Assembly: GCA_954871525.1 (NCBI GenBank)
Contig: OX940861.1
Coordinates: forward strand, 42,421,201-42,485,200
From: Parietaria judaica
Lineage: Eukaryota > Streptophyta > Magnoliopsida > Rosales > Urticaceae
DNA: 64,000 bases
Direction: 5' to 3'
Within the stretch, counting starts at the first letter, position 1. Each line of letters opens with the position of its first letter. The position numbers were made by a program, and so were the translations under genes. The notes under the pieces were generated by a model. It was not told where the DNA came from, ran no database searches, and saw only the letters and a program-made list of their open reading frames with translations. This document shows positions 1 to 64,000 of the stretch, one piece after another.

Positions 1-74
1 ATGCCCGTCGGCAAGCGATATATCCGTAAATTGGAGAGTGCGAAACGATATCGATATCGATATTTAGAACCTTG
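1..74. mobile_element. Right end of a hAT-like element (partial)
   Basis: The stretch ends in GAACCTTG at 67-74 after a run of CGATATCGATAT. The same GAACCTTG end, with CGAT-rich interior, closes the complete element at 26528-27532. The left end lies outside the window, so no target-site duplication can be tested. Confidence 0.3.
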
Positions 75-2638
75 GTGATAACCATCAAATGATGTTTTTT
101 TTTTTTTAAATGTTACCTACCCCTTATTAATCATCTTTTTGAAATTTACTAAACTAACCTATTCAATCAAATCCCGCTTTTAAAAATTTAAAATACTACA
201 CTTCAAAATTGTAATGATAAATCAACAATGCTCAAACAAAAACCAAATATTCTATTTTTGTTATGTTATTTGGTGTGAAAATGTTTCATTCTATAAGATG
301 ACCTATTCATAGAATTTTGTCTTATCTAAAATGGTGTTTCGTTGATGCCCTCTCATTTCATAGGAAAACGGTCCATGAAAAGATAGCCCTATTTCATTTC
401 ATGGATTTATTGACATTTAAATGCCTTATGGTCTGGTCCATGCTCCTATAGCCTCATTGGCCTTTGTGAAGATAATCTTTTATCTTACTTATTTATTTAT
501 TTATCTTTAATTTTATACGACTACGTAGACTATTTGCTGCCATTGAAACTCTAAATGGAAGACAAAGTTGATAGATTACGCGCTAGATTTCTGTTTGTAT
601 AAATAGCTAAATACGACAAAAGGAATTAAAGAAGGTAATCTCTTTGTAGAAGAAACTATCTTACCTTTTTTTTTTTTTTCAAAAAATCAACTGTACATTT
701 TTATTTTATTTTTGCTCACATATGTTTGGAAAATTTAGTAGGGTTAAGGATTTTTGGTTAAGCTTTGGGAAACTATATTCCCTGTTTTCGACTATGCAAT
801 AATATGAGACCATTTTGAGAGCTAATAATGGTTTTAATTTGAGAATATATCGAAGGAGTATGGAAAAATACCTCTTAGCTGTTTTTAATCTTTATGTGTT
901 GGTTTGAACTTTCAAATAATATGATATGAATATGAATGTAATAAGATGATTCTTATAAAATAGAATAAGAATCATAAGAAAAAAAATAATAATATTATTG
1001 TGTATATAACATGATATTAATGCTAATAATAATATTAACCCATGATATTATGGCATACTATGTATCTTACCTTTAATAGTATATGGAATTATTATAAAAT
1101 TAATTAATCGAGTAGTATAATATATTATTAGAAGTATAATATCATCATAACCACCTATAGTATGGAATAAATATGCATTGGCTAGTTTATTTAGTGATTA
1201 AATTTGGATTTATTTTCTGATTTTTTAAATAAATAAATAATAGAAAAACCTTAATAGAAATTAGTGGAATAAACCATATACTTCCCTAACGATCATAAAT
1301 TGTAGTTAAGAATATAACAACCAATATTTTTCTTCTAGTTACAAAAAAAAAAAACCCTGAATTTTTCTTTTTTAAAATTTATATCTATATATTTCACGAG
1401 TTGATTTGAGTTGCATCTCTTTTTAACACTTGCATACCCCATAAATGACAAGTTGGAAGTTGAAAACAGTTTATGCTCATAAAAATCACAAAAAAGCTAG
1501 TCGTGTCGTGGCAAACATAAGGTCTCACAAGGAACAAAAAGAAACATTGCATTTACACCCAGCTATGTGTCCAACAAATACTCACATCACGTATATAGAT
1601 AGATAGATACAAAGTTTCACTATCAATCCAAGATCACTACTCAGATTCTACTATCACATTTAACGTACAATACGTGTATTTACACAACACATGCATGTGA
1701 GTTTGGTCTTTTTTTAACAGTGAAAGGTGTTTATTAGTTCACTAGTAGTTTTCGTTGCTTTACATGTGGGACAACTTGTACACTAAAATGAGCTTCCTCT
1801 TCACAAATTTATATAATAATAATAAATTAAAATAAATATTGAGGAAGAAATAGTGATATTGATGGCCCAATTTTCATTGGGCCGTGCAAGATATAATAGG
1901 GGACCATATTGGTAATTATCTCGCTATTCCCCACAATCATGTGCTTTGTTGGTATTGGGATAGACATATTCACATTTATACCCTTTCAACATGGATACTT
2001 TGTTGGATGTTTTTTTTTTTTTTTTTTTTTCCGAAACTTTTTTGTTGGATGTTTGTGTCATGCGTAGTCACAATTTTTTTTTTTAATTTATGGATATTTG
2101 CGACATGAGTATACAATTTTGCATTTAGTGTACTGATATATTATCAGCGGTTTTTAGCCGCAATAGTATCTAAAGGTTACAATACAAAATAGATGTTCAA
2201 TTCCGTCCATAACGAATTAACGTTTATTAAACTTGAAACCCGTATATGTCTAGCTAATAAAAGTGTCAAATAATTAATATGTGGAGTTAATGGGACGTGG
2301 ACGGAGTCAAACGTCGACATTGTTTTATGAATTTTGGATACTATAGTCATTAAAAAAATTTGGGAATATCTATTAGCGCATTTAGTAAAAGAAATTATAT
2401 TCATGCCGCAAATATTCATTTTGTTTATTAATATGGAAATTAGTCCATTTACATTAAGAAAAGTTCTCTTTTTCTTTTTCTTGTTTGTCCCCACTAACCA
2501 TGTTCTCTAAATCCATTTCATTTTCAATCAAATTTTCCAACATGAAGATAAAAACAATCAGATTTATTGTTATGCGATTGAGATTTGAGACTCCATATTA
2601 AAGTGCAATCACTAGGTACTTTGACTTTTTCCTCTCTG

Positions 2639-2679
<41 letters not shown>

Positions 2680-2991
2680 TTATTTATTTATTTTTTGGTC
2701 TTTTTCCCCAAATTGAATGACAACAAAGGGTTTCGTTTGTCCAACCATTTGATGGATAATAAGATAATGTGGTCAGTATCATGAAAATTTTAGTATATCA
2801 AGAATAAATAGAAGAAAATTTAGGCTGCTTGAAAATTTACATGTGGTTTTACACTCCTTTTCTTAAGCAAAAAAGATTTGTGTGGAAAATGTATATATTA
2901 GATGTAACCTTATTTGGTTTAGCAGCCAACAAAAGTCTAAGACTGGTCTTACTTTGTGGCTAAACCATTCATACAACAATGGCACAACAAC
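75..2991. other. AT-rich intergenic DNA, no gene seen
   Basis: Very AT-rich sequence with homopolymer runs (for example a T run near 2009-2030). Only short chance open frames are present, with no recognisable protein similarity. I see no RNA gene and no inverted-repeat element with clear ends. Confidence 0.6.
2636..2692. repeat. Compound microsatellite (CT)n(TA)n(TTTA)n
   Basis: A CT dinucleotide run passes directly into a TA run and then into TTTA/TTA units. Simple sequence repeat with no coding potential. Confidence 0.85.
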
Positions 2992-3005
2992 ACTTGGTAA
3001 ACCTT

Positions 3006-3214
3006 ATCGGTAGGCCCGCACGTTAGGTGCCGGTGTATTCCTAAGACTTGCGACGGGGTGGCTAATTGGCTAGCTAAGACCCGATTATCCATGTTACTCT
3101 CGGACTTTTCATCGGACAAATGTTCAAATTGGCTTGTACACCTTGTTATCAAGAGATTCTCTCTTGGATTTAAATGAAAGGATTTGCTTCCATTAAAAAA
3201 AAACAAACAAACAA
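3006..3214 (+). mobile_element. Short non-LTR retroposon (SINE or truncated LINE) with 14-bp TSD
   Basis: A 209-bp segment ends in an A-rich tail (A run then CAAACAAACAA) and is flanked by the exact direct repeat ACTTGGTAAACCTT at 2992-3005 and 3215-3228. An A-rich 3' end plus a 14-bp duplication is the signature of LINE-machinery retroposition, with the plus strand as sense. I see no reliable RNA polymerase III A and B boxes, so a 5'-truncated LINE 3' end is as likely as a SINE. The open frame on the opposite strand is a by-product. Confidence 0.65.
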
Positions 3215-3228
3215 ACTTGGTAAACCTT

Positions 3229-5956
3229 TATTATTTATAAAAATTCCTACAAACAAAAAAGTGATCAAGTTATTTGCCTTCTAGTTTAAACTTTAAGTAA
3301 TAGGAAATATTGCCCTTTTAATTTCGCACGTTAGCGTAAGCGTCAAAGAGTTGAACTCCGATTTTTAAGAGCGTTGTCCTATATGTAAAAGATATAACGG
3401 AAAATTTTAATTTGTACTTAATACCTATTAATGATATTTTTGTTATTTTATTATTTTTCTTCCATCTTTGCAATCTTTTCGTTTCTTTTAGTTTCACAAT
3501 TGCACTATAACTTTATATATTGATCTTTTCCGGTGATTATTTGATAAAAATATATTCCAATAAATTCAGTTTTATCTTTTTTTAACGTGTAAGAGGCATT
3601 CGGTATACGTTACGAAAGTAGAGAATATTATTATATATTAATTTCCAAAAGAATAAAATTCATAACACAAACTACACCAACATACAAAAATTTAAGATGT
3701 ATCAAACTTGCATGCACGAGGTTTTGGTAATCAATCATTAGGTTAAGCTAATAAATCGTTGATTATGTTTTGATAAGATACTTTAGCCAAAAGATGGAAG
3801 CTTCGCATGTCACGTTTGTTCAATAAAGAGGGGTGTTATAGAGTAATAGATAGAGGCTTTGCCTGTCAAGCACTGCAAATGATGATGCTAATTCCACGCC
3901 ATGTGAGTGTGACCCCCATGTGGTGGAGGGCCTCATTTCTACACCTAGTCACCATCAATAAATCTCTTTAATCTACATCAAATGTATATACATTAACCTT
4001 TTCTCTACTACTAGAAAAAAAAAAATCAATAAACCTCTTCTACTACCATTATGTAATTGTAAAGTACCTTGCTTTCAGTTAACCCTAGTTTTTATCATAT
4101 GCTTTGAAATTTGAATGTCATCTCTCTCCAAATTCATTAACTAATTAGAATTGACCAAGGTTTTATGACCCTGTGTCGAAAGGAATGATATATTCATACA
4201 TATATATGATAGTCGTGGTTAATTTTAAGAAAAAGTTACGATAAAAGTAAATAAATCTATGCCGACATAGCGCCAACATGTTATGTGTAAAGTTTTTAGC
4301 GACGTTAATAATATCTAAGCATCAAAAATAACTATCTTCCGACTTTCTTGATTTATATACTTCTTGCGTTAAAGAAAATTATTATATATATGTAGTTCCA
4401 ATTAACTTAATTTTATGCATTTTTTTTATACAAATGTCACTTTTTTTAATCTTTCAATTTTCAAAGGGTTCGAGTCTTTTTCTTTTTTTTTTCTTTTTTT
4501 TTCTTTCTTTTCTTTCTTTTTGACTTAATTTATGGTTCCAAGCTGTCTAACTTCTGACTACAAACTATCATGCCCATGTCAGGCTTACGCACGTTATCCA
4601 TATACAACTCAAGGGCTTAGATTTTTAAACTTTAAATTTTTAAACCTTTTCCATTTCTAAATGTGGATATTATATATAACTTGTATATCAGTTGTATTCC
4701 TGTTTGCATTTGCCATTTGCAATAGCATTTGAGGATAAATGTCATGATATCTTCAGTCAATCATTCGTATACCCAAAAGTAAGAGTCAAATATTGCCAAA
4801 AATATGAGTCGTGTCTAATTTAAATTAAACATTAATGTAATGTTATTGTTGAAATTCCACGATGAAACATGTTACATTAACCATACGCGTACATAATCTA
4901 AAATTAGTGATTCAAAACACTTTGAAAGACCTCATAGATACTATTATACTATGTCTATTTATTCATAGATACTCCGAGTATCTATGGGGCTTTAGGCATT
5001 TTTAAAATTTATCATGAATTTCCTCATAACTCGTTTGTTTTTCGTATTGTTTTTGCTTTGGCTTATAAAGCTACACTAATAGTAGTCATATTTGTTATTG
5101 AAAAAGTTATGGAATTCTAATGAGATAACATATGGATTACCACTTCACATGTAATATTTAATTATTTTATAAATAAAATAATTAAATAAAAGTTTGATTC
5201 CTAGGATATTATGATCTCGATGATCTTGCATTTTAAAAATGAAGGTAATAATTTTAAAATATATCGTATTTATCATGACGAAACACAGTGGATGATGCAC
5301 TTGTTAGTTTGGTGCTCCGAATTCAATTTATCATTGGTGTCTTTCGCATAAGGATTTTACATCGTCTTTTGTGACCTATGATATCTGTTCGAGAGAGAAC
5401 TTTAAGTTTTGCTAGTTCTCTATTTTTTTTATTTTTTATCTTTATTATATGTAAATTTTGATCATGTTTATTTATATTATTTTGAGTTCCTTATTTTCTT
5501 CTTTCCTGTCAATTTAGTTGAAATTTGAGTTTACTTTACTATAATTCGGGTCTCCACTTTTTACTAAAAAAAAAAACTTAAAACTTTGTAGTGCTATAAA
5601 AATTATGAACTAAGTTGATATTTTAGATGTCCTTTTTTTGGCGATCCGAATAGGAATCGGTATCGGTGGTACAATAATTTTTTTTTAATTTGAAAATTTA
5701 AGAACAAAATATATTTCACAAACCAACCTTCTAAATCATTTAAATTGGCGGAATTTTTTTAAATTTTAACTTTCTTTATACTAAACTTTAAAAAATATTT
5801 TAGTTGTGAAATAAATTCATTAATAAGTCATTTACAATTATATAACTAATATTTTTTTACTATTATTTCATACAATATCTATAAGTTATTTATACTAGCA
5901 TAAAATTTAATTGGGATAAACGGTTATCAAGTTCCAAAATTCTACATAAATTTTAT
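3229..5956. other. AT-rich intergenic DNA, no gene seen
   Basis: Contains a long polypyrimidine tract at about 4475-4521 and a short perfect palindrome at 4964-4986 (11-nt arms, single-base centre) inside a slightly longer imperfect hairpin. No open frame of plausible coding quality and no complete element was found. Confidence 0.55.
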
Positions 5957-6049
5957 TATCACTAGTACAAATATGTGATTTGAAGACAGTTTAAAACAGT
6001 CCTTGAAACCTTTGAGGACAGTTTTGAAAAGTGGTTGATAGACGCGTGG

Positions 6050-6790
6050 TACTTTGGTCGCAAATATTTCAGCACATTTGTGAAACGTGGTAGGTAAACA
6101 ACATTAGCCGCGAAGTATTTTGAAACATACCGCGTCTTAAATTATTTCAACATCTCAAAAACGTTGTGGTTCCCCTTTTTTAACCAAAGGATTGCCTCGG
6201 TCTTCATCAACAAAAGCCACGGCTAATACAACGGTGACATAGTTAACATAACCGCGGCTTCTTTTGTGAGCAAATCACTATATACAAACAATAGAACCGC
6301 GGCGTTTTTATTTCAAGAATGTACGATAACTCAGGTACGACAACCGCGGCGTACTGTTAAACTAAACGCCGTGGTGGTGATGTTGGAATACTTGTATCAA
6401 GCCGCGGCTTGTTTTGATAATAGAACATCTAGCTGACTTTTAATATTTGAGTTTTTGTTAAATCTACCGTTGTGCCGGTTGAAATTAGCCATTATTTTAT
6501 TTTTAAATAGGCCGCGGCTTTTATCGAATGAGCCGTGTTATGTACAAAAACGTATCGCTATTATCTACCGCGGCGGCAACTGGAGATATTTGCATTTTGA
6601 GAGTATCTCATACGCCGCGGTCGATATTTATTTCAGCCGTGTTATTTATTTATTAATAGCTGCGGCCTTGTTGATATTACGCCTAGGCTTTTTATTAACG
6701 TTAGTCGGCTCGTTCGGCATGTTGGAACACCGTGCCGCGGCTAGTTTAAAATTATATCAAGTTATTTTATAGTCGTGTCGCGGTCAAATT
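6050..6790. repeat. Left subterminal CCGCGG repeat array of the CACTA element
   Basis: Dispersed copies of a GCCGCGG or ACCGCGG core (about 6297, 6346, 6400, 6511, 6568, 6614, 6735, plus degenerate copies) in an otherwise AT-rich stretch, beginning about 100 bp inside the left terminus. Orientation and spacing vary. In the En/Spm family subterminal repeats bind the element's own protein; that role is inferred here. Confidence 0.7.
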
Positions 6791-7383
6791 TATTACAGTA
6801 CCGTCCCGGAAGGCCCTCGAGCACGCTTGGTAGCCTCCCCCGCGCCCAGGAGCCCTCCCACACAGCGGAAATCCCCCAGAGCGCTCGGTTTCCCCCTCAC
6901 ACGCGCACGCTGGAGCGCCCAAACTAGTTTTACACCTGTAATTAAGCTAGCTTGCCTATATATTCAAAAATTATAAACAAGCCCAGAACAAACACCATTA
7001 CTAAATTGTACATGTACATATAACTCAGTTCTTAACATACCAAACAATTCACTATTCAATACAAATAAGTAGTTAAATACGCCTTCAAGAAAGTACTTAA
7101 ATAGACCTTCACAAATAAAAAGTTTTCTACATATAACTCGCTAATTCGATTCTAAGATCATCAATATCTTTGGTATAATGATAGGTTTTTGCCGATACCT
7201 TCTGTAACCGTGTCTTGCATATATTTCATCACGTAGTATCCGCATTCCGCATTGCCTGGTTGTTTCGCGCAATCCATAAAGAAATCCTTGGATCTTCCTT
7301 GGACAGGTTCTTAGCCGGATGTCTTCTATTCCAAATTTTGATTTATCAACGAATAAAATTCGATTCAAATCATTTTTGTTAGA

Positions 7384-7850
7384 AGTTATATATATATATA
7401 TATATATATTTATATAATACTAAGGAATCAAGTACTACTATAATAATTATTTATAACATAATTCTAATGAGAAACTTACATGGTAATTAGGTATCTCAAA
7501 TGATCGGTTATCTGACCCCATCGTAGTCAATCGTTCTTTCTTCGTCCCCGTGATACTTCTTAATGAATTTCTCTTTCGTTTCCCGTCTTCGGTTGTTCTA
7601 ATCTCCACCCATAACTTATATATATATATATATATATATATAATACTAAGGAATCAAGTACTACTGCAATAATTATATATAACATAATTCTAATGAGAAA
7701 CTTACATGATAATTAGGTATCTCAAATGATCGGTTATCTGACCCCATCGTAGTCAATCGCTCATTCTTCGTCCCCGTGATATTTCCTAATGAATTCCTCT
7801 TTCGTTTCCCGTCTTCGGTTGTTCTCATCTCTACCCAAAACTTAAACCGA
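7384..7850. repeat. Tandem duplication of about 235 bp containing an exon
   Basis: Two near-identical units in direct order, each starting with a TA microsatellite, then ATACTAAGGAATCAAGTACT, then a minus-strand exon (encoding RTTEDGKRKRNSL) and its GTAAGT donor. They differ at only a few positions. The duplication copies one exon plus intron of the accessory gene. Confidence 0.85.
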
Positions 7851-8224
7851 GAATCCCATTCTCCATTTTCGTGAAACTAAAAGACAGATGAAAAATCTGT
7901 TACAAAATTAAACTATAAAATTATGATGACTAAAATTATTTTGGATGACTTACATGTTTTTGATCGAGTGCTCGGTATCTGGCTCGACCTCCGCTAGATG
8001 AGTATTCGACTTGTGCTCGCGCTTTTTTGTTTCGTTCGGAGATTTCACCAATGTAGCTCATGAGCTCGCTACCCACCTTTCCCCAGGGTTGCAACTCTGC
8101 ATCAAATTTATTCGAGCCACATGTTTCTTAACCAATAAGTCAACGACTATATATATCTAATAATAGTGTTATTTAACAAGAATGCATACATAATATTTAA
8201 TGAAATTTTTTTAAACATAATTAA

Positions 8225-8625
8225 TATCGTATAACAATTTAATTAACGCACCGGTACGCTTTGAGGTCCTCGCATAGTCGCGGAGTGGCGATAGACTTTG
8301 TCGTGGTTGCGAAGCTCCTAATTATTTAACAAACCATGCATACATAATATAAATGAAACAAATTGTAAACATAATTAATATCATATAACAATTTAATTAA
8401 CGCATCGGTACGCTTTGAGGTCCTCGCATTGTCACGCGGTGGTGATAGACTTTGTCGTGGTTGCGACGCTCCTAATTATTTAACAACCATGCATACATAA
8501 TATTAATGAAACAAATTGTAAACATAATTAATATTATATAACAATTTAATTAATGCACCGGCACTCTTTGAAGTCGTCGCATTGTCGCGCTTTGCCGATA
8601 GACTTGGTCGTGGTTGCGACGCTAT
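8225..8625. repeat. Triplicated exon-intron unit (about 125 bp)
   Basis: Three direct copies of a unit with a short minus-strand coding block (encoding SQPRQSLSP-type peptides) followed by the same AT-rich intron ending in ACAATTTAATTAACGCA. The copy nearest 8625 carries the presumed start codon exon and is the most diverged. The peptide repeat is Ser/Pro/Arg-rich. Confidence 0.75.
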
Positions 8626-9359
8626 ATACTTCTCTATGTAGTCATCATTGGAATCTTGCGACATGTTGATATCGTGGTACCTAAGACCGTATCATAATTC
8701 ATATCAAATATTTATAAATAATTAAATTCCCATTATCAACTTCACAAATGTTAAATTAACATACTTCACAAAACTTAAAATAACATTCTCTTGAATGACC
8801 TCCTTGGCTTGTAACTCATATCCAAAGGGATATTCCCAATAAACAATAATTAATACCAATAAACAAAAATTATCAACTTCACAAAACTTAAAATAATTAA
8901 AATAACATTCTCAATGAATGAAACCTAAAAACATTCTCAATAAACAATAATTATCAACTCACAAAACTTAAAATAATTGATTAATCCCAATAAACATTCC
9001 TCATAAATGAAACTAATTAATTAACATTCCTAATAAACAAAACTAATTAATTAATCTCATTATCAACTTCACAAATTTAAAATAACATTCCAAATAAACG
9101 AAATATAAATTCCATTCTAAAAAAACAAAACTTTATTCACCAAACCAAAACTAATTAACATTCCCAAAATAATAAGCCTAAAAGACATTCAAAAAAATAA
9201 AACTTGATTCACACATTCAAACCCTAAAAGAGAGAGAGAGAGAAGCCACACAGAGAGAGTGAGAGTACTGGGATAAAGAAAGAGGACTTTCCGACGGCGG
9301 ATATGGCGACGGCAATCCTCTGTGGTAGCGATGGTGGCTGTTGATAGAGGTGCACATCA

Positions 9360-9580
9360 CGGTGTCACGATGAGTCGCGGCCAAATCGTGAAAAACTGCC
9401 AAACTCGAAGTCGCGATGCGTCGCGGTTGGATAGGTCGCGATGCTTCGCAATGCCTCGATGGCGCGCTCCCATTGGACAAGACCAATTCCCTCGCAATGT
9501 TGCTCCGCGTCGCGATAAGTCGCGATTAATCGCGACGTTCCTTCCCGCATCGCGATGCGTCGCGAACACGCCTCACGCAT
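9360..9580. repeat. Cluster of TCGCGA palindromes
   Basis: About 220 bp densely packed with TCGCGA and the wider TCGCGATGCGTCGCGA pattern, inside a GC-rich island bounded by GA-rich purine tracts. All six frames are partly open here because of base composition; none looks like a protein. A separate cluster of the same motif occurs at 33050-33250. Confidence 0.7.
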
Positions 9581-9740
9581 CGCCATGTGCAGCTCTAGCT
9601 GTTGAAGGTGGCCAACACTAGAGAGAGACGGAAAGAGACAAAGAGGGAAAAGAGAGAGAGAAGAAAAAAAAAACAAATGAAGAAAAAGGAGGAAAAAGTG
9701 AAATAAATGTTGGTAAGCTATAAAAGTCGCGGCCACATAA

Positions 9741-11040
9741 CAAACTGTCTCGGCTTTAATTACGTGGATCCACAGAAACTATGGACTCATAAACTTGTAG
9801 AGGAAGAAAAACTTAACGCCGCAGCTACAATATAATATATATCTAGCAGACATGGCCAAATAATATATAGTAAATTAAATGATAAATCACTAGTTCGCTT
9901 TCTAACACAAAATAAAGAAGTGGGCCGGACTATACAATATTATACATAAAATAAATTGAAACGGTCAAATACGTCATTGCGTACTCTAAACGTGATCGAA
10001 TAATTAACACAATATTAATCCAACAATAATATATAACGGCTAATAATTTTACGTTTTTGTAGTATACTAGTGTGGTTTCTGGCCGTTTAGGATTTGAATC
10101 CTCCACATCAGGGCTTTTGCAATAACTTTTATTTTTCTTTAATTTAACGATATAAGTTTTATAAATCTATATATATAGTAATTACCATAGTATATATATA
10201 TATATATATAGTTAAGTAAATATTAATTATAAATAATAAAAACGTACGGATTTTATTTTATCATTATTTAATAAACAACGTCTTGATTATTTATTATAAG
10301 GGTTTAGAGGAAGTACACGATCAAACTATATATATATATAGCTATTTAATAAGGTAAAATAAATAATTATAAATATATATCATTCAACAATAATATTAGT
10401 TGAAATTAAACGGTTCAGTAATACTTTGAAAAGAAATTAGTTGAAACGATTAAATAGTAAACTTTGCGCTCGTACGGATATCTTACCAAATTAATTATTA
10501 AACCATGGGTGATATATATATATATATACACGTTGAAATAAAATTATAATGTAAAGTACGGGGGATGATCCGTTGTAAAGTTCGATTACTCGATGAGTTA
10601 AGTACCCCAGCCGAGGTATGTCCTACGTGGCATGCCAAAGGACCGCGGTTTTCATACCATAATGCGGCTTATATAATATTACCGCTCCGTAAAGCATAAA
10701 AGCTAAACCTAAACCCTAAATCCTTAAACATCACGCCGCGGTTAATCATGGTTGCTTTTCCGAAAGGCCTTAAACCTCAAACCCTAAAACATCAAGATGC
10801 AATTAATCATGCTTTGTTGCAAACATCTTTACTAACAAAAAAAAAATCAATTTATAATATCGAGAATATTAAAATATCAATATTAAGAATATTAAGAGAG
10901 ACTATTATGATTTAAAAAGATTTTATTATAGTACCAATGTCAGAAATATTAAAAAGCCCGATGATATTAAAGATAAATGACAACAACAAATGTAATTTTA
11001 TCTTTTTATTTATAGTGATTTTATAATTATTTATGTAATT
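9741..11040. other. AT-rich interior of the CACTA element, no gene
   Basis: Mainly AT-rich DNA with several TA microsatellites (for example about 10192-10211) and isolated CCGCGG motifs near 10663 and 10736. An ACTAGTG string near 10072 could be a second CACTA-like right end, but it shares only eight terminal bases with the outer ends. No coding sequence recognised. Confidence 0.5.
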
Positions 11041-11395
11041 TTTTATATTGAATTATTAATTTATATATCACTTGGGACCTTTATACTTACTAAAAAAATT
11101 ATTATCTTATAAATTTAGCGAATTATTAATTTAGCTAGTTAGGTCCGAGTCGGGAACGAACAAAAATATTATTTAATCGCGACTATTAAATTATAGAGTA
11201 TTAATTTATAGAGGTTATACTGTATATCACTTGCGACGACCTCTTATATACTTTCTAAAAAAATTATTATCCTTATAAATTTAGCAAATTATTAATTTAG
11301 CTAGTTAGGCCCCAGTCGGGAGCGGACAAAAATATTATTTAATTAATCGCGACTATTAATTTAATCGAGTTTTAAATTATTTAATCGCGACTATA
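11041..11395. repeat. Two-copy tandem repeat of about 180 bp
   Basis: Two diverged direct copies (about 11041-11215 and 11217-11395). They share AATTATTAATTTAGCTAGTT, an AGTCGGGA[AG]CG[AG]ACAAAAATATT segment and TTAATCGCGACTATTAA. No coding potential; part of the CACTA interior. Confidence 0.75.
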
Positions 11396-11864
11396 TATAC
11401 TATTTATTTATAGAGGCTCTATGTACTATATATTTTTTAAATAAAAAAAAATAGTGTTCGGAAACCCTAACTGCTTACATGCCGCGGCTGTGTTCATACA
11501 TTCTTTATATATTGATGAACATTACCGTGGTTTGATAGTGAATATGCCATTTTTTCAACTATGAAACCGCGTTGATTCTCAAAATGGTCACTAATGATAG
11601 CTATCGCGATATTAAATGGGATTAAATAACCCTAATGATGATAAACTCCAATAATACTGAAAATTGATGACAAATCCAGCCCTTTATATCACATCACAAT
11701 TAAGATTGACTCAGGCCTGGACGACGTGATGGATTGAATGTACGAGTAAACCCTAACTAATCCAAATTCCATATAGACATTTGTCCTAAGCATGAAGAAA
11801 GTTGAATACCCCCACGAACTAATTCAGTTCAAGCCGCGGTGTATAACTCCATATGTCGCGAGTG

Positions 11865-11870
11865 TATAAA
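11865..11870 (+). promoter_or_regulatory. TATA box of the F-box ORF
   Basis: TATAAA within GTGTATAAAGTGAG, 62 bp upstream of the ATG at 11932 and followed by a pyrimidine-rich leader. A CCGCGG motif lies about 30 bp further upstream, so an element-specific binding motif abuts the presumed core promoter. Confidence 0.5.
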
Positions 11871-11931
11871 GTGAGAGAAGCCATCTCTCTCCGATCAACG
11901 ATCAGCCTCTCTTTTCTTTTCAAATATTACA

Positions 11932-12897
11932 ATGGAAAATACTTCGGATATTTTTTCCCAAGAGGTCGTCTTCTCTAAAATCCTAGCGAAATTATCAACG
12001 AAAGCCCTGATGAGATTCAAGAGCGTCTCCAAAATCCGGCGGGATCGCATATCTCACGATGTGTCGTTTATTAACGGTCACCGAATCTATCAACAGGCCA
12101 AAAATGGGCCAGTCCTGATTGCCATCGCTGAACGGCGGATGGAACAGTTTATACTGATGCTGATAAACGGCGAAACGGTGCAGAGAATTGACGTTGCGGA
12201 TCTCAACCCCGCAAAACTCCTTCAGGTGATGGTGGGCTCCTCCAACGGCTTGGTCTGCCTTAGACTCGGATGGGACAACGTGACGCGACTCGCGGTTTGC
12301 AATCCGACGAATCGGCAGGTGAGATATCTTCTGATTCTACCATCCTATTCGCCCGAGTTTGAGGGCATCCATTCAGTGTTAGGTTTCCGATTCAACATTG
12401 CGAGCAACGACTGCAAGGTCATCCGCTTGTGCCTTGGCAAGCGGGATTATACGTTCGTATGCGTGCAAGTGTTCGACAAAAGTGGGATCTTCTGGCAAAA
12501 TGTAGGGTCTTTGAGACTGCCAAAAACAGTGGGGAGAGCGCATCGAGAGCGTGGCTTACGGTCAGAAGATTGGGTATCGGACACGGCGGACGGGGTTCTT
12601 CGTGCCTCTTTTCAGATCGTAACAGTGCTAGGAAGCCAGCCTAAGAATGAGACATTTGTTTCCTTTGACTTGCGGGACGAGGTGCTTCGCCTCGATGCGG
12701 AACGGACGGACTTTAATAGGGTAGCAGAGATGGCGGAGATTGTCAACTGGTGGAAGCGGAATGGAAGCAGCAACACCAAATTCGCGGACGTCGTGTCCAT
12801 GAGCACGTCGAGAGTATCGCTTCTCTGTTTTGATGTTTTTTCTATTAGTTATGTAATATTATATATTTTTATGTTTAATACTTATTTCTTCATATGA
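11932..12897 (+). CDS. F-box protein with F-box-associated (FBA) domain, carried in the CACTA element
   Basis: A 321-residue intronless frame. Residues about 9-48 (VVFSKILAKLSTKALMRFK then SVSKIRRDRISHDVSF) match the F-box pattern of plant FBA proteins, although the usual leading Leu-Pro is missing. Residues about 85-240 follow an FBA-type beta-propeller plan: GSSNGLVCL, a CNPTNRQ strand, LGFRFN, and later FVSFDLRDEVLRL. F-box proteins are substrate-recognition subunits of SCF ubiquitin ligases, binding SKP1 through the F-box. Coding GC is far above the flanking AT-rich DNA, the frame is unbroken, and a TATA box and leader precede it, so expression is plausible. The last 25 or so residues are hydrophobic and look like read-through into non-coding sequence. 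It lies between CACTA termini, so capture by the transposon is inferred; insertion of the transposon around a resident gene is the alternative. Confidence 0.7.
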   Translation: MENTSDIFSQEVVFSKILAKLSTKALMRFKSVSKIRRDRISHDVSFINGHRIYQQAKNGPVLIAIAERRMEQFILMLINGETVQRIDVADLNPAKLLQVMVGSSNGLVCLRLGWDNVTRLAVCNPTNRQVRYLLILPSYSPEFEGIHSVLGFRFNIASNDCKVIRLCLGKRDYTFVCVQVFDKSGIFWQNVGSLRLPKTVGRAHRERGLRSEDWVSDTADGVLRASFQIVTVLGSQPKNETFVSFDLRDEVLRLDAERTDFNRVAEMAEIVNWWKRNGSSNTKFADVVSMSTSRVSLLCFDVFSISYVILYIFMFNTYFFI

Positions 12898-13010
12898 ATA
12901 TGTTTAAAAAAGGTTGATTTCCATAAGTCACCTCAGCACATTTTACACGACCTCGGATAGTTTCTTTATGCTTCGGCCTAAGAAATATACCGCGACAATA
13001 ATGTATGCCA

Positions 13011-13390
13011 AGGGGCGGATCCAGGATTTCTACAAGAGGGGTAAAAAAAAATTAAGCTGGAATTTTTAGGATATGATATAAAAGTATTTTTATAATTAAT
13101 TTTTATAAATCGATAATATTTAGTGATACGATGGTACAAATATTATTACTTAATATATAATAAAAGAATATTTATATTAAGAGATTAATACTAATATAGA
13201 GAGGTCATAAATACATAAAAAAATTAGGTTGTTGGGAATTGGACCTTGGTCTCTTAGAAAGAGAGAGTTAAAACTAAACTTAGATTCCACTACACTAAAG
13301 TATCAAATTTGTCTAAGTATGATATATCTTTTACATACATATTGATAAAACTGTATAATTTTTTTTTAATTAAAAATAACGTGTTTGAAT

Positions 13391-13438
<48 letters not shown>

Positions 13439-13479
13439 GGGGGGGGGCACCCGCTCGGCCCCAACTAGCTCCACCCCTG
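13011..13479. mobile_element. hAT-like small element nested in the CACTA element
   Basis: The left end begins AGGGGCGGATCCAGG and the right end is TAGCTCCACCCCTG, imperfect inverted repeats. The flanks GTATGCCA (left) and GTATGGCCA (right) look like an 8-bp duplication with one added base. The interior is AT-rich and ends in a TG/G microsatellite. Non-coding. Confidence 0.5.
13394..13447 (+). repeat. (TG)n followed by a 26-base G run
   Basis: A TG dinucleotide tract of about 14 units changes abruptly into 26 consecutive G residues (13422-13447). G-quadruplex formation is possible. Run length may be unreliable in sequencing. Confidence 0.9.
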
Positions 13480-13519
13480 GGTATGGCCAGTTACTCTTTT
13501 ACCCTTTTTTTGGTGGCGT

Positions 13520-14380
13520 AAAAATTACAAGCCGCAGTGGTGTTCATAAAGTCACTAAGAACCTATGATCACAGCCGCAGCTTGTATGGCTGTATATATA
13601 AACTATCGATCGTTAAAATAAGTCGAGGATTACTACAGATAAAACCCCGACATGTTGAGAAGAGCCGCGGTTTAAATTGTTTGAAGTTATGTAAAGTTTT
13701 AGTGAAGTCTAGATATTGCATCTATACCTCTGATTTATCTAAAATAACAGCCACGGCGTATATCGCAACTCGATACTGTAATGATTTAGCACTCAGCCGC
13801 GGGTTAAATTATATCATGGCCGCGACGAGTCTATAAAACTGCCGCGGCCTTTTGGAATATTTGGCTAGTTTCAGACAACGCATCGGCTTCGTTGTTAAGA
13901 TAAATAATACCGCAGTTGTCCGGCAAAAGTATTCGCGGCGAGATTGAAAATATCATGTACACCTCGGCTCTTTTTACTAGACAAGCAGCGGCTACGTTCG
14001 CAATTTTGATACTGTAATGAACAAAGCATTAACCGCGGATTATTTAATCTAATGGCCGCGTTGTTTCTACCATGCAGCCGTGGCGTTTGTATATTTTTAG
14101 GTGGTTTCAGACGACGCGTCGGATTCGTTGTTTAGCCAACAAATACCGCGGTTTATAGGTAAAAGTAACCACGGCAAAATTGAAAAATGTCAATGATCAA
14201 TCAACGTGATGAAGACGTTGTGGTAACAAACACAACCCGCAACGTATTAGTTAAAGGGCCGAGGCTTATTTTAATTATCCTCGTTCAAGCATGCTTTTTA
14301 AAATCATGTCTGGAGGACGTTGTAAATTTTCAAAGGCCGCGGCCCGACGTATGGCAAGTCGCGGTTCCGGTAAATAACAA
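13520..14380. repeat. Right subterminal CCGCGG repeat array of the CACTA element
   Basis: GCCGCGG or ACCGCGG cores at about 13667, 13797, 13841, 14031, 14146 and 14336, with degenerate forms between them, ending about 100 bp inside the right terminus. This mirrors the left array and supports 5960-14439 being one element. Two long near-repeats (about 13850 and 14095) share TTTCAGAC[AG]ACGC[AG]TCGG. Confidence 0.7.
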
Positions 14381-14452
14381 GCACGTTTTGTTGAGATGTG
14401 GTGGAAAATGTGTGGTGTTATCAACTATTTGTACTAGTGTGTAGTTGTAAAA

Positions 14453-14537
14453 TCAAACGGTAACGATTGTCGGCTCCAGAGCTCTTACACATAAAAAAAG
14501 AGTAAGAGCTCAGGAGTCGATAATCGTTTCAGTTTGA
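14453..14537. other. 85-nt hairpin just outside the CACTA right end
   Basis: Two 36-nt arms (14453-14488 and 14502-14537) pair at about 30 of 36 positions around a 13-nt A-rich loop. Arm cores are GGCTCCAGAGCTCTTAC and GTAAGAGCTCAGGAGTC. Size and pairing would suit a microRNA-like or small-RNA hairpin, but I recognise no known mature microRNA; a tiny inverted-repeat transposon remnant is equally possible. Confidence 0.45.
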
Positions 14538-15301
14538 CCCCTAACAAACACTATTGGTCCAGAATATATATATATATATATAATTTTTGTATTTCGTTGA
14601 TATTGAACTTAAGACTTTTCAATGAGTCATTTAGTAGTGAAATTACCGCTAGATTATAGATCAAGCAGACACAATTAATCTTGCACTGTGTTTAAACTTT
14701 AAAGTATGACAAGTGTCAACTAACTAACCATGATATATGCTATTTTGAAAGAATCTAGATATTTTATGGTCATATTTATTATAGTAATTATGAAACGTAA
14801 TTTGTTGCTGGAATATAGTATATATACTAGTACACACGCAAAATAGTATAATGGTTAGCTTTCTACTTTTCAGTCGCTGCCCTGCCTGGGCGTGTGTCGG
14901 CTTCACCAGAGTTTTGCAGCTGACCAATTTACTCGGTCGCACAGTTAAAACTCAATAATTTATAAACAAGAGAAATAAACCAATTTAAGGTAGTGTTTGG
15001 AAGTCATTTCCAAAATGATTTTTGATTTTGAGAAAAAAGTTATCCAATAAAATAACCAAAAACGTGATTGTTTTGTTGTTTTAATAAAATATGTTCTCAA
15101 AAGCATTTTGAAATTTTGAAATTTTTACACACAAAATAAAAACACATCATGAGGTGTTTACATCATGAGGTGTTTTCATTTTATTTTTTGTTGCTAGAGC
15201 TTGAATGACTACTTTTCCTTTTAATTAAACTATATTTGTTGTAGTTTTGTAAGTAATTTTTTTATCATTAATATTTTTTTCTTCAATACTGGGCTCTATA
15301 T

Positions 15302-15849
15302 TAGGGCTGAAACCGGGTAAAAAAACCCGGTTTTTTTCATTACCCGAAATCCGAACCCGGATTTTCGGGTTTTGTCTTTTCAAACCCTAACCCGGTTTTT
15401 TAAAGACAAAACCCGGAAATCCGGATTCGGGTAATTACCCGGTTTTTATTTGAAAACCCGGATTTTAAACCCGAACCCGGTTTTAACTCACTTTTATTAT
15501 TTATTTTTTTTATTTGAAGTAAAAACAATTATAAAGCCATTAATACATAATATTACCTAATCTTAAATACACTAATCCAAACTTTGTACACATAGATGTA
15601 GTATTATTAATGTTAGTTTATAAATATAATACTTAGTAAAAAACAAGTTTATAAACATTATACAAATAAATTGAATATTTATATTTTTTTAAAAAAACCA
15701 GGTTTTAGTAACCTACTAACCGGGTTTCAGGTTTTATAACTCAAAACCCGAAACCCGGAACCGGTTTAATTCGGTTTCGATTTTTTTAAACCAGATTCGG
15801 TCCGGTTTCGGTTAAAAACCCGCATTTGCGGGTTTTATGTGCAGGCCTA
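15302..15849. mobile_element. hAT-type MITE (CCGG-rich family), exact 8-bp TSD
   Basis: Begins TAGGGCTGAAACCGGG and ends GTGCAGGCCTA, imperfect inverted termini. It is flanked by the exact 8-bp duplication CTCTATAT (15294-15301 and 15850-15857), the hallmark of hAT insertion. The interior is filled with AACCCGG/CCGGGTT words on both strands, like hAT subterminal transposase-binding repeats. Non-coding, 548 bp. Right-end sequence (AACCCGCATTTGCGGGTTTTAT) is related to those at 17012-17786 and 56925-63136. Confidence 0.8.
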
Positions 15850-16160
15850 CTCTATATTGTTCATGCTAATTGTCATATTAATTATTTATCAATTAGTTTG
15901 TAACATGAATTCGTTTGATAAAATATTATTTTTATTATATTAAATTCCTTCGTTACGTTTTTCATATATAATTGTTATAAATATATTTAAACAAGTTGAA
16001 GGAGCCATTGTCTATTATTTGGCCAATAAACAATGATACTAAAAATGAAATTTATTTTTATTAAATTCTAACACGTGAAAGAATCCGATAAATATATTAT
16101 ATATACTCAAATACTTTTCTTAGTTTAATCTCTTATCACGTATATATTTTTTTTTTTAAA

Positions 16161-16629
16161 GGATAAATTGCGGTGATAATGCACAACCTTTGGTCAACAG
16201 GGGTTTTAGGTCCCCAACCTTTTAAAGTGTTGGCAAAAATGCACAACCTACGTTGACCGTGAAATTTGTTGGTCCTTCTGGTAAAGACGTTAAATGTGCT
16301 GATGTGGCATCGTATTATTGTCAAATAGATAGTCATTTGGGTAGGAGATGACAAGTTTAACATTAATTAACATAACCTAAATTGCGGTATATACCGCAAT
16401 TTACCCTATTAGGTTATGTTAATTAATGTTATACTTGGCACCTCATGTCCTGTTGGCTATCCATTTGGCAATAACATGATGCCACATTAGCACAAGTTAA
16501 CATCATTAACAAAAGGACCAACGAATTTCACGGTCAACGTACGTTGTGCATTTTTCTCAACACTTTGAAAGGTTGGGGACCTAAAACCCCTGTTGACCAA
16601 AAGTTGTGCATCATTGCCGCAATTTACCC
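16161..16629. mobile_element. Foldback MITE with long arms
   Basis: An almost complete palindrome: arms of about 230 bp run from GGATAAATTGCGGTGATAAT to a centre near 16390 and back to ATTGCCGCAATTTACCC. The sequence TTAAA flanks both ends (16156-16160 and 16630-16634), a possible 5-bp (or TTA/TAA 3-bp) duplication. Arms are similar enough for a transcript to fold into one long hairpin. No coding sequence. Confidence 0.75.
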
Positions 16630-17011
16630 TTAAAAAAATGAATAACTTGAACTTGAACCTATTAATCAATCTATATCATAATCATAGTTGCATATATTTG
16701 ATTTTTAATCAATTGCGTTAATTTACTTTTAAAATGATTTTAAAAAAAAAGTAACCAAACATTGTTTTCTTTTTTGTTTTCAAAAAACAATGTAATAAAA
16801 TAACAATCAATCACATTTTCAAAATATTTTTACAAAGCTGTCTCAAAAAATAAAAAATGCAAACACAAAATGAAAATACAAAACGCTTCCAAACACTAAG
16901 AGTCTCTAAAGTCTAACGGACCAACCTAATAAAACACTGGTGAGAATCATTCTAGAAAAGAAAAGAAAAAGTATTGGTATTAATATAGTAAATTTGTTTG
17001 GTCATGCCATA

Positions 17012-17786
17012 TAGGGGTGAAAGGAGGCCAGGTACCCGTTTTTTTTTTTTTTTTTGCCAAGGTTTTTTTTTTTTATATTGGAACCCGGATCCGGATATTT
17101 TTTATAAAAAAAACCCTAAAATCCGGATCCGGGTTAAAAACTGGTTTTAGTATTGAAAAACCAGTGTCTAAAGCCGGATCCGGATTTCATGCAATTTCAA
17201 TTTTAAAATAAAGTTTCGCATAATAACCCGGATTTGAACTTGAATTTATATTTAAAAAAAAAAACTTGAAATAATTATAATCAAAGTTCATATATCATAC
17301 TTTATTTTAAAACATCCACATTGCTACATATTAATAAACCTAATATTATTCAGTTTGCTAAACATAGTTAATCATCTTGCTATACATCCGGATTGCTACA
17401 CATAGCACAAAAAAACATCCGGATTGCTATGGATTGCTATACATAGCACAAAAACATTTAACGACATCATTTTGCGCTAAATAAAACGACATAAGATTGT
17501 ACTAAAACATGACTAATCCACTTAGAGAAATAATGAGGTACTTTTTGGGTAGAAAAAATCTAAATATTTATATATATAATAAGCGGGTTTTAGTAACCTA
17601 CTATCCGGGTTCCAGGGTTTTTATCCTCTAAATCCGAGACCCGGATCCAGTTTAATCCGGATGTGGTTTTATAATAAACCGGTTCCTGTTTAACCCGGAT
17701 TAATACGGTTCCGTTTTTTTTAAAATGCGATTACGGTCCGGATGCGATTTAAAACCCGCATTTCCGAGTTTTATTTACACCCCCTA
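17012..17786. mobile_element. hAT-type MITE (CCGG-rich family)
   Basis: Starts TAGGGGTGAAAGG and ends TTTACACCCCCTA. ATGCCATA occurs at 17004-17011 and again at 17786-17793 (overlapping the last element base), fitting an 8-bp hAT duplication. The interior repeats GGATCCGG and AACCCGGAT. Related in ends and interior to 15302-15849, 59132-59915 and 56925-63136. Non-coding. Confidence 0.75.
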
Positions 17787-18381
17787 TGCCATAATGTCAT
17801 TTAACACAACATATTGCTTGCTTGTAAGCTAATATGATTTCACAATCATGGCAGACAAACATAATATCCACGAGCTCAATAACTTTGTCTCCAAATCATT
17901 ACACCTAATCCTCTTTGTATGGATTAATTAAGTTTTAATCAATCTTTGAAATGCCCACGGAAACTGTGGATTTGTGGGCATGTTCTATTTTTGGTGTCGA
18001 CAGTAAAAAATTGCCAAAAAATTATGTCGTTTTATAATTATCGATAAAAATTGAAGGAAACTAGCGACCCTTAATATATCCGCGAAGCATGAGCCCGATA
18101 AAAGTAATTTGATTTTTTTATTTACAAACAATGGCCGTTGCTTTAGAAGACTGGACGATTTATCTTCATACTAATATATAAATGACAAAATCGTATCCCA
18201 ACAATCACTTTATTTTTTTATATAAATATATTTATAAATGACATTAGGTTTTAATTTTAAGTACTTCATGTTATGGGTCTTTTTTCGGAATTAATAAAAA
18301 ATAATAATGTCCCAACAAACCCCCAGAAGCCCATATCTCAAAACCGAGAGGCCCGGCAAGGCCTAGCGTGGTCTGACTAGC

Positions 18382-19005
18382 GTGGGTCGTTTCTGTGCAA
18401 GGGCACCGAAGAAGCGAGCCGTTCGCGACGCTTTCGTAGAGGATATGGTGAGACGAGAAGAGGTCGACGGATTCCGTGCTCAGGTGGAATTGTTGATCCG
18501 TCAGATGGCTGCAATGATGCAGAATCAAACGGAGCAACGACGCCAAGACGAGTCCGACACCGAGGACCGAGCAAACTTGTTCAGGCAGAATTTTGGCGGC
18601 TACGGTCACGCGATGCGTCGACGTGAGGCGGTCCCAGAAGATGCGCGATGGGTGGAGGCGTTCCAGGTGGATATCCCGGAGTACGGCGAAACGACGTACG
18701 ATGAGGTGGAGCACGGCGAGGCCGTGTACAACGAGACGGAGTATGATGAACCAGTGTACGATGAGTACGACGATCCTGTTTACGATGAAGCGGAGTACGC
18801 TGAGACCGTGTATGGGAAGGTTGTATACGACGACAACATGTGCGCCGAGGATGAGGATGTCGTGTACGAGGAGATTATTTTGGTGTCAAACACGACTACT
18901 AAATCGGTCGCACCGAGCGAGTCTATTAGCGTGAAAGATGTGATGACTACGGCAATCGGGTCACACCGAACAAAAAAAAATATGGCGGTGCGGAAAACAA
19001 AATAG
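18382..19005 (+). pseudogene. Internally deleted gypsy gag with acidic Tyr-Asp-Glu repeats
   Basis: A 207-residue frame. The N-terminal part (VELLIRQMAAMMQNQTEQRR and ARWVEAFQVDIPEY) matches the start of plant Ty3/gypsy gag proteins, where VDIPEF-type motifs lead into the capsid domain. The capsid domain is absent. Instead residues about 97-155 are an acidic run of YDE, EYDEPVYDE and VYDD units, then DEDVVYEE, which resembles the gag linker before the protease. So most of gag was deleted and the linker expanded. No zinc knuckle is visible. Not likely to encode a functional capsid. Confidence 0.5.
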
Positions 19006-19382
19006 CAAGTTTGGAGACATCATAGGTGTTTGGCGGAAGAGCAAATGCAAAGACGTCTTTTATTGCGACGACTCTGGCGACGACACAAGCATGGCGATGG
19101 CAGCAATGTCGCGGCACAAATTCCACAGTCCAAATTCGAGGGCGAATTTTCTCGACATCGGGAGAATGATGGAGAATCGTTGACACTAATCATGGAGATT
19201 CATCTATGAGTTATTTGGTTCCTTTTATATGCTATCTATTATTTATTTGAGTGTATTATGCATTATTTGTTTTTATTCTTATCAATTACTATTGATTTGA
19301 TCGGTTGCTTTTATAATAGGAAGATTATGTAATCTGGGTTCTTATTTTCTATATATATTGTATTTCAAGATCATTTAGGGGA

Positions 19383-20309
19383 GTTGAAAATGATATAAAA
19401 AATTAAGTTTTTTTGCTTGAGAAAATCGAGTGTTATCTCGCAAAGACGTGTTCTTCGTGTTCTTCATATCCGTTCTACATCACCCGACGTGGCCTAACTT
19501 GCGTGGCCCGACGTGACCTAGGTTCACGCAAAGTAATACTTAATTACTTTAAGGCCTCTACCAAGTAATTATTAATTAATTAGAGGTCCCTAGAACGTCC
19601 TATAAATAGAAGCTCATTCTGAACAAACGGTAACTCCGATTCAAACGCTCTATATAGCGATAAACACCATTTTCTCTCTTCTATATATATTCCGGTAGGG
19701 ATATCCGACTAAGGTCGAAACGGGGGAGGTAGCTAGAGCGGACGCCTTGATCGCCGATCTTCCCTACGGAGGTTCCGGTCTTCTGCGGTTACTTTGTAGT
19801 AATGGGTCGAAGGACCCAGTTCCGGTCCAACGATAAGCAGAGGGTCCGATCAGGGTCCGGGTGCCGTCCAACTCCCATCTCTGCCATCGGCCCCCCGGTT
19901 CACCGGAGGAATCGCCGACTCCCCAGAGGAAGTTCCAAGCACCGTCCGACTCTCGTTTCCACCGTCGGCCTCCCGGCTCACTAGAGGTATCGCCGACTCC
20001 CTAGAGAGAAGACGCCGGAGGAATCCACGACTCAACCACCATCAACTCCAGGCTCGTCCAGGATAGCTTAGGAACGGCTCCATCAACGCCTGCTTTGAAC
20101 TACGAGATGACCTAATCACACTTGGCTGCAAGTGGGTACGTAGGCAGCCTCACTACACTCAACGAGGCGCGGCATCACATCACCATCACCTCGAGAGTCC
20201 AAGAAGTCCAAGCCCCAAGCCCAGAAGAAAGTCAACAAACGACGAGGAGTCCGGCTCAATCCGCACAAGTGGGCCGCAACAGTATTTAGCTAATTTTTGA
20301 CATCAAACA
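19383..20309 (+). repeat. LTR of the gypsy remnant
   Basis: Begins near TGATATAAAAAATTAAG (19391) and ends CTAATTTTTGACATCAAACA (20309), an imperfect terminal inverted pair. It contains a TATA-like CCTATAAATAG at about 19600 and a GC-rich 3' half (GGTTCCGGTC, ATCGCCGACTCCC). A polypurine-like tract lies immediately upstream. Exact ends and target duplication were not established. Confidence 0.5.
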
Positions 20310-21440
20310 CTTCCCAAAATAAATAAATGAACCAAATATAGTATTTTCACTTAACAAATTTTGGTGTATGATATCAAAATACGCACCTTTCCAATATCGT
20401 CTGCTTTGGATTCGTAATAAATAAATTGGTTGACTCTGTCTTTGAAATTAAAAATATTGCACTTCGATGAACTACTTGTCGGATCCTCATGGACATAAAC
20501 TTGTAGTTCCGTCCAAACAAATTCTAATAATTATTACCAATTTATTACCTTTTTCCATCTCACATGTTGGAATATAGTACGATTGGTTTCGTCCCGAAAA
20601 TTAGATGTGTCAATTTAAATCATTTATCTAAAACATACATAAATAAATGCAATGAGTTTAATTCAATGGAAGTTCGATGAAATGTCTTTTCAGAATGACA
20701 ATAGTGCTGAAATCGCACATGCAAAAGTCCGTATAAGCACATGCACATAGAAATTTTTGGCTTTCTACACCCTACAATGTAGACACGCGGGGCATCCATA
20801 AATTATAAGACAGATATGAACATGTATCTTTTCTTTATATTTTATTTATTTTTAGAGAGTTTATATTTTAAATGTTTGTGTAATTTTTTAATTTATAAAA
20901 TGATTAAGAGTGTAATATAATTGTTTTATTTAAGATTATCACTGTATCCAAGCATGTAAAAATGTGATTTTGTTAGATTTTCTTTAATTCATTTAAAAAT
21001 TGTAATTAATTAGAGTGATTGGTGATTGCTCATCCATTAGGTATTAAAACATTGTAATTAAATAATTGATGGCTTATGTCACCAAATCTTTGACCTTCTA
21101 TTATTAAAGGAGAAGCTGAAATATTGTTTTAGAGTTTCATGAACGATTTAATACGAAAGGAACAAAGAAACCAGAAATAGGGAAGCTCTTTTTTTTTTTT
21201 TTTTTGTCTCTAAAAAATTGGTAGCGATTATTAAATGATACGTAGTTAACGATCAACATCAATTTGGTCCAGTTTTTCTGACAAGAAGAGAGATACAGAG
21301 AAGAAAATTAATTAACGAAGGTTCATGTTCATTTACGGACGTACATTTTTATTATTTTAAGAAATATTTGCACTATAAGGTATTTAATTTTGTAAAAAGT
21401 GTATATATATATATATGTATATTCTTAATCTATTGTTAAT
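20310..21440. other. AT-rich intergenic DNA, no gene seen
   Basis: Moderately AT-rich DNA with a TA microsatellite near 21404-21419 and a T run near 21190. No coding frame or element ends recognised. Confidence 0.5.
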
Positions 21441-21659
21441 ATACTTTATGGATATTTTTCCGAACCCAGAAAAACTAAGGCCCAGCCCAAAAAAATGAAA
21501 CTAACATGCCAAAAAGCCCGCAAAAACGACCTGGGCCCGTCACAAAAAGTCAGCGGGACCCGGCCCAAAAAGTCAACGGGATTCTGTCCGTAAAAAGTTA
21601 GTTGAAAGCTCAATACTTTTACCGCAAAAAGAGCATCGCGCCATAGTGCCATGCGACTC

Positions 21660-22175
21660 ATGTCTCGGCCCCCGGCTCACCGGAGGAATCGCCGACTCCC
21701 CAAAAGAAGGTTTGGGCACCGTCCGACTCCCATCTCGCCTATCGGCCCCTGGCTTGTCCAGGCAAGCCTAGGTACGCACCCCCTAACTCCCACATTGAAC
21801 TACGTGATGACCTGATCTCACTTGGCTACAAGTGGGTACGTAGGCAACCTCGCTATATGTGACGAGGTGCGACATCATATACTATCACCCCCTGTCTCTC
21901 CCTATCATTAACTACTCCAGCCCCGATCGCCGACCTACCCTACTGAGGTTCCAGTTCTCTGTGGGCACCGACTTATGGGCCCATGGCTTTGTGGTAACGG
22001 GTTAGAGGACCCAGTTCCGGTCCGACGGTTAACATAAGGTCCGATTCGCCAGACACTAGAAGATCAGTGAGTCAAACATCTAGCGTAAGAAAGTCAAGAA
22101 ACGGCGATGGGCCCGGCCCAATATCCAATTTTTGGCCGCTATAGTGTTTGATCCATTTTTCGGAATCAACGTATA
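21660..22175 (+). mobile_element. Rearranged LTR fragment related to 19383-20309
   Basis: Shares long stretches with the LTR at 19383-20309, including CACCGGAGGAATCGCCGACT, CACTTGGCTACAAGTGGGTA with only small changes, ACGTAGGCA, and GGACCCAGTTCCGGTCC. The blocks are in a different order. It ends with TGTTTGATCCATTTTTCGGAATCAAC, echoing the LTR end. No coding sequence. Confidence 0.55.
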
Positions 22176-25100
22176 TCATTATTTGTAGCTTTTTATGATT
22201 ATTACTTTATTAGCACTAAAATGGATAAAAAAAATATATATGAACATATTATATAAAAAAAATACTTATATCCAAACATCACGTCATTTCAATTTTTATT
22301 TAAAAAAAAAAACACTTTTTTTTCTCTCTCTGTAAAGACTAAACCGTAATCTAGTAGGTTTTTTTTTTCTTTCTTTCTTTTCGAAATTGATAATTATAGA
22401 GTGAATAATTTGGAACAAAGCAAAAGGATAATATATGAAGTATGAAGTATGAACCAAGGCTTTTACTATAATTAACAATTAACTGATATTCCCATAGCAA
22501 AAACAGTAAAAGGCTATTATAATTTACGATAAGATCCAACGAAGATATCTCCATTCTCTACTTTACTTCACAGAAAAGTTCACAAATTAACAATTATTAT
22601 AAATATTTTTTTTAAAGCATGATATTAAATCTGTCGGCAACAAAATGTACTCGAGTCAAGTGGCCCTCTCACTCTCACTAATCAATAATTCATTAAGTTA
22701 ATTAATGTTTAGCTAAGACTAAATGTTTATATTCCTTTTTTCCTTATGATGAATTAACTGCCCTTCTTCTTTAAATGCTCTAACGAGAAGGCTGTAACTG
22801 AAAGATAACCAAACCAGAGGGGTTTAAAAGCACTCCACCAAATCTACTGGGTAGTTGGATTGGAGTTGCTTTTAGGGAAGTTGTTTGGGTCATAATTCTT
22901 TAATTATGGTACTAAATAAATAAATAAAAGTTGGTTTAGTTAGGTTAGCTAACCAGAGGCAGAGGCAGTTAAAGAATTGAAATGGAGAATCTATTTCCGA
23001 AAATAGGGATCTATCTTTCTTTACTAGGCAAAGACTCCTTTGATAGCGGGAATGGAGGTCGCCTCTTCCACGCGCTTCTCAAGCGAGTGGCTCCCAACGC
23101 TTCAAGAATTATAGGGTATATTATTAACATTCACATTCATTAATATTACTTGCATAAGAATTTTTTGGTCAATTATAATAAAACTGAGACCGTCAAAAGT
23201 TATTATATTATCTAATTATTAGTTAATATATTAATTCATAAAGAATGAATTATATTATAATTATAATTATAATTAGAAAGAAAAAAATCATATATAACAT
23301 GTCAAAAAAACTAATATGAATATATATCTAATCATACGACATTGTTTGAAGACGATACTACTGAATTAGAGCTTATTTCATGCAATGATGCAATTTAAGC
23401 TACAAATTACTTTGAAAAATTTGTTGTTACATCATAAAAATACAATATTTCAGCTAGTATGGTCTTCTTCCGAGCAGATCATGACCACAAAACACGCATG
23501 GGAAACTAGGTTGAGACTGAGGGAAAAGTCGGGGGTGCGGATTCGAGGGAAGCCTCTCGGTTAGTGCATCTGTCCGAAAATATAGAGCTCGAATATGTGC
23601 TCAACAACAAAGATCATCATTCTTCGCTATATTATTTAGATATTATATTTATATATATAAAAAAAAAAACAATTGCTAAAATGATAAAATACTATACTCT
23701 TAAGCAGAATAATAGGTAGTGATGCCCTTAAATTTTATACACTTGTGCATTTTGAGCACTATTGAGCTTCATTTTTTTAGTAATAATATTCTCTAGATTT
23801 TAAATTTAGTAACAAATGGCTTCGTTCCAGCTAAAATTAACAGAATATATTACTTTTTGAGCAACTTACATATTTTTGTTTAGAGTTAAGTATTGCAGAC
23901 AATGCAACTGTTATTTGCGCAAATAATACGTGTCTACACTCATTAGACTTTCGCAACATTTACCAAAGATTCAACATTTGAGACATTGGCAGGGAGAATT
24001 GAGGTACACGCGCCGTAAAAGGTAAATGGAATTATGTTCGAAATTACAAGCTTTTCATGGAATGGAAGCTCATGTTGGAGGACTTTATTCTCTGTCTGTG
24101 TCACTTGGCGCGGTTTATGAATTGAAGGAGCAAAGCAAATATCAACACTCTTACTCTTTGTGTAAATCTCCTTTGTCTCTCTCCATTTTGAAATTTGGAG
24201 TGGTCAACTTGGAGCATTCTCATTGGGAAATGTATATCTCACACATAAATGCAAATCTGTTATATTTACTTACTCTAGACAGAGAGCGAAAGAAATTGCT
24301 AAAAGACGTCATTTGGATTTTGAATCAAATCTATATTTTTAAGAGCCCACTGCTAAGAAACATGAATAGTGGCTGAGAGGGTATGGATTTGACAAAAAAT
24401 CCAACCGATGTCATTTTTGCTATTTGCCCGACAGAGAGTTATACATAGTGATAACTGCGGCAAAAGTATCAAAACTTTGATCAAGTCGGACAATAAAGTT
24501 TAAAATAAAAAATGATTGCAAAACTATCTAAAATTAACAAATATGAAGCAAAAAAATTAGACGAAAAGAATACGATATATTTATTGATTTTTGGTACTTC
24601 TATTGTTATTTTTTGTTTTTATATTGAACGTTTGTTGCTTCAGTTCAGTTGATCAAAATTTTAATATTTGTACCGTGACTATACTTTTTTAAATAAATAT
24701 GATTAATGTAAAGTACTGTGGCCAATAGAAGATTAGGCACATGAGGAGCACTAGTGCACATGGGGAGAGAGTGACACAAGTATTATTATTAACTCAACAA
24801 CACATGTCATCAATTGGGTCAGTCAGTGAGAGTCCTCGTGACCATCTTCCTCACGGGTGTTTCAGACTCACTTCGCTACTACCAAAAATGATTACTATGC
24901 TTTCTTTCAAATTTGAATCACAAATATTTTACTTTTTCTTTTTATACATATATATATTCAACTAATGAAGAACTGATCTGTTTGCATATTGGTATTGCAC
25001 ATCAAAATGTATGGCACTGGTAGTAGTAGTAGTACAGTTGACCGATTAAAAAACAAAATTGTAATTGATAAAAATATTTTAATTTTTACTTTATAAATAA

Positions 25101-25636
25101 TAAAAAGCCACTATTTAATATGAATTTTATCAATTAATCTGTAAAGTCGTACCTTAATAATGATTATATGTTTCTAAAACTTACTCTTACTTATCGGTTA
25201 ACACGTAACTCATCATCATCGGCATAAACCCGGTAGCTGACTTAGTTTTTTTTCCTTAGTATGGACGGAGCTCAAATTAACTATTGAGACTAAATGACTA
25301 CAGAAACAATAACAGAATATCATATCAATATTTATTGGTGTCTATTTAATTATAGATTGTGTTGGACAAAGAATCTCATTGTACAAAGAAAAGATAGAGA
25401 AGAGGAGAAAGAAAAAAGGTGTTCTAAAAATAGAGTCAAATGTCGCAGAGAAGAGAAGAGAGAGAGTATCAAATCCTGAAGAAGCAGATAGAGATGGGTC
25501 GTCAAATCTTGGAAACAGGCGTATTGTGTTTGCCACAGAACATAAAAAGAAAGCAAAATCTATAACAGCTTCCTCCTTAAACTAGTTCCACGTGGACGGC
25601 TCAGGCTCAAATCAATTTCACAACCTTTACTGTTAC
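22176..25636. other. Intergenic DNA, no confident gene
   Basis: Several open frames occur (for example 24026-24376, 116 residues) but none resembles a known protein or has convincing codon use. A slightly GC-richer patch at about 22980-23115 has a short ATG frame cut off after a possible GTATATTATT donor; I could not assign it. An imperfect hairpin lies at about 22810-22895 (arms AAAAGCACTCCA and TGGAGTTGCTTTT). No RNA gene recognised. Confidence 0.45.
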
Positions 25637-25653
25637 ACATTTGTCCTTACTTT

Positions 25654-26015
25654 TTTTTTTTTTTAAGGAAAGACGAACCTCATTAAACCCTCCGAGTCCC
25701 CTTAATGGGTGCGGCTCGGGAGGGAAGAGTACTCCACATCATATTATCATTGGCAACAGCCAAGCGCGCGTCCTGAACAAGGGTCAGGACTCCCCTGCTA
25801 CAACTTGAATCATTTGAAAGAAACATCTCAACGCTTGGCGGAACAGACTCCAACCAAACAAAATTTCCTCTAGCCTTAATAGCGAGTTTAGCCAGACCAT
25901 GAGCAATTGCATTACAACCCCTCGGATTAAAGCAGAAAATAACAGACTCAAACTGGAAAGCTAAACGATGTGTATCAGAAATAATCGAGCCCATATCAGA
26001 AAGAGGAACGGACTT
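25654..26015 (-). mobile_element. 5'-truncated LINE ending in an RNase H-like domain, 17-bp TSD
   Basis: Exact 17-bp direct repeats ACATTTGTCCTTACTTT flank it (25637-25653 and 26016-26032). Read on the minus strand it ends in a poly(A) tail, seen as the T run at about 25651-25664. The frame 25994-25683 encodes FNPRGCNAIAHGLAKLAIKA followed by VWLESVPPSVEMFLSNDSS. This matches the C-terminal RNase H-like domain found at the end of plant LINE reverse-transcriptase proteins (N-x-x-AHxLAK and W-L-E-x-x-P). Everything upstream of that domain is missing, the normal outcome of incomplete target-primed reverse transcription. Confidence 0.85.
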
Positions 26016-26033
26016 ACATTTGTCCTTACTTTA

Positions 26034-26519
26034 ATAGGGATGGATTGAGTTTAAAATTATGGCTTTACTCAAGTTTGTTGGACGGAGTAGTAACTCTACA
26101 GTTTCACCGTATTATCTCTTTAAGAATAAGAGGTCGTGAGTTCAAATTTTGTTAGACATAAATGTGTGTCCTTTTTATATATTATAAATTTTAGTGTCAC
26201 GTGTTTATATCTAGTAATAAAAGACTACAATATAACATTGGCCCGTAATGCTATTATTAATATTTTACTGTGAATTTGACATCTAAATGTTTATATATTA
26301 ATTTTAGAGAGAAAAATGTAAAATATTAACTTTAAAATATATATTTTTTAAATTAGAAAAAAAAACGATAATTTGATAATCCATATAAAATCCATGTATA
26401 AATTTTGCCTTTTGGCGATTCCCGCGACTACAAGTTGGTTAACCGTTGAATTTAAACTTAAAAAGAATATAATAAAAAACAATTTTTCAACCATTTTCCT
26501 TCCTTGGAAGTTTACCATA
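26034..26519. other. AT-rich intergenic DNA
   Basis: No gene or element ends seen between the LINE and the hAT-type element. Confidence 0.5.
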
Positions 26520-26527
26520 GTACTAGT

Positions 26528-27532
26528 CAAGGTTCAACTTACCGAGCTTGTCGATAAATCGGTTACCGTTTTCGACGGATTAATCGATAACTTACCGATT
26601 AACCGACGGAAAACCTATAATACTGTAGCTTACCGATTACCGATACTTTTCGATGATTATCGACGGATTATCGATACTTTTCGAAACTTTTCGACGAAAA
26701 ACTTACAAAATATTTTTATAATGTCATATTTAATACATACAAGACATAATTGTATACAACAAAACACATTTGTAACTTAAATATGTAGGTGAAATGTATA
26801 ATATTAAGTCACTTTATTAGTTTAAGTGTATAATATTAAGTCAAATTATTATGTGAAGTGAATATGTATGTTAATTAAGTGTGTAATATTAAGTGAATAT
26901 GCATGTTAATTGTATATGTATGTTAACAAATTTAATATTAGTTGAAGTGTATAATATTAAATGAATATACATATTAAGTGTATATGTATGTTAGGTGAAG
27001 TTAATATGTATGTTGAGTGTATAATATTAAGTTAAATTATTAGGTGAAGTGTATGTGTATGTGTATGTTAAGTGTGAATGTGTGATATTAGTTGAATAAC
27101 AAAAAGTCTCACATTGATAGATGGCATGAGTTTGGTGATGTTTATATACCAAATATTAGGGACAAGGGCTTGGGCCCTTTGGGTCATAGGATTTTGTGGA
27201 TGGGGGAGGACTCACACAAATGTTACACCACCACACGCGCGCGCGCCGCCGCCGTCCGTACGGACGTGGCGGGGTGGGGTGGGGTGCTCTTGTGTGAGTA
27301 TAATTATTTTTGCCGAAAGTTTAATTGGTATGTTTGCCGCGATATTTTTTTTGCACAGAAAAGACCCTCATTTTTACACTGCAATTTCCGATAATCGGTT
27401 GGAAAATGTTTTATCGAAAAGCTCGATAATCGTCGAAAAACATATAAAACGATAACTGTTGGAGCCGGCAACTTACCGGTAGCAATCGGTAAGACCGATT
27501 ATCGCCGATTATCGTCGGTAATACGAACCTTG
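26528..27532. mobile_element. hAT-type non-autonomous element (CAAGGTTC family)
   Basis: Begins CAAGGTTCAACTTACCGA and ends GGTAATACGAACCTTG, inverted termini of 8 perfect and about 16 imperfect bases. The exact 8-bp duplication GTACTAGT lies on both sides (26520-26527 and 27533-27540). Subterminal zones are packed with CGATAATCG, ACCGATTAC and similar words. The middle carries degenerate tandem repeats and a short GC-rich patch (CACGCGCGCGCGCCGCCGCC at about 27234). No transposase. Confidence 0.8.
26780..27085 (+). repeat. Degenerate tandem repeat (AAGTGTATAATATTAAGT)
   Basis: About eight imperfect copies of a 20-40 bp unit built from GTGAAGTGTATAATATTAAGT and GAATATGTATGTTA, inside the hAT-type element. 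Non-coding. Confidence 0.75.
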
Positions 27533-27540
27533 GTACTAGT

Positions 27541-28200
27541 ATCCCATCCCCACCATCACAATACCCATCTTAAACCCTAAAGCTAAAAGTGAAAAGGAGA
27601 GAGGGTAAACTAAACCGTTGAGCGAAGGAAGGGCACGAAGGCCAAGGCGGCATAAATGAGAGGCTTGTGGTGGCTTTGGGTAATGTAATTGTAGAAAGAA
27701 ATGTTATCGAGAAACGAAGGTTTGCATTAAAGCGTTTCGTCGTGTCATCGCGCGCGCGTAAGAGGCCAAAAGACCTGCATGTGCGCCTGCTCATTTGGCG
27801 CCGCTTACCCTCACACGTCCTTTTCCCTCCCTCCATACCCTCACTAGTCACTACCAAACCTTGAAAATACTTTTTTTTATGATTTTTATTATTTATTATG
27901 ACTATAAGAAGAAATATTTATTATTACTCTAAAAGTTTAAATTTCGTTATTTGTCTTACATTGGATTAAACATTATTCTTTCAAAGAAAACGGAAACTAT
28001 GAGTCTATGACAAGGTATATTACCTAAATAATTTTTCTCATGACAAAAGAGTTGTATTAATATATAAAAAAGATTAAAGGAAAAATTAATACCTGAATAT
28101 GAATATCTTCAAAAAAAATTATTAAATTTGAATCATAGCAATCTAAATATGATTCTATTAATTGATTTTAGACGATTATACAAACATTTGTTTAAGATTA
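27541..28200. other. Intergenic DNA, no gene seen
   Basis: A modestly GC-richer patch at about 27560-27860 has short open frames on both strands without recognisable similarity. The rest is AT-rich. Confidence 0.45.
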
Positions 28201-28424
28201 TTATTAAACTTAACGATTCCACCGGTGGACACGCGTGGACCTCACGGGCACCCAAGTATGTGCAAAGCGTACCCATAGAGCTCGCAAAGCCTACGAGTGA
28301 ACACGCGTGGACTCCCACGGGCACTGAAAAAATCCGCATGGGCGAGCAAATTATATCACTAGTTGCACATCAAAAAAGTGCACCCACAAACACAAAAAAT
28401 GCAATGAACACACTCACGGCCACG

Positions 28425-29400
28425 GGTAAACCTGTAAATAAAGAACCAGAATCAGTCAGATTCTGTTTTAAATTCTGATTACAAATCATAATTTAGAATT
28501 TTGCTTCTGGGTTTAAACCAGAATATAATATTTTGGTTCTGTTTGTAAAACAGAAATAAGAATTATGGTTATGTTTCGTAATCAGAATCGTTTTCTGATT
28601 TTAATGGTCGAGTAATCTTGGCAGTTGGATCTTCTGATCCAACGACCGAGATTTTAAGATTTAAAAACATAAAATTAAAATAAATTGAATATTAGCGTTG
28701 AAATGCGACCGTTGCAAATATATCCGTTGTTTTTCCAGTTGTTCTTTTTTAACCCAACTCATTAAATCTTTATCCTTTATACCCATATAAATACCACTCT
28801 TCACCCCCCACAAAATTCACTAAACTCCACACTTCATCCCTACATATCAGATCTAATTATTGATGGTGCGTGACATCTTAACGATACCGGTGTCCACAGT
28901 TTCGCCTGAGGCGGTCTTCTCTAGTTCGGGACGCATCTTGGAGGACCGACGAAAATCATTAAAGCCGGCTATGGTCGAGATACTGTGCTAAGCAAATATT
29001 GGCTCTGAGCCCAAGAACGAACTCAAAAGGAAGCGCGCACCGACAAAGATGTTTACGAGTACTTCAATGTCGAAGAATTTTCAATGTATTTTACCATCGA
29101 AGTTTTATGTTCCGATGTATTTAACAATTAAATAAATCGATAAATGATGGTTTTTTTTAATTCTCGTCTTAAATATTATATTGAATTTCGAATTGGGTAT
29201 TTTGTAATGATTTATAATATTTAGGATTAAAACTAACCATTTTTTTTTGGAGTAAACAACAACGAGAAAAAAAAATCAGAACCAGAAAAGCTACGATTTA
29301 AAATCGATTTTGAATCAGACGCCGAAATTCATGTTCTGGTTTGACTCAAGAAAGAAAAAAAAATCAGATTCTTAAGTGGTACTGATTTTACAGCAAGGAC
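28425..29400 (+). mobile_element. Internally deleted hAT transposon with transposase 3' end
   Basis: Subterminal-like repeats of CCAGAATC, GATTCTG and TTCTGGTTT cluster at 28445-28600 and again at 29275-29400. Between them lie a promoter-like CCCATATAAATACCACTC (about 28780) and a coding remnant of the hAT dimerisation domain (28863-28988). Retention of promoter plus transposase tail with loss of the middle is typical of Ds-like deletion derivatives. Exact ends and duplication were not found; the limits are approximate. Confidence 0.5.
28863..28988 (+). pseudogene. hAT transposase C-terminal dimerisation domain fragment
   Basis: From the ATG at 28863 the frame encodes MVRDILTIPVSTVSPEAVFS, then GRILEDRRKSLKPAMVEIL, and hits a stop at about 28989. 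The pattern IPVSTV-x-(S/P)E-x-x-FS...GR-(V/I)L-x-x-R-x-S-L-x-P-x-M-V-E is the signature of the hAT family C-terminal dimerisation region. All upstream transposase (zinc finger, catalytic residues) is missing. It lies about 80 bp after a TATA-like sequence. Confidence 0.75.
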
Positions 29401-29599
29401 AAAAGAGCGTGTGCCGTGTAGCTTCTTCAAGAAGCCATAACAATAATAACAAAAAAAAATAAAAAACAAATTGGTGGTTTCTCCGAAAAGCCTCAAACAC
29501 TTCCTATAAACAGGGTACCATACCCCCTCATTAACAAACATTCTATAAAACAAAAAAATACACGTTTTCCCGTTTTCTATACTTCTTGACTTAAATAAT

Positions 29600-29890
29600 C
29601 TACTAGTGTTGAACGTCAGAACGGTTTTCGGAGGACCTCATTTTGTACCCCTCTATAATTCACATTTTCACATTTTTTCAGAAACGGAGACAAAGTTATA
29701 GTCGGAGTCTAAGAAAAAAGCAAAAGCAAGTCCTGAGGTAAAAACCCCATAAGTAATTTTCGGCCTATCGAAAACAAAGATTCAAACTCCAAGCCTGGTT
29801 TGACCAACAAAGGACATTGAACCCGACCGAAATCAATACTTGAGCCGCTATAATGTTTGAGTCATTTTTCGGCTTCAAATACAATTCTTT
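29600..29890 (+). mobile_element. Possible LTR fragment of the gypsy-like family
   Basis: Ends with GCCGCTATAATGTTTGAGTC then ATTTTTCGGCTTCAAA, closely echoing GCCGCTATAGTGTTTGATCC then ATTTTTCGGAATCAAC at 22135-22170. Only this short end similarity supports it. Confidence 0.35.
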
Positions 29891-31035
29891 AATCTACTTA
29901 TTAAAAAGAAGCCTACAATTATACAAATATTAGTGTACAAATTAGTGAAGGACGAGATCAAGTTTTCTTTTTCCTTGTATTTAATTATATTAAACAAATA
30001 TATATAATAATAAGGTGAGAAAGCATATTCTGTTCAAGTCAATTAATAGGTTAGCAAATGGAGTTGCGTAGATTATTTGTGTTGGATTTAGTAGATGGCT
30101 TTGTCATAATAAAGATGATTGAAACACTAATACCGCGAATCGTGGTGTTAATCTTTCTTAAACTATTCACAATCTTTGTTGTCGTTTCCCATGCAAGATA
30201 ACTAATCGTAGAAATATCCATGAGTTATTTATGCAATTATTTAAAATCTTTAGACAGATCATAAAGACAAAACGACTTCATTTTTCCATGCTCGTATAAC
30301 CTGACTTTAAGCTTCTTCTCTTCAAACTACAGATTCTACTATGTATGTAAATTAATAGAAAATCCCTTTAATATATTCTGCCAGATATATTTTATAATTT
30401 AAACGATTTAATATTCTTGTAACAGTACTGATAGGGAGTCATATCAAACGAGAAAGCTCTCACTGCAAACTGTCTCGCACAAAATAATAATTTGACATCG
30501 CAACATATATTATTTATTTTATAAATCTGCAATATTTTCTACTTTCATCATCTGACTTTTTTGTCTTTGACATGAACTATATAATATGAAATTTGAATAA
30601 TGATACATAAATAACTCACATTAATAGATGGTAACGACTAACGAGCATTATTCTATAAAATAAAAATCCAACAAATAATAATTTTTATTAGTTTTTTGGC
30701 ATTTCCTAAATGTTCGAGCTGCCCGTGGATGCCGGAAAGCGGAGGTTACCGGCAGAATAATCCATCTAAAGTTGGCAACAATCTAAAATCTAATATTAAT
30801 TTTGATTCTCGGTTATCGATTTATTATTAAATTTGATCGGCATAAATCATCATTAAAAATTAAAATTTCACAATTCATATGTTTATAATTGTAAACATTA
30901 ACAATCGGACCATGGCCATTTTTTTTTATTGAAGACTAACTCAATTTTTTTTTTCTTCAGATAATAGTAGCAAAAATATCGTTTTGATTGAAATTGCATT
31001 TTTAATACATAAACTCAAATTTGATTTTAAAAAAA
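29891..31035. other. AT-rich intergenic DNA, no gene seen
   Basis: No coding frame above chance and no element ends recognised. Confidence 0.5.
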
Positions 31036-31632
31036 GGGAAAATACAAGCAAAAGTACCTCAAAGTTCATGGCATATTATAAATTTTATTTTTGGAGGTAA
31101 AAGTAACAAAATGAAATTGTTATCCCGTTAGTACGAAACCGTTAAATTTCATAAAATATCAATTTTTATTGCGGCATAAGTAAATGTGTTAAAAGTTATT
31201 ATCATTTATTAGCGACATAAATACTTAAGTTATTATCATATAGACATAAAAAAATATGTAGAATTGTCTGATAAAATTTCAAAAATAGCATAAATGACAA
31301 TAACTTAAGTATTTATGTCGTCAATAATAATTTAAGAGTTTATGATATTTTAATAATTTTAACCACTAATTTTATATATTTTATCTATAAGATAATAACT
31401 TAAGTATTTATGTCGCTAATAAATGATAATAACTTAAGTATTTATGTCGCCAATAATAACTTAAGACCTTATGCTGCAATAAATATTGACATTTCGTGGA
31501 AGTTAGCGGTTCGGTACTAACAACATAAATAATTTTTAACATTTAAGTACTTTTGCCTCTAAAAAATAAGATTTGAAATATGCCGTGAACTTTTAGGTAT
31601 TTCAAGGATGCAAAAAGTATTTATCTCTAAAA
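31036..31632. mobile_element. Foldback element with imperfect long arms
   Basis: The left arm (AAAAGTACCTCAAAGTTCAT, then GGAGGTAAAAGT and TTATTGC[AG]GCATAA) pairs with the right arm (TTATGCTGCAATAA, then ACTTTTGCCTCTAAAAAATA and TGCCGTGAACTTTTAGGTA). Arms are roughly 180-200 bp with a number of mismatches. The centre repeats ATAACTTAAGTATTTATGTC in both orientations. Ends are approximate; no duplication was found. Confidence 0.6.
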
Positions 31633-32091
31633 ATAATTACTTTATCATATATTATATGTCATGTCATAATTTTTTTTACTGCGAGTAACACTATTGGTCA
31701 ATGTTACAATGCACTCGCGTATTACTAGATATACTTAATGTAAGAATATGTGACACTATTGACCAAGTTTACAAATGTAAAGGGGCACGCATTTGCATTG
31801 CCATTTTATGGGATTTGAACTCGTGAACTCTTAGAGAGGTATGTGTCACAATTAAAAATATTTTGTTATATTTTTCATAAATTAATATACATTTTTATCA
31901 TTCATTTTGTATTATATGTTTTGAGCCCTACTTCACATAGCATTAGTGTTAAAAGGAGGTTGCTTTCTTACGGTAAACTACAATTAATAGTTTTATACCA
32001 TGTTAATTCGGGTTTAGAAGTTCTAATATATTTCTATTATATTTTAAACCGTTCGAATCTTGATTTTAAGTAAATTGGAACCATTTTTTTT

Positions 32092-32397
32092 GGGAAACTT
32101 CATAAAATGACCTTCAAAACACCACAATTTTTTTTATTACACCTCAAGTTTTCATAATTCTAAAATCAACCTTTTTAAATTTTATGTACCAAAATACCCT
32201 TTCAAAATATACATATTGTGTCCTGAAAAATGGACATACTGCCTCCTGAAAAATGGACAAGTCGCGTCCGAAAAAATGGACACAACTAAGGGTATTTTGG
32301 TACATAAAATTTAAAAAGGTTGATTTTAGAATTATGAAAACTTGAGGTGTAATAAAAAAATTTGTGGTGTTTTGAAGGTCATTTTATGAAGTTTCCC
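32092..32397. mobile_element. Foldback MITE, near-perfect arms
   Basis: Begins GGGAAACTTCATAAAATGAC and ends GTCATTTTATGAAGTTTCCC; the two arms match almost perfectly for about 120 bp. The loop contains three tandem copies of a roughly 23-bp unit around TCCTGAAAAATGGACA. Flanks are T runs on both sides, so a target duplication cannot be read with certainty. Non-coding. Confidence 0.8.
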
Positions 32398-33439
32398 TTT
32401 TTTTTTGTTCTTATTTTTCAAAACCAAAATTTTCATATTCTGCATTTACCTGGATTGATATGAGCAAACTGGAACCATAAACCAATTTTACAATATCTTA
32501 AATCATACACATTAATTGTAGGGGGAAATTAAAATTAGAAAATAAAAAGTATATTTGAGATAAAAGTATCACGAAGTATTTTTTTTATACATTGCATATT
32601 TCAAATTTTATTTTATCGTGTTAAAAAAAATAAAAATTATACCGTAATTTTTTTTAAAAAAAAATTATCGCTGCAAACGTTCCAAAAAATTTAAAAAATA
32701 ATCTTGTCATAAGCTCACATTTCTTTCAACAATTTTTTTTGAACTCTTACCACAATAAAATACATTTGAAATAAACCACTTACAAAAAGAAAGTTTTGCC
32801 GCAAATATTCCAAAAGTAAAAAGAACGTTGTTGAAAGAGATTGGGGAATTTTGAAAGGAAAAAAGAGAGGGTAAAAATCCAGGTGGTTGGGGCTTGTTTC
32901 TCGCTGCGCTGCAAAAGGTGTCGTGGAATCATCGGCGGTACTTTCTACTTGTCACCTTCAATATGGGCCGTTCATCAAAACTGGGACCCACTACACTTGG
33001 TTGATATACTACATTTAACCCGAGAGCTGAAACTGGCGATGACCATGCACGCATCGCGACGGCCACCGGAGGTTCGCGATTCGGCGCGATTCGGCGTCCA
33101 AAATCGCGACCCATCGTGGAGGAGCTTGGCGTCGCGACTCTCTCTCTCTATCTCTCTCTCTCTCTCCATCGCGATGCATCGCGAGTCTCTCCACCATGAC
33201 GCATCGCGACCCGCGTTTGGCGATTTCCGGCGATTTCGCCACGACCGGTCGCGACGCCGTGATTTGCAGCACTATTTAACCCCCATTTTACCCTATTTAT
33301 CACATTTTAACGGCTATTACTAATAGTTATCATTCATACGGTTATAATTATGTATACATATTTTTACTTATATTGTTCTTAACATGTAATTAATAGTCAA
33401 AAATAATATTTCTATTTTGATGACAATGAAATGGGATGC
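32398..33439. other. Intergenic DNA with a GC-richer patch
   Basis: AT-rich to about 32830. From 32841 to 33310 the sequence is GC-richer and several frames are open (up to 160 residues), but they overlap on both strands and are dominated by the TCGCGA cluster and a CT microsatellite at about 33140-33170. I do not call a gene. Confidence 0.45.
33050..33250. repeat. Second cluster of TCGCGA palindromes
   Basis: About ten ATCGCGA or TCGCGAC words in 200 bp, including CATCGCGATGCATCGCGAG, broken by a CT microsatellite. Same motif as 9360-9580 but with different surrounding sequence. Confidence 0.65.
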
Positions 33440-33615
33440 GTTTCTGTTGACATGTGTCCTTAAACAAGCTGTATTAATTCATTTTGTAAAAGATTATGAC
33501 AAATTGTTGAATAAAAGATGATGTTGATTATGTTAATCTTATTATAGTTTCTGGTAGAGTAAAATAGAATGTTTATTTCCCTAGTTCATAAAGGATGCAA
33601 TTATGTTATTATTAT

Positions 33616-34391
33616 TGTAGAGGGCGATTTTCATCACCCTTTTCCAGTCACAAAGACAATCACCAAATAACAAATAAACAATAGTAAATGATGAATATCT
33701 CTGTTTTATTATATTTTCCGAAATGAGCTCGGTTTTCTTCCGTTGAATAGCTGGACAGATGAAGGATCATGAACATCAATTCTCTCTATTTCCTTAGCCT
33801 TTTCTATTACAAGACTTCTTTCTCTCTTTCCGGGCCTTTTTTCTCTATTTTTCCGAACCCTTCCAAAATGAGGCTTATCTTGCCTTTTATAGAGTTTACA
33901 ATGCCTTTCCCTCGCATCCTTCCCGCCTTTTTCCTTTTAATCATTCACTCTCTGGCGTGATTTGAGGACAGCATGGTCAATTCTTGCTTTATGTCGCTTC
34001 CGAGCAGGCTGCCGTTATGGGTAGGTGCACCTCATTAAATGCGCATCCCGTCAGCCGTCATTCGGCTCTGCAAGCCTCGTCGCCGATGTTCTCATCGAGT
34101 GAGTAGGTCGGCTTCATTAAATGCACGTCTCATCAAGGGTCATTCGACCCTGCACAATCATCATGACGAAATTCCTCCTCGAGTGTGATGGGACGCTTCG
34201 TCGCAACTTGCTCTTGCGTGGCTGCGTCTCCTCGTGGATGAACCTCCTCGGGGGCATTCTTCCTCGGGGATGTTCCTCCTCGGGGATAATCCCCCTCGGG
34301 TGACGAACTTCCTCGCCTCCCCTCATGTCGTTTATGGACCAAACGACACGAGTTGTGTTGAGGATGGATTTGACCAAATCCGACCTTAACA
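33616..34391 (-). repeat. 3' LTR of the young retrotransposon
   Basis: In element orientation it starts TGTTAAGGTCGG (34391) and ends CGCCCTCTACA (33616). It differs from the other LTR at about five sites (for example ACGACACGAG versus AAAACACGAG). Open frames within it, on both strands, recur in the other LTR and are not genes. Confidence 0.92.
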
Positions 34392-34410
34392 GTTAGTCCC
34401 CCATTTTATC
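34392..34410 (-). promoter_or_regulatory. Polypurine tract next to the 3' LTR
   Basis: On the minus strand AAAATGGGGGACTAAC immediately precedes TGTTAAGG, the LTR start. This is the usual position and form of the plus-strand primer in plant gypsy-type elements. Confidence 0.75.
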
Positions 34411-35195
34411 AAGTGTATACACTTGGTAAAATAAAGTATAACTGTCTCGGGGATCGGCCCTAGCCGGCACCAGTTGGTTCCCGGTCGGTGACTACTTCTT
34501 CGGCTCCTCGCGTGGTTATATTGTTAAACCGCTTCCTTTCCTCGCCAGGCCTCCTTTGCTTCCCTCCTTATCGCGAGCTGGGTCATTTGTCCGAGAGGGC
34601 TACCGTGACCTAGACGTCGTTGGCATTTTGTCGAGAACCCTCTCCGCTTACCTAAATTCTGTAAAAATACCGAAATATACGCCTCGAAGGCAAAATGTGT
34701 AAACGTAAACATGCACTTTGTAAATATAAAAATATAACTTTCCCGACGAGACTCCTAGCGATGAAGATTTCTCAACGGCACTGAATCGAGGAGTTTTCGC
34801 GAAGATCCTTGTTAACGATCGAGGAAGCCCAACTTTCTTGCTTCTCCGACTGTTGCTTAGTTCTGGGCCCCACCTCGGTTTGCTTTCCCAAAACTTGTCA
34901 GCCTCGAATCTCTCGCACGTCTCTTCAGCATTGAATGCCAACCTCCTTTCGCATTCGAGTACTTGCAGGGATTTATAACGGGCCCTTTATACGAGCCGTT
35001 GATGAGTTAGCAAGCTTTGAATTTGGGCCGTCAGATCAAGACGCGCCTATCTATTCTTTTCCCTTTTCTATAAATTCGAAGTTCATACCCACTTTCCCAA
35101 ACATTTCTCGTATTTTCAAGAACTCTCTCAAAGTTCGTTGTTACCCCCATTCCCTCATCTCCAAGCTTCTTCCTTTTCCTCCCTAAGACGCGTCG
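34411..35195 (+). other. Non-coding leader region of the antisense ORF block
   Basis: Sequence between the 3' LTR and the antisense ORF. It contains a TATA box (35069) followed by a pyrimidine-rich stretch leading to the ATG at 35196. Small open frames are present without recognisable similarity. Confidence 0.5.
35069..35075 (+). promoter_or_regulatory. TATA box of the antisense ORF
   Basis: TATAAAT within TTTTCTATAAATTCGAAG, 121 bp before the ATG at 35196. It would drive transcription opposite to the element's own genomic RNA. Confidence 0.5.
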
Positions 35196-38100
35196 ATGGC
35201 TCCTTCCCGCTCCGGCCCGATCTTTAAGACCCGAAGCCCCCCTTCCGTGATGACGAAAGAGGGTCTGAAGTTTATCGTTGACAACCATACCGACTCAGAG
35301 CTCTGTTTTGCACATCTCCCTCTTGAGGGTGAATTCGCCGATAAGCCCCAGAGTGACTTCGTCTGCGTATACGAGTCGTTCTTCCGCATCGTTGGTCTCC
35401 GCTTCCCGATGCCGCTCCTTGTCGTGGCGTTTTTCTACGCCTTTGGGGTTCCGATCGATCAGGTGAGCCCCAACACCCTTCGCCTTCTCCTCTGCACACT
35501 CGCCATTGCATGCGAGCAGAAAGTAGAGCTTACGCTCGAGGACTTAATGCGCCTATTCAAGGTCTCCCGTAATCCGAAGAATCTGGGTCGCTTTGCCATC
35601 TCTCATCGCGTCCGGCCGCACATTCTTCTGAACACGCCGTCGAATGAGTCTGGTTGGGAGAATAAGTATTTCTTCGTCCACGTGGACAATTCCAACTTCG
35701 GTCCCCACCATGCTTTCCTACCGAGAGATTTGGTGCTCGAGGGAGTGGACCTCCCTCGATTTAAGCCCGAGGGGAATGAAGAGGCCGAGGCGCGCCACGC
35801 TGCTCTCCTTGACAACCCCAGGCGCGATTGGAGTAGAGACTTTGGGGGTCAGCGGCTCGAGAAGTCTGGGGTTTATCAGCTGGCCCGAATCCACGGGGCG
35901 CCCCCAGATACTCTCCTCGCGGAAGGTTTTCGTCCCGCTCCTGCTCCGGAGGGATCTCCCGTGGAGCGGAAGAAACCAGCTTCAAGGCCGAAGAAGAAAA
36001 CCGAGGATAAAGTCGTTGCCGCTAGGGACAACGCTCCCGTCGATCGGGATCGGGAGGCGCATAGACCGTCAAGGTCTCGGGCAGGATCCGATGCCCCTCG
36101 CTACATGGGGCTCACCCCCCGAGAGGGCGGTTTCTCGAGTAAACGCCCCGTCGAGGATACTTGCGACGAGCGGCGAACGAGAACGAGGACGGGGTCCGTT
36201 GCCCGTTCCTCGCCAGATGCTTCCCGTTCTTCGAGGAGATCTCCTCGAGAAGAAAGCTCTTTGGGAAAGCGCCCCACCGAGGAGGTGTGTGATGCTCCCT
36301 CCGCGAAGAAAGAGAAAGTTCACGACCCGACCCGACCCCTGAGCTCGAAGCTGCTGGTCCGTCTCGAGGGACAGCGGAGGGAGCTTCCGGCACCGCGCCC
36401 GTCGAGGGCACAATGGGGAGGACGGGACTGGCGGCGGACGGGCGTGCGCGCCCCACCGTGAAACCGCGGGAGAGACTGGAGTTTAATGACATCGAGAGTC
36501 TGGTCGTCGCGCCGAATGCTCCTCCTCCACCCCCCTTGGGGGCTGAAAATTCCATTCCTCCTTCCGCTCCGGGGGTCGCGACCCGGTCCTCCCTGTCACC
36601 GCCTCGGGGAATCCCCGACGAAGCGACGCGGGACTTGGTCGCGGCCTCTGTGCCTCCGACTCAATCTTTGGTCAAAGAGACCCATGCTTCGAATGAGGGA
36701 GACACGGGGCCTGTTGGCGATGAAGACGCTCCAGAACAGATCCTCTTCGGGCCCGAGGAGGAACAGTCCGGGGTGCATCCCGAGGCGAATCTCCCTGGCC
36801 CGAAGCTCCTTCCTGGCGCACCTGGCGTCGAGGCCCTCGAGGGCTCAATGGTCCGGCATTCTCCCGATCTTACCGGCGTCTCTGATTCGCAAGTACCTCT
36901 TATCATTCCTTCTAGCGCGTCGCCCAAATCAGCGGATGACTCAGCGCAACTTTCTGCGCCATCCCTTGATCCCGAGGAGGACCCCGAGGAGGCACCTACC
37001 GGGTCGCCACAGGCCCAAGCCAGCTTCCCGGCCTTGCCGCCTCCGGGAGCACTTCCCATGGCCGAAACCTCTCACGAGCTCGTCGAGCCTTCCAGCGATC
37101 CCGTGTGGGGCTTGGAACTTTTTGACCGCGTTACCCGGGGGTAGCCTTGTTGAAAGACGTGATTACCTCCGTGCAGCTATCCACTGCTAGGGTCGAGAGA
37201 GAGAGCAGTGAGTTGTCGGCGGAGCTCACGTTAGTCCGGGGACGGTTTGAGGCTTCCACCCGCGACGGGCGGAAGTCCCAGGAGCAGGCTGAGAAGCTTT
37301 CATCGGAGCTCGACGAAGCCAAGTCTGCCTTGGAGTTGGAAATTTCGTTGCGCCGGGCCGCTGAGGCTGGGCTCAACGAAGCCAAGTCCGCCTTGGAGGT
37401 GGAAAGCTCGTTGCGTCGGGCCGCAGAGGCTGAGCTCAACGAGACCAAGTCCGCTTTGGAGTCGGAAGTCTCGCTGCGCCAGGCCGCTGAGGCCGAATTC
37501 GCGGAACAGCGAAACTCTTGCGCTGTTAAGGAGGCGGGCCTCTCCGATAAGCTCCGGCTTCAGGCTGAACGCCTCGCTCAGATTGGCGAAGCCGTCGGCG
37601 TATCGCCCGATCAGGAAGACCAGCTGGCGTCTCGGGTTGATGCTTTGCTGAGGAAGTTCGTCGAGGACTTAGAGGCCGCGCGAGCCGAGGCAGTTGAGGA
37701 ACGTCACGGCCGAGAGCGCTTGTTCGAGGAGGCCCAAGCCAAGCTGGAGCGCCTCTCAGCGAAGTATGATTTTTTCGATGAATCAATCAACGCCCACCGC
37801 TTGGCTGCCGCGTACCACGCCAACATTGTCTTGGTCGAGTCAATCCCCCTGGCGGCAAAAGCTGAGGGCCTCGATACCCCCTTGCCCTCGTGGCGCGAAA
37901 GCCGCGATAAGCACCGGGCCGGGGTAGAAGAGTTGGACAAGAAATCCGCCCGGAACCCTGATTCTCCACCGCTCTCCCCCTGCAAGCCGACAGCCTCGGA
38001 CTGCCGGGGACTTGAAAGCCTTGCCTCGGAGGGGGCCGTCCTTGGGTCTGCATCGCGCGATGGATCCGGCTCGAGCACCGAGACCCCGACGCTCCCATAG
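35196..38100 (+). pseudogene. Antisense extra ORF of the retrotransposon, gypsy-type transposon domain plus coiled coil
   Basis: Three consecutive long frames (35196-36461, 36413-37144, 37147-38100) read as one protein of about 960 residues with two frame changes, near 36330 and in a G run at about 37136-37141. Residues about 20-105 (SDFVCVYESFFRIVGLRFPM, then VAFFYAFGVPIDQVSPNTLR) resemble the plant 'putative gypsy-type transposon' domain. A long charged low-complexity region (Pro, Ser, Arg, Glu) follows. The third frame is a coiled coil with three tandem units of about 24 residues built on AKSALE-x-E-x-SLRRAAEA. Its C-terminal 180 residues form a helical module that is duplicated downstream. 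No catalytic motif is visible. Proteins of this type are known as antisense extra ORFs of Tat-lineage elements; their function is unknown. Confidence 0.7.
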
Positions 38101-38366
38101 CCCACGGTATAGGACGTTTTCTTGGAGCTTCCCTTTCAATTTCCCTATCTTTTATTGTAAATTCCGCATTCTGTGGCTCTTTCTGTAATCCAAGCATTTA
38201 AGCGAATTATCATATGAAATAAAGAAATCTTTCTTGGGTTACCTTTTCCTTTCGTCATTAAGCTTTTTCCTACTATCGCCCTCGTGTACTTGTCTTTCCC
38301 TTATCTCTTTTCTTGTCGGGCCTCTTTATTGTTTCTTCCGTATCTCCATTCTCTTTTTCCCTTCGC

Positions 38367-39072
38367 AGGCCGGAGGTGGTGCCGTTGCTCTTGCTCCGGC
38401 GAGGACTATATCGGGAAGCGACGATATTCTCCCCAAGACCATAGGGGCTAAGCTCGCTGAGTGTAGGGCGGAGCGTGATGAATATAGACGTCGCATTGCT
38501 ATTGCCGAAGAGTCCCTTCTTGAGGAGCGACAGCGTTATCAGCGGTGTGAGGACACTCTCTCAGCGCAGCTCCGGCAAAAGAATGAGTATTTCAATCGAA
38601 TCGCCGATGCTATAAACCTGTCGCCCGGTCGGGAGGAGCAATTCTCCTTCCATGTCAAGACCGTGCTGAGGAAACTTGTCAAGGACCGGGACGCAGCCAG
38701 GAGCTGGGCGGTAGAGGAATAATTTTCTCGTTTACGCCTCTATCACCGAGCGGTCGACAAGCTGAAGCGCGCCTCCGAGAGATTCGGTGCACTCGAGGGG
38801 ATTGCCAGTGTTCAGCGCCTGCTGGGCGGTGTGCTCTCGAATATCAAGCTCGTCGAGGGATTACCTTCCCGCTCGACCGTTGGTGAGCTTCGAGCAAAAC
38901 TGCCAAGGTGGCGCAAGCTGGAGCAAGGATACTTGGCTGATTTGGCCAAGCTGGAGAGAAAAATCTCCGGTGCTCCGAACTCTCCCCCACTTTCCCCTTG
39001 TCTCCCTCCGGGTGTTGCTAGGGCGCGCTCGCCGGGTTTTGATGTTCTTCCCTTCTCGTCGAGTACGGTATG
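38367..39072 (+). pseudogene. Second copy of the helical module of the antisense ORF
   Basis: After a possible intron ending CCCTTCGCAG at 38369, the frame encodes LAECRAERDEYRRRIAIAEE and NEYFNRIADAINLSPGREEQ. It meets a stop codon at about 38720, then continues in frame through VDKLKRASERFGALEG to NSPPLSPC. This parallels the end of the preceding block: IGEAVGVSPDQEDQ aligns with IADAINLSPGREEQ, VDALLRKFVEDLEAARAEAVEE with VKTVLRKLVKDRDAARSWAVEE, and both end NSPPLSPC. So the module of about 180 residues is duplicated in tandem, and this copy has a premature stop. Confidence 0.65.
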
Positions 39073-39149
39073 AGGTAGCTTATTTTAAATAATTTGTAGT
39101 TTTACCTCCCTTTGGGATTGGTCCCTCACCCTTGGCTCCTTCCTTGCAG

Positions 39150-39350
39150 GCTGACAGTGGAGTCAATGTGAGCCTCGCGGGTACTTCTTCGAGTAAGCCC
39201 CCGGGGCTCCCCGCTGATCATCCTGCTTGCTTAATTGTGGACGACATCCTTCCTCGCGTCTGCGATACCCTCATCGAGGAGTATGCCGACGCAGTCTTGG
39301 GTCAATATCCCATCGATGGTGCCGTCAGGCGAGAGGATCGGTCCCTGTGA
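39150..39350 (+). pseudogene. Possible last exon of the antisense ORF block
   Basis: Follows an acceptor-like CTTCCTTGCAG at 39149. The frame encodes SKPPGLPADHPACLIVDDIL and ends at 39350. An acidic DTLIEEYADAVL helix follows. Splicing to the upstream block is inferred only from the acceptor and an uninterrupted short frame. Confidence 0.4.
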
Positions 39351-39491
39351 GAGTTTATAATAGGTGTTTGCACTTGGGGTGTGGACGATGAATTGTAAAT
39401 GATGATACCCTGTATTTGTATTTTTTTTGAAAAATGAGCCTTTGATGATTTTCTTTTAAGAGTTTGCTCGCAATCTTTGAATTCGTACGGG

Positions 39492-40033
39492 CTTGCTCGT
39501 CGCCCTTAGCCGAAAAATATAATTTTTCTTTGCTCGGCACTCTCGCCGGCTCGGGCTTGCTCGGCGCCCTTAGCCGTAAAATATAATTTTTCTTTGCTCG
39601 GCACTCTCGCCGGCTCGGGCTTGCTCGGCGCCCTTAGCCGTTAAGTTGTATAGATATGTTTTTTTTTTTTGCTCGGCACTCTCGTCGTACCTTTTTTTCC
39701 TTGGCACTCTCGCCGCAATTGTCTCTTGCGGGTATCACTAGGTTTTGTCGGGTACGAGCCGACTAATTCCCAGGACCCCATAGGCACTCTCGCCTTAGTT
39801 GTCTCTTGTGGGTATCGCTAGGTTTCGTCGGGTACGAGCCGACTAGTTCCCAGGATCCCATAGGCACCCTCGCCTTGTATGTTTCTTCGGCATTCTCGCC
39901 AGCCCGGGCTTGCTCGGCGCCATTAGCCGTATATGGATCTCGACATGTTTTGCCGGACCGGGTTTGCTCGGCACCCTTAGCCGTATATATGGATCTCGAC
40001 ATGTTTTGCCGGACCGGGCTTGCTCGGCACCCT
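39492..40033. repeat. Three-family minisatellite field inside the retrotransposon
   Basis: Three tandem sets in a row: a 64-bp unit (39492-39555, 39556-39619 and a partial third), an 80-bp unit (39720-39799, 39800-39879) and a 54-56 bp unit (39923-39976, 39977-40032). All share short words such as TTGCTCGGC[AG]CCCTTAGCCG and CACTCTCGCC. Tandem repeats in this position are known in Tat/Ogre-type elements and can seed satellite DNA. Confidence 0.85.
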
Positions 40034-40301
40034 TAGCCGTTTTTTTTTATCATGAATATTGCGAAGATACTTTCCCTCCTATTTGGTACTATCGCTGAGC
40101 AGAGTTGCATACACACTTTGCCAACTTTATAAATTTGCTCGCTCCTTAATAAACAAAAGAAAAACATACACACATAGACATTAAAAGAAAAAACAAACCC
40201 AAACAAACCTCTACCACCTATTATAATCTACAAACGGTTAAAAAGGTAGCCATCCCAATCCTCTCCTCGCGCGCGAGCAGCGTATGAGCCTTACTCCGGG
40301 C

Positions 40302-41125
40302 TCACTCCTCCTCGACGATCGAGCAGGCTGACGACGCGATTTTCTCCATAGAGCTCCAGCTGGGGCGACCGAAGTTACATTCCGGGCAGAGGTCAGTGTA
40401 CCACGTGGTACCGAGGATGTAGCACGACCTGCAAAAACCGCAAGCACGCCCATTTCGGCGTCGCCCAAAACACGGCGGGCGGACGGAGTCTCCTGCTTGA
40501 GTCCTCGTTGGCTTCTCGTAGACCAGGACATTTTTATCGCATCGCCTGCAGAACTCCGTGTCGAGCAGACGACCGCGTGGGGCAGGCGCCTGCTGCTCGG
40601 GATAGTCGGCTGGATTCCCTGCCGCGAGCAGTGGGGGAAGGTCCTCAAGTTTGACCCTGGTTCCCTCCACGAGCCTGGGAAATAACCCGTTGACCCTCAG
40701 GAATTTTATCCCGTGCTCGATGGTGGACAAGTTGCTGACCACGTCGTCTAAGGTGATTCGGTGGCAGCGTGGCATGCATAGCTTTACGAGCGTCGGGTTG
40801 CCCCGCATGATCGTCTCCACCGCGGTGTTGGTGACCTCGTCGCACTCGTACAGAGGCAAAGTCTCCATCTTCCCTTGAGACCTCCTCGCCAGCCTCAGGA
40901 GATCTCGTCTGTGATCCGCTTGCTCAACGGGCTGTAGGTGCTGAGGTTGCGCCACAGAAAGTTGTTTCCTCTAACCTCGTCGCGTAACGAGGTGCACACC
41001 ATCTCCACCGCGAGGAGTTCCTCGGGCATAAGATACGGCAGGACCAGTTCCAATGCGGGGTGTGGTTCGCCTGGGATCCTCGACTCCTCCTGATCCCGTT
41101 GGCCCTCCGTGGTGTCCTCCTCCAT
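40302..41125 (-). pseudogene. Captured SKIP14-like F-box gene, one frame break
   Basis: Two minus-strand frames make one gene. The first (from ATG at 41125) encodes PHPALELVLPYLMPEELLAV then VCTSLRDEV and FLWRN, an F-box at residues about 22-65. It runs out of frame at about 40897. The second frame (to 40302) continues with ETLPLYECDEVTNTAVETI and RGNPTLVKLCMPRCHRITLD, a leucine-rich segment, then a Cys-rich tail with C-x2-C, CGFCRSC and C-x2-C pairs. This order, and the PLxKRITDEI...GNPxLxKL wording, matches plant SKIP14-type F-box proteins, SCF ubiquitin-ligase receptors. The frame break is a 2-nt shift inside GACGAGATCTCCTG. It lies in sense orientation just after the 5' LTR and primer site, where gag would be. 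It is therefore inferred to be a captured host transcript, perhaps partly functional. Confidence 0.7.
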
Positions 41126-41789
41126 TGGACATGGCTCGCTGCTTTCCGGCCATTCCTCGTGCTTCTAGAAGTCCGCCATTTCGTGATCATCTCCTCCTCG
41201 TGCCCCCGTTGCGTCCTCCTTGGGCCATCCCCAGCCTTCATCCACGATCATCTCCGACTCGTCTGTATAGCTTTGGCAAGCGCCATCTTCTCCTCGTGTG
41301 TTTTCTCGGCCTGTATCGCGAAAATACTAGTAAATGCTGGTTTCGGAATAAGAAAAGAACTTCTAGTTTCTGGGTGGAGCAATTGGTACTTATCTGGGAG
41401 TTAATCGAGTTGGTTTTTATTTCCGCGAACTCGTTTCTTCTGATCCTCTCCAAACTTCCCAATTTATAACCGTTGATTGCTTCGCACGCAACTCTTCGTA
41501 TTCTCTGTTTCGTTGTCACCTCACAACGCTTCGGAAGTTGCTCCGATTCATTGATACGCGTGCACTCCTTTTTCTGATTAACCGTCCATCAATCGGCCTC
41601 TCTTAAATGCAAGGAGTCCGTACGTCTCCCCTTCTTACGTCATTCCTGCCCCTTGAGCTGCCTCCTTATGCTCTGCTCGCTATTTTTGCGCGCTTAGCCA
41701 TCACCTCGAGCACGTTGCCGACGACGGCGTCGTTTGATAACGTCATGCTCCTCCAAATTCCTGGCTGTGAGTTAGAAAGAAAACAAAGC
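41126..41789 (-). other. Leader between primer-binding site and captured F-box gene
   Basis: No gag-like frame is present. On the minus strand a TATA-like GGTTATAAATTGGG lies at about 41458-41471, roughly 340 bp before the F-box ATG, which may be a promoter carried with the captured gene. Short open frames show no similarity. Confidence 0.45.
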
Positions 41790-41807
41790 CCCTCGGTCGG
41801 CGCCAAA
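41790..41807 (-). promoter_or_regulatory. tRNA primer-binding site
   Basis: On the minus strand TGGCGCCGACCGAGGGGC lies two bases inside the LTR end CCCTCTACA. A TGGCGCCG start is the usual primer-binding site of plant Tat-type gypsy elements. It fixes the element's sense strand as minus. Confidence 0.8.
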
Positions 41808-41808
41808 C

Positions 41809-42584
41809 TGTAGAGGGCGATTTTCACCACCCTTTTCCAGTCACAAAGACAATCACCAAATAACAAATAAACAATAGTAAATGATGAATATCTCTGTTTT
41901 ATTATATTTTCCGAAATGAGCTCGGTTTTCTTCCGTTGAATAGCTGGACAGATGAAGGATCATGAACATCAATTCTCTCTATTTCCTTAGCCTTTTCTAT
42001 TACAAGACTTCTTTCTCTCTTTCCGGGCCTTTTTTCTCTATTTTTCCGAACCCTTCCAAAATGAGGCTTATCTTGCCTTTTATAGAGTTTACAATGCCTT
42101 TCCCTCGCATCCTTCCCGCCTTTTTCCTTTTAATCATTCACTCTCTGGCGTGATTTGAGGGCAGCATGGTCAATTCTTGCTTTATGTCGCTTCCGAGCAG
42201 GCTGCCGTTATGGGTAGGTGCACCTCATTAAATGCGCATCCCGTCAGCCGTCATTCGGCTCTGCAAGCCTCGTCGCCGATGTTCTCATCGAGTGAGTAGG
42301 TCGGCTTCATTAAATGCACGTCTCATCAAGGGTCATTCGACCCTGCACAATCATCATGACGAAATTCCTCCTCGAGTGTGATGGGACGCTTCGTCGCAAC
42401 TTGCTCTCGCGTGGCTGCGTCTCCTCGTGGATGAACCTCCTCGGGGGCATTCTTCCTCGGGGATGTTCCTCCTCGGGGATAATCCCCCTCGGGTGACGAA
42501 CTTCCTCGCCTCCCCTCATGTCGTTTATGGACCAAAAAACACGAGTTGTGTTGAGGATGGATTTGACCAAATCCGACCTTAACA
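41809..42584 (-). repeat. 5' LTR of the young retrotransposon
   Basis: In element orientation it runs from TGTTAAGGTCGG (42584) to CGCCCTCTACA (41809), then the primer-binding site. About 99.4% identical to the other LTR by eye. Confidence 0.92.
42078..42084 (-). promoter_or_regulatory. LTR TATA box (minus strand)
   Basis: Minus-strand CTCTATAAAAGGC, a near-consensus plant TATA box, about 500 bp into the 5' LTR. The same sequence is in the 3' LTR (about 33885-33891). Confidence 0.65.
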
Positions 42585-44466
42585 ATTATCACAACCGAGT
42601 CAATGTGAGGAAGAATTAATAATCATAATAAATGAACTGAAAATGTCTGTGACCTGGTTAACTGGGTGGGAACTCATTAATCGTATAAGGTCATTAATGT
42701 GACTAAGTTATCATATAAGACCGTCACTGATAACTTGGAGTTGAGTCACTAGTAGATGATCAAATGGATATTCGATCTAAGTCCTGAGTGATCTTGAGTC
42801 CGAGCTGTTGGCTTGATTGATCTTTGATTTAACCGTTAAAGAGCACATTATTATTGTTGTTCCCAACACTATTATTTTGGGGACATGATAGTCAGCAGTA
42901 AGGGTACATTGGTCATAGATATGGGCATCACACAACTCTCTTCAGAGTCAAGATGATTCCCTTGGTTGTCGGTGGTGAGAAGTGAGAGGTACCCGTGCAC
43001 AACTTATGAATCGAAACTATAAGTGGGTTACTCATGATATTACTGACCGAGTCAAGGAGGAAAATGCATTGAGAGGCAAAACGGTAAAAACTGCATGCTC
43101 ATGTGTAGATCATCACGTGAAAGATCAATAACCCGAATTTGATTGTATAAATGGACATCCTGTTGTAATAAAAGGAATAATATATACTGTATCACTAAAG
43201 AGTGAAGCCATGGGTTTATAGTGGAATTACACCGAGGTTTGACGAACATCCTAGCAGTTCGTTGGAGCTTAAGTGATACGAGTCCATGGCCCCCAGGATA
43301 GCTTCGTAACGGATGATACGTACGTGATAGAAACATTTTGAGATGTTTAATCATTTGGCAAGATTTATAAAACTGAAGTCTGTGTTAGACATCAGATAGT
43401 TTTATCAGTACCGTGGCAAAAGTACCATATCTTGGTAACTGAAATTAACTGACAAAATAAAGTAGAATTTGGATTTTCTGTCAACATAAAAGTTGTTGGA
43501 AATTAAATTCTAAGAAACTTTGCTTTTGGAGCCGAGTCATTTCGACGTACGGTTTGTGATTAAGAGAATTTCCAAGTTTATGATCGTTTCGGTAAACTAT
43601 GAAATTAAATCACATGTCACGAATTTAAATGATGGTGTGGCACGATGACATTTGAATCTATGATATTGAGATCAATAGATATTAATATAATTTAATTATT
43701 TGGATTTAATTATTAATATCTTTATTAATAATTAATAGATTTATATTAATAATAAATGATATATATTTATATATATTATAATGTATAAATCGAATAAAGC
43801 CTATGAATGTGCAGTATGGCATTCGAATGGATTGTCTGGTCTTTTCATATTTGCGGCATAAGTATCAAATATTTTGGTATTTAGGAAAAACCCTAAAATC
43901 AATTTAATCCATTGGATCAGTTAGGATTTAATATCAACCGTTGGATTAAGATAATTAATTTTTACCTTAACCCTAATTCGAAATTGATAGCTTCGTGACC
44001 AAGCTTAGGGTTTTCGAATTCGGCCTAATTAATTGTATCCGTTGGACCGGTTTAAGATTTAATCTTTACCGTCGGATTGGAAATTAATTAATTATATATA
44101 ATATATAATTTTTGAAATAATGATATGGATAAAATCGAATTAGGGCTTTTACCAAGTCTTAGAGTATTTGATTTTATCCTAAATCAATTTGGTCCATTAG
44201 ATCGGATTATGATTTATCTCATCCGTTGGATCTGGATAATTGATTTTTGAATTATATATATATAATTCGAATTTAAGATAAGTGGATAAGATTAGATTTT
44301 TATTTTACCAAGTCTTTCTTATTTAATTAAATCCTTAATTAATTGTATCCCTTGGATTTAGATAAGATTGAATCTAGACCATTGGATTGAAATAATTAAT
44401 TATATTTAATAATTGAATTCGAATTTTAGGGGAGGGAATTTCTCCAATTTCGTTACAGTCCGAGCC

Positions 44467-44474
44467 TATAAATA
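44467..44474 (+). promoter_or_regulatory. TATA box of the old solo LTR
   Basis: TATAAATA in GAGCCTATAAATAGAGAGCT followed by a CT-rich segment at 44500-44540. It indicates the plus strand as sense for the old LTR. Confidence 0.55.
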
Positions 44475-45531
44475 GAGAGCTCATTCTACACATTTTTCAC
44501 ACCTTCCCTCGAGTAAAATTCTCCCTCTCTCACTCTCCCTAAAAGTCTGTGAATTTTGCTACTGATCTCATTTTCTGGTTCGGCTTATGGGACTTAGTTC
44601 TTCGGAAGCTTAAAAAGAACCATCAGTTAAAATTTGCGACGGAGTCCTGCCAGCAAAACCCACGCTTCGGTATGAGGAATCCAGAAGAATATCCCGGAAG
44701 ATCACTGGTGTTTCCCTCAGCACCAGCAGAGCCCTACCAAGTTCAGAACGCACAACTGGAAGTCATCAACTGAGGTACGGCCTTATGCATTGGGTTAATA
44801 AATGCGACCATTTACTGCTTTCTATTTATTTTCTATAGACTGGATTATTATTAATGATTTATTAATATTAAATTACCTAATATTTATCAGATCTTGTCAT
44901 ATGATTATTATCTGATGTTCGAACCGTTGTTAGGTTAACAAGTTTTCTGCTTTAAAATAATTTTTAAATGTTACCCGGACGGTTCGACGGCACATTTCGC
45001 GATAATATTCACGGGATCCGAGACGTGATCGCCAACAGTTTCATGCTAACAAGAGGGAATTTTCAATATCCCTCTAAGGTTGTTAAGTTATCAGAATCTA
45101 AAATTTTTTGAGCAAATTATGAAAAAATAGGCTCGACGAATCTATTTAAAAAAATCAAATACTTATTTACCCCAAAATTTATGAGCTCGTATTGCTAACA
45201 TTTTGCGGTTCCGTCACTACGATGAGCATCCAATTAACAAGTATTAGGTTTACCGAAAAATGTAAATGTTAATATTAATTTGGACTCACTAATAAAAATG
45301 CTCTTTCTTCTCAGATAGTAAGACAACCAAATCATTTAAAACTATTCAGGAAGCAACATTATTTGTCATTAAAAAAATATTTTGTTTGGTACGCCATTTA
45401 TTATTCATATAATTTATGTTGAAAAAGTACTTGTGGAATTTATCTGCACGTACTTGAAGCAATGTGTCTGAGGATTAAAAAATAATAATTCTTACGAGAA
45501 AGAAACACAACGCATTTATAAGCATAAAAAT

Positions 45532-45597
45532 AGTATGGAAACTGGTGTATTGCCTCTTCGGTGAAGACTGTGGATAGTTAAATTCCTTTAATATTAA
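45532..45597 (+). repeat. 66-bp perfect direct repeat, copy 1
   Basis: Starts AGTATGGAAACTGGTGTATT and ends TTCCTTTAATATTAA; identical over 66 bp to 46053-46118. The copies lie 455 bp apart. Confidence 0.9.
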
Positions 45598-46052
45598 TTA
45601 ATATAATAAAATTTGGGAGCATTAAATTGTCACTCTTCTAATTCTTTCCCCTAATAACTCCTAATAAATTCAGTAACTACTTACTGCCACTGTAATATAC
45701 ATGTAAATATAATGCACGCGGGAGACAGTAAAAGATGAGTCCTTGTTGTCACAGAGTATGTTTGGAATTGGACCTATAATTAATGTGATTTTAAATAGTA
45801 TTGTAAAGTTAGACTATTATGTTTTATGCGGATTACGAATATATTTACCAAATACAACGTGAAAGCGATAAGGACACACGCGATGTTTTGGTAACACAGT
45901 TCGATACTTATCTATTTCTGCGGGCCACTCACATAGATTAATCACCAATAGAGTTTACAAACACTAATTACAATCAAAGTAAAATAACTAAAAGAAAAGG
46001 GCTCCCCTGAAGCTATAGCTGGTAGAACAGCTTGGTATTGAAACAGTGCTTG

Positions 46053-46118
46053 AGTATGGAAACTGGTGTATTGCCTCTTCGGTGAAGACTGTGGATAGTT
46101 AAATTCCTTTAATATTAA
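46053..46118 (+). repeat. 66-bp perfect direct repeat, copy 2
   Basis: Identical to 45532-45597. Flanking sequences differ on both sides, so the shared block is sharply bounded, suggesting a recent templated insertion or repair event. Confidence 0.9.
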
Positions 46119-47110
46119 ACAAATTGGTAATGTACAAGGACCAGATGCCAATTACCCATATTAAAATTGGAGGGCTATATACACCAATACTTAAAGTAAA
46201 AGGACCAGAGAGAAAGAAAAGAATAAAGAGTAAATTGCGGGAAATGGTGGAAGGTCGCGGTTGGTTGCATGTGGTGTAGTAATTGGCAGCATCACCCGTT
46301 TGCGAAGCATCAGAATCCAAAAGCCACATACATGACATGACCCACTTTGATTTTCCTTGATTCTCCCCTTCGCCTCCCAACAAAACCACACGCTTCCCTC
46401 TCTCTCACAAGCGTGCGCCTCGCCAAACTAACACATTTTCTTTACTATCATCATCATTAAGCGATTTGATTAGATTAGAGACTTCTTTTTGTTATGTTTT
46501 TTTTTGCTTTTTAAATTAATAAAATTATTATTCATTCAATATTATATTAGCATCCGCTATTAAATCGTCCCGCTCTCTCTCCCGTTACGAAAACGAAAGA
46601 AGATGAGATGCCGTATTAGCTTGCTTGAGAGTTCGTAAAAAAAAAAACTACAACTATTAAATTCTCGAGCAAAAATAGTTACTTGTTCAAAGAGAAGAAT
46701 ATAATATTAATATGAACAATTTTTATCATAATTTCATAATTATTTTATCATCATGTAAAAGAGTTATTCACTTCATATAATTTTTTATTTAATATATTGA
46801 CTCTAATAATATATTTTTAATATTAATTACAAATAAATTTTGACCTCTTCATTTCATAGAGTTACTAAAAATATTTATCCAACGTAAAATTTACTTGAGT
46901 AAATTTAAATTCAAAGACCCAAGCCAACCCAACAAGCCTCAATCAAAAAGGAAAAAGAAATAATAGAAAAAGGCAAGCCGTTAGTGGTCCCCGGAGCAAC
47001 GAGGCGTTCGAATTAAAAATAAACGAAAAGGCGTTGGTTGAGTGAGACGGTGGTTAAATACTCCCAAATTTTGAATTAAAAAATATTTACCAAAAATAAA
47101 CATTTCCCTC

Positions 47111-47118
47111 TATATATT
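47111..47118 (+). promoter_or_regulatory. TATA box of the expansin gene
   Basis: TATATATT in CCCTCTATATATTCCCTCC, 95 bp upstream of the ATG at 47206, followed by a CT-rich leader typical of highly expressed plant genes. Confidence 0.7.
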
Positions 47119-47205
47119 CCCTCCATACCCTCCTCACTTTCCTCATCACTCTCCATCCATCCACACTCCTCTCTTCTCTCTCTCAAGCTCAAACACTCTC
47201 CGAAA

Positions 47206-48571
47206 ATGGCTCTCGCCGCCAACCTCACCCTCCTGGCCATTCTCGCCGCTCTGGCCTCCTCCGCCTCCGCCTACGGCGGCGGCTGGAGCAACGCCCACGC
47301 CACCTTCTACGGCGGCAGCGACGCCTCCGGCACCATGGGTACTTTTCCCTCGCACTCACAAGTCACAATGCGCCATTTTTCTCATATAGTTCGTTGCATT
47401 TGAGGGGTTGAGTTTCTGATTCGGTATTTGTGTGTGATTTTTCAGGAGGGGCGTGCGGGTACGGGAACCTGTACAGCCAGGGGTACGGGACGAACACGGC
47501 GGCGCTGAGCACGGCGCTGTTCAACAACGGGCTGAGCTGCGGGTCGTGCTACGAGATCCGGTGCGCCAGCGACCCGAAGTGGTGCCTGCCCGGGTCCATC
47601 GTGGTCACGGCCACCAACTTCTGCCCTCCCAACAACGCCCTCCCCAACAACAATGGAGGCTGGTGCAACCCTCCCCAGCAGCACTTCGACCTCTCCCAGC
47701 CCGTCTTCCAGCACATTGCCCAGTACCGGGCTGGCATCGTCCCCGTTGCCTACCGCAGGTCCGCCCTCTCCCTCTGCTCTGTTTCTCTCTTATCGTTGCT
47801 TCAAATGCTTTAAAAAAATATTCTGAAATGGGTTACTGAGTTTGAGCTAATGATTTATGATGCTCGATCTTAAGATTATTTTTGGACGGTGCTCGTTTGA
47901 ACTAAGTGGGTTTTAGTATAACCCGGGTCTAACAAACCCGAATACCGAGAATCTTGTTTTGGGTAAAAAACAAAAGCGTAATGGACTCTGTAATAAAAAT
48001 TCAATTCCGAGAATCTTGTTTTGGGTAACAAAAAAAGGGTAATGGACTCTGTTTCACCCTTATGGTTCCGGGTCTAAAAATTCCAATACCGAGAATCTTG
48101 TTTCTAGTAACAAAAAAATGGGTTATGGACTCGGTTTCACCCTTATGGTTCCAGGTCTAAAAATTCCAATACGGAGATGTTTTGGGTAACAAAAAATGGG
48201 GAATAAAACCGGTGTCACTCTTATGGAAAGGAAACATTCTGATGCTTAAATTTCCCTTTTGCAGGGTGGCTTGCCGGAGGAGGGGAGGAATCAGGTTCAC
48301 GATCAACGGGCACTCGTACTTCAACCTGGTGCTGATCACCAACGTGGGCGGCGCGGGCGACGTGCACTCAGTGTTCGTGAAAGGGTCCCGCACCGGGTGG
48401 CAGGCCATGTCCCGCAACTGGGGACAGAACTGGCAGAGCAACTCCTACCTCAACGGCCAGAGCCTCTCCTTCAAGGTTGTCACCAGCGATGGCCGCACCG
48501 TCGTCTCCAACAACGCCGCCCCAGCCCACTGGTCCTTCGGCCAGACCTTCGCCGGCGCCCAGTTCCGCTGA
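47206..48571 (+). CDS. EXPA: Alpha-expansin (three exons)
   Basis: Exons 47206-47338, 47446-47758 and 48265-48571 with GT-AG introns give 250 residues, the usual alpha-expansin length. Residues 1-22 are a hydrophobic signal peptide. Residues about 26-150 form the six-stranded barrel domain with the expected cysteines ([25 protein letters not shown]) and the HFD motif at 124-126. Residues about 160-245 form the grass-pollen-allergen-like C-terminal domain with the conserved tryptophans ([14 protein letters not shown]). Alpha-expansins are secreted and loosen the cell wall non-enzymatically at acidic pH by disrupting cellulose-xyloglucan contacts. Both intron positions (after GTMG and within PVAYRR) are the classical EXPA positions. 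Exons are strongly GC-rich against AT-rich surroundings. All key residues are present, so it looks functional; the paralogue number cannot be given. Confidence 0.95.
47941..48240 (+). repeat. Minisatellite in expansin intron 2
   Basis: About four direct copies of a unit of roughly 62-87 bp built on ATACCGAGAATCTTGTTTTG, GGTAACAAAAAA and ATGGACTC[TG]GTTTCACCC. Starts are near 47941, 48002, 48081 and 48168. The last copy runs almost to the splice acceptor at 48264. Confidence 0.8.
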
Positions 48572-49294
48572 AGAATTTACCGTTCAGCCCCTGATAATAC
48601 ACCGTTAAGTAGAAGCAGTAGAGCTATTAATCACCATTATTAGTGTGTCCTTAATAGTAGTATACTAGGGTATTAGATAGTATACTATGGTTTGTGATGG
48701 GCCTCATCATTGGGCCTTTTTAGGGTCAAAAGAATCCTAGGGGGCTTATTTTTGAAAATGGCCCTTTTGGTAATTTTGACTTTTCTGAGTGGAGCTAGGG
48801 TTACCCTATGTTGTAAGGGACAACCCTACGCACTCATTTTTATTATTATTATTTTATTGGGAAAAAGGAAAGCAGAGGAGGCAGAGGTGGTCACTCACCA
48901 CCCGCCATTCTCCGTTTGAAAGGTAAGTTGCTTAGGTTTTTATGGTTGTGTTTGAACTTTGAATTAAAGGAAGAAAAGAGGGGCATTTTTGTCTTTCGAT
49001 GTCGCTGCCATCGATTGTTATGCTTGTATTTTGTATTAAGACAAGAGAGACCCATTTGAAGTGTATATTTCCAATTTCAACTATCAATGAAATATATTTT
49101 ACCTTTTGGTAATCCTGCTGTTTCTTATTTAAATTTTAAGCAAAGCTCAAATGCATTGGTAAATTGTGGTTACGAGGAAGATAACGATATCACATCCGAG
49201 AATCGCTGTGCTGGCTTGGGACTTAGATGTTCTCTTTAACGGGCATTATTATCTTTCAACTTTCATGTGCGGACCTTTCCTCTTAGAGACATAC
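48572..49294. other. 3' flank of the expansin gene
   Basis: Untranslated and intergenic sequence. Possible AATGAAAT-type polyadenylation signals occur near 49085. No further gene seen. Confidence 0.5.
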
Positions 49295-49297
49295 TAA

Positions 49298-50196
49298 GGG
49301 TGTGTTTGTTTGCACTTAATAGACATCTTAATCTTAATGGTTAAGATGTACAGTCATTAAGTGCATTTGTGTTTTTCATCTTAAAGATCTTAATACATCT
49401 GAATAACCACTTATTCGGTAAGATGTGAACTCAAGTCTGATTCATTAAGAGTTAAAATTTTGCAGTTCATATTCATCATCACTTTCTCTATCCAAGTATA
49501 TTTTTCTCTCTCCTCTTCAAAATTTCAAAACTCCATAACTTTTTATCCGAGTATCGGAAAAATCCAAATCATATACCATTGGAAAGCTTGCGACGAGACG
49601 AATCCAATGATAGGTGGGAAGATATAGTTTCGACGTGTTTTTTTTTTTTTTTTTTATAAATATTATTACGAATTTATTAATAAAAAATAAAAAATTCATT
49701 AATTAAACAATTCATAAAATAAATTATACGAATTAATTTTTAAATAAAATTAAAATTTAAAAAAATTAAAATTTATATGACGTATCCTAAATTTTATTTT
49801 TGTCTCTATTATTTAAAAATTCAAAAATTATAGCTTTTTTTTCTTCTTAATTCTCAGATGGACTAATAAAAAAATACCAAAGATTTCGTTCATATAAATT
49901 AAATTATTAGAGGAAAATAATAGTTTTGACGCTTTTTAAAAGATATATTAAATATAAAAGTTATTAAAAAATATATAATTAAAAGTTATCAAAAATATCA
50001 ACTAGTTAATACATGTATAATATCATATTTTGGAAGTTTTTAATTTCAAGAATATATATTTATGAATTTATTAAAATAAATAATTATTAAATAAACGGAC
50101 TTAATTTTGAGTCATTCAGATTCAGATGTAACATCTTAATATTCAGATGTGCATTCAGATTCAAACATCTTAATCTTAATGTAAACAAACAAACCC
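49298..50196. mobile_element. PIF/Harbinger-like (Tourist-type) element
   Basis: Begins GGGTGTGTTTGTTTGCACTT and ends ATGTAAACAAACAAACCC. The 3-bp sequence TAA lies on both sides (49295-49297 and 50197-50199), as PIF/Harbinger insertions produce. Subterminal repeats of CATCTTAATCTTAATG and CAGATGT(A/G) occur at both ends. Its 899-bp interior is AT-rich and non-coding. Confidence 0.7.
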
Positions 50197-50199
50197 TAA

Positions 50200-50290
50200 G
50201 GGTGTGATTGTTTGAACTTAATTAGTCTCTTAATCTTTAATGAAACAGATTTAGGTCCATTATGTCCATTTTTTTTTTTAAAATAATCAT
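50200..50290. mobile_element. Left end of a second PIF-like element abutting the first
   Basis: Immediately after the TAA at 50197-50199 the sequence restarts GGGTGTGATTGTTTGAACTT and TCTTAATCTTTAATG, a diverged copy of the 49298 end. No matching right end was found, so it is truncated or diverged beyond sight. Confidence 0.5.
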
Positions 50291-53200
50291 TTAATACCTC
50301 TTACCGAATAAGTTATAGAATAGAGTCTTATTTGACATTCATATCCTCTCTCCACTTTAATGCTAATCTACATGCTCGGATTCCTTCAATGGTAAGTCAA
50401 TTCCAAAGAAGGTATACACTTTGTAAGATGTATAATAATAAAGTGCTTCTGAGGATATGTTGAGCTAAAAAGCAATTAGCATTTCATATCCCATGCCATT
50501 TAATCCAAGTAAACATGCTTAACCCAATTGGAAGCAAAAATAACTCAAGTTATGTTTTTGTCATTTTGGGGGAAATAATAGGTGTACTTTCTGCTATTGA
50601 AAATACATGCATTTGTCCCAAAAAGCCACAATTGGGCATATACATAATACATATAAATCAAAGTATCAAACACATAAAAAAATCTTCAGTTTAGTGAAAG
50701 CTGAGTCAATGCTTTAAGCGTATTATGATCCAAAGCTAATATATTCCAATTACATCACAAAATGAGGAGTCAAAAAGCATGCATTATAATTATAGGACAA
50801 GAAAAGTCTCTTGTGACATCTCATTTCATTCGAGTTATTACAAAAGTCTCACTCTTAGCTAACTTTATATATACTTTTTCATAGCTTGTAGAATATACAT
50901 AAAAGACTTGTGCGTATAGTAAGGAATTTATTCAATCGGACCGCATTTTTAGCTTTAAAGAAATATGCTTAGTTAGTGAAAGTGATGAAGTGACAATACT
51001 CATGAGTCAATAAGGCAAATTGGCATTAACATACACTTGTTCTAGATTACTATTATTAACATTCGATTTGTTATTTAAGCCTATTATTCCAAGGGAGATT
51101 TTCTTTTTATAACTTTTATTCTATTTTTTCCCCATAAATATACATTTTATTTTAAAAATTGCAAAAATATACTCTATATTTCGTTAACATTTCTAAAAAT
51201 TTAAGATATTTAAAATTGACGACTGATTATATTTTGACTCTTTTTTTTTTTTTTTTATCAAAAATGAAACTCGAGAATATATACATTTCAAACGCTCGGG
51301 AGAGTATAAAAATGATTTAATTCTTTTCTTTCAAGCAAAATCGAGTCACTATTTTTGGCATTGTAGTTCCAATTTTTAGCCCCTATTTCACGGTTGAAGA
51401 AATTATTGATGTTGAATATTTAATTTGATATACATCTAAATGAATAGAATAATGTTGCTTTTTTACTTGGCTTCAGTGAGATCATCCTAGGATTTCCAAC
51501 TCTAAAATACATATATAATGTACATCAATATTTTTTTCTACGAAAACTTGTTAGTTCAACAATGTCGACAGGCATGACCAGAATCATATTAATGAAATGT
51601 TTTTTTTTTTTGCTTAAAAAAAAAAAGAAATGTATTTTTTTTCCTACAAAAGTCAGCCTTCTCGGTGGTTGTGGTAAATAAAATTGAATATTTTGGTCCT
51701 CAAACTGGGAGCCAATCAAGGCTTATGGACTGAGATTTAAGCATTTTGTTGACTAATTGACTTGTGAATATCAAGAAGAAGAAGAAGAAGAAAAAAAAAA
51801 TACTTTTTATCATATAAAATAAAACAAGCATTTTTTCAAAGTAACCCCACAGAATTAATTCGCACCATCAATGTAATAGTGTTTTCGTGTACGTATGTGT
51901 CACTTAACGAGTTTCGCTTGTTGGAAACACACTACTCCTATTTTTTGACGCTATATAATATGCTAATGTTGGAAATTGAGTTCAAATCGATAAAAAGGGA
52001 CGGGTGTTATTATTATTTTTTATTTTTATTATTATTTTTACAAATTTAATCTCTTAGTACAAAGATGTTGTGAGCTGGAAAAACCAAATGACAACTCATA
52101 TGACTTGAAAAAGAAAAGAGTTATATGCATCAAGACTTGAGAGGTAACGAGATCCAATAACAAATTTTTGATATTTACATAAACAAAAATCGAATATCTT
52201 ATTTTAAAGTATAAAAATCACATTCACTAAAATGTAATAAAAATATTATTAATATATTTAAAGTCATCTTATATATATACGTACAACTATTATATAAGTA
52301 AAATGTCTAACTCATTATGTAATACAAATTAAAATAAATATATGAGTATCTAGATTTTATTTGGTATATAAAATTTTTACCATCAAAATTCGTTAGTGGG
52401 TATATTCGATTTTCAATTTAATGTTCAATTCACAATTTTTTTTTTATCCTTCATCTGCATCTATGAAAGTAAGAAATGTTGCATTTTACCTTTTCCTTGT
52501 TGGTTGCAAGTTCATTTTTCTCCATAAATCAACATGTAAATGAGAGTTGTTGCATGGATATATAGACGACATGCCACGGGTGCTTTTCGGTACATGGGGA
52601 CAATCTGTGCTCGGGTTCGGTAGGCCATGCAAAAATGATCAACATAACAAATTAGTCCATCCTCCCGACAGGCGACAATGGAGATGAGAATTCGCCTATT
52701 TGAATACTAATTTTCGAAAGAAAGAAAAAGTCGAGCGACTAGGCACGACCTACCTGCGAAATGAGCTAGGTTCGAGCAACGTAAATCACGGACCAAACTG
52801 GGAACTGGCTATGGGTGCAGGCCACCGACGGCCACCCTATCGGGCAGCACTTTGTGTCTGTGTCACAGTTGGGTAATAAAATCTAAGTCTCTTTCTACAC
52901 AGATTTGCTATATTGGAATGACATCGATAGAATGTACAGCGAGAGACCAGTTGTCTTCATGCTTGAGAAGTATCGCATAAAGTAATCTAATACCAATTAC
53001 TTCTTTGTCTGCATTCTTCTACTATTATCACCTTGCGGTGGTTCACAAGCTTTTCTACAGATAATGTTATCATTATAGCATGAAAGGAATTGAATGTTGT
53101 TGAAATTTTTTCCGTATCATAATACAATAGAGGATAAATATTCAAAAGTTCGCAAAAAATAAATAAACTACACTTAAATTGATATTAAAAAAATACAAAG

Positions 53201-53607
53201 AAAAAACTAGACTCAAATCATAAATAAATAAATAAAAAAACCAGAATTTACATAAAAAAAAGTATGCTAAACGTAAAATTATTTCTATATATCGTTTTAA
53301 AAAAAATATCGAACATGAAAGCTCAAAATTTGGGCATAAAATACTGTTCATAAAATAAGGATTGCTCGGTAAATAGCAGTGTATTTATGTAATTAAACTA
53401 AATACAACAAAATGTGGCACGCGTCCTATTTTAATTTGTAAGTAGTTTTAGCTTGTATATGAATTAACATGATCTATTATCACCACATAATGTTTATGCA
53501 CATATATAGATGCATCATTTATGGATCATGTATAGGATGAATGGGATAAGAGCAAGTATATGAATTTTTTGGGTATATTTAAATCATTGAATTAATTATC
53601 CTTCTTC
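50291..53607. other. AT-rich intergenic DNA
   Basis: No gene recognised. A GC-richer patch at about 52560-52860 (CACCGACGGCCACCCTATCG) resembles LTR-type sequence but lacks ends. A T run with an adjoining CTCGAG-containing segment at about 51240-51310 may be a LINE tail fragment on the minus strand. Confidence 0.45.
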
Positions 53608-53612
53608 GTCTT

Positions 53613-54451
53613 TGTTGATGTGTAAATTCGTTCCGTAGTATAAACGATAAAGACACATTAATTAAATTCGCTGTCCAAATAATTTAGACCAAAATTATGA
53701 ATAAAAATGATTATTCATACAATTGGGCCTTTGAAATAAAATTAAATCAAGGCCTATCAAGGAAGGAAACAAGGCCAAGGCCCGAACAGGCTTCTCGGCC
53801 GAAGACCCAAAGCTCGTCCCGGGCAGAAATTGCCAGAAAGGGACCCGCGTAGGAATATAGCACCAACAAGAAGGCCGAGCAACGGGTCAAAGCTTCATTC
53901 AAACGCCCCAAGACCCGACCATGAAAAGCGCCACGATCGGAATTCAAACTTCCCCGACACTAAGTCAAAGTCCACTACTGCGCGATTCTCTCGAGAAGTG
54001 GCCCACGTGTCAGCCCGGCAGAGAGTCAAGCGCCGAACTCGGAGCCACTACCAACGTTCACAAAGGCTCCAACTGGCAGAAACCAAAAGGCCTGTAAAAG
54101 GAAAAAAGACAACTCCATTTCACGCACGCAAGCATCACCTGAGAAAAGAGTATGTGAAATTGGTATTTTTCAGAGTGTTATCTTTTCATCTTTTTTCGAT
54201 CAATTTGGAATCGGCTTGTGGTTCTGATTGATCTTTCTCTCAACATCAATAAACTTACAGGACGTAGTAAACTACCGCATTCGGATGAACCTCTCTAAAA
54301 AACCTCGTGTTTTTATTGTTCTTCTTTTTATTTTGTCACCGTCAAAGTATTTGACGACGCGGAGGTCAAGATCCACGATCCTTTAGCAAATTCAAATCGA
54401 AATCCTATACACAAGTTTTCGTAATTGTTGGTGTGCGAAACCACATCAACA
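53613..54451 (+). mobile_element. Solo LTR, 839 bp
   Basis: The ends are a perfect 10-bp inverted pair, TGTTGATGTG (53613) and CACATCAACA (54451). Flanks GTCTT (53608-53612) and ATCTT (54452-54456) match at four of five bases, a decayed 5-bp duplication. The 3' half has CAATAAACTTACAGG and GTGTTTTTATTG, as in LTR U5 regions. No internal domains adjoin it. Confidence 0.75.
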
Positions 54452-54539
54452 ATCTTAATGACTTTGCATGTGGTTGTTAAATAGTTTGATGTTTAGGGCA
54501 TACTTCCAAATGTTCTTTTTGTAGTATACTCTATATGGT

Positions 54540-54800
54540 GTCCAGGCCCAAATTAAACAGACCCCAATCCCAAATTAAATGGGCTCAAGCCCAAATAAAA
54601 TGGACCCCAATCTCTAATAAAATGGGTTCAAGCGCAAATCAGTTGACCCGAAAACCCACCTCAAACTGACTCAAGCCCAAATTAAATGGACCCCGAGCTC
54701 AATTCGAATGGGCTCAAATCAAATCAAATGAACCCCGAGCTCAATTCGAATGGGCTCAAACCAAATCAAATACGTACAAGCCCAAATCAAATGGCCTCAG
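54540..54800 (+). promoter_or_regulatory. TGGGC/GGCCC-rich repeats upstream of the mTERF gene
   Basis: About eight short direct repeats of ATGGGCTCAAGCCCAAAT and AATGGACCCC, including a recent tandem copy of about 38 bp with CCCGAGCTCAATTCGAATGG. TGGGC/GCCCA words are 'site II' elements, commonly enriched in plant promoters of organelle-targeted and ribosomal proteins. No TATA box is evident between here and 54935. The regulatory role is inferred. Confidence 0.45.
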
Positions 54801-54934
54801 TGGCAGAACCGTAAAACAAACCGAAAATCAAAGCCCAAAAAAAAAAAAAAAAAAAAAAATGAAAGAAGATAAAACACAGTTCTAAATTCACTCACAGCAG
54901 AGCAACCCTCGAAGAAGAAGAGAAGAAGAAGAAG

Positions 54935-55822
54935 ATGACGACGCTGATGAAACCGCCATGGCCAATCTTCCCATCGTCCTCGCAGCTGAGCGGCAAATCG
55001 GAGAGACCCAGAAGCCAATCCCTGCAAATCCCCCAAGCCAATCCCTCGTCCGACTCCGGCCTCCTCTTCCGGCAGAAGATCCTGTACCTGGAGCACCACA
55101 TCGGCGTCGACTCCCGCAAGGCCCTCGCCCTCAACCCCGCCTTCCGCGCCGCGCCTCTCTCCGCCGTCAAGTCCGTCGCCTCCTGCCTCCGCTCCATGGG
55201 CCTCGACCGCGCCGCCGCCGCGCGCGTGCTCGACATGAACCCCTCGCTCCTCACCGCCGACCCCCACGCCGACCTCTACCCCGTCCTCGACTTTCTCCTC
55301 CACGACGCCGCCATCCCCTTCCCCGACGTGCGCCGCGCCCTCGTCCGCTGCCCGCGCCTCCTCGTCTGCCCCGTCGACGCCCAGCTGCGCCGCAACCTCG
55401 ACTTCCTCGCTGGCCTCGGCTTCCGCGGCCTCACCTGCCACACCGTGCTGCTCCTCGTCTCCAGCGTCGAGCGCACGCTCCAGCCCAAGCTGGAGTTCCT
55501 CCGGGGGCGCCTCGGGCTCCCGGCCAAGGCTGTGGACCAAATGGTGGTCCGCTCGCCGGGGATCCTCATGCTCAGCATCGAGAAGAACCTTGCGCCGAAG
55601 CTGGACTACTTCCTGGTGGAGATGCGCGGGGAAGTGGCGGAATTGAGGCGGTTTCCGCAGTACTTCTCGTTCAGCTTGGAGCGGAAGATCATGCCGCGGC
55701 ACCGCGCGCTGGAGGCGGCCGGGCTGTCTGTGCCGCTGGCCGAGATGCTGAAGATCAGCGACGGCGAGTTTGAAGCTCGCCTTCTGGAGACGAGGCTGAG
55801 GAGGCTCGACGAGAGAGAGTAG
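54935..55822 (+). CDS. mTERF-family protein, organelle-targeted
   Basis: An intronless 295-residue frame. The first 40 or so residues are Ser/Pro/Arg-rich with few acids, like a plastid or mitochondrial transit peptide. From about residue 60 it shows repeated helical mTERF units whose diagnostic proline motifs read NPAF (67), NPSLL (102), CPRLL (139), SPGILM (208) and FPQYF (240), spaced about 35 residues. mTERF proteins bind organellar nucleic acid and act in transcription termination, RNA processing or splicing in chloroplasts and mitochondria. The short single-exon form resembles small plant mTERFs. Coding GC is very high, so a 301-residue frame also opens on the opposite strand as a shadow. 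No frame damage is seen. Which organelle and which paralogue cannot be told from this sequence. Confidence 0.9.
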   Translation: MTTLMKPPWPIFPSSSQLSGKSERPRSQSLQIPQANPSSDSGLLFRQKILYLEHHIGVDSRKALALNPAFRAAPLSAVKSVASCLRSMGLDRAAAARVLDMNPSLLTADPHADLYPVLDFLLHDAAIPFPDVRRALVRCPRLLVCPVDAQLRRNLDFLAGLGFRGLTCHTVLLLVSSVERTLQPKLEFLRGRLGLPAKAVDQMVVRSPGILMLSIEKNLAPKLDYFLVEMRGEVAELRRFPQYFSFSLERKIMPRHRALEAAGLSVPLAEMLKISDGEFEARLLETRLRRLDERE

Positions 55823-56079
55823 CTTTATTTTTGTGTGTAAATTGGCGATTGGTTGAGGTTAAGCATTGACATTGTTGGAACTTGGAATCAAGCTTTGAGC
55901 TTTTTGGGCGGATTTGTAATGTATAGAGTTCGAGATTTGTATATATACACACTTGTTTGGATTTGATAACTGTGAGATTAAATTCATGTTAAAGATGTGA
56001 TATTATATTGGATAGTGAGCATTGAGAAGCTCGTGGCTTCATGGGAAGAGTTGGTTCTTCTTCCTCTCAAATAATAAGC

Positions 56080-56580
56080 AAGGACCAAGAAGACCAGAGT
56101 TTCTTCGTCACTCCAGTGTCGTTTAACCAAGAAGACCTGGGTTTCTACTTTCTATCTTCCTCAATCAGGTGTCGTTTGACCAAGAAGACGAGGGTTTCTT
56201 TCTTCCTCACTCAGATGTCGTTTGACCAGGAAGACCAGAGTTTCTTGGTGTCGTTTGACCAAAAAGGCCAGAGTTTCTTCCTCACTCAGGTGTCGTTTGA
56301 CCAAGAAGACTAGAGTTTCTTCCTCACTCAGGTGCGTTTGACCAAGAAGACCAATTCTTCCTCAATCAGGTGTCGTTTGACCAAGAAGACCAGAGTTTCT
56401 TCCTCACTCAAGTGTCTTTCGACCAAGAAGACCAATTCTTCATCACTCAGGTGTCGTTTGACCAAGAAGACCGTTGTTTCTTCCTCACTCAGGTGTCTTT
56501 CGACCAAGAAGACCAATTCTTCCTCAGGTGTCGTTTGACCAAGAAGACCAGTGTTGCTTCCTCACTCACTGTCGTTTTCT
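56080..56580 (+). repeat. Minisatellite of about 40 bp, 12 units
   Basis: Twelve copies of GACCAAGAAGACCAGAGTTT with linking TCCTCACTCAGGTGTCGTTT. Variants include GACCAATTC and TCTTTC forms that alternate in the last six units. Open frames run through it in more than one phase (peptide SFDQEDQSFFLTQV), a consequence of repeat composition. I do not treat it as a gene. Confidence 0.88.
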
Positions 56581-56916
56581 TAATCGTCGTGTCTTCTTAT
56601 GATGTCGTTTTTATGATGTCAGTCACGGCCTGATGTTTTCTTTAGTGTCGTTTTTTATGGGTATTGTCTTCATTTGATGTCCTTTTATTTGGGCCATGTC
56701 TTTCATTTGACGTCGTTTCTTTTGTACAGTGTTTTTGTTTTGTTTTGTTTTTTTAGGGAGTGTTTTTGTTTCTTGGTCATGTTTTACGTAAATTTTTCCT
56801 TTTTGGCAAAATTTCTATCAATGTCGTTTTTGTACTGTGTAATTTTCTGATGTCGTTTCTGGCGATAATGTCTTCTTTATGTTATGCTATTTTCTTTGTC
56901 GTTCGTGTGTGTTATG
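56581..56916 (+). repeat. Degenerate TGATGTCGTTTT-rich spacer, left part
   Basis: A T-rich stretch in which GATGTCGTTT or close variants recur every 20-40 bp. The same style resumes at 63137-63480 after the nested transposons, so it was one tract before the insertions. Confidence 0.55.
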
Positions 56917-57001
56917 CTATTTTCTAAGGGTGTAACCGGAGCAGATATCTGGTTTTTTAGACTATCCGGTATCCGGATCCGGAAAGTCAAAAATCACTAT
57001 A

Positions 57002-57372
57002 TGTGATGATGTGGCTTTAAATAAGTGGGTCTCATTTGTAGGTGCTTATAAAGTCTAGCATTTTGGTTTTATGAAGAGGGAGAGAGAGTGAGAATAGTGG
57101 GTGAGAACTTCTTAAGAGAAAATCATAGAGAGAAAAGAGAAAGTCTTGAGTGCTTGTAATCTTTGTAATCTCGGATTGATTTGATTAGTGAAACCGCTCT
57201 CCGTGCAGGAAGTAGGACATTTGATTTGGTTCGAACCTAGGTAAATTCTCTTGTCTCCATCTTTTACATTTCCGTCGATTGATTGCCTGGGATTTGATCC
57301 ACGGAGGCTATATATACATGCATGCTAGTATACTATCCGTAATCCGCAGGTATCCGACCCCGAAACATCACA
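57002..57372 (+). repeat. 5' LTR of the copia element
   Basis: 371 bp, TGTGATG to CATCACA. About 20-25 substitutions separate it from the 3' LTR, so the insertion is much older than the one at 33616-42584. Confidence 0.9.
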
Positions 57373-57378
57373 ACATAT

Positions 57379-57389
57379 TGGTATCAGAG
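57379..57389 (+). promoter_or_regulatory. copia primer-binding site
   Basis: TGGTATCAGAG, complementary to the 3' end of the plant initiator methionine tRNA, six bases after the 5' LTR. Confidence 0.85.
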
Positions 57390-57487
57390 AAAAGTTGGGT
57401 TTGAAATTTGGGGATTTTGTGTTGAGGATTCCTGCGCACGCCAAGTGTTTGATAATTGTTTCCTTGGAGCTTAGTGGTTGTTTTATG

Positions 57488-58339
57488 ATGGCGTCGACTT
57501 CAAAAGTTGATATTGAGAAGTTTAATGGCTCAAATGACTTCGGGTTGTGGAAAGTGAAGATGTTGGCACATCTTGGGAATATGGGTCTTGGTAAGGCTCT
57601 TGTTGGTGCGGATAAACTTCCGGCGATGTGGGACGCGGTGAAGAAAGAGGAGGTGTTGGAAAGGGCTTTCAATACTTTGATTCTTAGTCTCGGTGATAAG
57701 GTGTTGCGGGAGGTTATACGGTGCACGACGGCGGCCGAGATATGGTTGAAACTAGAATCACTTTACATGACGAAGACTTTGTCGAGCCGGTTGTTTCTCA
57801 AGGCGCGATTTTTCATATTCAAAATGGCGGAAGGAAAGGATTTAATGGAGCAACTCGACGAGTTTAACAAGTTGATCGTTGATTTGGAAAACATTGACGT
57901 GAAGTACGATGACGAAGATCAAGCTTTGGTTTTGCTTTACTCTTTGCCGAGGTCGTGCGAGCACATGGTTGGCATTCTTCAACATGGAAGAGAAGAAATT
58001 ACTCTTGACGAAGTTGTTGGAGCTTTGAAGTCAAAGGAATACAAACGACGGATATAAATGAATAGTACTAGCGGAGATAGCTTGGTTGTGGCTCGGGGTA
58101 GATCCGACAAGAAAGACTTCAAACAAAAGAAAAAGATACGGTCAAAGTCTCGAGGTTCTAAGAAAGTCTTCAAGTGTTACTCTTGTCATGAGGAAGGACA
58201 CATGAAGAAGAATTGCCCGAATCGAGGAGGCCGGACGACCGAAAGAAGAGATGGAGAGGTGGCGGTTGTTCAAGAAGATGTCGACGGATACGAGAGCGCC
58301 GATGTTCTCGTTGTCTCCACCGTTCACTCCAACAAACGA
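57488..58339 (+). pseudogene. copia gag with zinc knuckle
   Basis: From the ATG at 57488 (begins MASTSKVDIEKFNGSN) the frame shows the plant copia gag pattern: FNGSNDFGLWKVKM, the later LESLYMTKTLSSRLFLKARF and VLLYSLP. A stop codon at 58055-58057 interrupts it; the same frame continues with a basic segment and the zinc knuckle C-Y-S-C-HEEGH-MKKN-C (CX2CX4HX4C) at about 58173-58215. A second stop at 58340 precedes the protease. In an intact element this would be one frame with pol. Confidence 0.85.
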
Positions 58340-58345
58340 TGAATT

Positions 58346-61300
58346 ATGGACTATGGAGGCTCATTTCATATGACACCGAATGAAAGTTGGCTTGAGAGCT
58401 ACAAGAAAGTCTCGTTAGGCGACATGACTATCGGGAACGGCTATCCATGTGAGGTGGTCGGAATCGGTATGGTGCGGATTAAGGCGCACGATGGAATGGA
58501 GTGGATTTTTACGGAGGTACGACATGTCCCGGAGTTAAAAACAAACCTTATTTCACTTGGATATTTGGACGAACACGGTTACTATTGGAAATGTGAAAAT
58601 AATGTCTTGATGATCACGAAGGGTTCTCTAGTTGTGTTGAAGGGATTTAGAGAGCGTAACATCTACATTCTTCAAGGTACAACCGTGGTCTGTGACGTTG
58701 CGGCGGTTATGGAGCCGCGAGAGACATCTTTGGCGAGCCTTTGGCACAAGAGGTTGAGTCACGTGAGTGATAAAGGTTTGAAGGAGTTGAGCAACCAAGG
58801 TTTATTTGGGGTTGAAAAACTTGGTGACTTGGAGTTTTGTGAACATTGCATCAACGGCAAGACCACGAGAGTGAAGTTTACACGGTCCGTGAAAGTGACA
58901 CGGGAGACGTTGAGCTATGTGCACTCGGATTTGTGGGGGCCGTCGAGGACGGGAACTCTAGGGGGAGGCCGGTATTTCATCACGCTCATCGACGATTGTT
59001 CTCGGAAAGTTTGGGTCTACATCTTGAAGCATAAAGATGAAACTTTTGGAAAGTTCAAAGAATGGAAGAAGATGGTAGAAAAACAAACGGGGAGAAAAAT
59101 CAAGAAGCTTCGAACGGACAATGGTTTGGAGTAGGGGTGAAAATTTTGTCACCGTTTCCCGGTTTCGTCCCGGTTCCGGTACCGGTTCCGGACCGGTTTA
59201 AGAAAAAAATAGGGAAATTGTGTTTAAAACCGGGAACCGGTACTTCCCGGTTCCCGATTTTCGGAACCGTGAACCGGAACCGGGAACCAGAACCGTTTTT
59301 CCCGATTTTTGGTACCGGTTCCGGTTTATGTATTTTTATGTCATTTTTTAAATATTTTATGTCGTTTTGGTTTAATATGTCATTTTGTTTTCTTTATATG
59401 TCGTTTTTTACCATTAAAAAAATTAGGGTTTATGCCTCCTTCCTCATTCCTCTCTCTCGCTTGCGACTCTTTATCTCCACCTTCTCTTTGCTTTTGGCTT
59501 TTCCTCGTCTAGGTTTGATTTTCTTCTGTGAAATATCTTTTATGGTTTATTCTATGTCAATTGCACCCCTTCGAAAGGCTTGATTTCCTCGCTTTCTTTT
59601 TTGATTTCGGTTTCTTTTCCTTCTCTCAAGTTTTTCTTTTTTTCTTCGAATGATTCCAGCCCTCTTATGTGATTTCGGCGTTGCTTTCCTCCCGACTCCA
59701 GAGAAGTCGAACGCTTTACTCCCGGTTTTAGTCACGAATTTTTTCACGATTCTCTCACGAATTTTTCTCGGTCCCGGTTCTGGTTCCGGTTTTCAAAAAA
59801 AGGGGAAATATACAATTGGAACCGGGAACCGGTACCAAGAAAAAAAATCCCGAATTTTCGAGATAGGTACCAGAAAATAAAAATATACCGGTTCCCGGTT
59901 CCGCTTTCACCCCTAGTTTGGAGTATTTAGGTGATGAGTTCAACCGTTTCATCAAGGATGAAGGAATGGTTAGGCACAAGACCGTTTGGAAAACCCCACA
60001 ACAAAATGGTCTCGCGGAGCGGATGAATCAGACACTTCTTAAGAGGGTGCGATGTATGTTATTCGAGGCCGGCTTACCGAAGAGGTTTGAGGGGGAAGCC
60101 GTGAATACAACGGCTTACTTGATAAACCGATGTCCATCGGTGGCGTTGAATTGCAAGACACAGAAAGAAGTGTGGAATGGTTCTCAACCGAAGCTCGACA
60201 ACTTGAAGGTATTTGGTTGCGTGGCGTACATGCACCAAAGAGAGGGAAAACTTGATCCACGAGCAAAGACGTGTATGTTTATCGAATACCCCGAGGGCGT
60301 AAAGGGTTGGAAACTTTGGTATAAAGATGGCGAAGCATCAAAATGTGTCATTAACCGGGATGTTGTCTTTAGAGAGACCGACTACTACATGACAATGGCG
60401 ACTCAATAGGCTAAGGATAGCGTGAGGTTAGCTAAGGAAAGAGCCAAAATTGAGGTGGAGCTATTGGGGAGATGTAGTGACGAGATGGATGATAAAGGCG
60501 AGGCTAGTGGTAGTGGTCACTTAAAAGAAATTGAAGAGGAAGGCGGTGAAGTTCTGGATAAAAGCCTAGACTCGTATCAATTAGCAAGAGACCGGTGTAG
60601 AAGAGAAACCCGAGCTCCAAAAAAGTATGGTTACTCCGATTTAGTTGCTTATGCAATGGTTTCCGCGGAGGAGTTAGAAGACTCAAAACCGAGATCGTAT
60701 CAGGAAGCGGTGATGGGCAAAGATAAAAAGCTATGGAAGTGTGCAATAAACGAAGAAATGACATCGCTTGACAAGAATGAGACATGGGTACTTGTGGACA
60801 AGCCTAAAATCAACGGGTTGTTGGTTGTATATGGGTTTTCAAGTGGAAGGAAGGCATTGTTGGGTTTGAGAAGCCGAAGTGTAAGGCGAGATTGGTGGCT
60901 AAAGGGTTCACACAAAGAGAAGGGGTCGACTTCAACGAAATCAATTCCCCCGTGGTGAAGCATACATCTATTCGGGTTTCGCTTGCTATAGTCAATAAAT
61001 ATGACTTGGTGCTTGAGCAAATGAATGTAGAGACCACGTTTCTTCATGGGAATCTTAATGAGAGAATCTTAATGGCTCAATCGGAAGGATTTATTAAGGT
61101 TGAAGATGAAGATAAAGTGTGCCTTCTTAGGAAATCTCTTTATGGCTTGAAACAATCCCCGAGACAATGGTACTTGAGATTTGATGAGTTCATGGTGCGA
61201 AATGGGTTCTCACGAAGCAACTTTGATAGTTGTGTTTATGTCAAGCGGGTTGATAGTTGTGAAATATTCTTGTTGCTATATGTTGATGACATGTTGATAG

Positions 61301-62259
61301 CGTCAAAGAACAAGAATGAAGTCGACAACGTGAAACGGCTTTTGGGTAGTGAGTTTGAAATGAAGGACATGAGACCAGCCAAGAAAATATTAGGGATGGA
61401 GATCACGCGGCATAGGAGACACGGTGTCTTATTTTTGTCGCAATGTGATTATCTTCGGAAAGTGGTGGCTAAGTTCGGGATGTCGGAGGCAAAGGCGGTT
61501 CAAACACCTTTGGCGGCTCATTTCAAACTTTCCGCGAGAATATCGCCGAAGACCAAGGAGGATAAGGCGAGTATGGAGTGGGTTCCCTAAGCAAGTGCTG
61601 TTGGGAGTCTTATATATGCCATGGTGTGCACACGACCGGATTTAGCGTATGCGGCTAGCCTTGTGAGCCGGTTTATGGCCAACCCAGGAAAAGAACATTG
61701 GGAGGCAACGAAGTGGGTCCTTCGATTTATCAAAGGGACTTTGGATGTCGGTTTACTTTATAGGCGGGTGAATGAAGATCAAGCGAAATTAAGAGGCTTT
61801 GTGGATGCGGACTTTGTGGGTGATTTGGACAAGAGACAGTCATTGACCGGGTATGTATTTACTTTATTTGGTTGTGCGGTGAGTTGGAAAGCACAATTGC
61901 AACCGGTGGTAGCGCTTTCTACGACGGAGGCCTAATACATCGCCGCGACGGAAGGCGTGAATGAATCTCTTTGGTTAAAGGGATTGATCGGCGAGTTCAG
62001 GATTGCACAAAATGAGGCGGAGTTGCTTTATGACAATCAAAGCGCGATATACTTAACCAAGAACCAAATGTTCCATGAGCGGACGAAGCACATCGACATA
62101 AAGCTACACTTCATTCGAGATGTGGTCGCGGAGGGGTCCGTAGTTGTTAAGAAAGTTCACACGGATGATAATCCGGCGGATATGGCTACGAAGGCGGTGA
62201 CGGGGATCAAGTTTCGACATTGTTGTGACTTGATCAACGTCCCAAGGTTGAGCAACTAG
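58346..62259 (+). pseudogene. copia pol: protease, integrase, reverse transcriptase, RNase H
   Basis: The protease motif reads MDYGGSFHMTP, where the catalytic D-(S/T)-G is changed to D-Y-G. Integrase follows: the HHCC zinc domain (WHKRLSHVSDKG ... CEHCINGK), then HSDLWGP and LRTDNG with the first two catalytic aspartates. A 784-bp hAT-type element breaks it at 59132; the integrase resumes at 59924 with PQQNGLAERMN carrying the catalytic glutamate. Reverse transcriptase has FLHGNLNERILM and the YVDDMLIAS active site. RNase H follows (VDADFVGDLDKRQS, ALSTTEA, TKHIDIKLHFIRD). Stops lie at about 60407, 61588 and 61933, with a frameshift near 60800-60890. Not functional. Confidence 0.88.
59132..59915. 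mobile_element. hAT-type MITE inside copia integrase, exact 8-bp TSD
   Basis: Ends TAGGGGTGAAAATTTTG and CCGCTTTCACCCCTA form an 11-bp perfect inverted repeat (TAGGGGTGAAA / TTTCACCCCTA with a short gap in alignment). The 8-bp duplication GTTTGGAG is exact (59124-59131 and 59916-59923). Both subterminal zones are packed with CCGGTTCC/GGAACCGG words. Element plus duplication is 792 bp, a multiple of three. Its 784-bp interior is non-coding. Confidence 0.9.
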
Positions 62260-62322
62260 AGGAGAATTCGGAGAGCGGTTTGACGACGGTTCTCAATTCT
62301 TCTTAAAGCCAAGGTGGAGATT

Positions 62323-62686
62323 TGTGATGATGTGACTTTAAATAAGCGGGTCTTATTTGTGGGTGCTTATAAAGTCTAGCATTTTGGTTTTATGAAGAGG
62401 GATGGAGAGTGAGAATAGTGAGTGAGAACTTCTTGAGAGAAAATCATAGCGAGAAAAGAGAAAGTCTTGAGTGCTTGTAATCTTTGTAATCTCGGATTGA
62501 TTTGATTAGTGAAACCGCTCTCCATGCAGGAATTAGGACATTTGATTTGGTCCGAACCTGGGTAAATTCTCTTGTCTCAATCTTTTATATTTCCATCGAT
62601 TGATTGTCTGGGATTTGAGCCCTGGAGGCTATATATACATGCATGCTAGTATACTATCTGCGGATATCCGATCCCGAAACATCACA
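62323..62686 (+). repeat. 3' LTR of the copia element
   Basis: 364 bp, preceded by the polypurine tract AAGGTGGAGA at 62311-62320. It lacks seven bases present in the 5' LTR near its end. Confidence 0.9.
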
Positions 62687-63136
62687 ACTCTATCCGTATC
62701 CGGATACATTTTTTTTTCTTTTCAAAACCCGGTTCAAAAATAAAAATAAAAAAAATAAAACTTACATTGTCTCAACCACTAAAAAACCGTACATATCTTG
62801 CCATTGTCTCAACCACCAAAAAACCGTACATCTCATTGTCTCAACCACCGAAAAACCTTACAACCCTAACTTATTGAAGAAAAAAAATTATAAGGTTAAT
62901 GAACGAAATACCTATTTTGTGTCAACATTTTTAAAAATTACCCATTGTGTGTATTTTTTAGTCTCACAAATGAGCATTTCTTAAAAGTTTTGACACAAAA
63001 TAGACATTTCGTACAATTTTCATAATTAATAAAACCGGATATTCGGATTTTTTAAAAAGTACTATCCGGTATCCGAATCCGATTTTAATCCGGATCCGGA
63101 TTTTAACGCGGATTTCGAGTTTTATATACATCCCTA

Positions 63137-63531
63137 CTATTTTCTTAATCGGGTCGGCTTTATTATAGTGTGTCTGTAATTTTTGTTTACTTTCTTGGTC
63201 GTGTCTTGTTTGATGTCGTTTGTGTGTAGTGTCGGTTTTCTCTTGCTCGTGCCTTCTCTTAATGACATGTTTGTAAAATGTTGTCTCTGTCTTTATGTTG
63301 GTCGTGCTTCTTTTAATGTTGTTACTGTACAATGTCGAGTCAATGTCGTTTTTTAAGGTCACGTTATGTCGTTTCTTTTAAAAATGGCACTTTTTATTGG
63401 TTGCTTCTCTAAACATATATCTTTTTCATTCACATCTTCAATTAGCTTGTTTTCTCTTAATGTCGTTTATATTTCGGGTTTGGGACTAGCAACTCTTTTC
63501 AAAATAATGTCCTTTCTTTAGACCGACCTTC
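63137..63531 (+). repeat. Degenerate TGATGTCGTTTT-rich spacer, right part
   Basis: Continues the tract of 56581-56916, with GATGTCGTTT, AATGTCGTTT and TTATGTCGTTTC words. No gene. Confidence 0.5.
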
Positions 63532-63539
63532 GCTACAAG

Positions 63540-63938
63540 CAAAGTTTTAAAAACCGGGGTATGTCATTGGTAGTAAATCGCAAATTGTAGATATACGGTT
63601 TTAAATCGACACACTCAGTTATCGTTTAATAAAAACCGCATATATAGCGCATGTAACCTGTAAACCGCATAATAACACTTAAAACCGTATAAGAATTTAT
63701 ATAAATATCAAAACGGAAAAAAAATTAATTAAATTTAGTTATAAAAAAATATATCTCATTAATATTTCTTAAATATCATTATTATTATGAAAATATTTAC
63801 AGTTTATCCATTGGTTTTGTGGTCTACCCATCGATTTTACGGTCTAACGGAAGCCCTTTTGGTTTACCCGTTGTGCCCGCGGTATACCCGTAAATTTAGC
63901 TTGAGGCCGGTTTGCAGTTTGCGGACATTTGAACCTTG
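63540..63938. mobile_element. hAT-like element (CAAGGTTC family)
   Basis: Begins CAAAGTTTTAAAAACCGG and ends CATTTGAACCTTG, resembling the termini of 26528-27532. Flanks GCTACAAG and CGTACAAG match at six of eight bases. The interior repeats AAACCG and CGGTTT words. Non-coding, 399 bp. Confidence 0.5.
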
Positions 63939-64000
63939 CGTACAAGCGAGAAAGACTTGCAACTACGATATTAAATTTTAAGGGGCATTAAAAAATAAAT
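63939..64000. other. Window end, nothing recognised
   Basis: Short flank after the last element; no feature seen. Confidence 0.5.

What the first reader, a model, noticed from the sequence alone, without database searches (positions are those of the whole stretch)
33616..42584. Very young non-autonomous LTR retrotransposon carrying a host F-box gene in place of gag
LTRs (776 bp each) differ at about five sites and the ATTAT duplication is exact, so it moved recently although it has no gag or pol. Primer site, polypurine tract and LTR TATA box all give minus-strand sense; the SKIP14-like F-box gene is in that same sense right after the primer site. Captured host genes in such recent plant retroelements are uncommon. 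If several copies share the insert, the F-box segment is being amplified as part of a family.
Basis: partly seen in the sequence, partly recalled or inferred. Interest (0 to 1): 0.82.

Follow-up and report, generated by a model that had tools for sequence, protein, structure and literature searches.

The report
Jumping gene keeping a host F-box
A plant jumping gene without copying machinery of its own carries, in that place, an intron-less relative of a plant F-box (protein-degradation tag) gene, and related copies have kept this gene's protein sequence over a long time, which suggests that it helps the element rather than being dead cargo.

Summary
33616-42584 is an LTR retrotransposon read on the minus strand: 776-bp LTRs with 5 differences, exact ATTAT duplication, primer site, polypurine tract, no gag or pol found. 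It is one of many copies (497 first-look candidates for the F-box segment, 40 scored). The F-box ORF descends from a spliced SKIP14-type host mRNA: two host relatives have an intron exactly where the element reads straight through. Three things change the picture. (1) The capture is old; only this insertion is recent: 34-42% amino-acid identity to the host gene, dS up to 0.70 between subfamilies. (2) The F-box ORF is under purifying selection among elements in which no gag-pol was found: dN/dS about 0.3-0.5, against about 1 in shifted frames. Sister elements with nearly the same ends carry Ty3/gypsy gag-pol; the two read in full have neither F-box nor antisense gene. The family looks like a split system. 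This copy's own F-box and antisense frames are broken, as are most F-box frames in its closest subfamily. The F-box protein's role is inferred, not shown.

The parts
33611..33615 (.). target-site duplication ATTAT, left
42585..42589 (.). target-site duplication ATTAT, right
41809..42584 (-). 5' LTR in element sense; TATA box about 42075-42085
33616..34391 (-). 3' LTR in element sense
41788..41805 (-). primer binding site TGGCGCCGACCGAGGGGC, 3 nt after the LTR; 6 of the 8 other copies shown begin TGGCGCCCACCG
34397..34407 (-). polypurine tract AAAATGGGGGA, followed by CTAAC and the 3' LTR
41720..41808 (-). leader shared with gag-pol sister elements L011 and L016; similarity ends about where their gag reading starts
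40302..41302 (-). SKIP14-like F-box ORF (333 codons in intact copies); here interrupted by one stop and one frameshift (about 40880-40904)
39488..40041 (.). tandem-repeat block (units of 64, 80 and 56 bp, 2.2-2.5 copies each); 39875-40040 also present in L011 and L016
35196..39073 (+). antisense gene (open blocks about 35196-38100 and 38370-39073, exon limits inferred by eye), weakly PF04195-like; frame broken in this copy, 974-codon open block in copy L034
34392..34571 (-). 3' end region shared with gag-pol sister elements L011 and L016

Best explanation
This is one copy of a non-autonomous member of a Ty3-gypsy family of Tat/Retand type. Long ago a spliced mRNA of a SKIP14-type F-box gene was taken up during reverse transcription and came to occupy the gag-pol position (inferred from the missing intron and the shared leader). 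Its RNA is made from the LTR, then packaged, reverse-transcribed and integrated by Gag-Pol from sister elements with matching LTRs, primer site and 3' end (inferred from shared sequence). The F-box protein, and the antisense gene product, have been kept under purifying selection among F-box-bearing elements (shown), so they most likely help the element: the F-box protein probably recruits SKP1-cullin ligase to remove a host factor that restricts the family (inferred; target unknown, anti-silencing being the first guess). gag-pol on one side, F-box plus antisense gene on the other, sit on separate elements that complement each other (seen in the copies sampled; the complementation is inferred).
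For: Family: 497 first-look candidates for the F-box segment; the 40 scored all at 94% or more. 0 of 21 fetched F-box copies carry sister gag-pol between their LTRs as far as fetched (up to 10 kb; L034's matches lie at and beyond its ends). Host origin: SKIP14 query finds a host gene at 62% and a paralogue; both have an intron at NLKLVK|LSVPG, the element none; element against host 42% over 111 aa, 34% over 227. PF12937 matched by 11 of 11 intact copies. Selection: pooled pN/pS 0.41 in frame, 0.89 and 1.00 in shifted frames, 210 pairs of 21 copies; free omega against omega 1: 2 delta lnL 55 for 11 intact copies, 0.4 and 0.0 in shifted frames; 229 for 23 copies, dS up to 0.70. Antisense gene: lowest-frame pN/pS 0.12-0.42 in 9 of 14 windows, 0.50-0.76 in the other 5. 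Partner: L011 has gag, protease, RT, RNase H, RVT_3 and integrase domains, L016 a gag domain and further long sense ORFs like L011's, under LTRs 95-97% identical to the window's; these LTRs nest among F-box-element LTRs. No gag hit within 12 kb of an F-box hit, best 40 by best 40 places.
Against: No expression, protein or interaction data. This copy is broken, and in the 7 LTR-chosen copies of its subfamily only 1 has an intact F-box frame. Selection may be past: old constraint stays visible after copies die (a caution made in PMC2410132). PF12937 scores 23.8 bits against a cut-off of 24.3 in the member shown. The leader holds 5-7 upstream ATGs in the four copies examined, so simple scanning to the F-box start is doubtful. 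PF04195 is far below its cut-off in the antisense protein. The structure prediction failed (mean pLDDT 30.7). An autonomous carrier of the F-box cannot be excluded: only best-scoring copies were seen. How selection acts on a gene that works in trans is unexplained.
Confidence: 0.7

Rival explanations
1. Passive hitchhiker: a gag-pol element lost its genes, picked up F-box DNA as neutral cargo and is moved by helpers; the coding signal is only a residue of the host gene.
For: The window copy is broken, and 10 of 21 copies lack an intact F-box frame. Mobilisation would need only the shared ends (inference).
Against: Constraint is seen between element subfamilies (dN/dS 0.31-0.46 in ten chosen pairs, dS 0.17-0.70) and in the correct frame only. 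Intact 333-codon frames in 11 of 21 copies; 12 of 14 further divergent loci, which I chose from rows without stops, reach the usual C-terminus.
Confidence: 0.14
2. The F-box (and antisense) genes are maintained on a larger autonomous Retand-type element not sampled here; the copies seen are its deletion derivatives, so the selection is not on non-autonomous elements.
For: In published Retand elements the antisense gene and gag-pol are on one element (PMC11963269, passages read). Only best-scoring copies were fetched.
Against: 0 of 21 F-box copies hold sister gag-pol inside; no gag hit within 12 kb of an F-box hit in the two best-40 lists; L011 and L016 leaders run straight towards gag without an F-box; several F-box subfamilies share the gag-less layout.
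Confidence: 0.14
3. Ancestrally complete element (sense F-box upstream of gag, antisense gene downstream of pol) that lost gag-pol by deletion, the F-box not having replaced it; the F-box may still be useful.
For: Some Tat elements carry an extra ORF upstream of gag (recalled). Tandem repeats and antisense gene lie where a deleted gag-pol would leave them.
Against: No gag-pol remnant found in the F-box copies; the shared leader ends just about at the sister gag start.
Confidence: 0.2

Closest known systems
Retand lineage of Tat-clade Ty3/gypsy retrotransposons (PMC11963269, passages read; PMC7264820, parts 1 and 2 of 3 read)
   Same: Antisense ORF near the 3' LTR with a PF04195-like N-terminus (weak), repeats in that region, some members non-autonomous; sister element L011 has Ty3/gypsy gag-pol with a second RNase H-like domain (RVT_3), which I recall as a Tat mark.
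   Different: No gag-pol; an F-box ORF in its place; the sister gag-pol elements sampled lack the antisense gene. 'F-box' occurs 0 times in that paper's main text.
Cereba/Quinta autonomous and non-autonomous pair of wheat (PMC11302176, abstract read)
   Same: Partners share LTRs, primer site and polypurine tract; the non-autonomous partner is proposed to supply a protein.
   Different: Quinta supplies Gag, an element gene; here the retained sense gene comes from a host F-box gene.
Non-autonomous Athila elements (PMC2410132, abstract and one section read)
   Same: Elements without pol whose remaining ORFs are under purifying selection.
   Different: Those ORFs are gag and env of the element itself.
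Bs1 of maize and other gene-capturing LTR elements (PMC7264820, PMC13317346, passages read)
   Same: Host gene pieces carried by an LTR element; the review cites many captured sequences in rice and sorghum, those of rice mostly under negative selection.
   Different: Bs1 carries fragments, and transduced genes are said to be in one or a few copies (PMC7264820); here an F-box/LRR/Cys unit was kept through several subfamilies of a gag-less family with several hundred candidate copies.
AlkB-carrying gypsy elements of Phalaenopsis (PMC9289625, abstract and one section read)
   Same: A host-type domain fixed in a Ty3/gypsy lineage, proposed to counter host control.
   Different: Those are 25-kb elements found by their RT. 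That screen used RT as the marker and would miss an element like this; F-box is not among the domains named in the section read.
Polerovirus P0 (search listing only)
   Same: F-box-like protein used against host RNA silencing: a functional analogy for the guess made here.
   Different: No homology tested; the target is unknown here.

Membership tests
Non-autonomous LTR retrotransposon | two LTRs, primer site, polypurine tract, target duplication | tested here: met
Non-autonomous LTR retrotransposon | no gag or pol | tested here: met
   0 of 15 translated gag-pol pieces of L011 and L016 match the window element by tblastn at E 1e-5; no gag/pol family in 7 ORFs
Non-autonomous LTR retrotransposon | moved by proteins of a related element | not testable with these tools
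   inferred from shared ends with gag-pol elements L011 and L016
Retand lineage (Tat clade) | RT phylogeny | not tested
   the element has no RT; the sisters' RT was not placed on a tree
Retand lineage (Tat clade) | antisense TRP28 (PF04195) gene before the 3' LTR | tested here: inconclusive
   antisense gene present and constrained; PF04195 matched over positions 2-68 of 69 in the first 200 aa of the L034 protein, but E 0.029 and 15 bits against cut-off 26.2; no match with the window's own frame
Retand lineage (Tat clade) | tandem repeats between coding region and 3' LTR (about half of published elements; arrays of 3 or more copies counted) | tested here: inconclusive
   three arrays at 39488-40041 with 2.2-2.5 copies each; the 3.0-copy array at 37306-37493 is coding
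LARD (large retrotransposon derivative) | long internal region without coding genes (definition recalled) | tested here: not met
   two constrained genes in the internal region of the family
SKIP14-type F-box protein | F-box domain | tested here: met
   PF12937 in 11 of 11 intact copies, best E 1.7e-5; the member shown scores 23.8 bits, just below the curated cut-off 24.3
SKIP14-type F-box protein | similarity through LRR and Cys-rich C-terminus to host SKIP14 | tested here: met
   34% over 227 aa, E 1.5e-34, L015 against the host peptide; C-terminal Cys invariant in 11 copies except one change at each of two positions
SKIP14-type F-box protein | binds SKP1 | not testable with these tools
   needs the bench

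The most novel reading that the evidence does not exclude
A bipartite retrotransposon: one element type carries gag-pol, the other a host-derived F-box gene plus an antisense gene, sharing ends and each depending on or profiting from the other over tens of millions of years, with the F-box protein acting as a silencing-escape factor that turns the host's ubiquitin ligase against a TE-restricting protein.
Probability: 0.25. Interest if true: 0.9.

Novelty: new variant of a known kind. Interest (0 to 1): 0.77.

Why it matters
Gene transduction by plant LTR elements is described as a matter of one or a few copies (PMC7264820). Here a captured regulatory gene was kept under selection in a large family that cannot copy itself, next to sister elements that can. 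That makes an open question testable: what does a 'parasite of a parasite' contribute, and can a retrotransposon be split over two elements as multipartite viruses are? Surveys that find elements by their reverse transcriptase cannot see such families.

Tried and rejected
Protein database search with the window's 217-aa frame: 365 candidates, none at E 0.001; since SKIP14 relatives should be common in plants, I suspect that few plant proteins are held there. Two viral-contig scans: no relative. AlphaFold2 on the 11-row F-box alignment: mean pLDDT 30.7, not used and not searched. Chance similarity to an F-box rejected. 'Recent capture' rejected. Search bias as the cause of the higher F-box conservation was considered: 14 copies were chosen by F-box match, but between subfamilies dS is 0.12-0.18 while dN is 0.06-0.07. 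The LTR pair printed for L033 is not a pair: a foreign LTR sits inside that element. Direction element-to-host rejected: both host genes have the intron. Literature: 'SKIP14' with 'retrotransposon' gave one unrelated paper; in the titles and abstract beginnings listed, and in what I read of papers, I saw no F-box-bearing plant LTR element. That is a limited library and no proof of absence.

Full report
Observation. LTRs 33616-34391 and 41809-42584 differ at 5 of 776 sites without gaps, two of them adjacent, and ATTAT flanks both ends. K2P 0.0065 gives 0.25-0.50 million years at 1.3e-8 or 6.5e-9 per site and year (rates recalled), the second lowest of the 19 LTR pairs that remain when L033 and L038 are set aside; L034 has 4 of 778. 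Primer site, polypurine tract and TATA box give minus-strand sense.

What is inside. In sense order: 5' LTR, primer site, leader of about 500 nt, SKIP14-like ORF, tandem repeats, a long gene on the opposite strand, polypurine tract, 3' LTR. The F-box frame of this copy is broken (one stop, one frameshift), and the antisense frames are broken too. Its N-terminal domain in copy L034 aligns over the PF04195 model but far below the cut-off. In 300-base windows over 19 copies its lowest-frame pN/pS is 0.12-0.42 in 9 of 14 windows and 0.50-0.76 in the other five, which include the places where the frame changes and the apparent introns; picking the lowest of three frames flatters these values.

A family. 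First-look candidates in the 538.7-Mb genome: LTR 2634, F-box segment 497, gag of the sister element 875; only 40 of each were scored. Of 8 LTR pairs fetched (window not counted), 6 carry F-box and antisense gene, L015 with part of the latter missing, and 2 (L011, L016) carry gag-pol. Among the LTR neighbourhoods L001-L008, two are the window's, two belong to pairs already fetched, L004, L005 and L006 are 3' ends of gag-pol elements with pol running into the 3' end region and no antisense gene, and L007 has no known flank. For 6 of 40 gag hits that have a scored LTR downstream, gag start to 3' LTR is 5.9-6.2 kb, as in L011 (one of the six), which leaves no room for the antisense gene of about 4 kb. 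None of 40 gag hits lies within 12 kb of any of 40 F-box hits; both are best-scoring lists. The two kinds of element share LTRs at 95-97%, about 90 nt after the 5' LTR, part of the repeats and about 180 nt before the 3' LTR, and the LTRs of L011 and L016 nest among F-box-element LTRs. One F-box element, L028, is only 4485 bp: LTR, F-box, repeats, LTR, with a CTAAC duplication and 8 of 791 LTR differences; either it moved without the antisense gene or lost it after insertion.

Origin of the F-box. A query recalled from Arabidopsis SKIP14 found one host gene at 62% (E 2.4e-58), a paralogue at 47%, and 148 further rows at 28-37%, 9 of them with a stop inside. I take the 148 as element copies; of the 14 fetched from that list, two were checked upstream and have the LTR and primer site, the others were not checked. 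Both host genes are split by an intron at the same place (first gene AAG|GTTAGT ... TTGCAG|TTAAGC after NLKLVK), and the element reads NPTLVKLCLP without a break. A spliced mRNA is thus the likely source. Identity to the host is 42% over 111 aa around the F-box and 34% over 227 aa, so the capture is old. The match to the first host gene starts at about residue 78; the part before it has no match there beyond chance.

Selection. Of 21 F-box copies read, 11 have an intact 333-codon frame: 1 of 7 in the LTR-chosen set (window included), 10 of 14 in the F-box-chosen set; the latter choice favours good F-box matches. In five copies (L032, L034-L037) LTRs and the two large antisense pieces are at 83-87% to the window, the F-box segment at 94% (a part LTR match of L032 is at 81%). 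The reason is amino-acid constraint: pooled pN/pS 0.41 over 210 pairs in frame, 0.89 and 1.00 in the shifted frames; by group 0.37-0.49, and 0.47 within the window's own group. With the 11 intact copies a model with free omega beats omega 1 by 27.6 lnL units; in shifted frames, after dropping codons with stops, by 0.2 and 0.003. With 23 copies, including 12 of 14 further loci that I chose from rows without stops, it wins by 114.7 units; dN/dS is 0.31-0.46 in ten chosen pairs and dS reaches 0.70, which at the rates above is some 27-54 million years (my arithmetic). One of the 23 lacks the starting Met. Codon-model omega values were not printed.

How it probably works. Shown: mobile ends, no gag-pol found, sister gag-pol elements with the same ends, host origin through mRNA, long constraint on two genes. 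Inferred: the sisters' Gag-Pol moves the F-box elements; template switching made the capture; the F-box protein acts through SKP1-cullin ligase on a host restriction factor; the antisense gene is expressed from its own promoter as reported for Grande (PMC7264820). Not understood: how selection sees a protein that could serve all family members alike; preference for the RNA that encodes it, or co-packaging, are possible. The leader's 5-7 upstream ATGs in the four copies examined call for splicing or reinitiation.

Comparison. Antisense TRP28 genes, tandem repeats and non-autonomous forms are described for Retand elements (PMC11963269, passages). Constrained ORFs in elements without pol are known from Athila (PMC2410132) and a protein-giving non-autonomous partner from wheat Quinta (PMC11302176, abstract). 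A host-type enzyme kept in a gypsy lineage is known from orchids (PMC9289625), and captured genes under negative selection are reported for rice (cited in PMC13317346, passages). What I did not find in print, within the searches, is a host-derived F-box gene kept under selection in an element without gag-pol. I rate it a new variant of a known kind. After re-checking, I lowered confidence in the best explanation from 0.72 to 0.70, because the L028 case is ambiguous and L016's pol was not scanned by Pfam, and raised two rivals by 0.01.

Noticed in passing
G000 contigs C1, C3, C5, C6, C8, C9, C19: All 120 scored places of LTR, gag and F-box DNA, and the rows of the SKIP14 search, lie on 7 of the 87 contigs, whose lengths sum to about 315 of 538.7 Mb. 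Possibly a subgenome or haplotype pattern, or the way the search works; the control search did not complete.
   Followed up: partly
G000:C19:20811936-20821516 (L044, L051): Two nearly identical divergent F-box copies about 8.4 kb apart in the same sense, which might be a tandem element sharing an LTR.
   Followed up: partly
L034 (element ends at 402 and 9673 in sense): This F-box copy seems to sit inside another, more distant Ty3/gypsy element: gag-pol-like matches of 37-62% lie at and beyond both ends.
   Followed up: no
window 56999-62688: A Ty1/copia-like element (by eye, from the frames) with direct repeats of about 370 bp at 91%; its integrase region is interrupted at about 59131-59867 by other sequence.
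   Followed up: no
window 47412-48568: Expansin-like gene in two exons (by eye), host genic DNA near the element.
   Followed up: no
window 54863-55819: GC-rich single-exon frame that looks like an mTERF-family gene (by eye).
   Followed up: no
window 11875-12894: Open frame resembling an ordinary F-box protein, apparently not of the SKIP14 type (by eye).
   Followed up: no
window 56083-56577: Short tandem array of diverged copies (74-81%) just before the copia-like element.
   Followed up: no
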